A DNA stretch of 64,000 nt from Argopecten irradians (lineage: Eukaryota; Mollusca; Bivalvia; Pectinida; Pectinidae). Under the pieces are notes generated by a model, which saw only the letters and a program-made list of their open reading frames with translations, made no database searches and had not been told where the DNA came from. Shown in pieces: positions 1-64,000 of the stretch. Both the position numbers and the translations under genes were made by a program. Position 1 is the first letter of the stretch. Each line of letters starts with the position of its first letter. The stretch covers positions 34,772,679 to 34,836,678 of the forward strand of contig NC_091143.1 in assembly GCF_041381155.1 (NCBI RefSeq), written 5' to 3'.

Positions 1-766
1 CTATCATCGGTCCCTGCAACCTATAGCTAGTGACCTATCGTATAAAATGATTCATATTTTCATTTTGGGTCATTGATTACATTGTGCATATACATTCCCA
101 TTACACTGAATTGCAGACAAATCTTAACGTCAAAAATATTTTATTTACATGTATGTAGCACTTTTGTTTATCGCAGATTTTAAATTCCAATTATATTTGT
201 TAAAATAACTATAGATTTGTTTTTGGTCAAAATTATACCAACAAAAACGAGTATTAGTTAAGGTACACTAGATTTGCGAAACAAAAATCAAAAGTTTCTT
301 AAAAACAATAATTAAATAATATACGAAAATGTACATAATGACCGTGGATGTTATAATACCGACCAAATGCAGGATTCCCTGCGTAAACTATGTTAACAGC
401 GAAGAATCAACTGACGCGCGGTATATTTGGACGACAGCTGGAAACGTTTTTAATTAAAATTAAATTGTTAGGAAGGTGATGGTAAGTGTAATATTAATGG
501 TAAATTAATAACTTTTATGACTCTATAAAATTATCAATTTCGTTTTACATTCCCAACATTAAAAAAAACCTGAATTTTCGCTAGTCACGTGAAGTTCTTT
601 ATAAGTAATTCTCTTCCATTTTTTTTTCTTGTAGGCCTATTTGCTACATATGTATATCTTTGTGTCGGATAATAGGCCTCGTCTAGTGATGAAAAAGGTG
701 CTCCCTGTGGCTTCCGGTTAATTCGGTCATTGTCGGGATTTCCCGTTGACTAAACGTACATGTGGA
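1..766. other. Upstream non-coding region of the PDIA3 gene
   Basis: No coding exon is visible here. The sequence is AT-rich with short homopolymers. The last ~150 bases are richer in G and C and contain the PDIA3 promoter region. Confidence 0.5.
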
Positions 767-785
767 CCAATCACGTTTCGCCACC
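767..785 (+). promoter_or_regulatory. ERSE-like ER-stress element in the PDIA3 promoter
   Basis: CCAAT is followed by exactly nine bases and then CCACC. The classical ER stress response element is CCAAT-N9-CCACG, bound by NF-Y and ATF6/XBP1, so this differs at one base. A further CCACG lies about 15 bases downstream, inside GTCCACGTTG. The position ~80 bp before the start codon of an ER folding enzyme supports a role in unfolded-protein-response induction. Function is inferred. Confidence 0.5.
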
Positions 786-863
786 GCACGAACTCCGTCC
801 ACGTTGTGTTTACCGGCATCGGAAGAGACACACAGTGATAACACGAGAAGGAAGATAGTCGAA

Positions 864-3800
864 ATGTTGAAATTCGCCGGACTTTTGGTGTTGGCATCGC
901 TCGCCTATGCGAGTGATGTGCTTGTTTTCGATGACACTAACTTTGAAACTGAAATTAAGAAACTTGATTTAGTTTTAGTCGAGTTTTATGCTCCATGGTA
1001 AGTAGCAGAAATAGGCTTCCTTAATCGTCCGATTATCTTGGCATGACTTATTCTGAAACGTAAACTGGCCTACAGATAAACATGTTCCGTAATAACATTT
1101 CGTAAATAATACAATATATGTCTCAGAATATATTCATGTGTCAAACTTAATGTTTGCGATGTCTATGTAGTCTGTGTAGGGCCAAAGACCTATAGGTAAT
1201 TCCTGTTCCACAGAGAAATGAAAGGGGGGGGGGGGTGAATTAAGTTTTTTTCTTCTTTTTCCTGCCTCAAATTATATTGTTGTGACAATGATGTTGCTGC
1301 TAAACATATTAATTGGAGATAGATCTATAGTATTTCATTGAATGGATTTTCTTTTTTTATTTAAATGGATTCAGTGGCTTCACTTGAGTGGCCTTGGAGT
1401 TGGGTATTAATTTGTGTTTATAATCGTCTGCTTCCGTGATATTAATATTTGCAACGACTGACTGTATAAGACAGTCAGTTTAATTCAATCCAATTCAACT
1501 TTATTGCTTCCTTAACTGTTACATGCATACGAAAGGGATCAATAGCAAAACATACATGTACATAACACACATGACAGTAAATCCCACGAGTCACCACTGT
1601 ATTGATAGTGATAGAACGGTGACTTGTGGGTATTCAGCGATGACATATTTGCATCTATACTCTGCCAAATGCATGTGATTTTACTTTTGCAGAGTTATGG
1701 CCCTTCATTGACTGTGTATCCATTCTTGCCATAGCATGCATACTTGTAATGTATGATATCACGCAAATTTTTAGATAACCTTTTGTGAAAATCGCCATGG
1801 TAGTGTCTAGCCAGAAAATGACCCTATTGACATAAGTTTGCTTGGTGATAGTACCGATACAGGTGTGATGGCGAGAACTGAACTGGTACGAGATCTGGTC
1901 GCCTGCCAGTAGGGCCTTTGACTTATCATGCAACAGACTTCATTACTTGTTTCGGTTGTTTGACAGAAATGTTGTTGCATAACTAAATAAAATCCATGGA
2001 AGGTGGTCTAAAAGTCTTAGTGGTGGGGGATGGCTATAATGTAAAAAAAAAAAAAGCAGGTCAGTCATCAGTGTCCCTTGGCTTTTGCAAGGCTTTTTTA
2101 AACATTATTAACGGCCCAAAATCAGCCCCATTCCCCATGGCAAACCTCTCAATATTTTCCAATTCAAGCCTTAAATTTCCCAAAATCAAAATTTATTGAA
2201 AACTATCCAAAAATATTGCATTCATGAATTTTGTTGGTTAAGACATTAAATATTTGTGAATTGGCTTCAGAAAAGAACATAACTACATTGGAAATAAAAA
2301 CTATTATTTGTTAGGCTTTATTTCATATTTCATAATTTTTCCCAAATCCTGGTTCCCAAATTCAAAGCCACAGGCGGCTGGCCCCATCCCCAAAGCAGTG
2401 ACTCAGTGGCTATGGTTCAGTTAGTATCACTCCAGTGATCTGGATTTGATTTGTATTTAAAATGAATTATTGAATTATATTTTACCTGTTATGCAACACT
2501 AACTACAGGAATTACCATGGGAACATATTGTCTCCAGACTTGATATTTGTAAGTTGATAACAAAGCAGAATGACTATTTCATGATTAGTACACCAAGTTA
2601 CAATTTGCTATTTTTTAATGATGAACTAATGATGTATTGTTTCTTGTGTTCAGGTGTGGCCATTGTAAAAATTTAGCCCCTCACTATGAGAAAGCTGCCA
2701 CAACGCTGAAGAATGATGATATACCAGTGCCACTCGCCAAGGTAAGGAGAACGGGGAAACTTGTGTTGGGATGACCGTCTCTAAAACTTTGTACCCAGCG
2801 ATGAAGATTGGGGCATGTCAGAGACAATAGATTGAATCTACTCATCTTGTCTTGTCAAAGGCATATGAAAAGAAACAATTAAGAATCTGTAAAGCAATCT
2901 ACATGAACAGGGTTACAGTTGAAGAAAACCAGTAAATATACTTTTATTCCAGCATACCATTAATTACTTCATTAAAATAACAAAATACAGCAAATACATA
3001 CTCTTTCTTAAATTTTAACAAAACATGCCACACTAACTGATTGAACTTTTGATAATCAATAAGTTTGTGTGTCCAATTAATAGTTGTGATATTTCTGTCA
3101 ATTTTTCCAACATTATGGGAAACAGCATGTGGTCAATATCTAATCAAAGTACTGGAAGTGCTGAAAGGTTAAGGCTTAATAAAATAATTGCAGAGCGTCC
3201 GGACTATATATACAGTACTGTATAACCCCTGTAACTCGAACCCGCATTCCGCGAATACTCCACATTCGTCGAACTGATCTCATGGTCCTGACCATGTTCC
3301 TATATGTTTCATATAACAAAACCCCGGATAGCTTGAACAGCTATTCGTCGAATACCCCTTATTCCTTGAACAGATATATATTCCCGTTTCATCTAATACA
3401 AAGTATTTAACCATGTATTCATCAAATAGGTGTTCAACCATTAAAACATTTTCAAAAGCCCATATTTATGTAATTAATATATATGTTTTAAATTTGATAT
3501 TGCTATATCATAAAACAGTAACACCTTCTTAAAAATTTTAAATGCAAAAATCATTGTAATAAAAATATCATTGCCACAATTGTGACCAACCTCGGATCAG
3601 TCAAATACCTTGTATTCCTCAAACTATTGATCTGATCTTCTGCTGTTCGAGTTATAGGGGTTTTACTGTAATAGGTACAGTGCAAACACGATAGGCATTA
3701 ATAATAGATGAGTTCATAATTTTGATCCTTGAATTGGGTCATCAATGAATTGTCAAAAAAAACCAGAAAGTATTAAAAAATTGGAATGATACAGAAATGA

Positions 3801-6800
3801 TTAGAACAAATTATATAAAAAAACAACAACATTATTTTAAACTTCTACATCTCTGTTACAGGTGGACTGTACTGAAAATACCGCAGTATGTGGCAAGTAC
3901 GGTGTTAGTGGTTACCCTACCTTGAAAATCTTCCGTGGAGGAGAGTTCTCCAAAGACTACGAAGGAGGCAGAGATGAAGGTAATGGCAATTCTTAATAGA
4001 ATAAACAAATATAATTACCAGAATTATTTCTGTTTTTTTTTATATACCTGGTCTAATATGGACCAAACAATGAATGTTATTTGTCGCATTCAATCCAGTT
4101 TTAAAGGTGAAAAATTGTACTAAAGTTCATAATTATAATGATATGGGTTAAAATAGTTACAAATATGCTTGAATGAAAGTCTTCAAATTTGTGTATAAAA
4201 ATGACTCAAGATGAATTTATAAAAAAATCATTAAGTATAAGTAATTGACATTTTAATAACACGACTGATGTGAATCAATTACTTTTAGATTAAGTATTCA
4301 AATATAATGACTCATCAATATTATTTCCGAAAAAAGGAAAATAGAGAGGTATATTGCCATAAAGAATAAATATGATAATTGCAATTCGATGAACAATTTT
4401 TTGACGTGTGTTTATTTTTATCATAGCTGGCATCCTCAAAGTTCTAAGGAAAGAAGCTGGACCATCTGCCACTGAACTGTTAGATGTTGAGGCAGCAGAA
4501 AAATACCTTGGCAAAAAAGAATATGCCTTAGTTGGTAAGAAACGATTGGGATAATGTATATCAGATTAATTCAGTTCAGGATCAAATCAGATTTTGGTTG
4601 CGACAAAGTGGAGGGGTTAAAGGATTGGATTAAGAAGGATTTTGCTTGAGATATTATGAGTGATAAAAGTATAAAAATGTATAGCGTAATATAGTATCTT
4701 TATTGAAGTTGTATTCTGTTTCTTATAACATGACAATTTCCCAGACTCCAGATTACATCTAAAGAAAGAGATGGTGGTTTTTCTGAACATACATGTTAAC
4801 TTAGAGGAATAATGGTATCTACAAATTAATACACATTTTATTGCTACTTAGTAATAAAAATTAGTTCAATAGAAGCAAGTATTTATCCTAAACTCATTCG
4901 ATTTTTTCAGGTTTCTTCAAAGACACCTCAGATTTAAGTGCATTCAAGAAAGCTGCTGATGTACTGAATGAAAATGTTCGATTTGGTTACACAAGTGATC
5001 AAGCTGTTATGGATAAACTTGGATATTCTGAGTAAGCATTACTACCAAAACCATTTTACTGGAGGATTTCCAAAAATTTCAACTGTTTTAGTGTTACAGT
5101 GGTCAAAGAGACTTAAACAAGAAATGTGTTTTTATGGTTTTGAGTGATAAAATGTAATAGATATTAGGAGAAGGGCAGGGATTAGGTCTTGCATTAATTA
5201 TTTAAATCTTTAAGTTTTGGAATCAGTTAAACAAATCTTTATTGAATGAATTATCTCCCCTAGACTGTGTATGAGTTTGATCTGAAGGGACATCTCCTTG
5301 CTGATCTACATTCATATGACTTTTATAAATATATGAGTTTTGACATCTATGAAAGAGCAGACATTTGCTTATTGAGTTATTTTCCAGTCTTATTTTGTTG
5401 TACAGTATACATTATTAAAATTAACGCTTGAATTATCTTGCTTTATATTACAGTGAAGTTGTCTTGTTCCAACCTAAACATTTGAACAACAAATTTGAAG
5501 ATCCTGTTACCAAGTTTGATAAGAAGGTGACAACAGATAACCTCAGGAACTTTATTGCCATCAATGTGTAAGTCAAAAGTTACAAATGGAATTTCATTGT
5601 TTGCTTTATATACAATCACTCTATCATATGCTGTTTGTCAATTTTGCAACAACTGTTGTTCAATTAAAATAAAATTTCATCTTGGAGAAAAACTGATAAT
5701 GGAAATCTTCAAAGTTTCTAAATCTTAATGAATATAAGTGTTGATTTTTTTTTAAATCACACGTCTGAGAAGTGTTTAGAAAAATATGTCGAGCTTTAAT
5801 GAAACTAAAATTAAACATAACACAGAAGACGCTGCTTCGATTCCAATGTAATCTGACATACTGTAGTACAGTACGTCAGATTACATTAGAAGGATAATTT
5901 TGGATTCATGAAAAATTCTTCTTTCGCCAATGCTGTTTTTAAATCGCCAAATGCATTTCAAATTCGCCTATGGCGATCGGCAGAGTGAGCCCTGTGTACA
6001 CTCATTTCCTAATAGTGATTCTACCAAAGTTTTGAATTATTTCATTATTTGTTCACAGGCTTGGTCTTTGCGGCCACCGTACTCAGGGCAATGCTGGATC
6101 TTTCACAAGAAGGCCTCTCGTTGTTGCTTACTTTGATGTCGACTACGTAAAGAATGTTAAAGGAACCAACTACTGGAGAAACAGGTAATTAAGTGATGTT
6201 TTCTTCCCGACACTGAACAATAGATCATGAAAATTATGGCACCAATAATTTCAATAGTGTACACATGCGATTTGTACCATTACAAACCCTTATTATCTTG
6301 TTAAAACTGAATGCAATAATTTTGCAGTGTGTTTTGAATTTGTGAGGTTAATTTTTGTGTTTTCCTTTACGGAGCATATTCTTGGAAGTTAGATTTCATG
6401 GTTCACTAATTTCCTATATTTTTTTAACTATCAATAATTAGATTGATAACAAATTTCTGAATATTTTGTTGGTGTTTATAATTCAAAGAATTAAGTGAAA
6501 ATGCGAATATAGTGAAAGCAAACCACCCATGAAATTTGACCTCTATGCAGCATTCTGTCTGCATAAATGAGCTATGTGCAAAAAAATAAAGGTTTTTGTT
6601 TTTATTGGAATTCTTTCTTGAAATACATTTAATATCATAAAAAAAATCCTTCTCAGAGTGATGAAGGTGGGAAAGAAGATCCAGGATTCTGGTAAGGAGG
6701 TATACTTTGCTGTAAGCAACACTTTGGAATTTGAACCCGAATTGAAGGAATTTGGAATGGATGGCGATTTGGAAGGAGTACAAGTCAACGCACGAGACAG

Positions 6801-9800
6801 TCGCGACAGAAAATTTGTCATGACAGAAAAATTCTCGTAAGTTAATTATTTTACTGTTTCTCAAACTTCTGACCTTTTGAAAATAACTTGCCTGAGATAC
6901 ACAGGAATAAGTTATTTCTAAGAAGAATGCTTCCTAACAATTCTTGTTACCGCTATTTCTCAGAAAGTACAGAAGGGATCTTTCTCAAATTTCATATGTA
7001 GGTTCCCCTAGGACCCTAGTTGTGCATATTGCATTTTGGGACCGATCGGTCAACAAGATGGCCGACAGGCGGCCATCTTGGATTGGATTTGATAGTTAAA
7101 GTTTGTTACCGCTATTTCTCAAAAAGTGCTGAAGGGATCTTTCTCAAATTTCATATGTAGGTTCCCCTAGGACCCTAGTTGTGCATATTGCATTTCGGGA
7201 CCAATCGGTCAACAAGATGGCCGACAGGCGGCCATCTTGGATTTTGTTAGTTAAAGGTTGTTACCGCTATTTCTCAAAAAGTGCTGAAGGGATCTTTCTC
7301 AAATTTCATATACAGGTTCCCCCAGGACCCTAGTTGTGCATATTGCATTTTGGGACCGATCAGTCAACAAGATGGCCGACAGGCGGCCATCTTGGATTTT
7401 GATAGTTAAAAGTTTGTTACCGCTATTTCTCAAAAAGAACTGAAGGGATCTTTCTCAAATTTCATATGTAGGTTCACCTAGGACCCTAGTTGTGCATATT
7501 GCATTTTGGGACCGATCAGTCAACAAGATGGCCGACAGGCGGCCATCTTGGATTTTGATAGTTAAAGTTTGTTACAGCTATTTCTCAAAAAGAACTGAAG
7601 GGATCTTTCTCAAATTTCATATGTAGGTTCACCTAGGACTCTAGTTGTGCATATTGCATTTTGGGACCGATCGGTGAACAAGATGGCCGACAGGCGGCCA
7701 TCTTGGATTTTGATAGTTTAAGTTTGTTACCGCTATTTCTCAAAAAGTACTGAAGAGATCTTTCTCAAATTTCATATATAGGTTCCCTAGGGCCCTAGTT
7801 GTGTATGTTGCATTTTGGGACCGATCGGTGAACAAAATGGCCGACAGGCGGCCATCTTGGATTTTGATAGTTTAAGTTTGTTACCGCTATTTCTCAAAAA
7901 GTACTGAAGGGATCTTTCTCAAATTTCATATGTAGGTTCCCCTAGAACCCTAGTTGTGCATATTGCATTTAAGGACTGCTCCATAATGCTTTTTGGGACT
8001 GATCGGTAAAAAAGATGGCCAACCGGCCGCCATCTTAGATTTCATTGTTGAAGTTTGTTACCACTTTTTCTTAGAAAGTACTATAGCGATCTGTCTCAAA
8101 TTTTATATGTAGTGTGTTTGAAAAAGTTTGAAAAGCAGGGAAAAGATCCTCTTTCCATTGTCAGACATAAATCATTCTTTGGTGGGCGCCAAGATCCCTA
8201 AGAAGAATGCTTCCTATTTTTTCTTTTGGTATTTGTGTTGAATGCAATTTGTTACTGGAGTTATAAACAAAATAAGATATGAAATTCTCTGATAACATCA
8301 CAAATTTTATGTTGTCAGTCAGGCCTTTTCTTTCACACTGGAAATATAAAATCGTATTTGTTTTGCTTTATTTCATATTTTATAATCTTTCCCAAATCTT
8401 GGTTTTGTTGCACATTTTCCCAAATTCAAAGCCATGTGCTCCATTTTCAAAGCAGTGAGAAAAAGCTCTGTCATTTCATATATGTAGTAAAATTCAGATG
8501 TATGTTTTTAAATGCAGAATGGATACATTTGAGCAATTTGTCAACGATTTCTTAGATGACAAACTTGAACCTTTTATGAAATCAGAAGCAGTCCCAGCTG
8601 ACAACAGTGGTCCAGTGAAGGTATGTTTTTTTTATAATTTTAATTTTATACATTTGACAAATATATTCATCCTTAGTGTAATAAATCTTTCTGAAATTGA
8701 TTTATTAAAGATCCTTATCACTCTTTAATTACTCAGATGGACATGAAACTCTGTATTGAAATGGGAATTAAAATAAAAGTAGTTAAAAGTAATAAAAAAA
8801 AATCCCATGTCAGCAAAAAGAATTTAATCAGTTTTTGTTTTCATTGTGCGTAGAAAACATTTTGATTAGTAAATTTATTTTTCAGGTTTTGGTTGCTAAA
8901 AATTTTGATGAGATAGTTACTGATGACAAAGATGCACTGTTAGAATTTTACGCCCCATGGTGTGGACACTGCAAGTCACTGGAGCCTAAATATAATGAAT
9001 TAGGAGAGAAGGTAGGTCAGAAAACACAACTCCTTCTTTTTAGATTGATTTATTAAAACACTTAACTGGTTTTAAATCAACAATTAGATATAAAATATGA
9101 AATTAAATTTTTTTATTAAAAATGAAGGTTGGAAAAATACATATGTCATATTCACATAAAATATTGCATTATGATGATAGAATCTTATCATCCATGACAT
9201 ATAAAATAATTCAATTGAGCCTATATCTGGATTTGTGACTCGATCTTGTTAATGTAAAATTGGAATTCTTTTTTCCAACAGCTCAAAGATGTCTCTGATA
9301 TTGTTATTGCTAAAATGGATGCCACAGCTAATGATGTCCCCAGTCAATATGAAGTCAGAGGGTGAGTTTTAAAAAAAGTTTGAAAAATTTCATAGCATTT
9401 ACAATGAAATAAGATAAGCTTTTAAAAGACAAATATAAAATAAGAAGGGGAAAATCATATTAACGGAAAATCAGGAAGGCTACAACACCTGAACAGTTTT
9501 TGATATTAATTGGCAAGTCAATTTTAACTCATCATTTTCAATGAATTTACAATGAAAATTGTCTGTTTAACATGGCATCAAACTAAATTATTTTTATTTT
9601 CTTCTTTCAGCTTCCCAACCATATACTTTAAACCAAAAAATTCTCCAGCACGAAAATATGAGGTGGGTATTAACATGATATACAATTTATGGGGTCTAAC
9701 ATTATATACAATTTGTTGTCTAACATGATATACAATTTGTTGTCTTAACATGATATACATATCATATCATAGCATGAACAAAATATTTTTGGTTTCCGAA

Positions 9801-9991
9801 AATTGTTATTGATTCCATTGATTTTTCTCACCCAAACTATTTGATTAATTTGTTGATTTTTCTTTCTATAGGGAGGCCGAGAAGTAAGTGATTTCTTGAA
9901 GTATTTGGAAACCAACGCCGAAAATAAGGCTGGCGTCAAGGCAGCCATGGGCGGCGAGAAGAAAAAGAAGAAGAAGAAGACCGAATTATAA
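864..9991 (+). CDS. PDIA3: Protein disulfide isomerase A3 (ERp57/ERp60-like), 13 coding exons
   Basis: Thiol oxidoreductase of the ER lumen; in the family it folds glycoproteins with calnexin/calreticulin. Exons: 864-997, 2654-2741, 3862-3979, 4427-4534, 4911-5031, 5454-5567, 6059-6184, 6657-6836, 8518-8620, 8886-9011, 9282-9361, 9611-9662, 9872-9991. All have GT-AG borders and matching phases, giving 1470 nt (489 residues), normal for PDIA3. The start at 864 gives a hydrophobic signal peptide (residues 1-16, ending ASLAYA). Another in-frame ATG at 762 would add 34 residues before it and is less likely. Thioredoxin domain a has WCGHC (C46, C49); a' has WCGHC (C390, C393); both active sites are intact. 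The b-b' part holds [17 protein letters not shown], close to the PDIA3 b' segment. The tail has seven lysines then KTEL, a KDEL-type retrieval signal. AATAAA overlaps the stop, but the true 3' end is probably further on. The closest alternative is another PDI paralogue; the b' segment and length favour PDIA3. Confidence 0.95.
2314..2400 (+). repeat. Dispersed repeat fragment, copy 1 (PDIA3 intron 1)
   Basis: This stretch resembles 8365-8457. Both contain GCTTTATTTCATATTT, a CCCAAATC(C/T)TGG block, CCCAAATTCAAAGCCA and AAAGCAGTGA in the same order. It is part of an unclassified interspersed repeat. Confidence 0.5.
3211..3670. mobile_element. Decayed Tigger/pogo-like (Tc1-mariner) DNA transposon, non-autonomous
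   Basis: It lies in PDIA3 intron 2. The left end reads TACAGTACTGTATAACCCC followed by TGTAACTCGAAC. The right end reads GTTCGAGTTATAGGGG followed by TTTTACTGTA, roughly its reverse complement. TA dinucleotides at both ends fit the TA target duplication of Tc1/mariner elements. The CAGTaaaACCCC...TATAACTCGAA pattern is typical of Tigger/pogo termini. Internal GAACAGCTATTCGTCGAA-like blocks also fit. No transposase frame is seen, so this is a short derivative. Confidence 0.65.
6937..8197. repeat. Tandem array of ~155-bp units with a palindromic core (PDIA3 intron 8)
   Basis: Eight copies, the last diverged, begin with GTTACCGCTATTTCTCA-like sequence near 6946, 7105, 7260, 7416, 7571, 7726, 7880 and 8057. 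The spacing is 154-159 bp, then 177. Each unit has GGGATCTTTCTCAAATTTCA, TAGTTGTGCATATTGCATTT, GGGACCGATCGGT and the inverted repeat AAGATGGCC...GGCCATCTT. The array is bracketed by two identical 19-bp copies of CTAAGAAGAATGCTTCCTA at 6918-6936 and 8198-8216. It is probably a transposable element with a tandem core, since diverged relatives occur at 11.1-12.05 kb. Confidence 0.8.
8365..8457 (+). repeat. Dispersed repeat fragment, copy 2 (PDIA3 intron 8)
   Basis: Second copy of the repeat at 2314-2400, sharing the CTTTATTTCATATTT, CCCAAATTCAAAGCCA and AAGCAGTGAG blocks. It sits just upstream of PDIA3 exon 9. Confidence 0.5.
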
Positions 9992-11129
9992 ATAAATAAA
10001 CACTTAATGAGCATGAATGTAGATATAAAGTGAAAATGTGCAGATGAAATGAAAGAGGTACATGATTATCATAAATATTACAACCTATATTCCCATCCTT
10101 CTTAGTGTAAATGTTATATCTACTTTCATCGTCATTATAATAGCTGTTATTGTTCATTCTTGGTAAGTAAATCTTTCAATTTAGTGGGACATAGCTTTTA
10201 CAAGGATTCCATTCGATGTAACGTTTAAAATTCCAGGTCTGAAATGATGGGAAACTCCTGTCAACAGGGGAAAATAAGACGTTAAAAATTTGATTTTCAG
10301 GCCTTTACTTGCATTTCTGGTAGGTCATTATTTACTGTTTATAAGAAATCACATCTAGCAGTATTCATTTGGATATAGTTCTACATACATACTGTATATA
10401 GCTGCAGCTGGCGCAGGGTGAATGCCCTAGGCGGGAATCTTTGTATGAATGGAAGGAATTTGAGAATGTGCGAATGAGTCTTTTTGTTTTTGTCTGGGGG
10501 TAGAGTATTTATATTTTTAACAGGATAATTCTGAGCTTTACTGATTGTGTTATCATAGATTTTCGTAAGGATTTTAATGTTATATGCTTTACTGATTTAT
10601 GAAGAATGTATTATGAAATGTATATACATGTGAATCTTTCTACATCTTGGTAGTGTTACTGAAATCAAAATGCAGTCTCATCTCCACTGGTTCTTCTTGA
10701 AATCAATCAATCATAAATCTATACTAAACAAGTTCCAAAGTTTTTGATAGGTTCTCTTCAATATTTGAATGTATGTATCATTTACTTTATATTATATATA
10801 TATACAGTGGAAGAAAGAAGTGCAAGTTTGGAAGAATGAAATCTATACAAATTGACAGTTAACCTTCACAACTGAAACATTAAATTAATTTAAACTAACA
10901 TTGTTTGTCTGTTGTTGTTTTTTGTCTCAAGGTAATTGTAATCATTGTAATATCTCCAAACTGAAGAAAGGATGATTGAACAGTTCTCCTTGGAATACCT
11001 TTATATGTACTTCTTCCTGGAACTTCATATATGGGTCATCTATGCGAGCTAGTTTTGTCATATACAGTAAGTAGGTCACTGTGACCTACATTTTGTTTTA
11101 GTTTTTTAGCCTACCATTATCAGATGATG

Positions 11130-12050
11130 GTTGTCCGTAAACAATCCTTATTATCACAGTTTCTCTGAGGGATCTGCCTCGAATTTCATATGTAGGTGCC
11201 CGTTGGGTGCCCGTTGGTGCACATCCTGGATACTCCAGGGGTTTTGATCACTTACGATCTCTACACCCCTTGACTATTTCATAGTTAAACTGAAGACAGC
11301 TCAGGGGAACAAATCTGAACCAATCACAGGCCTACAAAAACTTTCTTTGAAGACTACACAGAGAGCGATGCCTTACTTCAAAGCCACTACAGTACTTCAA
11401 AGCCACACAGTCAACCACAGTGTACCGTTATACTGCTCTTTTGATGTACACGAAAGGTCAAAATACTTCGAGAATAGCAGCAATATACTTTGAATATTGA
11501 AATCCAAGATCGGCCATATTGTAGACCAATCCGTCTTCAAAAGTCCAAGAGGAATCTACTCTGAAAAAAGTTGGTAACAATAATTAATTTTAAGTATTGA
11601 AATCAAAGATGACTGTCTGCTGGCCTAACTAATCAGTCTCAAATGTAATATACACAATCAAAATTTGAAACGGAACCCTGCAGCACTTTCTGAAAAATAT
11701 ATGCAACTTCAACTGTTAATAGACAAACAGCAATTTTATGATGGTAGGCTAGAAAGAACAGGGATCTCTGAAACATGTAGGTTCCTCTTGGTCCCTAGAG
11801 TTCTGTCGTCATGATCAGGAAACAACATGACCGATAATATAAGCAGCCATCTTTTATTTCGACCCATTCTTACAAACACAACACGGTATTGAATTTGACA
11901 ATAGAATTGTGTTGCTTTGCTGCTATGTACACTTTGTCGGGTTTCCCAATGTATAAACAATATTATCAAAGGGAAAAGTAGAGATACTTCTTTCCATTGG
12001 CTGACGCAGATCATTCAAAAGTGGGCACCAAGATCCAAGGATCCCTCTAG
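11130..12050. mobile_element. Diverged relative of the 155-bp array element with an inserted MITE piece
   Basis: At 11162-11200, GGGATCTGCCTCGAATTTCA and ATATGTAGGTGCCC match the intron-8 array unit. At 11500-11720 the same family appears on the other strand (AAATCCAAGATCGGCCAT; AGTCTCAAATGTAATATA). At 11755-12045 it is again forward and ends with TTCCATTGGCTGACGCAGATCATTC and GTGGGCACCAAGATCC, matching the array's right edge at 8154-8197. Between them, 11222-11470 is the left part of the CTCGATACTCC fold-back family. This is an old composite. Confidence 0.5.
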
Positions 12051-12320
12051 GATTTTGTTTGGATACAGAGGAGTCACAAAATATAACTTGTCAATCAAAC
12101 CTGATTAATGGCTAAGAAAACTTCTATTTTCACGTCTTCAGTAATTTCAACATATCCACATATATCTTAATTCGCAAACAATGGCGCTTAGTATGTTTAC
12201 ATTTTGTAATTACATGTCAACACAATTACTTATGAAACATTTCAATTTGAGTTTTGAGTTATCTTGCTAAATTATGCCAAAATTGGTATCTCACAAAAAT
12301 AAAGTAGTTTTACAGTAACC

Positions 12321-12436
12321 CATCCTCGATACTCCAGGGGTTCCGATCACATATCTCTACACCCCTGGACTATCTCATAGATGGTCTAGGGATGTAGAGA
12401 TTGTATGTGATCGGAACTCCTTGAGTATTGAGGATG
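12321..12436. mobile_element. Compact fold-back MITE, CTCGATACTCCAGGGG family
   Basis: It starts CATCCTCGATACTCCAGGGG then TTCCGATCAC. It ends GTGATCGGAACTCC then TTGAGTATTGAGGATG, the near-perfect reverse complement over 30 bases. Only ~55 bases separate the arms, and these also partly pair (TCTCTACACCCCTGGAC against CTAGGGATGTAGAGA). Other members lie at 11222, 15053, 49404 and 58981. Confidence 0.7.
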
Positions 12437-13668
12437 ACATTACCTATGAGGAAATTAATTTATATGATTGTTTTTGTTGTTTAACAACGACATTATAAAT
12501 ATGTAACTCAGATATAAAACTAGAACAAGACCAGTACACAAATACAGTATTTATTTCCAAACCTAAAAACTATCTATAGAAATAATGAATATCAAAATCA
12601 AAACATTGTCAAAACATGAAGATGATGTGTGAATCTTAAATAGGACAAAGTCGTTATTTATATTGAATATGTAATGACAATTAAACCTTGATAGATTTAT
12701 CGCATCCTAATCTGGAAAACAAAACTAAGGGAGGTAACTGTCATAAATCAGAATCAGAGTTATCTCCACTTACACTGCTGACTTATTGGGTATGAACAAA
12801 AATATTGAACCCATTATTAAAACGGAAAATAGTTAATGAAATGGCACCACAGACTCACAATAGTCTGAATATATACATATAAATTATATCATTAATGGAA
12901 GAGTTCTTTTAATTCAATATCAACATACGTTATTTAAATGTGGTAACTTAAAGTACAATGCAACAGGCTATCTGCAAGCTTGCCCTATGATAATGTTATT
13001 AAAGTGATAGTGATCAATATTGGATGCTGACACGTGCTAGAACGCCTTTTTTATAACGAGAAAGAACTATTGCACCATTTATTGGAGAGTGACATAAACT
13101 TTGAAATATGAGTTTCTTGAAATGCATGAAATGAAAATCTTGGTACACACGCATTCAATTGACCAAGTTATGATCAGACTAAACATGCGAAATCATGATT
13201 AAACATTATCATGAACATTATTTTCATGAAAACAGCACAAGACTTTTTTCTCACAAATTACTTACAAATTTATGGCGAGTGGTAATTGTGATATGAAAAG
13301 AACTTTGTCACAGTTTTATTGAAATGAATTTTAATGAAGTTTATTGTTTACAGATGTATTTCCTAGTTATTTTTTTTAATATAGAGGAAAGAAATTTAGT
13401 TTTCTTTAGCAAAGCTATTCTGTATAATGCATAAAACCAAAACAGTGTAAGCATTGTAAAAACGGTTAAAGTAACTAATTTAGCAAAATCAAATTTTATT
13501 TTGAAATAGATCTTGAACAGTGCAGTGAATAATTCAAGCGTTCGTAATAATAGCTATACTAATATAATGTTAAAAAAAAATTAGCTCAATCTTTTATATT
13601 TGCAAAATGTCTAGCGTGAAAAGCATTAAAATTTGATTACCACTAAAATATGAACTTTTACGGTATTA

Positions 13669-13817
13669 AAGGATTAACTTGAATAGATTTTTTATGTTAT
13701 GTAACACAAAAATCATGGTGTTTTCTAAATAAACCGTGAAGTGGTTTATGATGAGAGTACACTCAGATTTTTGTGTTATATCTCCATAACATAAAAAATT
13801 TATTCAAATTAATCCTT
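13669..13817. mobile_element. Short palindromic MITE-like element
   Basis: AAGGATTAACTTGAATA and ATTTTTTATGTTATG at the left are mirrored by CATAACATAAAAAATTTATT and CAAATTAATCCTT at the right. An inner pair, AACACAAAAATC with GATTTTTGTGTT, extends the arms. About 149 bp in all with no coding capacity. Confidence 0.55.
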
Positions 13818-14421
13818 ATAATTCAATTAACTAAAGATAATCTCTTCAATACTCAAAATTCATTTTAGAACTCTTTTGTCTATGAAATCATTACGCTGTT
13901 ATATAAGCCAATCAGAAGCATCGTCACTAACGGCAACGCCATTTTTTCCTTAATGGGCTGATAAAGTAAATTTTTAAGCCAATGAAAATGCTCGTAACAA
14001 GCAAAATTGAATTATTAGGAAATAAAATCCAAAGAGAACATTTACTATCCTAATAGTACTGGAATATGCCACAACAGTTTGGGTTAATTGTAGTGTAAGT
14101 GTTGGCTATTTAATACAAGTGATGCTATTCTCCTAACATACATATTATAAATACCCAAAAGTGTTAAAACTAACATTACAATCAAGCAACTGATTAAAAT
14201 GTCAATTCTCTAAAACCAGGCCAGCACTGACTTAATACTGTTCATTCAGCAAACAAGTTTCTTTTTTACCTGTATTTTTGCCGAATATTATTTATATCGG
14301 CAAATAGTGCAAAGAGCAATTAATTTAGCATGGACAACAAATTGGAGTTGAAAAGATCCAGATATGTAGTACTTTGATTGGCATTACTCATTTAAACTTA
14401 ATATCCAGTCTCGGTACAATA

Positions 14422-17400
14422 TTACAAGTGGCCCTTCATAACATCCTGTAGTTTTCTTCTTGCTTCCATTACTTTTGTCTCTTGGCGTCGTATGTCATCT
14501 TCTGATACAATCATTTGCTGAAATAAGATATATAAAAATAACAGACAATCATTAATAATTTATCAATAAATGCCTATATAATGTGAATGTAACATAAACT
14601 TCATGCTTTAAGAAAAATCATAAAACCATATCTACAAGGCACCTATTATTTAAATCATATTTAGACTCGTCATAAAATGGATTTATCTCCAGATCCCTTT
14701 GCACCAGAAAATATGCCTCTATTACTGAATGAGTTTATCTTTGATTTATCTCCCCTTTGACCCAAGCCTAACTCAAGATTTGTCCTCTTATAATTCTAGG
14801 GTACAACTTCCACTGGAATATTTCTATCTAAAATCTGAGAGCACAAGTCAAGTTGGCCTCAGAATAACATATGCACATTGATAGTAATATAACAATTTTT
14901 TCATTGAATATTGATACAGTGCAAAGATTTCATAGAGTTGAATCCTTTCATCCAGATGATGAAAAGTTCCCATATGTTGCACAAAAATAAAGCATCTTGG
15001 ATTTATCTCACTGTCAACTATCAAGAATAAGCTCTTCACCATTTAATACACAATCCTCGATTTCCCAGGGGTTGCTATTACTGTCGTCATAAACACCCCT
15101 GGAACATGTCATAGCAAAACTGAAGGTTATGTGCCACAGCAGATGAGAAAGGAAGTTTGGTCCTTTTAATGTACATTAAAAGAATTGTATAATGGATGTG
15201 TTACGATCAGTAACGGCGATTATTATACACAGGAATAAAGATTCATGACATCGTCATATTTCCCACTGAACAACTGAGGTCTAGCCCCGATCTGAGAATG
15301 GTTATAAACTCAGCTACACGCAATGTGATATACGTGATTAAAAGACAGAGAATCATAATTATATTCATTACTGATATTGGCATAATTAATAGAATGTATA
15401 TTTTATTATTAGAATTACTTGTGTGACGAATAACTGTCGAACTAACTAGCGATTTGAATCTAAACTAGAGCGTTAACATTTGGATTGAGTATTGAGATTC
15501 GACAGATAACAAAAATGACACAAAGTATGTTACATATATTTTTATCTAGAAACATTTATAAATATGTTCTTTTATGTTCATGGAAGTCACCTGAACTATG
15601 CTGCGAGATTGATATGTCATAAAACGTCATATTCGAGCCAGAGGCAAAAAATTACAGTTGACTATTTAGAGCTTTGAAGTTGGGCGTCTCTCTTTACTTC
15701 AGTTTTACTTTGACATATTCCATGGCTGGCTACCACAACAATAGTAATAGTAGCCCCAGGAATATCGAGGATTTATATTCACATGAGAAATGGACATAGT
15801 ACAAAATACTTGAGATTAAATTTAAACCTAGCTATACACAGATAATAATTTTTCATATGAAATTCAAGTGAAATTCACATGAAGGCCCTTTCACATGAAT
15901 TTCGTGTGAATATTTTTATCAAATGAAGATATCCGGTATAATGCCTGTGTATATGACAGGTTAAGATCAATTGATGCTGTATACCTACCTGTATATGTGG
16001 TTGGTTTGTGTCAATGTTGACTCCTGGGTTTTTGGCCAGTGTAGCTTTGTTGTTGGCCTGGCCAGTCACAGGGGCGTTACCTAAGTGTAGGGCAGCTGAT
16101 ATACTCTGTAGAATGTTTTCCGTGGTCAGTTCTGGTCCAACACCTGATGGAATACAAACGTAATTTTACATGGGCCGACACCTGATGAAATAGAAACATG
16201 ATTTTGTCACAGTTCTTCTCAGTATCTTAACACAACTTAAGTCCATGTGTCACAGCTCATCATCTCTTTTGATCTGATGATTATTGTCAATTTCAATTCT
16301 GGCCAACAACACCATATTATCTGTACAGTAAAACATGGTTATATCACTTTGTTTATATATATATTAGTGCTCTTATATATGTGTATATCAAAACAAGAGG
16401 CCCAGAGGGCCTGTATCGCTCACCTGGTTGTTTTTTTGGTTTTTTGTAATTATCACAAAGACTCTTACAATTAGAACAAGAGGCCCAGAGGACCTGTATC
16501 GCTCACCTGGTTTTTTGTTTTTGTTTTTTGTAATTATCACAAAGACTCTTACAATTAGAAAAATTAGTAAAATTGACCCCAAAATTTGTTTAATTTTGAA
16601 ACACAACCATATAATAATGCTATAGATACCATACAAATATGCTATCCAATACAAAGGTTCAGAGAGGAAGTAATTTATATGAAAATAGTAGCCTAATTGA
16701 CCTTTTTGGCCCCGAGTCTAAGGCCCCAGGGAGTCAGTCTCATCATTTGTACAATTTTGAATCCACACCCTATAAGGATGCTACCATTGCATTATGAGTG
16801 CTCTCCTATGCTTAGTTGCAGAGAAGAAGTCGTTTAAATGGAAATAGCCAAATGAATCCCTTTTGACCCCGCCCCTCAGCCCCCGGGGGATCAGCCCCAT
16901 CATTTGCACAATTTTGAATCCCCACCCTATAAGGATGCTACCATTGCATTATGAGCGTAATCCCATGTTTAGTTGCAGAGAAAAAGTTATTTTTATGGAA
17001 ATAGCCAAATTGACCCCTTTTGACCCCACCCCTCACGCCCCCGGGGGATCAGCCCCATCATTTGCACAATTTTGAATCCCCACCCTATAAGGATGCTACC
17101 ATTGCATTATGAGCGTAATCCCATGTTTAGTTACAGAGAAGAAGTGGTTTATACGGAAATAGTCATATTGACCACTTTTGACCCCACCCCTCAGGCCCCC
17201 GGGGAGTCAGCCCTATAATTTGCACAATTTTGAATCATCACCCTATAAGGATGCCACCATAGCATTATGGGTGCTATTTATATATATATCCCATGCTTAG
17301 TTGCAGAGAAGAAGTCATTTACATGGAAATAGCCAAATTGACCCCTTTGGACCTCGCCCCTCAGGCCCCTAGGGGGTCAGCCCCATCATTTGTAGAATTT

Positions 17401-20400
17401 TGAATCCCCATCCTATAACGATGCTACCATTGTATTATGAGTGCTATCCCATGCTTAGTTTCAGCGAAGAAGTTGTTTATATGGAAAAGCCAAATTGACC
17501 CCTTTTGACCCCGCCCCTCAGGCCCCCAGGGGGTCAGCCACATCATTTGTACAATTTTGAATCCCCACCCTATAAAGATGCTACAATTGCATTATGGATG
17601 CTATTCCATGCTTAGTTTCAGAGAAGAAGTCGTTTATATGGAAATAGCCAAATTGACTACTTTTGACCCCGCCCCTCAGGCCCCTGGGGGGGTCAGCCCC
17701 CTCATTTGTACAATTTTGAATCCCCACCCTATAAGGATGCTACCATTGCATTTTGGGTTCTCTCCCATGCTTAGTTTCAGAGAAGAAGTCGTTTAAATGG
17801 AAATAGCCAAATTGACCACTTTTGACCCCGCCCCTCAGGCCCCTAGGGGGTCAGCCCCATCATTTGTACAATTTTGAATCCCCACCCTATAAGGATGCTA
17901 CCATTGCATTTTGGGTTCTCTCCCATGCTTACTTTCAGAGAAGAAGTCGTTTAAATGGAAATAGCCAAATTGACCCCTTTTGGCTCCGCCCCTCAGGCCC
18001 CTAGGGGGTCAGCCCCATCATTTGTACAATTTTGAATCCCCACCCTTTAAGGATGATACCATTGCATTTTGGGTTCTCTCCCATGCTTACTTTCAGAGAA
18101 GAAGTCGTTTAAATGGAAATAGCCAAATTGACCCCTTTTGGTCCCGCCCCTCAGGCCCCTGGGGGGTCAGCCCCATCATTTGTACAATTTTCAGTTAGTA
18201 GCCCATAAGGATGCTACCAGTGAAATTTTGTTGAAATCCGACCAGCAGTTATGGAGAAGAAGTCGATTGTTGACGGACGGAACGGACGGACGGACGGACG
18301 GACGACGGACGCCACGGTATGGCATAAGCTGACCTTGGTCCTTCGGACCAGGTGAGCTAAAAATTAGTAAAATTGACTCCAAAATTTGTTTACTTTTGAA
18401 ACACAACCATATAATGATGCTATAGATACCATACAAATATGCTATCCAATACAAAGGTTCAGAGAGGAAGTGATTTATATGAAAATAGTAGCCTAATTGA
18501 CCTTTTTGGCCCCGAGTCTAAGGCCCAAGGGAGTCAGCCCTATACTTTGCCATACCGTTTAATTTTAAATCCCCAGCCTATAAGAATGTTACTATTGCAT
18601 TATGAGTGCTCTTCTATGCTGAGTTGCAGAGAAGAAGTCGTTCATAATGATAACTGCAAAAATTGCTCCCTTTCGACCCCGCCCCTCAGCCACCGGGGGA
18701 TCAGTCCCATCATTTGTACAATTTTGAATCCCCACCCTATAAGGATGCTACCATTGCATTATGAGTGCTCTCCCATATTTAGTTGCAAAGAAGAAGTCGT
18801 TTAAATGGAAATAGCCAAATTAATCCCTTTTGACCCTGCCCCTCAGCCCATGGGGGGAGGGGGGGGGGGGGTAAGTCCTATCATTTGTACAATTTTGAAT
18901 CCTCACCTTATAAGGATGCTACCATTGCATTATGAGGGTATTCCCATGTTTAGTTACAGAGAAGAAGTCGTTTATACGGAAATAGTCATACTGACCACTT
19001 TTGACTTTTGACCCACCCCCTCAGACCCCAGGGGGTCAGCCCCATCATTTGTACAAATTTTGAATCATCACCCTATAAGGATGATACCATTGCATTTTGG
19101 GTTCTATCCCATGCTTAGTTTCAGAGAAGAAGTCGTTTAAATGGAAATATCCAAATTGACCCCTTTTGGCTCCGCCCCTCAGGCCCCTGGGGGGTCAGCC
19201 CTATCATTTGTACAATTTTCAGTTAGTAGCCCATAAGGATGCTACCAGTGAAATTTTGTTGAAATCCGACCAGCGGTTATGGAGAAGAAGTCGATTGTTG
19301 ACGGACGGACAGACGACGGACGCCACGGTATGGCATAAGCTCACCTTGGTCCTTCGGACCAGGTGAGATAACAATTTTGATGGGGAATGAAAATGACAGT
19401 ACAGTATATATATAACCATAGATTCATTGTAAGCATGTTGGAACATTTTAATACCACTTGGCCACCGGGGCCCCCAACCCGGTGAAAGTGAGATGATGGG
19501 CTTAAAAGCTAGCTGTCTGTGAGTAAGAAGCCAACCCACAATTTTTGTTAGTTACTGGTTTAAATACTACCTAAATGACTCTGCTCATTGCTAGCTTTTG
19601 TCTTATCGATTTTAGTGTGTGTCGTGTCGGAGTATGTAAATTACCTTGTACATTTCTGGGTAAGTCGAGAGGCTGTAAGAACTCATCCCCACTGTCACAG
19701 GCTCGAATCCCCTGAAGTCTCTTCTCCCAAAACAACTGATCAGGAAAGAAAATCATAGTTTAAACAAAATATCCTCTACACTACACAATATCATACATCT
19801 AATGCATTTAATACCATATATAAATATTTCGAAAACTCAGTAGTTGCGCCCGAAATTTATTGAAGTATTAGTGTTGAACAGATGAGCACAGTAATATAAC
19901 TAATTCTAAACAATTATTGTTTGGCCAGTTATTTTTGTGAGGAAGATAATTGTGAGAATTCACAGAACATTCATTTATGATTGCGAAAAATTGATCTGCA
20001 AAATATTGATAAACGCAGGGTAATTAACCAGCTATATCGCATTAAAAATATGTAACTACATTGTGATCATCTTTTCCAGTGTTTTTCCTGGGTAGTTTGC
20101 GAAATTGCCACCTGGTAAAAATTAGGAATATTTGTGGGATAAAAATACGAAATTGGATAAAATTTTAAGCAGTGTTTATGGAAATTTTCGAAAAGGTTAG
20201 AAATAAACAATTATGCTTCCCTTAAAGAACCATTCTAAGAATGTACATACTAGAATACAATTTTCAGATTTGCGATTTCCGCATCAGTTTTTTTGTTTCA
20301 TCACACAAAATTCATGTCAGTCACGTGCACTCAATAATTTGGGAAATTTAGACATAGATTTTGGAAAAAAATAACAAGAAATACAATTTGGAATGAGGCC

Positions 20401-23400
20401 GAATTTCAGACCCAAATATATAGGCAGGAAAAACACTGTTTTCACACAATAAAGTGGTTAAAATTATGATGACAGTCTACTTAGAGTGTAGTATTGCAAG
20501 GAAAACATAAAGAAAACACAATAGACATATTATCTAATTACTCATTAGAAAAAAAAAAATTTCCCTCAAAGTTTTTCCTTTAAATAAAAAATGTAAATAC
20601 TGACCTGTTTCGGGGGATCTTGAGGGCCATGTTTCAGATCTGTTTTGGACTTACTCTCGATCCTGTTCTTGACCACAGTTACCGGCTGTTTGAAAATGGA
20701 CGCTGTCTGTCGGATGGGCAGTACTAGACTTGTATCATGACGTATTCCTTTTCAACAGCAGCAACATTATAATTAATCATTTATCGGTGAATATTTAAAA
20801 CAAAATGATATAATTATGAATATTCAGATGTCTATAAGAATTAAGTGAGTAAATATACATTTGAAATAATTTTTACATAAAATAGTAAGTTTTGGTCATC
20901 AAATCTTTATTAAGATAACTAGCAGTTAGATTATGTGATGATGTGATTTTGATGAGGACAAAGATGCAGCTATGCAAGATGATGGATACAATGCATGTGC
21001 AAATGACTTCAGATATATGATTTGTAATACAAAGTTATAGCATACAAAAACAAGAGCTGTTGGAGAACAGCAAAGCTCGCCTATTCAGAAGAAGTTGATG
21101 TTCAAGTATTTACTATTTAAACATGGAAATATGACAAATTAACAGACTCAAAAACCCCCTAACTTTAACATGGAAATATGACAAATTTGCACACTCAAAA
21201 ACCCCTAAAGGACCCCGGATTGGTTGTATTATTACGTTCAGCATCCATACACATTAGGAAAATAAAATCATAAACATTTATGATGACTTAAGCTTAAACA
21301 ATTGACGAAACAGAAACTTGCTCAAAAACTTTAACGTGAAATTAAATGGGACGCCAACGCCGACGTGACAACATTAGCTCCCCCTATTCTTCGAATAGGC
21401 GAGCTAATTAAGGTACCATATGGCGACTAGATATATTAGCTTGTTTTATAGTGAGACTGAAAATGATTTGTAGTTATCTTTATATGTTTTTGTTCTCCAG
21501 CAGCTAAAATATATTTTGGAATACAAATCTAGATATATGTCTATTAGACACATTTCCATCATCCAGGTTTTTGATAATGATAATTATATAACACTTCAGA
21601 CTCTACCAAGCATCCAAATTATTTTGAAACACATCCAGGGCAAGAAATATCCCAGGTCCGATTGGCCGAGACCAGTAAAATATGCTTCCGGGCAAGTGAA
21701 AATTGGTGTAAACTTGCCCGGTTTTAATGTTAATTACCCTATTTTGGGTAGACTTTGACTGAAATCTTAAATTCGGGCAAGTGGTTTTCAAAATAAGTTT
21801 CTTGCCCTGACATCATATCTATTTTGTAGGAATTGGCACAGATTGTGGTGTGTATATATACATAATTCAATTGATATCTAGAATGTTGGCCTCTGATAGC
21901 TTACTAAACTAGGGGAGATAATCTAGCATTAGCTGAGAAATTCTCCCCGAAAATTGTGATAGTAGGGTCAAATAGTGTAAACTATATTTCAATAATTGAA
22001 ACAAAACAATTATACTACTACTAATCATGAAATATCAGCTTTAACATGTCGGTTCCTCTCCTTTACATTAATTCACAGCTACCATTTAAAATCAAGCATG
22101 CATAATGGTACGGTAGAATATCATATTTTGACAGAGAGGGGATTTAAGGTAGTATTAATATTGTATGTAAGGTCAGTAATATGAAATATGCAAACCTTTT
22201 ATGACAAATGTTAACACACAAACAATTTTTACTAGGACTATTAAAACAACAGTTTTCTGTAAATAATGGAAAATATATATGAATGCAAGGCAGCACAAGC
22301 ATGACATGAAATAGATACAGTAGCATTATAAGACTGCTTCATTTTTTTATGTTGACCATGATTTCTTTATCCATTCTTCTTAAAAGGAAGTTCTGCACTT
22401 TTCAACTTCAGATTATAAGAAGTTTGAAATAAAAAAAAAAACAACTATAACTATCAGGGGTTTCATTATCGTTCAGGAGAGGCGGTACAATTGCAATTTC
22501 AGGGGGTACTTTTCTATACCATCTGTATGCTATATAATGTAATTTAACCAAAATCAGACGGTACCACAGCCAAGTTCAACCGGCAAAAAGTACTGGGTAC
22601 CGCCTGATATTGAAACCCCTGAACTATGGTAATCTTTATATCAAAATGGTCTCAATTTTACAGCAGATATATAATGTTACACAATCACAAATGTAATCAA
22701 TATATATACCAAACCCTGCATATAGATAATTTCTTCAAAGCGACATTTTTTTTTTGTATTTTTTTTATTAAATTCAAATGTCTTTGGCACTTATTGGGTC
22801 GAATACAGTAGTTGTTTTGATAAATACCAAATGATATAAAAGTCCAACTATTTGTTAAACTTTTAAATAGCGTACATAATATACAGAGTTTGGTACATTA
22901 TGAACAAATGACTTTAGTAATAAAATCAAAGGTATGAGTGATAATGTAAAACAGTAATGAATGAAGATGTGATCATGACACATTAGTAAAATGAATTTTG
23001 CTTCACATCAAAATGCAACCCAAGTGCAATGATTAGATATGAACAAGCCCGTTTTCACCACTCCAAACGATAAACCACTCAAGCAGATGAAAAGGGTGAA
23101 CTGTAGTTTATCTATACAATAAGTTGTAAAACTTAAATCGACAAACTACAGTTACCAGGGTTGACTGTACCCATCCAATCAAGCGATTGATGCGGATTAT
23201 GGAATGCAAGATGGCGGCGGATGAACAAATGAAATACATGATGAGTACATGTAAATGGTTAAACTTCAAATCAAAATAAACTGTTTTACATTTGATCGAC
23301 CAACCTCTTGTAGAATCATACGGTGTCCCCCTTGGGCGCTTACTTTTTCTGAGTGCACTATGTATGATTCTGCCTGTCCGAAAATCAAATGCACTTAAAT

Positions 23401-25594
23401 CTAATGATTCACCGAGATACCGTGCCAGCATCGGTTTGCTTCTGATCTTCTTCCCATCAGGACTGCCATTATGAAAAACAAGAAATATACATTATCATAT
23501 ATTTGGAGATGTAGTTTAATTTGTCTAACATGAAATACTTTACTCAACAATTAAAGTGTTGTTATATCGCAATTATTGGAGATACAAAAATAGCGCCAAT
23601 AATTGTAATTTAATCATTGTAATCCTTCATAGGGCTGCCACCATACGGCAGAAACGTACCACGATATACATCGTATTGTGCTGTATTGTGATATGTATTG
23701 TAATATTTTGACCTTAACATAAATGGTGTTTATTTTGTTTACATATTCCATAATAAAATGAAACTTTACATTATACAAACATACTTATAATCATGTTAAT
23801 TCTTTTTAATCGTGTTGCTGAGTAACAATAAAGCTATGCTACAGACCATTGCGACCTTGATGAGAGTAGTGCTAGAATGGGTAACCCGATAATCGGTTCA
23901 TGGTTCAGTTTCAGCTTGTATCCGGTTAGCATTTTAGCTATCCGATAATAACCGCCATATCAATTTCGTACGGCAGAAATACTACTCATAGTAATGAAAT
24001 TCTTGTAATAACGATCGTCTTCACATATAGTATAAAGTATACATGCTTTCAGAAGCGCAATTTTGTAATGAAATTAAAAGTGCTATGACAACAGGTGTCA
24101 CTTGGCTTCTATGCAAAAGTTCAAGTGAGCGTGATATGCGCAAGTGCCATGTGCAAAAGAAACCATGTACAGGAATTCGAAGTAGGCCTACTTTGACATT
24201 GTAAGTGTTTACACCGATTTCCATTCACTGACTGTACATGTCATAAATTTATTAAAAACAAAAAAAATAAATCTAAGTAACTATTTTTTGTGTTAAATGA
24301 GTGTTGCCTGAAAGATCTGAACAATTTTTATGGAATCCAGAAGAAGTATGACTAATTCATGGCATCGATGTACGACTGAAACATTACTTAAACAGCTACA
24401 AAATTGTACTGTTATCTGGTTACAGTTCGGTTAATCTGATCTGGTTAACCGGTTGGCATTTTTACTAACCGTTCCAGCACTATATGATAGTGTCTGCAAA
24501 TATTAACATATCAATTTTGAACCTTCATAACGAACAGATGCCATGGCAAAATAAGCTTATGATTGTAATTAAACTTCAAATGACCAATCCACTTGCAGTG
24601 ATGTTTTGACACATGTGTAGAAATTCGAAAACGGCTGTGGGTGATGAAACCATGCATTCACCGGGTCTTTAATGTGTACATGTTTCCAGAATTCTCCAGT
24701 TTTGTTGATCGATGCAGCGAATCAGCTTGATAAATTAATATTTCAGAAACTAGCCTAATGCCATATTGTTTATATTCAATGTCATGCAAATGTTTGAATC
24801 ACTTGAACATTATAGACGTTAGTTACAAACATTTGACCGATATCATAATCGAATGATTAAAAAAGTGACACATGGCATCATATTATCGGAAAGGAAAACA
24901 AATACGACTTGCTAGGGTTTTTTCATGACATGACCTTTTAATTATATAAAATCAATGGATTTATGATACTAGGAAAGAATATCTCAAAAACCGGTGCAGA
25001 TGAACTGTATTGCGGTACAATATTTGTTTACAGTGCATTGCAATGTACCGGTTTATCTGTATTTACCACAGCAGCCCTAATCCTTCAATTGTTATATTAC
25101 ATAAAGTAGTTAATACTCATATTTATTATTATTTACTTATTGTTATTTATAGTCATTAATTAGAAGTTAGTGATACTTTTCATATATAAATTGTTAGCTT
25201 GAGTTGTAAAGTGTGGACCATTTTTATCAAACTAACAAATATCGGTCAGGCCTAATTTACTTTGGGCCGATTGGATTTTAAATGGGATCTATCGGTGTAG
25301 ACGTACTTCCATTCCCAGCAAGAGCCTTATGCGCCAATTTTAAATGCTATCGTTAATGCGAATTCGCATGTTAAAGAATAATAGAACTATTACTTTATCA
25401 GCACGTTTTCACTTGGCCAGCTTGCATTTTTTTTATTTCATTTTTATCAGCATTGTCGGCTTATCTACATCGCGTTACCTGTAATAATACACATCGGTTT
25501 TACCAACTGATAAACCCGATTTCCTTACGACCTCTTCTCTCTTCCAACCTGACGGCAACCCGCCACAGTTGGATCTGCGCTTCTCAAGTTCCAT
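14422..25594 (-). CDS. MBD2/3: Methyl-CpG-binding domain protein 2/3, six coding exons
   Basis: Reader of methylated CpG and, in animals, a subunit of the NuRD chromatin-remodelling/deacetylase complex. Exons in transcript order: 25479-25594, 23344-23462, 20605-20747, 19645-19735, 15989-16143, 14422-14517. Phases match at every junction, giving 720 nt (239 residues), slightly shorter than vertebrate MBD3. The MBD spans about residues 12-70: LPSGWKREEVVRKSGLS, then DVYYYSPDGKKIRSKP and LARYLG. K32 and Y36 sit where vertebrate MBD2 has K and Y and MBD3 has H and F, so methyl-CpG binding is expected. Exon 3 has LPIRQTASIFKQPVT and exon 4 QLFWEKRL, both hallmarks of the MBD2/3 middle region. Exon 5 matches the family's GVGP...ITGQ segment. 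The last exon has SEDDIRRQETKVMEARRKLQ, the coiled coil that in MBD2 binds p66/GATAD2. The acceptor before exon 3 has a poor pyrimidine tract. The ~11 kb length is mostly repeats in introns. Confidence 0.93.
15053..15773. mobile_element. Longer member of the fold-back MITE family (MBD2/3 intron 5)
   Basis: It begins AATCCTCGATTTCCCAGGGG and GTTGCTATTACTGTCG. It ends AATAGTAATAGTAGCCCCAG and GAATATCGAGGATT, an inverted match. Just inside, ACACCCCTGGAACATGTCATAG corresponds to the other copies' ACACCCCTGGACTATCTCATAG. It spans about 720 bp with no coding frame. Confidence 0.6.
16393..18357 (+). mobile_element. Pearl-like element with ~11 tandem 157-bp units (MBD2/3 intron 4)
   Basis: The left end, AAGAGGCCCAGAGGGCCTGT then ATCGCTCACCTGG, occurs twice 83 bp apart (16395 and 16478). 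The core has about 11 units with CCCTATAAGGATGCTACC near 16769, 16925, 17083, 17240, 17410, 17569, 17726, 17887, 18045 and 18206. Each unit carries TTTTGACCCCGCCCCTCAGG and a GGGGGTCAGCCCCATCA hairpin. The right end is an ACGG microsatellite (18274-18305) followed by GGTCCTTCGGACCAGGTGAG. CTCACCTGG and CCAGGTGAG are inverted at the two ends. This layout matches the bivalve pearl family (tandem core plus ACGG-type microsatellite), which is often related to non-autonomous Helitron-like elements; the exact class is inferred. Confidence 0.75.
18358..19371 (+). mobile_element. Second pearl-like unit, head-to-tail with the first
   Basis: It starts directly after the right end of the previous element, with AATTAGTAAAATTGACTCC matching the first core at 16560, and lacks the AAGAGGCCCAGAGG left end. 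About six core units follow (near 18415, 18577, 18735, 18908, 19072, 19229). The same right end follows: GACGGACGGAC, GACGGACGCCACGG, then GGTCCTTCGGACCAGGTGAG. A G-rich run lies at about 18853-18871. Confidence 0.7.
20077..20438. mobile_element. MITE with 14-bp perfect terminal inverted repeats (MBD2/3 intron 3)
   Basis: CAGTGTTTTTCCTG at the left and CAGGAAAAACACTG at the right are exact reverse complements. TTTTC flanks both sides as a possible short target duplication. The 362-bp body has no coding frame. The terminus resembles hAT-type ends, but an 8-bp duplication is not evident. Confidence 0.65.
21050..21410 (+). mobile_element. Short pearl-like or related element with 13-bp inverted ends
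   Basis: AGCTCGCCTATTC (21074-21086) and GAATAGGCGAGCT (21393-21405) are exact reverse complements. The left edge ACAAGAGCTGTTGGAGAACA and the right part GACGCCAACGCCGACGTGAC resemble the layout of the larger pearl-like elements nearby. An internal ACATGGAAATATGACAAATT block occurs twice (~21122 and ~21170). Confidence 0.6.
21636..21809. mobile_element. 174-bp MITE with 12-bp inverted ends and ACATC duplication
   Basis: CAGGGCAAGAAA and TTTCTTGCCCTG are exact reverse complements. ACATC lies immediately outside both ends (21631-21635 and 21810-21814). An inner CGGGCAAGTG/ACTTGCCCGG pair adds structure. It lies in MBD2/3 intron 2. Confidence 0.7.
22454..22622. mobile_element. 169-bp MITE with ACTA target duplication
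   Basis: TCAGGGGTTTCATTATC at the left mirrors GATATTGAAACCCCTGA at the right, and an inner GGCGGTAC/GTACCGCC pair adds to the arms. ACTA flanks both sides (22450-22453 and 22623-22626). Confidence 0.7.
23630..25079. mobile_element. hAT-superfamily non-autonomous DNA transposon (MBD2/3 intron 1)
   Basis: The termini TAGGGCTGC and GCAGCCCTA are inverted. They are flanked by an exact 8-bp duplication, ATCCTTCA, at 23622-23629 and 25080-25087, the target size of hAT elements. Just inside, GGCAGAAACGTACC and GTACCGGTTTATCTGTA-type sequences face each other. The 1450-bp body holds no transposase-like frame and contains a second inserted element. Confidence 0.8.
23867..24482. mobile_element. hAT-like element nested in the larger hAT element
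   Basis: TAGTGCTAGAATGGGTAAC at the left faces CTAACCGTTCCAGCACTA at the right. The flanking octamers GATGAGAG (23859-23866) and TATGATAG (24483-24490) match at six of eight positions, consistent with an old hAT target duplication. Internal ATCCGGTTAGC/GGTTAACCGGTTGGC motifs recur. Insertion order: the outer element first, then this one. Confidence 0.6.
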
Positions 25595-26942
25595 TTATAC
25601 GGTGGTCAAAATCGAGAAAGCTTTGTTTTGTCAAGACGCCATTACCGGAAATGAACCAAAGTACTGCGAAAAAGAAAATGGAAAGTTCCGATATCGAAAT
25701 ATAGTGTTCATAATATGATTATTTTACCGGATACACTCAGAGGTAAAGACAATTATTTGACTCCAATCCCAATACACAATGGTAATTTTAGGACGGTACT
25801 TATTATTCACCAAATATGCTAAATAATAAAAACATTGATATTTCGCGGATGGATATCTAAACGGCGACTCTTTTCTTCCACTTCCGGTTGTAGCAGACGA
25901 AAAGTGAACTCTTGCGGGAAATACATTTTTAGGTGAGACTGTCCATAGAACTAAATTGTTTTGGAAAAAAACTAAGGTGTAACAATTCATGATAGATCCC
26001 CTTAATATTTCACCTTTGACCCAATGGCTCTTGAATTAAACATTGTCTATTTTAAAACACAATATTAAAGCAAATGGAACTACAAATTGTACATGTAGAT
26101 AAAAGAGTAGCAAATTTTGAGTAGACCTTCTGTACAGTATAGTACAGAACGTTTATGCCAAACATTTGCAATTTCAAACGGACCATAACTAATCCTAAGT
26201 GTTCTGATTTTAATACTGGCGCTATACTAGAGTATCTCCTATGTATAACCAGGAGAGGAGAAAATGTAGACCGGGGCTAAAAACCGGGGACCTCTTACCA
26301 CTACTACCACGGAGCTCCCTGGTCACCGATGATCGACCCAGGTTAATTCCACCATATTCCTCTCTCATTTTTCAAAGTCTTCATCCCCGAAGACAAGATT
26401 CAAGAAATACAATACCCTGTATTTTTACTGACAAGTTTGTTATATAACACGAGAGGGAAATGAAGTGGCCAGACCAAGACTTTAACCCGAGACCTCCGGA
26501 CACTGAGCCAAATGCTGTACTAGCGCTGGTCAACGATGATCGACCTAGTCCAATACCGCCACATATATATATACAATGTATGTAGTAAGATCGTCATAAA
26601 ATTCAGACTATTATATATGTACATTCTGTTAATCTAGTGTTGGTAGCCCGATGTCAGAAGCATGTTCTGATATGTGCTCTTGCGCTGGTATATTGAATAC
26701 AAAACATCTATTTGTCATTATGTCAATGACTGGGTACCCAATGTATACACACTATACAAAAAATATATCCCAGGTTTTAACCCTGATCTGGCTGCTTACA
26801 TCTCTCTCTCCTCTAAACCTAAACTATTCCAATTAATCTCTTCTTAAAACATCCATATTAACTGATTTGAAATCTCCATTTTTGAAATTATGCTAAGCAT
26901 ATATTTATTTCTTTATATAATTTGCACCTGTTCAGATTTGTC
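25595..26942. other. Intergenic region between head-to-head MBD2/3 and BRCT-like genes
   Basis: About 1.35 kb between the two coding starts. It should hold the MBD2/3 promoter and that of the BRCT-like gene, so a shared or bidirectional promoter is possible. No clear core promoter motif is seen. A pair of tRNA-like repeat segments lies at 26240-26560. Confidence 0.5.
26240..26560 (-). repeat. Two related tRNA-like (SINE-type) segments
   Basis: AACCGGGGACCTCTTACCAC, then GGTCACCGATGATCGACCCAGG (26275-26342), resembles AACCCGAGACCTCCGGACAC, then GGTCAACGATGATCGACCTAG (26483-26550). Reversed, the GGTCTCGGGTT-type block looks like a tRNA B box, so these may be old tRNA-derived SINE pieces. No full tRNA fold could be drawn. 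Confidence 0.35.
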
Positions 26943-29900
26943 ATGCATGGTACCGGTGATGCAGGAACGTCACAGCTGTTCCAAGGACAAACAGCATGGT
27001 TTTCTTCTAGTGTTTCGAGCAGAAACATCAAACTTTGGAGTGAGTATGATTTCTCATTTGTTTGCAGAATCATTCTGAATGGTTTTATAATTAATTGATT
27101 TAAAAGATAATGAAATATTTATAGTACCAGTATGCAATATTGTATCTTTATCAATATCTATAATAAATTATAACATATTTAGTAGAATCTATATTGGATA
27201 ACAGCTAGTTGAAACTAATTAATATATGTCATAGTATTACAGTGTGATTAGACCTTCATTCATATTTAATGAGTCAGGTTTCATTAGTGAAAGTAAAAAA
27301 AATATAATTAGAATTTTATTAATATTACATACAATGACACAATAAATATTCTTAATATGTTTTACTGTCTTGCAGAAGAGCATGGAGGATTGATAGTAGG
27401 AATTGAACATGCTCAGTTTGTGTTTAGTGAAGATGAAGAGGCAGAGGATACAAAACAGTAAGCAATTACGTTAACTTAACTTCAATATCTCAATGTTAAC
27501 TGATTCACTGTCACTCTAGTGCTAGGTTGATGCTAGATGACATGGATAGTTTTGAAGACATGTCCTGTTTTGTTTAGAGTTAACCATTCCTGGCATATAA
27601 TATAATATAATTTATCACATAATCCACCGGATATCCAGTGATTTTGCCCGTTTAATATTTTTGCGTATGTCACTAGTGTAATATGACCTGGAGCGATTTT
27701 TATTGGCTGGAAATCCATTGTGACGTCTGACAGAAACAATACAATGACGTCAGGAAAAGTGACGTGACGTCAGAATTATGAGGACGGCGGGAGAGAATGG
27801 CGTCCAAGGCTCTCAAAAATAAAAACTTCTTTGACTCGTTTCATAAAATCTCATATGAAATGATCACTCATGTACATATGTAAGATCCTATATATATAAT
27901 ATTTTCTATATCTATGGTATGATTGTAAAATCTTTTTCTCTAAATTGACTTAAAAATTTTTTTCCCAATATCTTATTTGATTAGTTTGGCTTTGAATTGG
28001 AAATGGTCACAGAAATGAAGGTTCTGGATTTCACACTTAAAGATCTTTTTCATAATTCAGGATTTTCAGCAGTGAGGCTTACATTGATGAGCATCTTGCT
28101 GTATTTCATGCAAAGTATGTGTCTGATGCTGTTAAACAGAGTGACGGTACTAAAATACCACTGGGGGACTACTTTCTACCACCTAAGGATATACAACAGT
28201 GTAAGTCTCCCTGTCCTTCCATAATGAATGTAACGTAAAACAATTGTTTAAACTGAATGTAACTGGTACCAGCATAAAGACAGATTTCAGATTATACAGG
28301 TTTTAATTACTTCAAGTAAAGAAGGAAAATGTACATACAATTAAGTCAGAATAGATAGTGATCCAGATTAGCTAAGGACTGATTTTCACAGGTCATACAT
28401 AACTGTATACAAATTTATGTTGCAGTTATTTAGTAATTGACATAAAGTAATTGACATAAAGTTATATGGCTAGTACTGAGATCCTTTTAAAACTCTTTCA
28501 AGTTCCATCAGTGGCATTCAGAGTTAAACCTTGTCTGTAATGGTAAATGGTTTTTTTGATTATTCAAAAATGCAAGATGGCCGCCACTTTTAAAACCTAT
28601 ATTTTTGATGCTGTCTTTTTCAGTTTTACCATATCATATTTGGACTAATTAATCTTCATGGGAATCAATATTGTACTTTTGTAATTTCAGTACCACTGCT
28701 TTGTATAGGTGAGTTCTGTGTAGCAATTAAGGTACAATTGTATGTGTAAATCAGTTCACCATTGATATAGGCCTATTTCGTGTCTTATCACCGATGTTTT
28801 TCAAATATTGTTTATTGGAACAATTTTATTTGTTTCAAACGTTATTGAGGAGATTTGTAATTTTTCTATTATTATAGTTATCAAAAAGCAGATGAAATTT
28901 AAATGGGATAAAGAAAGTGAAAGTAACAAGGATGATGACTCAACGCCAGATAAAGAGGTAATTGTTTATTTTCAAAGATAAATGCAGCATTGGTATTTTA
29001 AAACTTTGGTGTATTATTGTAAAATAGAATTATATTTTAGAATTTTGAGATTTTTAAGAGAAAAAAATTCTTATTTCCACTTTGATATAAAATACCTATT
29101 AATCATTTATCATTAGTATTGGTATTAGAAATTCAAGTTACAATATATATATCCACGTTCTAGGGAGATGAAAACGAAGATCAAGTCATGGAAAACTGCA
29201 GTCGACATAGCAACATAATTCAATTTGATGGTGAAGGTTTGTATATTGAGTGTTTTGGTTACAAATAGATGTAAAAATTGAAAGCAGATTTGAATTATTA
29301 AGACATTGTCTGCAATTTCTGGAAATATAGGTAAAAAAATAATACCAGATCTGAAAAATTATTTATTACTCAGGTTGGTCGATACTACCTGTCTGACACT
29401 TTTTTCTGAATACCGGGGGGTAGTACAATGTTAAAAGCTCCAAGAAATGTCAACCAATATTTCCTCAAACTTTAAATGAAGATGAAATGCCTAATAATTC
29501 TACAAAGTTTTTAGCTCACCTGGCCCAAAGGGCCGGTGAGCTTATGTCACGGCGCGGCGTCCGTCGTCCTTCGTCCGTCCGTCTGTCCGTCCGTCTGTCC
29601 GTCAACATTTCCTTTAAATCGCTACTAGTCATAAAGTTCTGCATGGATTGTAACCAAATTTGGCCACAAATATCCTTGGGGGAAGGAGACCAGAACTTGT
29701 ATAAATTTTGGCTCTGACCCCCCGGGGGCAGGAGGGGCGGGGCCCAATAGGGGAAATAGAGGTAAATCCTTTAAATCGCTACTTGTCCTAGAGTTCTGCA
29801 TGGAATGTAACCAAATTTGGCCAAAAGTATCCTTGGGGGAAGGGGAACAAAACTTGTATAACTTTTAGCTCTGACCCCCTAGGGGCAGGAGGATGGGGCC

Positions 29901-30878
29901 CAATAAGGGAAATAGAGGTTAATCCTTTAAATCGCTACTAGTCATAGAGTTCTGCATGGATTGTAACCAAATTTAGCTACAAACATCCTTTGGGGAAGGG
30001 GAACAGAACTTGTATAAATTTTGGCTCTGACCCCCCAGGGACAGGACGGATGGGGCCCAATAGGGGAAATAGAGGTTAATCCTATAATCGCTACTTGTCC
30101 TAGAGTTCTGCTTGGATTGTGACCAATTTTGACCACAAACATCCTTGGAGGAAGGGGAACAGAACTTGTTTAAATATTGGCTCTGATCCCCTGGGGGCAG
30201 GAGGGGTTGGGCCCAATAGGGATTTAGAGGTAAATATTCAAATTCCTTCAGAAAAGAAACAATGAACCTGTATTCAGAACATTACTTGGCATTACAAACC
30301 AGGTGAGCGATACAGGCCCTCTGGGCCTCTTGTTTATTTAACAATATTCAGTGGAGTTATGCCCTTTATTTACTAAAAATTTCATTTTCTACTAAACAAA
30401 ATAAAAAAAAATAATCTAAAATTTCTTCCAGCTCAGCATTTTGCTTTTATTGTTTAGAAACTCCATCAAGTTCATAATCAGATAAACACGATATAAAGCT
30501 AGTATATTAAATTAGTAATCTGAAATAAAAGGCCACATTAAATTCAAATCAAAATAAAAAATTGTTTCTATATAACTATATAAATAGCTATTTGTTTCTT
30601 GAATTATTTCCATCAAGTTCGATTTTCACATCCAGCAGATGTACATAATTTGGCAGATCGAGTTATAGCCCCTTGATTTTTCTTAACAAACACCAGGCCA
30701 TTTTGTCATTTGTTTTTCCTCAAGTTGCTGGTAACACATCCTGAAATTACATCTTGTTTCAGATTATGTAGACATCCAAGGTTTAGCTAAAATAAGTGGA
30801 CCAATTACCAATTTTATTCCTGGAGAAAATGGTTGTGAAATAAGACTTAAGAACAAAAAGACTAAGCCTAGAATGTGA
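26943..30878 (+). CDS. Small protein with a probable single BRCT-like domain, six coding exons
   Basis: I cannot name this gene. Exons 26943-27039, 27376-27457, 28061-28200, 28878-28957, 29164-29236 and 30763-30878 have GT-AG borders and matching phases, giving 588 nt (195 residues). Residues ~8-105 look like a BRCT fold: LFQGQTAWFSSSVS, then LWKEHGGLIVG, a short acidic loop, then YIDEHLAVFHAKYVSDAVKQ and IPLGDYFLPP. The pattern (hydrophobic strand, HGG turn, YV.D.V..., L.DY.L) resembles the N-terminal BRCT of Rap1/TERF2IP, but the rest does not match that ~400-residue protein. Residues ~110-165 are charged and probably disordered; the C-terminus is basic (RLKNKKTKPRM). The ATG at 26943 sits just after a usable acceptor (TTCAG at 26932-26936), so an upstream exon may exist. 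Exon 6 ends inside a 67-bp repeat array. BRCT proteins usually act in DNA repair or chromatin; function here is unproven. Confidence 0.7.
29509..30333 (-). mobile_element. Reverse-oriented pearl-like element (intron 5 of the BRCT-like gene)
   Basis: It is read on the minus strand. Its right end is at the left here: TTAGCTCACCTGGCCCAAAG, then a CCGTCCGTC microsatellite (29566-29603). The core has about four units of ~145 bp with TTTAAATCGCTACT, GTTCTGCATGGATTGTAACC, ATCCTTGGGGGAAGG and CTCTGACCCCC near 29620, 29768, 29932 and 30088. It ends CCAGGTGAGCGATACAGGCC, then CTCTGGGCCTCTTG, the reverse complement of the left end of the element at 16393. Confidence 0.75.
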
Positions 30879-31482
30879 CATTATCCCTGGAGAAAGTGGT
30901 TGTAAAATAAGACTTAAACAAAAAGACTATGCCTAGAAAGTGACATTATTCCTGGAGAAAATGGTTGTGAAATAAGACTTAAGAACAAAAAGACTAAGCC
31001 TAGAAAGTGACATTATTCCTGGAGAAAATGGTTGTGAAATAAGACTTAAGAACAAAAAGACTAAGCCTAGAAAGTGACATTATTCCTGGAGAAAATGGTT
31101 GTGAAATAAGACTTAAGAACAAAAAGACTAAGCCTAGAAATTGACATTATTCCTGGAGAAAATGGTTGTGAAATAAGACTTAAGAACAAAAAGACTAAGC
31201 CTAGAAATTGACATTATTCCTGGAGAAAATGGTTGTGAAATAAGACTTAAGAACAAAAAGACTAAGCCTAGAAATTGACATTATTCCTGGAGAAAATGGT
31301 TGTGAAATAAGACTTAAGAACAAAAAGACTAAGCCTAGAATGTGACATTATTCCTGGAGAAAATGGTTGTGAAATAAGACTTAAGAACAAAAAGACTAAG
31401 CCTAGAAAGTGACATTATTCCTGGAGAAAATGGTTGTGAAATAAGACTTAAGAACAAAAAGACTAAGCCTAGAATGTGACAT
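30814..31482 (+). repeat. 67-bp minisatellite, 10 copies, starting inside the last coding exon
   Basis: ATTCCTGGAG (ATCCC in copy 2) recurs at 30816, 30883, 30948, 31015, 31082, 31149, 31216, 31283, 31350 and 31417. The unit is 67 bp; copy 2 has a 2-bp deletion. Copy 1 is coding (residues FIPGENGCEI to KPRM and the stop). The other nine are in the 3' UTR. Copies 3-10 are nearly identical, so expansion was recent. As 67 is not a multiple of three, the copies cannot form one extended reading frame. Confidence 0.9.
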
Positions 31483-31678
31483 AGTTGATGGCTATAGAAA
31501 CTAAAATGGTGTGATTATTTATGGGGACTGAAATGGCAGAAAAAGTATGCCATAAAAGTATTATTATTGCTGCTTTATGATATTTTGAAAACAATCTGAT
31601 GATATTTATATATATATATATATTGTACATATTTTTGATTTTGAATTGCTGATCATGTTCTGACTACGTTCAATTGTT

Positions 31679-31727
31679 TGTTTGGCACTATATAATATGG
31701 TATTTCCATATTATATAGTGCCAAACA
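31679..31727. repeat. Perfect 22-bp-arm hairpin
   Basis: TGTTTGGCACTATATAATAT (then GG) and its exact reverse complement are separated by the five bases TATTT. It lies about 200 bases after the minisatellite, in the likely 3' UTR of the BRCT-like gene. It could be a tiny MITE remnant or an RNA stem-loop. Confidence 0.8.
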
Positions 31728-32428
31728 TACTGTTATTTATATATACTCCATATTTATTATACTAAAACATATTAGAGAGAACTGTAAAAAAATTAAATAA
31801 ATTACAAAATAAATTAATGTATTCGAGATTAGAAATGTCTTTTTATGTTTATAAATAGAAATTAAGTTGTGTACATGTTTGAATTAAAAAATAATGGTTT
31901 TTGTTGGATAGCATCTTAAGTGTTTTTGTATAATGTACAACACAAAAACTCCACATTTCATATAAGTATTTTTTTTATTTATTGACTTCTTTTATTCATA
32001 CAAGTTATCTGTAAAATTTCATCATACTTACTATTCTCTAAATTAATATTCTGAATCACACACAATTAATGCACACCGATCATGGTTTTCAAAATGTATA
32101 CACTACATTGTATAGGAAATAGAGTAACATGTACAATGTACAGGATAAGAAATGTTCATTTCGCCTAAATTTCAAGTACAAATACTCTCAGATCTTAAAT
32201 TTTCCATTAAAAATATGCATTGTTCATAATATTCAATGTTTTTGTATTATAATTATAAATTTTTGTTGTTAATTTTTCTGAATTTTTTTTCTCTAGATTC
32301 TGTTTAGAATTATCGCTAAATGCCATTGAAAGTTTATATCTCTATAGAGAAAATACATAATCAAAACTTTTGTTTCTTGAAAAAGTTCTTTTGTAATAAC
32401 CATTGTTTTACTATAAGTGATTTGGCTA

Positions 32429-32898
32429 TAATCAATGTGTAAATAAATCCATGTTATATCTAATGTAGAAATCAGACTAGAAGTGATACCTAGAATGTGA
32501 AATACCGGTATGGCAATTTTGATAAAAAGATGATAAAGACTATATTACTTACAAATGTAACTATAATATTTTACATCATTAATATCACATGAGTACTCAA
32601 ATCACAGATTTAGCATTAATGTACAGCTGTAGTATTATATCACAAAAAGTTCAACTGAGACCTTCAGTGCACAGGAGCACCTGGACTTGGCATGAAGTTC
32701 CCTATCAAAGATATATACTATACTTTCCTGAAGAGGTGTCATTAGACGGCGTAAGTGCAAGTGGAAGTTTGTTGCCAAGGTTTTTTTTAAATTTACATAT
32801 TGAAAAAGATTATTTGTCATAATTGTTGTGATTTTTCTATAATTGCTTATTATCAATGTGTAAATAAATCCATCTTTTATCTATTAAATGTAGAAATT
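32429..32898 (+). repeat. Pair of ~45-bp direct repeats
   Basis: ATCAATGTGTAAATAAATCC, AT, TTATCTA and AATGTAGAAAT occur at 32429-32472 and again at 32850-32898 with small gaps. They may mark the ends of a local duplication or a decayed element. Confidence 0.45.
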
Positions 32899-34358
32899 AG
32901 GTAGATATTGATTTGAAATTCATGTTAAGTCCCTGTGTATAGCAGCATAATAAGCAAAATAAAGTTCTTCAAGATGATGAAATAATTTGATATCAAAGAT
33001 AAAAACGTAAAACCATCAACCTTTGTTTTTAATGAACATTTGTAAAATGGAAGAACAATTTTTTTTCTTCAAAAAATTGACAAATTAAATTTGCTAGCAA
33101 CATTTAATACACTGTACAATGTCATGTAGTTAGAGTTGATGTGTACCTACATGTGTAAGATTGATACCTCTTAACTCTCAAAATTAAGCCATACACAAAA
33201 TTTAGAAAAATCATACATGTTGAGAAACTTTCATTTGAATTAGATTTAAAAACATCAATGACTATAAAGACTTTTATTATCCCAACAGGTTCAACTGTAT
33301 CCGAATTCATTTTGTCAGTATTTCAAATGAAGAAGAGGTGCAGCATAATGTGAAAGACAGTACTTCTTTTTAAGGCTCACAGCCATTGATAACTACTCTT
33401 AATATATAGAAGTGAAACAGTAATGCAATATATATGAAACTTATGCCAATGATATAATGACAGTACTAGAGACAGTGAGAATTTATAAAGAAGAGACAGA
33501 AATTTTCACTTCTAACTGGAAAAAATAATTTATTGAATAATTTCTAAACTGTTAGTTATTTGTAATAGAGCGGTTTGAATGCAGGTGACAGATGAAATAA
33601 TATGTTGAATTATGTGTAAAAAGCAACATTCTATCTGATAAACATGTATATATTTACACAAAATGGTGAACAATTATTAACACAAGATCATACAAAATAT
33701 TTCTATTTCATCTGTTTCAAAGATTTCATTTGGAATAGAAATACTATGTCTGAATGACTATATCACATTTGGCATTAATTTTTCATTTTGTAAATGAAAA
33801 TCATGAACACACACTCATCTTCTAATATCTTCTAATATCATTGTATTTCATCCCATTCAAACTAAACACAATCAACATGTATCTTTCATTTCCATATGAC
33901 ATTGCATTAATTTAATTCATTCTTAAAATATATGCCATATAGGAATGTCTTCAATTAATATCATTAAAACTGTGTGATAAATGTAAGAAAATATCAATTA
34001 GAAAAACAATATCAACAAAATAATACTGGCATTTCATTAGAGCAGTATGTTAACAACAAAATTATGAAAGTAAATGGACATATTGATAAATGATTAGTAA
34101 GTGATGAGCTGAAATTGAATCTTTGTGTTGTACAGAGTTATCTGCCCTAGAGAGCTGGTGGTATTGATTTCTATTACACTGGTTTTCACGAGCTGTGTCA
34201 TTGATTAGTGAGAAGATGACAATTGTCTTGCAGCAACAGCCATTTCACTTGTGAAAATGATACAACAATCAGTACCTGTTTGAATGATAAATTCTGTAAG
34301 ACAAAAGGATTCAATGACATAATGCCTATTATATATGATATTTTGTCTTTGCATTTTA

Positions 34359-34494
34359 CAGAGTTAGCTCCCTTGCGGGTAGGCATCCATTATGACGTCA
34401 TTATTTTGTGAGCACACATTTTCTCTGAAAGTATGCCCATAAACACATGACGTCATGATCAATATATATCTACCTGCAAGGGCAGATAACTCAG
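34359..34494. mobile_element. MITE with CAGAGTTA(G/T)CTCCCTTGC termini
   Basis: ACAGAGTTAGCTCCCTTGC with GGGTAG at the left faces CTACCTGCAAGGGCAGATAA with CTCAG at the right. Inner TGACGTCAT palindromes occur on both sides (34393 and 34449). A related end, ACAGAGTTATCTGCCCT, lies at 34134, so the full element may start there. Confidence 0.6.
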
Positions 34495-35523
34495 TAATAT
34501 GTAAATACAGAACACACAGGATAAGCAATGATGACACCTGACCACTTTGGGCATAAACACAAAGTTTTCAACTCTTACTCCTTTGAAGTATACGTACAGT
34601 ATTTTCCTGAGTATTGTCTGTGGGCTATACAATTGATGACTTATGTGGTCTATCTGCTGATGCAGGTTTATCTGTGGAAACTTACCAAATTGTAAAAATA
34701 TGAGGGCTATATACATGTACATATGTTGTAATCTTTTTCATATACATAAGCTGAACGAGGTTATCTCTTACTTTGTTAAAGAATCTTAACATGAGTTAAT
34801 TCTCTTGCGTTTTCCAAACAAATAATACACTCTTGATAACTTTACATGTCTTTGAATTAACGAGCACCAATGCTATTATTACATAATTTTCAAGGACTAT
34901 TTAAGTGTATAACCGACAGGCCATCTGTGGATTACTTGGATTTTAATTTCAAAAATCATAGAAAATGTCTGATTTAGCGTCCCACAGGCTATACTTAGTT
35001 TTTTTCATAGAAGTCACATACTTCCCATTCATACCATATGATATGTTGGATGGTTTAACATTTATAAAAAAAAAATCATCTGATTTGACCAAGGAGTAAC
35101 CCATGTGACCTTCGATAAAGGTCATATGGTTAATCATTCAAACCAACCTGATAATCTTTCATCTAATTTTGATAATTGTAACTCATCTGAATATGTTCAT
35201 TGCTGTTGTAGTACAAGTTGCTGCAGTGGATATGTACATGTATTTACATTGCAGATTTCAAAACAAAAGTATAAACAATATATATATATATTAAAAAGAA
35301 TCAATAAAAGTCATACGTTATATACAACCAAAACAATACAGATCTTATTCAACTAGGAAAATAAAAAAAAAGGAGCAACTAGGAAAATACAAAAAAGGAG
35401 ATCTATGAATTCACCTTTTTGACATACAAATTTAGATATAATTGCAATACATGACTTCTGAATATTTAAGTGTCTTGCTTTGGTAGCATTACTTAATGCA
35501 TTATTTGCGATGAATATTTTGTG

Positions 35524-35566
35524 AATATAATTTCTTGTGAATGTGTAAGTCTCAAGAAATTATATT
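35524..35566. repeat. Inverted repeat with 14-bp perfect arms
   Basis: AATATAATTTCTTG and CAAGAAATTATATT are exact reverse complements separated by 15 bases. Nothing else about it is recognisable. Confidence 0.7.
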
Positions 35567-36061
35567 AAGTGTCTATTGTTCAAATGTAACTCTATCCTCG
35601 AAAATATCAAAATTAGGATAGAATTCCATTACAATATACTTATATGTACCAACATTCAATATTTAATATGGCCTTTTGGTAATACGTTAGACATACTGTA
35701 AATCGACTTATTTTATTTTGTGATTAAATTTTGTGTTTTTCATGTGTAATTAGAAATGTCGAATATGAATCTCTGCAAAAATGCTTCAAGCATAACCATA
35801 TGAATTTTCAATTGCTTAATAAAATTGCTGTGAAAATGTTGTTTGGCATGATTGCTGCAAAACTAAGTTGGTATACATGCAGTATTTATACACTGATGAC
35901 AAGATAACTTTATTTGACATGAATTATTGGAGATTATAATGTTTCGGATTAGGGGTGATACCACTAATGTGTTTGTATAAACCATATGTCTATAGTATTT
36001 ATGGTTTCACTTATTCATAAGTAATGCATGTCCTGCTTTTCATTCTGATACAAGTTGCTCT

Positions 36062-36152
36062 TTAACCCTTTCACCACTGTAGGCCATAAAGGACTCGTCC
36101 AGATCAATGCATGGTAGAGTCTAATAAAATTATATAGGAGTGAAAGGGTTAA
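36062..36152. mobile_element. 91-bp MITE with TTAACCCTTTCAC ends
   Basis: TTAACCCTTTCAC and GTGAAAGGGTTAA are exact 13-bp inverted repeats; the interior contains GGACTCGTCCAGATCAATGC. The TTAA at both tips suggests, but does not prove, a piggyBac-type TTAA target. Confidence 0.65.
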
Positions 36153-37038
36153 TGTGATCATTGTGGTGTAATATTTTCAACCGATGTAGGCAAAGTATTG
36201 TCACTGTGTATGTGTTTGACCCAATGTTTTACATATCAGAAAAGGATTTTGGTTAATGAAACAAATACATCTGTACAAAACATTGAGAACTTAAGATGCC
36301 TCTTGGTATTTTTGTTTCAAAAACACATAACATATGCAATAAATATATACTGTATAATCATGCAAAAAAATTTAACCTCTGTCATGTCATTGGACTCAAG
36401 CACAATCTGAAGCCATGACTACAATTCAGAAATATGAATTTTTAGCACATGATTTGTTCAGTGCTTCTGTGACTATTTTCATGCATTTTGAAAATTTATG
36501 AAGATAAAATCAATGCATCAGGAATGAAATGCATAATGCGTGTTTGGCAAGCTTAAATTTAGTAATAGCACAGATTGCAATGCTTGATTAATTATTACCT
36601 ATTGTGATAATTTATTTATTACATATTGCTAATATGTTTTAGTATGATGGCCCCAGTGCTGCATTGATGTAATATTGCCTGACAGTCGATGTGACAACCT
36701 GCCTGACCGGTGCACACAACAGAAACGCATTCATGCTGACTTTCATCAGGTTATAATAACATTTAAACATTTAACTAGAAATGATACCTTCTTGAGACAA
36801 ATCGAATTCTTTTGAAATGAGACAAGTCTTTGAAATTTCAATTTGAAATATATCCATTAAGTAATGAAAGAGCTAGATAATGTTAAGTTCTAGATGTATT
36901 TCTGTTAAAATATTTGTTTAATATTTTGAACAATGATCATTGGGTCTTGTTTAGATTCATCCTAGACTGACTATTATGTTATATTTTGTGTTACGTTATT
37001 AGCCTTGTAAACACATGAAAATCAATATTGTGGGCACA

Positions 37039-40000
37039 TCACCAGTAGAGATACACATAACAAGATAATCCATAGTACAAGCAAATGTTCTCAATCGCCC
37101 GCTGTAGTGTGCGCATTGTCCAGATCAATAAACACGTACAGTAGTTGTCTATTGCAAGAGAGTATTCATTCTCCAGAGAAATTGCCATGCCAAAACTCCA
37201 GATAGCTTCCTCAAACAGACCCATCTCCATCATGGAATATCCCAGAACTGAGTATAATATGGGAATGTCTGTTTCCAGAGCTTCATACAACAGAAGGAAG
37301 AGGTGTTTCTCTGCCAAATCCATTTGGTTGAGGTTCTTGTGTGATAGGATAAGAATGTACCTCGCTAGGGCTGAGGGAGGTAAGACTACCTCCTCCTGTG
37401 TGTCTACTTCATCCTGTAGACAGTCTGGCAAGGTAACCTTGTCAAGTCCACCGTACACAAGATCTGACGCAAAATCAATGTCCTCAATCTTGAGCGCATC
37501 TTCTAAGTACATAACGGCGTCATCATAATTTCCTTGGCTGTAAAGGAAGTTCCCATATTTTACACAAACACTAGGATTCTGGTCTAGCTTGAGAGCATCT
37601 TGGAAATGCTGTTCTGCAGCAAGGATCATCTCCAACTCTCCTTCATTGTCCTCGCATACACATGCTTTTACATAGCACATGGTAGCAAGGTTGCCAAGAG
37701 TCACAGACATATCTGGTCCTAGCTCACCCTTATGTATTTCCCTGTACACTTCCAAGCTCTCCGCAAACGATTCTATCGCCTTGTCTACGTCCCCAGCCAT
37801 TGAGTGAATGTGACCCAGTTGATAGAGTGTGCTGATCAGATCTCCTTTGATGTCCTCCCCCATAACTTCCTGCATGTCATGGGCTTGCTCCAAGTAATGG
37901 ACAGCATTTTGGTATTGTTGCATGCTGATGTGTGCCTCGGCAGACTTGCTGATCAGCTGGTTATGCATAGTCATATCATCAGACATTGCGTTTGGATCAA
38001 ACACTTCATCAAAAGAAATCTGGCTCTCGCATTCTCCATACTCTAAAGCTTCATTGTAGAAGCCTAACGCCGTCTTATAATCGTACTGTGCAAAGTGACA
38101 ATCGCCAAGAATCTGCAGAACTCGCATGAATTGTCTACGATCCCTCATTTTTGAAGCCATCATCAATGTCCGTGCAACTGTGAGATATTTTATAGCTTTC
38201 TGATGAAGAGAGATGATGTTGTACGAGTTGCCCATCACGTATAATACTTGGCAGACCATCCAGAATTTCTGCCTTGGCAAATGAGGCAGTTTGCTGCCGT
38301 GCATATTGCAGAAAAGTTCAAACGCTTGATAGCACATGGAGACGCATCTATGATAATTTTTCATCTTATAAAATGTGATGCCCATAAATGATATGACAAG
38401 TCCGTGCATATAAGTGCTACTGAGACCAGATGCATATTTGACTAAATGAAGAGCTAGTTCAAACACTGTAGCAGCCCTTGGGTAGATATGCAACATAAAG
38501 CTTGAAACACCAAGCATACACATTACATGAGCATTCTCCATAATGAATTCTCTCCCGTGAGTGGAGGTGTCGCGAAACAAACTGAGGGATTTTTCAAAGC
38601 ATTCTAACGCTCTGTCATAGTCTTTCTGCATAAAATAGCAATCGCCCAACCTCATGGTAGCTTTGGCTACTACCATTCTGTCATTTTCCTCACTCTCCCG
38701 GCAATGAAGTAGAGAAAGAGCTTCTTTGTAACAATGTGCAGCCTCTTCTATGTTCTTTTCTTCTTCTGCTGTCTTCTGTGGAGAAGAAGGCTCCGACTTG
38801 TTTGGACTAGAATTTGAGCTTTCATTATCTGAAAAGTCTTTCTCAAAGAACTCACGAATGGCAGAAATTGCATCATCATAAACACCGTCGTCATTGTTTT
38901 TGCCTACCACATACCCGTTACCAAGCTCTAGGAGGGCAGTAGCTATTTCTAAATTGGATTCCTCATCTTGCAGGTCACGGTATGTTTCTAGCGCCTGGTT
39001 TAGAAGGGCTAAACCTGCAGAGGACTTCCCTTGCTTTGATTTGACAGTACCCAAGTTTTTCATAACCTTTGCACTGAATCTTAACATGCCAGCAGTCCCG
39101 TCCATTATCTCATCTAATATCCCCATTACTTGCTCCAACAAGACCTCGACTTTTCTATACTCCTCCTCTAACATAAGTTTTTCAGCAAGTCGAGTGTAGG
39201 ATTTAGCTAATGTGAGTTTTATGCTGTGTTCATGAAGAGGTGATATTATTTCTTTGTCCTTGTACTTATTGTCCGAAGCGCGCACGTCTAATAAATTCTG
39301 GTTCTTTATGCATTCTTTTCTCCCATTTCCATTTCCAGACACTTGTACGACGCTTTGGAACTTGCAATGTTTCCTGTCATTTAAGAAAAAGTCCCAACCG
39401 TCTTCATCTACATCACTAGACGCTAGTTCGAATCCGAACGCGTTGTCTACAACCGGCATGGGAGAGTCTTTCGCGTTCGGGTCAATTTCATCAATTCCCT
39501 GCAAGTCACCATGATCCCAGTCTAGAGAACTGCATGAACTTTCAGACATTATACTTGCAGTATCATCATTATTCTCCTTTAGTGACGATGTGGTTTTCCG
39601 CTTGAAAAGTCTGTTGAAAATATCACCCAAGTTCTTGGATTGGATTCTGTCATGACAATATTCCAGAAATTTCGTGAGCCAATCCAGACCAACATTCATA
39701 TCATCGACGCTAGCATGGTTGTCGGTTTTACCCGTCAATCGGTCGTGCATACTTGGATACAAGCTAAAACTATTTCCAGAAGAGAGCGGAAACATTCCGA
39801 GAGATGGTGTACTTGGAGTATTCGGGAATGAAAACGACCGGAATGGGTCCATGAATTTCCTCCCCTCGTGTTTGAGACAGTTATAAAGCGCTCTGTTAAA
39901 GCTATCTTCTAATGGACGACATTTTATTTCTGCTGCTTGTTTGTGCTCATTGTACCATTCTGTGTCTTGATTGTCAAGGTTTTCCTCAAGTTCCGAGTCG

Positions 40001-42056
40001 CAAACTTCACAATTGTACTGAAGCAGAGAAATAGCATGCATGCAAAGCCATTGCCACTCCATTGGGTTGGACCTGCACATTCTACTTCGCCGAATGCAAA
40101 CATCAGCAAGTCCATTTAAAACTTGTACTAAGATTTTGGTGTTGTCTTCCGGCTTTTCTTGCATCTGTTGATAAAGTTTAAGAAGTTGTTTCTCGGCGTC
40201 TTCAAGCCTAGAACTGTTCAGCATTTCGAGAGCATTATTGAGGGAGTCTGACAGGCTTGAAGAACTCCCAGAATCCATCTTCTCGTCCAGCATCTGTAAT
40301 TTATAATTTAAGAACGGATAAGTAACTCGGATCGCAGATACCAATACATTTTTAAATGTTTATACATTTGTTATACACATGTTAACTTTCTTGTTCTAGT
40401 CGCTCACACTGACAGAAAAGCGAAAATCTCGAAATATTGTAACGTGTCGTTTTAATTTTATAATAAACTAGTACAAAAAGGTAAAATTCTCGCAAATTAC
40501 GCAAGTTGGGTTTTTAAGGATTTTACTTTAATTAGCCATATCTATTGAATTCCATTGATGTCATGACAAGATCAACATCATGAAAATTATAAATTAATGA
40601 TTCGTTCATGTATTATTCTGGAACATTTCGATTTGCTAAATGACCGTCTTAAACACTAGATGAATGGGCATTTGTGTATGGATCATGAAGTACGATATGA
40701 AACGGGGACATATAGTGGTTAAAATTCAAATTACCAAATCATCATCGGTGTCTGGTGTTTCTGCTTCATCCGATGTGCTGCTCCTGTAACCATACTTGTT
40801 GTTTGTGGTAGAATCAGAAAATGAAGCTGATTTACTGATGAGGCTTAGTTTGGGCAAAATTAACTGAGTGGAAGACATAGCGAATTGACTTTGTGTTGTT
40901 GCATCTGAAATATACAAAGAATTGAGAATTAATTGAACAAGTTAAAACAGAAAAACCGAAAAGAATGTGACGGAAATATAACCATTTCAGCTAAACGTAG
41001 AGTTAACTTTGTTTAAGGTCCCGTAAGAAGTGTATTTTTTTTTTATTTCATTTTGTTTAGCTTGTAAAAAGCTATAGGATGTTTTCTATTAGGTGGGTTA
41101 CTCGGGATTGATTTGGGGTTTCTTGTTGGTTATTTCGGTAGGGAACAGTAATAATGAAATATCCTTTTTATAGGAATTTCGGACTGGTGCAATAAAATCT
41201 TAAGAGATTTTGAATATAACACACGTACGTCAAAGGAAAGAAACTGCTTACTAAATTCTTGAATATGTTCTGTTTGGAATTAATTGGAGGTGTGGGGGAG
41301 AAGTAGAGGAGTAGGTAAAAGGATATGGTTTACATTGTTTATGTTTTGTAGCTGATATCAATTTGATCATAAACTTGTTTTATTGTTCTCAATGAGCATC
41401 TCCTCATTCACATTGTACGATATCAACACGACCTAATTGACGTCAGCTATAAGACCAACATAAATCTAACACTGACGTCATCAGTCAGTCAATGCCAAAA
41501 ATTCTCTGGAATACGCTGCGAGAGAAAAAGAACAACATCGTTTGATCGATGTATGAACTAGTTACGGTACCAACCATTCAACTGCACATGTAATTTATCC
41601 TCAATCCGGTGACATCATACGACTATTTATAGCAAATATCGATTTGTAACTGATATTTATAATATTTCAAATTGTATCATAACAAAAATGGCTAAAGTCA
41701 AAACAGTACTTGGTGTAATCGTCAGTTTGTAAAACAAATATGGCAAATATAGGAATCTGTTAATTAATGTTGAATGTAAATCAATAAAAGAGCCTTTGAT
41801 CAGCCATGTATACATTATCGAGACTGGAGTCTAGACTCCATAAACTACTGAACGAACGCTTTACAACTGCGTTAGAATGCAATAAAAACATCAAAAATAC
41901 CAAAAATGATTTGATATTACAAAATTGGCCAGGGTTACAGCAGTCATAGATAATGATACCTTGTGATAAGTGAAGCGGTGCAGGTTGCATGTGCGGAATG
42001 TGAACACGGTAAATGTTGATGGCATCCTCAGGGTTGATTTTCCTTGCAAACACCAT
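37039..42056 (-). CDS. Large tetratricopeptide-repeat (TPR) protein, three exons shown
   Basis: I do not recognise a named orthologue. Exons in transcript order: 41960-42056, 40735-40904 and 37039-40293, with matching phases, giving 3522 nt (1173 residues). The first 89 residues and the next ~350 are Ser/Asp-rich and mostly low in predicted structure, with acidic runs (PDTDDDL; ASSDVDEDGWDFF). From about residue 440 to 1130 there are many TPR helical hairpins, for example RLGDCYFMQKDYDRALECF, ILGDCHFAQYDYKTALGFY, QLGHIHSMAGDVDKAIESF, YGNFLYSQGNYDDAVMYLED and LGYSMMEMGLFEEAIWSF. The G..Y...A.E.. signature is clear. TPR arrays bind peptides or partner proteins, so a scaffold role is likely but unproven. 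The last exon holds over 90% of the protein. Exon 1 is open upstream in frame to a stop without an earlier ATG, so the start at 42056 is reasonable. Exons at 55.6 and 56.6 kb may be alternative starts. Confidence 0.82.
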
Positions 42057-42910
42057 GATACCGTTCAGTAATTCCTGTCCTACGTAATACAGATATAAAT
42101 CTCCATGTTCACATTTTGTTCAGTTTGGTTGTAGAAAAGAATTGTCTGGCCCCGCCTGACCCAGGAGGCCTATGTGAGTAACCAGGTAGGCAGGTATGCT
42201 GTCCCTCTGCGATTCCCGCACAAACACAGTTTAACTACTTCTTACTACATCTCGGTGAAAGTCACTTTTAATCCATCCTGAGAAGATTTAGGCAACTATC
42301 ACATTCTCATGCTAGGCAGAATTTCTTATAAGGAAACCACTGCAATGTTCAGCCATCTTGTCTGCTTCAAAATATATTATGTTGAGTTTGTTGTGATCGA
42401 TACTTTATCTGACGTTACCCTAGCATAAGGTTCTGGCACAACCAAACTATCTTCCAGGTCGTTCATTGATTTATAACCCTTTCAGGGTAAAGCGCTATAT
42501 ACTGCCTTAGCTCGGTAATAAAGTGGCAGTAAATGTTGAATGCGAACTTTTAAATGACAATACAAAGTGTAGTGCGATGTTAACGGGGTTGAGAGATTGA
42601 TATAGAGTATGATTTTGTTTGTCGATGATGTTAAGGAAGTTGCATATGGAACAAAAACGAGTGGATAATGGATAAATGTTTTACTCGTAGAGCTTTTAGT
42701 GTATTGTTAAGCGTCTTGACTTAGTGTTTCCATAGATAACAACCTAACGCGCCGAGTTGCTTCTGATTGTAAGGACTATGTTTAAGATATACTTTATCTG
42801 AGCTTAAATTATGTAATTTGTTATTTTTTATTGCCGATTTCCTTCCAAGAGAAAATTAATGTTACAAAAAATAATGTGATTTACAGAACATGATTCTTAA
42901 TTGTGAGTTG

Positions 42911-43050
42911 TTTGTATGGATAAGTTAGCAGATAAACTTACATATGTTCATTGATATAAGTGATTCACCTTTTCGTTTGATTTGTATGGATAAGTTAGCA
43001 GATAAACTTACATATGTTCATTGATATAAGTGATTCACCTTTTCGTTTGA
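42911..43050 (+). repeat. Perfect 70-bp tandem duplication
   Basis: TTTGTATGGATAAGTTAGCA begins at 42911 and again at 42981. The two 70-bp units, each ending CCTTTTCGTTTGAT before the next TTTG/TTTC, appear identical. Confidence 0.9.
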
Positions 43051-43054
43051 TTTC

Positions 43055-43470
43055 ACGGTTTCATTTATGGTTTGTTTTAAGTAATACTGTTGACACTTGT
43101 AACCTGCTGCAGTGTTATTCTAACTAAGGAATTCCCCCGAATTCAATTTCTTTGTTTCATTTGTGGTTTTGGTATTATCTTATACTATTGATACTTGTAA
43201 CCTGCTGCAGTCTTATACTAACTTAGGAATTCCTCCGAGTGCAGCTTTCTTTGCTTCATTTGTGGTTTATAGAATTACTCTGTTAATATTTGTAGTTTGC
43301 TGCAGTCTTATCCTAATTAAGGATTTCCTAAGAATCCAACCTCTTTGTTTTATTTGTGGTTTGTATGAAGTATAATTGTTGATACTTGTAACCTGTTGTA
43401 TTTACTTAACCGTTTAAGTGGCAGTCTTATCCTAAATCAGGATTTCCCCAGAATTCATCTTTCTTTGTAC
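43055..43470 (+). repeat. Diverged tandem array of four ~96-bp units
   Basis: TCATTTATGG/TCATTTGTGG/TTATTTGTGG markers begin at 43061, 43158, 43256 and 43350 (spacing 97, 98, 94). Each unit then has GATACTTGTAACCTGCTGCA-like sequence, CAGTCTTATCCTAA and a GGAATTCC-like block. The array abuts the 70-bp duplication, so the whole region has been prone to tandem amplification. Confidence 0.75.
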
Positions 43471-44597
43471 CTGTGTTATCGTTTTAAAATAAATACATTG
43501 TTTCTCTTCTTCTCGTAAAGTTTGAAAATCACTGAATCACTCTTTTTTTTCTATATTGTCAATATGATACTTAAAGCTCGTCATTTTAATCTTTTCTGTA
43601 CATGAAACACCTTAAACAGACCAATTGACAATCTGTACAATTCATTTTAATCATCTTTTTTTTCTATTTTATAATTTCACTTTCCTGATTCTCTTAATCA
43701 CCAAACTGTATTAGTATAGAATACCGAATTTATACCGAATATATTATTCAGTGTAATATCCTGATATTTAAAAAAATGTTATTTTAGTATTTGTGTTCAT
43801 TGGTGACTTACTGGACATTTTAGCAAAGTAGATAGAAATAACACTACTTTGTCAGTCTGAAAATGTAAACACAGTTCATCGGTAATTGAACTGATCAATA
43901 TCACATTGAATAAAACTGATCAGCGGAAAAGTGCATTAATCCTTCCGGGCCGACAAAAGTAAGTTTTGATTACAGTAACAAATACATGTATTAGGTGTGT
44001 ATGATTCATTGTGAAAACTATGTTCCATCGTGGATAACTGGTACTTGTACGTTATTTTTCTTCCTCCCATAACGAAAGCTTTCATAATCGCAATCTTCTT
44101 ATAAGATTTGGAAATTACAGGGTGCATTGTCTTAAGTTATGATCTTTCCTTTTCATGAGTAATGACGAACTTATCAAGTATGAATGACAACTTGACGTAT
44201 TTCAATTTCAAGTAGAATTTGATAGTGTCCAATGGTACGTCAACACTGTTTCTAAATTTAGCTTTATCTTAAACTATGTGTAGTACATGTATATATATAC
44301 ATTGTACAAAGATTATAAATGAAAATCTATTTAGGCATATATATATTTATATGATAACGTTGTGATGTGTGTAAAGTCCTCGTTGGCTGATATCTGGATA
44401 TGTATATTTAATGATGTACAGTGTATATGTTTCTTTTAACTGTATTTAATACATTCTGTCTCATTAGACCTTGTACATTGTATATCTAATGAAGTGTATG
44501 CTTCTATTAACTCTACTAACTGACATTAAATACTACCTTGTCGACAGATTTCCATAACAAATAAACAGTAGTGGTTTTCTTACCTTATAAAAGATAT

Positions 44598-44603
44598 TTT
44601 ATT
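44598..44603 (-). promoter_or_regulatory. Polyadenylation signal of the 548-codon gene
   Basis: TTTATT on the plus strand is AATAAA on the minus strand, about 44 bases after the stop codon at 44647. The position supports a transcript that ends here rather than splicing on to the TPR exons. Confidence 0.5.
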
Positions 44604-44646
44604 TTTGAATATAAGTTTAAAGCTGTAAAGTGTTCATTGGTACATG

Positions 44647-46293
44647 TCACGATAGGAAGAGTTTTGGAGAGTGGAGCTTCGATGAACTTATAGTTCTGTT
44701 ATCACTTTGATCTGTGTCCTTAGTATTAACTGATAAATCCTTTCGAGAAGATTCAAATCCTTTCTGAAAAAATTCCTTTGCGTCCAATTTTAACGACTCT
44801 TTACGTTGTATTGGAGTAAATGTATCCATCTTTCTCTTGTGTCCTGGAGACAAGAATGTGATACACGTAATGCCCCCAGCTTGTCGCCTTTGCAACTTCT
44901 TTGAAATCAGTCTTTCCCTTTCCTTCTCACTGTCCAGACTGTTGTTTAGCTCGGAACTGATTAAGCTAGTATTATTACTGTCAATTGCGTCTGAACAAGT
45001 TTGGTCTATCATTTTCTCTGCGTTTTCGAATGAGGTATTTGTGTCATTTTTACTGGTATCTGAATGCTCATCTGGTCGTTTAGTAACTGATTTCATAGAA
45101 CTTAGCAACTCCCAAATAAGTTTGTCTTCAGCGTCCCACTCTGGGTCCAATCTGTCAATGTCAATGTCACTGTTATTTAAACTGTCATGCGTGTTTGTTA
45201 TTTCATTTGTCACATCTGTGTCTGTTGAATTGTGACGAACCCATCTCTTGCGTCTAGCACCTGTTTCTGAAGAGGTCATTTCCTGTGGGGTAGAAGTTTG
45301 AAACATCTTTGGTTCGCCTATTTCTGTTGAATCCATATCTGAATTTTGAGTTAATCTATCACTTGATATACTGCAACACGCGCTTTCCGGGTCAGAATGT
45401 ATTCGTTTAGGAAATAATAACGGAGAAGCCTTCTTTGGTTTAGCACTACATTCTATATAATTTGGTGATACTGTTCTGTGATCACTCATAGACATGCTTC
45501 GCCTAGTGGATAGACTTCGCTGATCACCACGTGTTGGTCTGCGCTCTGAAGGAGACCTGCTGCGTGGTCGGATTATAACCACAACGTTATCCGTCTCTGA
45601 ATCTTTACGCGTGATAGTCTGTATCCCAGTGGCACCAGTAACTGGCATGTCTTCACCACTGCATACCTTTGTCTTTGGAATAACATAATCGTAATTCCTT
45701 GGATATGTCGGATTCGAATTGTCGTCCCAGTCCCAAGGTTTCTTTGCTTTTGGATCCAAAATATGTTTTGTAGTATCGTCAATATCCGTACAACCTATGA
45801 ACTCTGAAATGGTCATGACCTCAACAGTTTCAATACCATCATTTAAATCCTCGTGTTCGAAAACTATGTCATGAATCCCAACGTCGGCACCAGAGCAAGC
45901 ATTATTCATTGGAAGGTTTCTATCCTCTTCCAAACTGCTATCAGAATCTCCACTTCGTGAAGTTTTCTCACAAAAATCTGACAAGTCTGGGGCATCTGGC
46001 AGTTGTATTTCCTCAGTGAGATACTGATTTCTGTCTAACACGTTTGATGAACTACTGGCGCAATTGTTTTCTTGTGTGTTAAGGCATTGCACAGATGCAC
46101 TTTTGCACTCTCCATGCGATTGTCGCTCGCTGTTGTCAGATGGAACACCTGATGTATCATCAGTCTCTTCAACTTCGATGACGCTGTTAGGTGCTTCTGT
46201 GGTTGTTTCACATTGTGTAGGCATGCTTCTTGTAACCTCATTACTACTGTCACCCACTAAATCACAACATGAGTTAATCGTGTCACAATTCAT
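44647..46293 (-). CDS. Intronless gene for a disordered, acidic, Ser/Thr-rich protein
   Basis: A single 549-codon frame (548 residues) with no recognised domain. Residues 1-180 are acidic and rich in Ser, Thr, Asp and Glu. Residues 181-208 (PKAKKPWDWDDNSNPTYPRN onward) form an aromatic, proline-containing patch. Residues 241-275 are basic and serine-rich (RPRSRSPSERRP; STRRSMSMSDHR), like kinase or 14-3-3 sites. GARRKRWVRHNS (345-356) could be a nuclear signal. RLDPEWDAEDKLIWELLSSM (381-400) could be a short amphipathic interaction helix. An in-frame TAG lies upstream, so the ATG at 46293 is a sensible start, though an acceptor in that upstream stretch cannot be excluded. The length without stops in AT-rich DNA, and a nearby AATAAA, argue for a real gene. 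It lies inside the long intron that would form if the 55.6-kb exon splices to the TPR gene. Confidence 0.72.
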   Translation of the reverse strand: MNCDTINSCCDLVGDSSNEVTRSMPTQCETTTEAPNSVIEVEETDDTSGVPSDNSERQSHGECKSASVQCLNTQENNCASSSSNVLDRNQYLTEEIQLPDAPDLSDFCEKTSRSGDSDSSLEEDRNLPMNNACSGADVGIHDIVFEHEDLNDGIETVEVMTISEFIGCTDIDDTTKHILDPKAKKPWDWDDNSNPTYPRNYDYVIPKTKVCSGEDMPVTGATGIQTITRKDSETDNVVVIIRPRSRSPSERRPTRGDQRSLSTRRSMSMSDHRTVSPNYIECSAKPKKASPLLFPKRIHSDPESACCSISSDRLTQNSDMDSTEIGEPKMFQTSTPQEMTSSETGARRKRWVRHNSTDTDVTNEITNTHDSLNNSDIDIDRLDPEWDAEDKLIWELLSSMKSVTKRPDEHSDTSKNDTNTSFENAEKMIDQTCSDAIDSNNTSLISSELNNSLDSEKERERLISKKLQRRQAGGITCITFLSPGHKRKMDTFTPIQRKESLKLDAKEFFQKGFESSRKDLSVNTKDTDQSDNRTISSSKLHSPKLFLS

Positions 46294-48125
46294 GGTGTTA
46301 GGAATCCATGTTTCTTCCGTACAATGACACTAGCGGCATCATATGTGCTTCAAAGTGTAACCAATATATGCTTATTCTCCCTGAGGGACATTTTTGTATT
46401 GAATCCGACCTTGTGTCACAGGCCATTTACTCCTGTTTGTATATATATTTGCTTTGTACAACAAACACGTTTCCTCTTTTGTGAATACACACGTCTGTCA
46501 TGTGATCTTAGCCACAGCACAAGCAGTAAAATGTAAATAATATGTGCTATGATATATATTACAAAATCTGTCCATTGACCGCATACTTATAGCCTTGGTC
46601 AAGATAGCATTTTGGAATAGAAAATGTTAGATTCCTGTAGTAAAATCCAGTTTAGGGAATTGAAATATTCCGAAAATTTCTTTTACATACAATAATGGAT
46701 ACATGTACACGCGTTAATCCACGGGCTCACAATCAACACTCATAGCGTAACATTATCAATACACACAAAACGATTTGGCAAGTATATCTTATGTAGATAG
46801 AGAGTTGCCAAGGGAAGTATCCGTAAGGTTTTACCGGAGATTCAGATTACAGCCTATATATAATCTCCTGTTTTGTAATCCCAATGATGTAATGAATCTG
46901 TCGGTTTGTAAAGCATGGTATCTCTATACACTAAGGCGTTCCGCTCCACATGTTAAAGTCTTTTCAATCCAAGGACCGTTTAGTGTAGCCGTAAGTTTTA
47001 AAGCCTATCAACTATTCAACGTCATTCATATCACGCCTGTAGATTTTGATAGGCATCCCGAAATATATTTTGATATAAAATGTTAATGACTGAAGGTTTC
47101 GTTCAACCATTACGCCCACAAACGCGACAGCGTAGCCCAAATAGAAATGTTCACATCCGACAGGTTTATATCATTGTTTCATGGCATCGCCAGCGTCACA
47201 GCGTCCGTGTGAAAATGTCTTCGTTACTGTTATTGAATACGCAGAGAAATAACGTTATATTTCGTGGTATATCCACTATATAACATTAAAGCCCTTCCAT
47301 GCTGTCAATAAGAGAAGTTATCCAAGCATGTAGAGTTGTTTGTCTGGAGACGAGTCCAGCTAGAATGTGTGTATTGCTGGACTGACTTAATGTCCAGAGG
47401 TAAAGTCATTAACTTCATCCTTCCTCTCTCCGCATTACCTATACTACACAGGTGGTACAGAAACACAGGTAGTCGCCAAACAACCCCCGGGCAACTCGTG
47501 GTTACACCCACACCGATTTATTCTCAAGGCTTAAAGAAACTGCGCACAGTTAAAGCCTTCTTTCAACCGCATAGTAAGCTTAATGCTCTTTAGATTTAAT
47601 ACCGGTATTGATAAATCTAAACCTTATATTGATACTTTTAAAAAACGAAATCCAAAGTTAAGCATTCAAATTAGCAAAATTTAATTCCTACCCTAAATGC
47701 TTAAAAGTCAAAGTAAAAATATGATATTTTATCTTATATTTCAAGCTGACAATACTTCAGAGAAAGTGATTATCTACAACTGTAAACGTACCAGTGAGGT
47801 CAACTGTCCAATAAGACTGGTTACCATTGTGTGTAAACCCATATTAGGACCGACAGATTAATGTGAATTACCGTCACTTTTGTAAGAGGGCTCACAACTC
47901 AAAGGCAAATTGAATTAATGTATATACTATGCGTGACCTAACAAAGCCAAATGGAATTAGTGAAATTACATTTGGATAATAATATTTTTGTACTTCAGGC
48001 ACTCGCTTGATAATTTTATTTGAAGTTTGGTTATTACGTAATTAAATTCACCGTCAGAGAGGTGGCGCTTATTATTTTCATGAAAAAGTTGATAATTTCA
48101 GTATCATTTAACAGAATGAATTAGT
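46294..48125. other. Non-coding or unrecognised stretch upstream of the 548-codon gene
   Basis: It should contain the promoter of the 548-codon gene. Several short open frames at 46775-47593 overlap on both strands, lack splice support and resemble nothing I know. They are not called as genes. Confidence 0.35.
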
Positions 48126-48129
48126 TCAA

Positions 48130-48435
48130 TATAGTTTCTGCTCCTGCTTAGCGCTCAGCATACAAGGAGTGGGACGACTGGTTCGCCCGTTGTCAGTATT
48201 ATGTGACCGGGTGGGGTGGGTTGCTGTGTGTCTTCGGCGGTATTCTTCAGTGATGTAGCACTATAAAAAGGGCAACAGTTCCACTATACAAGAAGACACA
48301 ACATGAATATACCGCAGTCTCCCAAAACAATCACCTCGCACAACATACACACAACACGCCGCATACATGGGAGGCCGTCCTTACATGACCATAGCTGTTA
48401 ATAGGACGTTAATTAATCGAACAAACAAATAGTTC
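48130..48435 (+). mobile_element. SINE-like dispersed repeat
   Basis: CTGCTTAGCGCTCAGCATAC, then AAGGAGTGGGACGACTGGTT, a GTGACCGGGTGGGGTGG block, CACTATAAAAAGGGCAACAG, ACACAACATGAATATACCGC, and a tail GCTGTTAATAGGACGTTAAT ending in ACAAACAAAT. From memory, this series and the AATAGGACGTTAA...CAAACAAA tail belong to a very common bivalve repeat. The class (tRNA-like SINE) is inferred; only one copy is in this window. Confidence 0.5.
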
Positions 48436-49403
48436 AATATAAATCAATTTTATGTTTTGACCAGTAGCACAACATATGGTTAAACTTGCCTTAGCGACCA
48501 CATCTGTACATAGACCACCTGGCCTGTATATAAAGATCACTTAACTTTAAAGACCATACAGGTTTGGCTGTATGTTGCTTATTAAATTCCTTAGATGCCT
48601 TACCCTTTCCTTTTATCACATTGAAATATAATGTACCTACAAATGTATGCGATTATGAATATGATAGCGTATCATGCTTGAGTGAACTGGAAAAGTAGTG
48701 AGAGAGACGATTACACAGTTCAACATCAAACTTTTTCATTCTATGATTACATACCGTCACAGGTTGCCTACCAAGCGTTAAGGCGTGATATGTGCGCTAT
48801 AAAGGTCGCATGTTGTATTTCTGTTTCATCATAATTAAGATTATTCTAATTAAAATATCTGTCATTTAGTTCATAAGTGGATGGATATTGAGTCATCAAG
48901 CACACATAATTGAGCATTATCTGCTGATATATGAGACGAAACGAAAATAACATTTTTTTAAATTGCCCGATAAAAATAAACCCATTATAAACGGAATAAT
49001 CGTAACAAAGATAGTATGTTTAGTCTATTACATGTAACTTAAATATGTCATAAGTGGACTCCTTAGTTATGAGCTTAATGCTATCTTAACTTATTTAGTC
49101 ATTTTGTTTACTATAAAACAGTAAAGTCGTGAACAATTCATTTGACAAGAACTGCATATCCTGTTCATTAGACTGTAACGAATACAAGTATGACTAATCT
49201 AATTTCATGATGATAATTTTTCAAAGTACATATTTAATCATATTTATCATATTCATCCAGGCTACAGTTGATAATAACTTAATAAGTTTTCTATTCTTAA
49301 TTTTCACCATTATTTTATTTGACGCATCGTCTATCATAACACATTACATTTGATGGAATTTTGGTATTTCTATAAAAATCCGGTTTATTTTACACTTTTA
49401 CGT
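48436..49403. other. AT-rich non-coding stretch
   Basis: No exon, repeat family or palindrome is recognised here. Confidence 0.4.
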
Positions 49404-49617
49404 TATATCCACCCCAGTTCAAGAAAGAAAAAAACTGGCCAATCACGGGCCTGTAGAAACTTTCTTTGAAGATTACAGTGTGTCCGTTATAAATTCCTTT
49501 GATGTACATCAAAAGATCAAATTACCTGCGTCAACTCTAGATCTGTTGCCTGTTTTACTAGGAGATAGTCCAGGGGTGGATATAACTTCAGTGATAACAA
49601 CCCCTGGAGTATCGAGA
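49404..49617. mobile_element. Left-truncated member of the CTCGATACTCC fold-back family
   Basis: The right end, GATAGTCCAGGGGTGGATAT, then AACCCCTGGAGTATCGAG, is the reverse complement of the family's left end. TTATATCCACCCC at the left pairs with GGGGTGGATATAA near the right. The inner CCAATCACGGGCCTGTAGAA and ACTTTCTTTGAAGATTAC match 11318-11358. Confidence 0.6.
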
Positions 49618-52600
49618 GCTTCTAGCACAGATATAATAGTGTGTATTTGCATGTCATTCAATATGCGGAATGAATTACCAAATAAAAAGATGAATTCATT
49701 TTAAACTAAAAGAGCATTTTAAAACCAGTTGTGAGTGCACTTCATAAATTAACTCCGGTTTTGATTTTAGCCATGGTGGTTTTCGGTTGCGATAACATCT
49801 AGGACAACGCCTCTAATTCTATGTAAATGTATTTGACACTTTTATAGACAAACATTTTGTATTTTCCCGTGCACAATTTTGGCAAATGTTCATAAATGGT
49901 TGTTATTTAGGTTTTACTCTGAGCAAGGCTACCTGATTCATGCCGACAATAATACGCTACTGACTTTAAATACGCATGTGATAATATCCGGGAGTTTTTA
50001 AATCTATAATCCGTAGGAATGCTGATTGTTGGAATCGTATTCCGATACGATAATTAAAACTAATTTATTTAATTTAATTTATATTACAAGTTTTTATTTT
50101 AGCAGAAAATTTTGGATATGAAAATCAAGGTAAATAAAATGTATAATGAAGAAATGCAAAATGCATATCACTTAAAATGTTTTCAATATATATCGTTTTC
50201 TGTACCCTGGGTGCTGTGAATGCTATCTAAAAATACAAAAAAAAAACTATTTCAATACACTAGTTTTCATAGGAAGGAGCTTTTGTATTGTAAGCCACTT
50301 TAAAAACATCATTATCCTATTACAAATCACTCCTCAAAAGAATCATTATCATTTTACATTATGTAGTCCATGGTTATTGAAAGGATGACAAGTAATAATT
50401 CATTTATAGAAAAGTCGGTGCGAAACTACTTAAAGCTTGCCTATATTTCAGTTTCACAGCGACAACACTTACCTATAAGATAAATCAGCATTGATTGTTT
50501 AATGAATGAATGTTGAGAAGGTAAACATTTTTTAGATTTTGTAAATGCTAACTGCATAAGTGAGAACGGATGGGGTTTCTTTATGGAAAAGAGGAGTAAC
50601 TCTTCGTGTATACTAGGGGAAAAATTGTTGGTCAACGATAACTCATTAAATAATTTTGTGTACCATTAACGAACTATTCATAAATTATTAATAATAATAA
50701 AATTGTTTAAATTGGTGTGGTTACGATAAATCTTCATAAATGATTAAATAATTAATAATACAATGGTTTAGATTAATGTGCTTTTCATATGAACACATTG
50801 TTAAGCTAGAAGTGAATGTGTGAGTCACAGTCTGTGTTTTACTATCGTAAACGGATGTAAAATTCGGAAATTATATTGATTTTCTACTCCCACATATCAC
50901 TTTCTAGATAGCTCGGGTTAGGTAAACACTATATAGTGTTGTTATAGTAGTAAACGATACATGCGTATGTCTACCGAAAACCTTATATGTATATATAACC
51001 TATCTTCAGCAAAATGACAAAAAATTTTGAGAGGAAATCATTGATTTAACATAAGTATACAAGCCTATGAAAACGTTCACATACGCTGACAAAAATAAGT
51101 TTTAATAATGACTGATTGTAATAGTGTCAGTATCGTTGGTATTTCATAGCTTTATTTAACCAGGGACTAGCCCCGGTTGTACCTGATATGTAATAGTAAC
51201 CTCTTTTCATTGGTATGTCCTTTAAGTAGTTGGATTATAATACTAACGTAAGTTCATTTCTAATTATAGAATTATTAATTACTTTTCGTAACTCCTCTAA
51301 ATACATTTCTATATTTGTTATAAATTTATGTCAACTCTTCTTATAACGAAAGTACAGCAAGATTAGAACACTCTTACTCCTGATATTTTGTTATTGTCAA
51401 TAATGTGTTTAATACTTTGAATGTTATGCTAATGTACAATGTATTCATTAAAGTGAATAGTCGGGCAAAGAAAACCAGTCTAAATGCGTTCATTGGCCTT
51501 CCAAAAGTTCTCACATATTGATACGACGGTCAAGGTCTGCTTAAGTTTCCCTGTTCTGACCATTGAAATAAAGAAAAGGTGAAAGCATTGAAAGCGAGGC
51601 TGCGTGGAAATGTAACCACGGGCATAGTCAGCCGGGAGGACGTTTTAGGATTCCTATACTTTAAATTAATTTCTACGTGCGCAGACAGATTTTGATGAGA
51701 AAGTTTATTTTTCTATTCCATAAGAAATTATTCTGGATACATTCACACCATTTTTACCGACTTTAGCCATCATTGCCCGACTGTTCACTTTAAGGTTTTT
51801 TCCCGTATTTTGGAAATGAGAAAAGATGTGTTCAGATTTCAAACTTAAATCAATAAATGCACATTTATACAGGTAATGGGTATCCTACCCGACCACGTGT
51901 GTTTTTGTTTAGATATTTAAATGATATATATATTAATTAATGTACAGTACTATAGAAATATTTTGGATAAATTATGACCATACCTGTGTAAATTATGACA
52001 GAATCCATACCAAGTCCATAACACTTCACAGTACACTTAATATCCCAGGTCCATCACATCCCTCATGGTCGTATATCACTACTTGAGTCTATCATTATAT
52101 ATCACTACTGAATCTTCACGCGTGCCACCTATATACATATCAAGGTGCTGCATACCTATACATATATATATGTACGTTTCCTTTTGTGAAACTTACACCT
52201 CCGCTATTTTAATTCTCAGTGTACAATATTGTTTGAATAGGTATTTTACCCCTACGCAATAAACACCTTTAAAGTTCGTCAGGTGAATCACACCTTTTAA
52301 AATACCCATCCCTTATGAAATAAACTTAAAATTGTTGATGCAACCAATTTTATATACATAAAAAGAATATAAAGATGTACGTAGCATACTTACTATTACG
52401 TCAGAGCCCTAATTTTGCAAATACAGCTGTAAACAATATTCATATGTTCATTTCCAAATATGTATCACTAAGCAGGATGATTTTTGCTAATTTTCCGGCA
52501 TTCAACGATCTTCTGGCAAAGAAAAACCAAACAGTTATGTAGCTGGTTTGGTTTGTCCTTGCCTGTGGAAAGTGGAGAGTAAATATTATTGTAAATATTT

Positions 52601-53084
52601 ATGTGTATTTTTTCGTTCGTTTTGTAATCGCAGTCAATTTCCACTGCTCGCTTATAAAAATAAAAGGAAGGTCGATTAAGTGGAAAATGTTATAGTCATG
52701 CTAAAAGTTAAAGATAATGTAGATTTATTTTTCATCAACACGAACACCATAAAAAAATTTGAATTTGTTTGCGAAAAATGTAACTTATTACTATACAAAT
52801 TACTTTCGATGGCCCGAATATAAGCGCTTTTTAGGGACCTTAAAGTGGGAGGAAACCGGAGTGCCAGTGGAAAAAACACGTGATCGGGTATATGACCTCT
52901 GGGTTTTCTTCGGAAACTCCGGTAATATCACAAATAACTTAATTTTGAACACTTTATAATGATAATAGTTATACACGTAGTGTAATCCTACTTTAAATAC
53001 ATGTAGTATTAAGGTATTTTGCAATGTGCAAATGGAATTGAACGTATTGTCGTAATGTCTACTTTAACTATTATACTATGTTTC
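49618..53084. other. Non-coding stretch, mostly featureless
   Basis: No coding exon is seen. At 52845-52930, GTGGGAGGAAACCGGAGTGC, then AAACACGTGATCGGGTATATGACCTC, resembles (from memory) a dispersed molluscan repeat and is probably a fragment of one. Otherwise it is AT-rich. Confidence 0.4.
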
Positions 53085-53449
53085 TTTAAAGATGCTCCAC
53101 CGCCGACAGAGCATAAATGATATTCATCATTCGAACAATAATTTGTGTTTAATCGTGTATATATATGCCTAATTAACACAAAAATGATATAAAATGATTT
53201 ATTTCGCCTTTGGTGCATGCGCAATCAGTACCTCATTTCATATAGAATATAGTGCCACGGAATTTTTTCGGGATGCAATTAATCATTTTCCATATTTTTA
53301 ACTTGAAGTAAAATTAGATGCTCAAACTTTTCAATGGTGGTAATGGTGTCAAGTAAGTAACTTTTGTAACTGAAGAAAAATACTAAATCGTCTGCTCCTG
53401 TTTTTGATAGTGAAAAAATACCATTTGTCAGCGGTGGAGCATCTTTAAA
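53085..53449. mobile_element. 365-bp MITE with 24-bp inverted ends and TTAA tips
   Basis: TTTAAAGATGCTCCACCGCC then GACA faces TGTCAGCGGTGGAGCATCTT then TAAA, with about one mismatch in 24. TTAA at both tips fits a piggyBac-type target site. The body is AT-rich without coding frame. Confidence 0.75.
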
Positions 53450-55561
53450 CTAGAAGAAGAAATGCGTTTGCTTTATGATTTACATAAATAACGTTCCCTT
53501 CCAAGTTTTCTCATGAGAGTTAACTTATTAAGTGAATAAAAATATGCTAGTATCTAGTCTAGTCATGCGATATTGTTTTAAGAGGAGTTGATATGATAAT
53601 TAGGCGTAAAAGCGAAGAAAACTACATTGCTTTGACAGTAAATGTATAGAATAGAATATGATATTGATTGATCCCGGTCTGATCATATGGACGTGTCATA
53701 GGAGCGTGATGCTGTACAAGACATCTGCAATTGTATGATTTGAATACGATGTTTTGACGACGAGTTAATGTACACCATAGTCGCGTTGACAGAAATAAGG
53801 AATCCAATGCGTTTTCATAAATCAATCCTATGCTACATGTATTTGTACCATCACACAGTGGAATATTAGAATAAACGAAGTTGAAGTGACAACTTCCACT
53901 GAAATCGGCCTCGAATCACAGATGGAGTGATGAGTACAGGAAATAAGGATTTCATTGCTTTTCATCAATCAATTTAATGCTATCATCATCATCATCATCA
54001 TCACAACCGAATATTAGAAGGATATCTGATGTGAAATCATTTGAATTAAACAACTTCCACATGTAACCCTCCGCTACAATCGGCCTTGAGTTACATCTGC
54101 AGTGGCGTATTCTGTGGTTGTGTTATCGATGTTTGACAGGGAGCACAGTCATAGCAACACAGCACTTCGCCTAACAATACATATGAAATATTAATAAGTC
54201 TCAATTCATAACTTCGTCCGGATTGTATTGCCTTTTCATTAACTAATATTGATTTTTAACAAAGGTTAAGCTGAAATAGTTTCTTTTCTCTTGGAATCGG
54301 AAAGAGTTTTCATAATGATGAAAGATCGCATACCAGGCGAAATATTGTTAATTATTTTAGTCTTCATGCATTACTAGTTTAGTCGTACCTCTTCATGTCA
54401 CACACGTTGTCCTTTATCTGTGTAGTAAAGAAACCCACCCATCATAACGTAATTTGCATTTTAATATTAAGTGAAAACAGGTTCGAATTTAAAGATAGTG
54501 TAAGTTAATATCAAAATTAATTTTATGTGATTCGAATACGCTCATAACTAAGTCTTCCCTCTGAGGAGAAATACGTTCTATTACGTTAATACATTGGTGA
54601 CATTTTATTACATATTTTACCAGTTAATCAATTTATCTCAAAATTACCCCATTTTTAAAGGGGGAAATGCATTATGTATTTGATGGAATTATAGTTGAAT
54701 GGCTATGGAATATACTAAGCCACCTTACAACCAAAGTTGTCCCATCAAAGTGACTATTCCATATTTCATAATTATCATTGATATTCATCCATCCGTCAGC
54801 ATTACACTAAGCCATTTCCCATCCATGTAGCTTGTTGTGTATAATGTTGTACCATCATAGTGCCTAACCTAACAAAATTATTGATATACATCAATATGTC
54901 ATGATGATTTCACGGTAGTTTAACCGACAGGAAACTGGTTAGTGCATCCAACGTTCAATGTTTCTATTGTAACAACTGTATTGTACTAAACTAATAATAA
55001 CCGGTTGTCGTATATGGAATGTAGAATGTAAAAACATAAGTATTTGTCTGTCATACGTATAGCTGAGTCAATACATTTACCTGTGCGGTTTACAATGTAC
55101 ATGTGTGGCATGCTATCTATGCAGTACTAGCATGGCTTGTGGCAATGTATACCAATATTTCTGATGGTTCAAAATTTCATCTACATAACATATGTACATG
55201 GTCTGATATTTATAATGTATAATTTTGGTTGATTGTTGAGGAATATGTGGTGTTTTTTGGTAAATAGTCTGATTTTCTTATTATTAAATGCACGTGGCGA
55301 GAGACATGATTAGCATGAATTTGAATACTAGAACTTTAATTCGGTTTGAATATTTGAATTTAGACATCTGTTTGACAATTTAAAATTCACAACAGGATAG
55401 CTTTCATTTACTGCTATATGTTATATATGTTTGTATAAATTTTTTGACTTAAGCTAATGTGATATTAAGACAAAAGAAGCTTATGTTTGAGTACTATTAT
55501 AGTAGGATTATGTACATGCCTTCAAGCATCAATAAAACCATATATTACATTATCAACTCAC
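53450..55561. other. Non-coding stretch with an ATC microsatellite
   Basis: TATCATCATCATCATCATCA repeats at 53981-54003. No exon is recognised in the remainder. Confidence 0.4.
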
Positions 55562-55667
55562 CTGGACGCGAGACGAACACATGCTGTCTCAGCTCCTGAG
55601 AGTGAAACATGCTTCTCGACAGAGACGACATGGTAAAAGATGTCTCATCTGATGAGCGTGGAATCAT
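55562..55667 (-). CDS. Candidate alternative first coding exon of the TPR gene
   Basis: Reading left from ATG at 55667: MIPRSSDETSFTMSSLSRSM, then FHSQELRQHVFVSRP, then one leftover G before the strong donor GTGAGT. This phase (one base over) equals that of TPR exon 1 (41960-42056), so the exon would splice in frame to 40735-40904, restoring the same GAT codon. Upstream sequence (55700-55790) is comparatively GC-rich with CCAAT-type motifs, as expected of a promoter. The intervening intron would be ~14.6 kb and contain the 548-codon gene on the same strand. It could instead belong to another transcript, such as a 5' exon of the 548-codon gene. Confidence 0.45.
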
Positions 55668-56609
55668 TGACTGTCTGACACCCAGACGATAGTATAGCAC
55701 CAGTCAGACGTTGTCTTGGGTGGCTAGGACTCCGGTTTCTCTTACACATTGGGTCTAGCTCAGCCAATCCTCAAACGCAGCGTGTGTATTTAATCACACC
55801 GGCGGTGGTTAAAATGAAAATGGAGTCTACATGCATTGTCCAACTGCTGAAATTTGAAACGTTTTAAATCGTTATGATCACACTTGATTGAATTGTCAAA
55901 GTGCAGAAGGGTGTAAACACATGTGTTAGTAGGTCAATGTTATGCTAGAATGTTCAGGATTCTCTCCCTTTCTGTGAAAACAGCTGTTTCAACAAGGCTA
56001 TACATTCATATATTATCTTAAATCAATAGGTGCAATAGTGTAATTGATAACAGCATTTTAAAGGATATATTTGTAATGCATGAAATAGTACATAAAATAG
56101 CTCTTTCTCATTTTTTCCGTTTATCTAATAAAACTAATCTTAAACGTATGCTTTTCTTATACTAGTACTGTGTCGCTGGTGCCTTCCTCGACTATCGTCG
56201 AAGGCGAGACAAAACTTAATTAAGCGATGGCAAATACAAACTTTCACAAACAGAATATCTTTCCGCCAATTTTACCCGAAAATATTTACTCAAGAGTCTA
56301 GTTTCACGAACAATCCTTAACTTTAAGGAATTCCTAACTAAAAAATATTTATAGGAAAGTTTTAATTTTTGGCCTTGAAAACAAATTTTAAGTATAGGAG
56401 AAACACCGAAAACTGTGGAATAGTCAATATAATGAATTGTTCGAGGCCAGTAAATTTCTACCTCTAATGAGATTCTTTATCGCTTCATCACTTTTAATAC
56501 TTACGGAGGGGTGTAGAATGTTATATTCCAATATTCTGTCAATATATAAACATTCTGTTTATAATTCATCTATATAGATTGAGTGATCTGACATGAAAAA
56601 GAAACTTAC

Positions 56610-56663
56610 CTTAAAGGAAACGTGTATATCATCATCGTTATCATCATCATCTAACAACGACAT
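56610..56663 (-). CDS. Second candidate first coding exon
   Basis: ATG at 56663 opens MSLLDDDDNDDDIHVSFK and ends exactly at a codon boundary before the consensus donor GTAAGT. Phase 0 would fit the acceptor of the last TPR exon (40293), which starts with ATG CTG GAC. The acidic run is encoded by a GAT repeat, so it may be chance. Only 18 codons long, hence low confidence. Confidence 0.3.
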
Positions 56664-56707
56664 TCACCGACAACAATTCAGATAACATCTAGATCAAGTC
56701 ACATCCT

Positions 56708-58046
56708 CAAAGTAAACACACGTGGGCAACGGAATTACATGCAACAAACAAAGAACTTCAATATTTCATATGAACTTCTGGAAAGCAACATAATATGACA
56801 TCCTATTTTGAATATATGTGTATGGAAGCTTATGCAAAAGAACAGAGACTGTAATACCACGATGTCAAGTCACAATTTTAGAGAAATTATAGTATGAACT
56901 CCATTAAATATCAAAATCATGTACAAACAACAAAGGAAAATAAAATATAGGATCACAATCTAGAATATTCTAATTGGTCTAAAATTTATTTCAAAAACTG
57001 TTTCTTTTATTTCCTTAATGTACTTAATGGTTTTGAAAGTCTACACAGTCATGCGTTCACCCTTGACGATTCATTTAGGTTCTTCTAAATCAAAGACTAG
57101 ACCAGTCCATTATGAAATCACAGGGGAGAATGAGTTAATCGTTTGGGTATTTAGTAAAGTAAAATTTTGCTTCTTTGCAAGTGTTTGTTGCAATCGAGGA
57201 CTTCGAGAGTCTCTCTATTATTTGTTGTGGTTGAAGCATACGACACTTTTCCTTTGTCGTGGTTTTCTGGTTTGGCACTTTTTCATTGCACTCCACGTTA
57301 AGTGTTCTTTCCCGATATTATTCTTCACATATGTCTAAAATGTCAGCTTTGTTATTAACTCTGAATTGCCTTGGCTTCCAAAGTAAACACACGTGGGCAA
57401 CGGAATTACATGCAACAAACAAAGAACTTCAATATTTCATATGAACTTCTGGAAAGCAACATAATATGACATCATATTTTGAATATATGTGTATGGAAGC
57501 TTATGCAAAAGAACAGAGACTGTAATACCACGATATCAAGTCACAATTTTAGAGAAATTATAGTATGAACTTCATTAAATATCAAAATCATGTATAAACA
57601 ACAAAGGAAAATAAAATATAGGATCACAATCTAGAATATTCTAATTGGTCTAAAATTTATTTCAAAAACTATGTTTCTTTTATTTCCTTAATGTACTTAA
57701 TGGTTTTGAAAGTCTACACAGTCATGCGTTCACCCTTGACGATTCATTTAGGTCCTTCTAAATCAAAGACTAGACCAGTCCATTATGAAATCACAGGGGA
57801 GAATAAGTTAATCGTTTGGGTATTTAGTAAAGTAAAATTTTGCTTCTTTGCAAATGTTTGTTGCAATCGAGGACTTCGAGTCTCTATTATTTGTTATGGT
57901 TGAAGCATACGACACTTTTCCTTTGTCGTGGTTTTCTGGTTTGGCACTTTTTCATTGCACTCCACGTTAAGTGTTCTTTCCCGATATTATTCTTCACATA
58001 TGTCTAAAATGTCAGTTTTGTTATTAACTCTGAATTGCCTTGGCTT
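56708..58046 (+). repeat. Recent 671-bp tandem duplication
   Basis: AGTAAACACACGTGGGCAAC begins at 56711 and again at 57382. The copies run to CTGAATTGCCTTGGCTT at 57361 and 58030 with only a few differences, for example ACATCCT against ACATCAT. A palindromic repeat, GTTCACCCTTGACGATTCAT to GAGAATGAGTTAA, related to 63160-63250, is present in each copy (57055-57140 and 57727-57812). Short open frames inside are not gene-like. Confidence 0.9.
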
Positions 58047-58980
58047 TCGTTATTCTTCAGTTATGTATAACATTTCAATTCTGTTATTAACATTGTAGTG
58101 TTTGACTAAATAAGAGTTGGATATAAGCTTCAAAATCCAGACTTGGTTAAATTGAATTCCATCGAGACGAATTTGAATTTCGTCGTGACCAAAATGAATT
58201 CTGTCCACAAAAATGAAATTTGTCATAACAAAAATGATTTTTGTCCACTGAAAGATGATTTTGTTAAACAAAATTTAATTCTGTCATAACGAAAATGAAT
58301 TTATTATAAAAAACATTTTTGTAAGACGAAAGTGATTTTGCTACAGAATTCAGTTTTATGTCACGAAATTGAATTTTGTCTACAAAATTTAATTTCGTCA
58401 TGACTTTTGTCCACTGAAAGATTGTTTATATAACATTATTTTTGTAATATGTTATAAATTTTGTTAACCTGAACTCATTTTTGTTGAACAAAATTCATTT
58501 TTGTCTACACAAAATTGGATTTCGTGTACAAATTACAAGTGTACCGTTTGGCGCCCCGTAGTATTGTGGTGTTAGAGTTATTTGAGCAACTTCTTCGTGC
58601 AGCTTCAATGTAGATCGACCCATTGTAATGTAGTCAAACTCAAAACTACTAATATTACTGAGAATGTATTATAGCATGTTTCTTCTTTCAAATGTAAAAG
58701 GCGTGGCTAAATAAATGTTGTTTTGATTATCCCCGCCTCCTTTTTTTACTATCTATAATGTTTCAATGAAGCAATACAACTTTCAATGTTTAGTTTGGGC
58801 GAAAGGGGTTGCTCCTGTTGTGGTGGATTTGGAATAGGCATACCAATAAGAATATGCTGGTTTCAGAACATTGAGATGACTGTTACACTCATTGTCGATG
58901 GTGTAGTTTGCTCCAGTAAAACTATAAAAATAATCCCTGCTATGTATGGTATATGTGATCATGGGTCTGAAGAGAAGGGT
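58047..58980. repeat. Degenerate array of TTTTGT/ACAAAA inverted motifs, then featureless DNA
   Basis: From 58140 to 58530 the motifs AAATGAATTTTGTC, AAATGATTTTTGTC and their complements (ACAAAATTTAATT) alternate about every 25-40 bases. This makes a stretch of overlapping short inverted repeats. The remaining ~450 bases show nothing recognisable. Confidence 0.5.
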
Positions 58981-59236
58981 CACCCTCGATACTCCAGGGG
59001 TTCCGATCACTTACGATCTCTACTCTTCTGGACTATCTCGTAGTAAAACTGGAGGCAACAGATTCACATCAAAAGGGCTGTATAACGGTACACTGTGGTT
59101 GACTGTGTGGCTTTGAAGTTGGGTGTCGCTCTATATGTGGTCTTCAAAAGGAAATTTTGCTGGCCTGGATTAGTTAAGATTTTTTTCATGGGTGTAAAGA
59201 TCGTAAGTGATTGGAACCTCTAGAGTATCGAGGATG
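58981..59236. mobile_element. 256-bp member of the CTCGATACTCC fold-back MITE family
   Basis: CACCCTCGATACTCCAGGGG then TTCCGATCACTTACGATC faces GATCGTAAGTGATTGGAACC then TCTAGAGTATCGAGGATG. The interior TAACGGTACACTGTGGTTGA and CTGTGTGGCTTTGAAG is the reverse complement of 11391-11436, so two members share a body as well as ends. Confidence 0.75.
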
Positions 59237-59347
59237 CACTTGGGTGTGCATATCCTAAAAGGTAGACACTGCAATGTATTATATTTAAGGTAGTACTGTG
59301 TCATAAGTATGGAAATAACATCATTTCCCAATTTGATTCAGTGCTTT

Positions 59348-60480
59348 TTAGGTCATCTGATCAGAAGGGTCAGGATGACCTATTGTCATCATGCACCGTC
59401 CGTCGTCGTGCGCCATCCGCCGTCCGCTGTGCGCCGTGCGCCGTCCGCCGTGTGTAAACTTTTCATTCAAACGACTTCTTCTCAATAACCGAAAGGCCCA
59501 GGCTACTGATATCTGGTCTGTAGCATGCTGGGATGAAGGGCAACCATGTTTGTTCAAATGAATGACTTTGACCTTCATTTAACGTCACAGGGGTCAAATA
59601 GGCTAAAATCCTTTAAACAACTTATTGGGAATAACTAAGAGGCCTAGAGACCTGATATTGGGCCCCTGACATGCTGGGATGAAGGGCTATCAAGTTTGTT
59701 CAAAGATTTAAGCCTATTTGACCCCTGTGACCTTGAATGAAGATTAAGGTCACAGGGGTCAAATAGGCTTAAATCTTTAAACGACTTCTTCTCAATAACC
59801 AGAAGGCCCAGGGTACTGATATTGGGCATGTAGCATGCTGGGATTAGGGGCTACAAAGTGTGTTCAAATGAATGACATTGACCTTCATTCAAGGTCACAG
59901 GGGTCAAATAGGCTAAAATCTTTCAACGACTTCTTTTCAAGAACGGAAATGCCCAGGGTTCTCATATTGGGCCTGCAACATGCTGGGATGAAGGGCTACC
60001 AAGTTTGTTTAAATGAATGACCTTGACCTTCATTCAAGGTCACAGGGGTCAAATAGGCTGAAACCTTTAAACGACTTCTTCTCAAGAACCAGAAGGCCCA
60101 GAGTACTGAAATTAGGCCTGTAGCATGCTGGGATGAAGGGCTACCAAGTTTGTTCAAATGAATGACATTGACCTTCATTTAAGGTCACAGGGGTCAAATA
60201 GGCTAAAATCTTTAAACTTCTTTTCAAGAACGGAAAGGCTCAGGGTTCTCATATTGGGCTTGCAACATGCTGGGATGAAGGGCTAATGACCTTGACCTTC
60301 ATTCAAGGTCACAGGGGGCAAATAGATTAAAGCCTTGAAATAACTTTTGTGGATAAGTAAGAGGCCGAGAGACCTGATATTTTGCCTGTGACATACTGGG
60401 ATGAAGAGCTACCAAGTTTGTTCAAATGAATGACCTTGATCTACATTCAAGAATGTAGAATTCAGAATCTGAAGAGCTCC
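59348..60480 (-). mobile_element. Reverse-oriented pearl-like element, ~7 units of ~145 bp
   Basis: Near the left edge is a CCGTCCGTCGTCG / GCCGTCCGCCGTG GC-rich microsatellite-like block (59396-59456). Then come units containing AAACGACTTCTTCTCAA, AGAAGGCCCAG, ACTGATATTGGGCCTGTAGC, ATGCTGGGATGAAGGGCTAC, GACCTTGACCTTCATTCAAG and GGTCACAGGGGTCAAATAGG. ATGCTGGGAT recurs near 59527, 59670, 59834, 59981, 60126 and 60267. It has the same architecture as the elements at 16.4 and 29.5 kb but an unrelated core sequence. Confidence 0.65.
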
Positions 60481-60666
60481 CTTGAATGGGGCGAAAGCGC
60501 TCACTAGTCAGTCGTTATTGTTTTTATTTCTTATAGATTTCGTCCGTAAGGATTTTTCTTTAAATTTATCAGATATATATATATATATATATAAATAAAA
60601 AAGAACAATGTCCATGTGATGGTTTCCATATACATAAAAAAACACAACTATAAAACAGTTTTTTCT

Positions 60667-60703
60667 CCTTAGCGCTTTCTCGGCTCATGCCGGTCTTCAG
60701 GGG
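60667..60703 (-). ncRNA. Hammerhead-ribozyme-like motif, left arm
   Basis: Minus-strand copy of the motif described at 62050-62086. CUGAAGA, the CGGC-AUGA-GCCG stem-loop, GAAA and GCGCUA are all present, but the bases after the cleavage position are AGG rather than GGG, weakening stem I. Confidence 0.4.
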
Positions 60704-60839
60704 TTTGAATTCTTTTATTTGTAAAACATGACGTCATAGTACAATGACGTCATAGTAAGATTACGTCATGACATGGTACATAAAGATATTGTGAATGGTT
60801 CTGGAAGAAAATAACAAAAACATGAGGACGAAATAAAAA

Positions 60840-61805
60840 CTAATATGAAGTTCCTTTGTCCCGTTCTGAATTTAGCACAGGTTTCATAAGTTGAATGAAA
60901 TACATTTCTTTATTTTCTCTTTTTAAAAGATCTGAATTGGACATTTGATATATTGGTAAAATAAAAAAAATATCATTAGCACACATATGACAATGTTCGT
61001 TTACTGTTAAATATCTGAGATGGTCTGTTTTGGTTTGTTGTCGGTGTAATGTAACTCTCTTTCTCAATTCCATTCCTGTCTGACCAATATAAAAATCTGA
61101 GCATTTGCTACAAATAAGTGCGTATATGACATTTTTGGATGTACAATTCATATTAGTTTTAATTTTGAAATTAAAACCATTTTTGAATGTATAATTTTTA
61201 CACTCTATAACAATATCACATGTTTTGCAACGCTTTTGCATACATTTAGTGACAGAAGTATCTTGCATTTTCGAATCGAATTTTGACGCACATAAAATAC
61301 GTTTAAGGTTTTTAGGCTGACGCTTGCAATTTATTATTTTCTTGTTAGATAAAATCAATTTCATTCTGTCGCTATTTTTCATGTAATCTTCACAACCTTT
61401 TACAATTGGAAAAATATTGTAGTTGTTTGGATTAAAAGTACTGACAAAAGGTATTATATTGCTTTTGGATTCCACTTTATTCGATTTCCTTAAATGAATA
61501 GGTCCTTCTTTTTTTGCTCTTTCAACTCCATAATCTATAACTTCTTGCGGATAATGCTGTTTGCGCAGATAAAAAACTAAGTTCTCTAAGCGTTCAGCTA
61601 AAATAGTTTTATCACTTACGATTGTGATTAGACGGGACGCTAAATTAAATGGGATATTTAGCTTTACATGCCTTGCATGATTTGAATAAAAATCAAGATA
61701 GTTATGCGAATCCGTCGGTTTACAATACAAGTCAGTAGTGATTTCACCATTTTTACTATGTACAGATATATCCAAAAACGGTAGTTTTACTGTACTAGAA
61801 TCCAT
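60840..61805 (-). CDS. Penelope-like element ORF: RT C-terminus and GIY-YIG endonuclease
   Basis: 321 residues from the first Met; the frame is open ~90 bases further upstream (…CFIIWQSDKDVNTLFQELNK). Residues 9-60 (PFLDISVHSKNGEITTDLYC, then KPTDSHNYLDF) are the end of a Penelope-type reverse transcriptase and thumb. A cysteine cluster at C188, C193, C196 and C202 may bind zinc. The GIY-YIG nuclease follows: VIYAL (226-230), FYIGQTG (238-244), R250, H254, a Glu near 297-300 and N312 in PVLNSE. In the family this nuclease nicks target DNA to prime reverse transcription. The reverse-transcriptase core is absent, so it is not autonomous. The stop codon lies at the edge of the left inverted arm. 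Confidence 0.85.
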   Translation of the reverse strand: MDSSTVKLPFLDISVHSKNGEITTDLYCKPTDSHNYLDFYSNHARHVKLNIPFNLASRLITIVSDKTILAERLENLVFYLRKQHYPQEVIDYGVERAKKEGPIHLRKSNKVESKSNIIPFVSTFNPNNYNIFPIVKGCEDYMKNSDRMKLILSNKKIINCKRQPKNLKRILCASKFDSKMQDTSVTKCMQKRCKTCDIVIECKNYTFKNGFNFKIKTNMNCTSKNVIYALICSKCSDFYIGQTGMELRKRVTLHRQQTKTDHLRYLTVNEHCHMCANDIFFILPIYQMSNSDLLKRENKEMYFIQLMKPVLNSERDKGTSY

Positions 61806-62049
61806 TGTGTACTGTATATCAGGACGTAGCTTATTAAGTTCTTGAAATAATGTATTTACATCTTTATCTGATTGCCAGATTATAAAACAATCGTTTTAAA
61901 GATTTTTAGACGATTTTTATTTCGTCCTCATGTTTTTGTTATTTTCTTCCAGAACCATTCACAATATCTTTATGTACCATGTCATGACGTAATCTTACTA
62001 TGACGTCATTGTACTATGATGTCATGTTTTACAAATAAAAGAATTCAAA

Positions 62050-62086
62050 CCCCTGAAGACCGGCATGAGCCGAGAAAGCGCTAGGG
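62050..62086 (+). ncRNA. Hammerhead-ribozyme-like motif, right arm
   Basis: In order: CCC (stem I), CUGAAGA (matches core CUGANGA, 62053-62059), a C, stem II CGGC-AUGA-GCCG (62061-62072), an A, GAAA (62074-62077), palindromic GCGC (stem III, possibly dimeric), UA at the expected cleavage position, and GGG pairing with stem I. The C/A pair at the base of stem II is a mismatch where G-C is usual. Minimal hammerheads are known from Penelope-like elements. Activity is not shown. Confidence 0.5.
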
Positions 62087-63159
62087 AGAAAAAACTGTTT
62101 TATAGTTGTGTTTTTTTATGTATATATATAAACATATTTTGTACACTCAAAACTCCTTACCAAATCACATTTACAAAATGAAACCTCCATCTTCAAAGAA
62201 TGTCATCTTTGCAACCAATTAACTGAAAAATATGTATCTAGTAAACTCTAGAACGTTTTACCGATAGCAATTCCTTCACCAAAATAAAAATAATATGCCA
62301 GTGGAGAAAGTAATGCTGTTTTGGAGTGTTTCCATGACGTCATTAGGCCAACAGGTTTAATGAAATTGGAATTACCGACAGGACCACCATCTGTCTGAAA
62401 CCATCCATTAATTGACTAGAGCACCTCATTATCGCAGCTACAAGACGTTAAACCTTGAGTAAGTGTTTTCTTTCAATTTTGGAAAATCAGAGACACCATG
62501 TTTATTATTATCAGCCTCTCGATCAGAAGCTTACAATTTATGCCTTAAAAAACAAATTTGATATCACTGATATGTGACTTATGTTCATACATAAACTGTC
62601 TCTACATCGTCCCACACGTTAACTTTTATGTTTTTATCCGTCGATTTTGTAATTTTTAAACTCATTTCCCGTCACATTTGGAGATTCCTTTCACTGTGGC
62701 GTAATAACTGTGTGAACTTATTTCCTTGATCTATATATCATAGTATGAGTTACGGTTAACATAAGATTTTTTTTAACTTCTGTAATGCTTTCCAATGGGG
62801 AATTTTTAATTAAAGAATTACTTAAAGTTATAAGGAAATTTCTTAAAACTAGGTTCAGGTACTTTGAAGATCTGAGGGATAAAACATGATACAGTCATTA
62901 CCTGGGTTCATACTTCGTAATGACATGCTTATTATCGTAATGTTGGGGCCAATATTCTATCCTAGTCTTCAGGGTTGAAGGTCATTTTTGAAACTCATGT
63001 GAACTTAAATGAAGGTCAAGGTCATTCATTTTTAACTAATTGTGTAGTCTTTAATCCAAGTACTTCAGTCTCACGAAATCAGTTCCTGTAAAATTATTAT
63101 CGGTTACTGAAAATTTAATAAGATAAATGCACAACAAACACTATGCTATCACATACCAT

Positions 63160-63250
63160 TAACTCATTCATCCCCGAAGTTTCATAATGGACTGGTCTAA
63201 TCTTTGATTTAGAAAAGTCTAAATGTGTCTTCAGGGGTGAATCAGTTAGG
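63160..63250. mobile_element. MITE-like palindromic repeat related to the 57-kb duplication
   Basis: TAACTCATTCATCCCCGAAG at the left faces CTTCAGGGGTGAATCAGTTA at the right. Inside, TGGACTGGTCTAATCTTTGA is the reverse complement of the 57-kb TCAAAGACTAGACCAGTCCA. The family therefore has at least three copies here. Confidence 0.65.
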
Positions 63251-63268
63251 GTTGCTTGTTCAATGAGC

Positions 63269-63359
63269 CAACTTCCCTAGCCAAGGTTTTTTAGCCGATT
63301 CTTTTCCTACTACCTAGTAGGAAGAGAATCGGCCTAAATACCCTTGGCTAGCGAAGTTG
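63269..63359. repeat. 91-bp hairpin with long imperfect arms
   Basis: CAACTTCCCTAGCCAAGG, GCCGATTCTTTTCCTACTA are mirrored by TAGTAGGAAGAGAATCGGC and CCTTGGCTAGCGAAGTTG. The arms reach ~42 bases with few mismatches and a tiny loop. A MITE remnant or RNA hairpin source is possible. Confidence 0.8.
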
Positions 63360-64000
63360 TCAATGGGCATGTGAGCTAAAATGATGGAACTTGTCAAAGA
63401 CTTGCAGAAAAATAAATAAGAAGTGTTGTTTTATATTTTATTTCAAGATATCTGATACATAATAAAATAACATGTACCAATTAATCCATATTACAAATAG
63501 CTGAAGTCGTTACAGTGCATAAGCTGAAGTGTTACAGTGCATATAACAAACTCTACCATGACATATGATTATTAAGCCTGTATCAATTGATTCATGTGTT
63601 GTTTTTTTTACTTACAGAACAGACCATTCCTTTTAGATAGCCTTGTATGGATTATCATGACACTCATAAATACACTCATACTGTAGATGTATTTATCTAG
63701 GAAACTTTAGCGCAAAGATAATTTTGAATAGATTAACATAATGATGAATTTGCGCAATCACCTATAATGGATAATAAAAAATATACAGAAAAAATAAGCG
63801 CTGTCATACCTTTAGTAGTGACGCACTTAAGGTGAAAAAAGCTCTAATAAAAGATTTACAGCTCAAATATGTAAAAGATGATCCACTGTTGAGGTATGTT
63901 TTCTCTATCAAAAAACAGGAGTAGACAAATCAATATTTTTTTCAGTTACTTACTTAACACCATTACCACCATTTAGTATTAGCTTATTTTAAAATTCAAG

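Follow-up and report, generated by a model that had tools for sequence, protein, structure and literature searches.

A tandemly repeated 67-bp unit carrying the predicted coding end and stop codon of TERB2 in Argopecten irradians

In the window analyzed here (64,000 nucleotides of Argopecten irradians, contig NC_091143.1 of assembly GCF_041381155.1, positions 34,772,679 to 34,836,678; positions below are those of the window and, unless stated otherwise, of its plus strand), a 67-bp stretch occurs as ten tandem copies, the first of which (copy 1) closes a complete TERB2 reading frame. TERB2 is the tie between meiotic telomeres and the nuclear-envelope protein MAJIN. The array is probably a transcribed, functionally passive 3'-UTR minisatellite that grew out of the coding end of this gene. 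If this reading is right, we are looking at a clean natural case of a repeat that overlaps coding sequence and is shielded from the consequences, the stop codon lying inside the unit though 67 cannot be divided evenly by three. Please note that the analysis rests on one haplotype in one assembly.

Tandem Repeats Finder reports the whole array (30814-31482) as a single one with a period of 67, 10.0 copies, 97% matches, 0% indels, and a score of 1254; with ten units of 67 bp at 97%, it is a minisatellite by definition (tandem units of about 10-100 bp), in one assembly and at one locus. Cutting the units at CCTGGAGAAA also gives ten, with starts at 30819, 30886, and 30951 and thereafter every 67 bases up to 31420. 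The bases 30763-30812 are unique exon sequence, 30813 is the edge base, and the array starts at 30814. The original prediction had placed the array at 30763..31482, which is right for the end and too far upstream for the start, and its central claim, that a minisatellite had come from the coding end and stop of a last exon, is borne out, since the exon completes a TERB2 frame and TERB2 similarity crosses the upstream edge of the array. It had also spoken of nine near-identical extra copies; there are nine, only eight of which are near-identical, copy 2 being decayed.

Copy 1 (30813-30879) is coding, copy 2 (30880-30944) is 65 bp long, and copies 3-10 (30945-31480) are 67 bp each and differ mutually only at unit positions 62 and 63. 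Copies 4 and 9 match copy 3 exactly; relative to it, copies 5, 6, and 7 are changed at unit position 63, copies 8 and 10 at position 62, and copy 1 at positions 1 and 62, whereas copy 2 shows four substitutions along with a deletion of 2 bp. Copies 1 and 3-10 thus vary among themselves only in the last sense codon (positions 62 and 63), except that copy 1 also differs at position 1, the edge of the array. A search of the whole genome (846 Mb) with 30763-30900 as the query, in which the best candidates were scored, gave at least 10 matches, all at the TERB2 array locus. Elsewhere in the window, on both strands, the best ungapped match to the 67-mer is 36 of 67 positions, so the array is not a product of chance.

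The gene that ends in the array is identified, from its predicted protein, as the meiotic telomere gene TERB2. The spliced model joins six exons, whose boundaries are AG/GT and whose phases agree, and it encodes 195 residues up to a TGA stop at 30876-30878. The coding part of exon 1 (26943-27039, residues 1-33) runs from a proposed ATG to a GT donor, with similarity beginning at residue 13 (Pfam) or 15 (PDB chain 6j07_A). Exon 2 (27376-27457) reaches 20.9 bits against PF15101 at profile positions 21-48, alone below the cut-off, and exon 3 (28061-28200) reaches 32.8 bits at positions 48-93. Exon 4 (28878-28957, residues 107-133) is where the 6j07_A alignment stops, at residue 119, and the best Pfam stretch extends into the first half of exon 5 (29164-29236, residues 134-158). 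Exon 6 starts at 30763, after a TTGTTTCAG acceptor, and its coding part (30763-30878) holds the putative MAJIN-binding motif, the basic tail, and the stop.

The 195-residue protein matches Pfam PF15101 with 129.5 bits (E 2.2e-37; cut-off 27) in two stretches, the best being residues 13-146, and in PDB it matches 6j07_A (E 1.9e-14) over residues 15-119, the predicted N-terminal TERB1-binding domain. The model contains YFLPP, which is a form of the [F/Y]xLxP motif of TERB2 described in the available text of PMC7227075. When the PF15101 profile was run against the genome of the same animal with E up to 1, it matched at three places; these all lie in the window, in profile order (exons 2, 3, and 6), and only exon 3 is over the cut-off on its own. 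The gene had earlier been taken for a BRCT-like one; the spliced protein, run through hmmscan with hits up to E 1, returned no BRCT, and gave TERB2 and one sub-cut-off family instead. That family, Tox-WTIP (E 0.24, below its cut-off), was dismissed as chance, as were two further PDB chains in the full-protein search (E 0.72 and 8.9). As in TERB2 of the TERB1-TERB2-MAJIN complex, an N-terminal domain with YFLPP, a C-terminal motif with FIPGxxG, and a basic tail follow one another in the same order; unlike in known TERB2, the final 20 codons together with the stop here form a tandem repeat at the DNA level. A MAJIN-family match was found as well, on another contig of the same genome and just over the cut-off of 27: PF15077 scores 31.5 bits at C1:3465343-3465894, and the single frame there, open from its ATG and 431 residues long (L020:814-2109, minus strand), scores 28.2 bits with 430 of its residues covered.

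The C-terminal TERB2 match is weak and is backed by its placing, frame, and motif. Profile positions 172-203 of PF15101 match within 30750-30845 with 18.3 bits (E 0.97), below the cut-off alone. The last-exon peptide, searched against all of PDB up to E 10, retrieved three TERB2 chains only, at weak E values of 0.8-1.4, with FIPGENG here aligned with FIPGTSG there; these three chains are constructs of one and the same TERB2 stretch, and they are absent from the full-protein PDB search up to E 10. The upstream edge of the array falls in the codon of Phe175 (30813-30815), which pairs with the FIPG Phe of the aligned chains and is likely, on this alignment, the counterpart of human Phe192. The chain lengths of 6gny_B and 6gnx_B, combined with the construct limits 168-207 and 168-220 given in the accessible part of PMC6297230, put the aligned Phe at human 192, whereas the 36-residue 6j08_D, combined with the limits 168-202 from the accessible part of PMC6361898, puts it at 185, in conflict with the Phe192 of the same paper.

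What is known of this end of the protein comes from human and mouse. According to the available text of PMC6361898, human TERB2 no longer binds MAJIN in cells once Phe192 is replaced by Arg, and with F188R, the mouse equivalent, telomere attachment is disrupted and the animals are infertile. In human TERB2, the final seven residues include five basic ones and are described in the available part of PMC6297230 as essential for DNA binding by the MAJIN-TERB2 core, and MAJIN linkers can compensate for their loss; the corresponding human end contacts MAJIN and DNA, holding telomeres at the nuclear envelope (PMC6361898, PMC6297230, in the parts available). In the protein predicted here, K or R make up six of the last 11 residues, every one of them inside the unit. 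In the predicted frame, unit 1 comprises the 20 final codons, which encode the tail that follows the key Phe, then the stop and a single 3'-UTR base; the Phe codon itself lies at the edge. The TERB2 identification is useful on its own, the end in question being the one that carries MAJIN and DNA contacts in the human counterpart.

Could the array be intergenic or intronic, with TERB2 ending in another exon, or could the repeat be an assembly artefact? The last exon alone is under the Pfam cut-off and its PDB matches are weak, as would be expected in the former case; however, the frame, the splice site, FIPGxxG, and the basic tail all suit a TERB2 end, and the copies carry both shared and private variants, which would not readily come from a simple copying error in assembly. 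We consider both versions of this explanation highly improbable, and the exon is taken below as the predicted last exon of TERB2.

With the predicted splicing, translation would terminate in copy 1, and copies 2-10 would belong to the 3' UTR. A polypeptide spanning the downstream copies was ruled out: stops break all three forward frames within the array, and in-frame read-through past the first stop would add only eight residues before it ends. On the minus strand of 30813-31490, the longest open run is 51 codons. Substituting each copy for copy 1 gave the same tail in nine of 10 cases, differing only in the predicted last residue, which is M for copies 1, 8, and 10, K for copies 3, 4, and 9, and N for copies 5, 6, and 7; copy 2 would yield a shorter, altered tail. 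Because every unit carries its own stop, gain or loss of whole units should leave the protein nearly unchanged, with at most its last residue altered (M/K/N), and a unit length that is not a multiple of three should do no harm because the stop lies inside the unit; the array would thus be free to vary at small cost. If copy 1 exchanged sequence with any of copies 3-10 on the downstream side of the edge base, Phe175 and the basic tail would be retained. That a change of copy number could move or convert the C-terminus, as had been proposed, is doubtful when each unit has a stop and nine of 10 encode the same tail but for its last residue. The TERB2 array would thereby keep apart two questions that are often confused for coding repeats, one about instability of the DNA and the other about harm to the protein.

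The extra copies probably lie in the 3' UTR, as judged from the nearest candidate poly(A) signals. Two AATAAA hexamers, at 31796 and 31808 (31796-31813), were found by string search as the first ones downstream of the array and are the presumed signals; within 30763-33000, AATAAA occurs downstream of the array only, but a non-canonical poly(A)-like AATAAG, a point against this reading, occurs once per copy. Nine copies would therefore follow the stop and precede the nearest AATAAA past the array, and the effects of tandem sites could sum there, and one could imagine a regulatory 3'-UTR element, acting through RNA structure or binding sites, that makes the stability or translation of TERB2 mRNA dependent on copy number. 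However, the array RNA folds no better than chance, neither as three units (z +0.74, 200 shuffles) nor as a whole (z +2.0, 40 shuffles), and the unit taken three times gives z +1.25 against 200 shuffled units taken three times, which runs against the earlier idea that the repeats may fold in the mRNA; Rfam at gathering scores has zero matches in 26500-33000. Such a regulatory role is very unlikely in our view, and the array is probably a curious feature and a passive one.

The presumed 3' UTR also contains, downstream of the array and ahead of the AATAAA hexamers, an almost perfect inverted repeat of 25 bp whose loop is 5 bases long (31676-31730). Its RNA fold is at -35.3 kcal/mol (z -9.4), and a search of the same genome matched only the same place and its own reverse complement.

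The repeat units also contain potential splice acceptors. GGAG/AA (the slash marks the cut) occurs in nine of nine extra copies (30893-31432) in the phase that fits exon 5, after nine to 10 pyrimidines in 18 bases; the acceptor of exon 6 in the gene model has 11 of 18, and the other four have 12-13. Splicing from exon 5 to a later copy at these sites would produce TERB2 forms with the basic tail and without the MAJIN-binding motif. But the phase alone fits by chance in one-third of cases, the same GGAG/AA site is also in copy 1, and, by the splice consensus, a G before the AG together with an interrupted pyrimidine stretch makes a weak acceptor. We give alternative last exons of this kind hardly any credence.

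As for the origin of this passive minisatellite, the coding copy would be the ancestral one, because TERB2 similarity crosses the upstream edge of the array (both matches at the edge are weak alone). The ATG variant at the unit end is found in the outer copies 1 and 10 and also in copy 8, and its presence at the array edges fits a retained ancestral state. Inspection by eye of the flanks and the junction showed that at most a single T is shared at the duplication break. One tandem duplication through end-joining or template switching may have started the array, and unequal exchange or slippage may have enlarged it later; this growth would be recent, or the array homogenized, because copies 3-10 scarcely differ. 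Against simple stepwise growth, copy 2 has five changes while the copies that flank it, copy 1 and copies 3-10, are nearly identical. Constraint on copy 1 combined with recent amplification of the rest would explain this pattern, and so would exchange between copy 1 and the distal copies.

The latter possibility leads to a reading in which the downstream copies are a sequence reservoir, with exchange or gene conversion with copy 1 keeping the TERB2 tail uniform or shuffling M, K, and N at its end. It would account for the identity of copy 1 and copies 3-10 over unit positions 2-61 despite the decayed copy 2 between them, and for three last-residue variants with three copies apiece, copy 2 aside. 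Much the same pattern is expected from recent amplification of copies 3-10 and protein constraint on copy 1, though, and the variants alter the last residue only; moreover, conversion that included unit position 1 would make Phe175 an Ile, which might harm MAJIN binding. A reservoir is therefore unlikely. Taken to its extreme, the array would store self-terminating cassettes of the TERB2 tail that contacts MAJIN and DNA, the coding copy being constantly overwritten by meiotic exchange, and a meiotically unstable repeat would then maintain and slightly vary a protein that aids meiotic chromosome pairing; we regard this version as decidedly unlikely and retain the passive minisatellite as our reading.

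Minisatellites and VNTRs in 3' UTRs are a known general class, and the array resembles them in that nine of 10 copies lie beyond the stop, in the presumed 3' UTR; it is unlike them generally in that the first copy is coding and the unit is derived from coding sequence. Protein-coding tandem repeats in general are also already known (PMC1273636, in its available part). A close comparison is the coding VNTR of human CEL, which, like the array here, is a tandem repeat within the last exon; in the accessible text of PMC8692231 the CEL units are 33 bp, or 11 residues each, so that copy number alters protein length, whereas the TERB2 unit is 67 bp with a stop inside and copy number should not change the protein. 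The occurrence of TERB2 in Mollusca is reported in PMC7227075, the accessible sections of which mention no repeat in TERB2. Our search of the literature on stop-codon-spanning repeats and on bivalve TERB2, whose scope left most subscription journals outside, found no stop-carrying unit or TERB2 repeat in the text available. A Giardia paper that matched on repeats at stop codons was set aside, the phrase in its accessible text referring to an alignment of gene ends and not to a repeat. A minisatellite at the end of a gene is thus known; the placing of the stop inside the unit is what is unusual.

Several features of the surrounding sequence were recorded. About 1 kb past the array, at 32489, there is a 12-base match to the unit, CCTAGAATGTGA, for which the chance expectation is roughly 0.01 (any 12-mer of the unit in 1518 bases); over 32489-32504, 15 of 16 positions match the end of repeat copy 10, which may be a remnant or chance. 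Nearby, two diverged direct-repeat pairs in 32377-32462 and 32800-32883 (41 nt at 88% and 30 nt at 77%) lie 421-423 bp apart and are perhaps an older local duplication. A dispersed element in the last TERB2 intron (29500-30340) combines a CGTC-rich stretch with four tandem repeats of 156 bp; it has at least 97 matches in the same genome when the best 40 of 7612 candidates are scored, the best other match listed being 95% identical. On the minus strand, an open frame of 560 codons, stop to stop, at 44650-46329 has no Pfam match at E 0.01, and another of 1106 codons, also stop to stop, at 37042-40359 has many TPR matches. More tandem arrays, with units of 145-171 bp, are located at 6944-7970, 16640-18219, 18670-19247, and 59746-60285; two of them are near GACG- or CGTC-type repeats (18272-18311 and 59400-59452), and these arrays may be similar repeat-bearing mobile elements.
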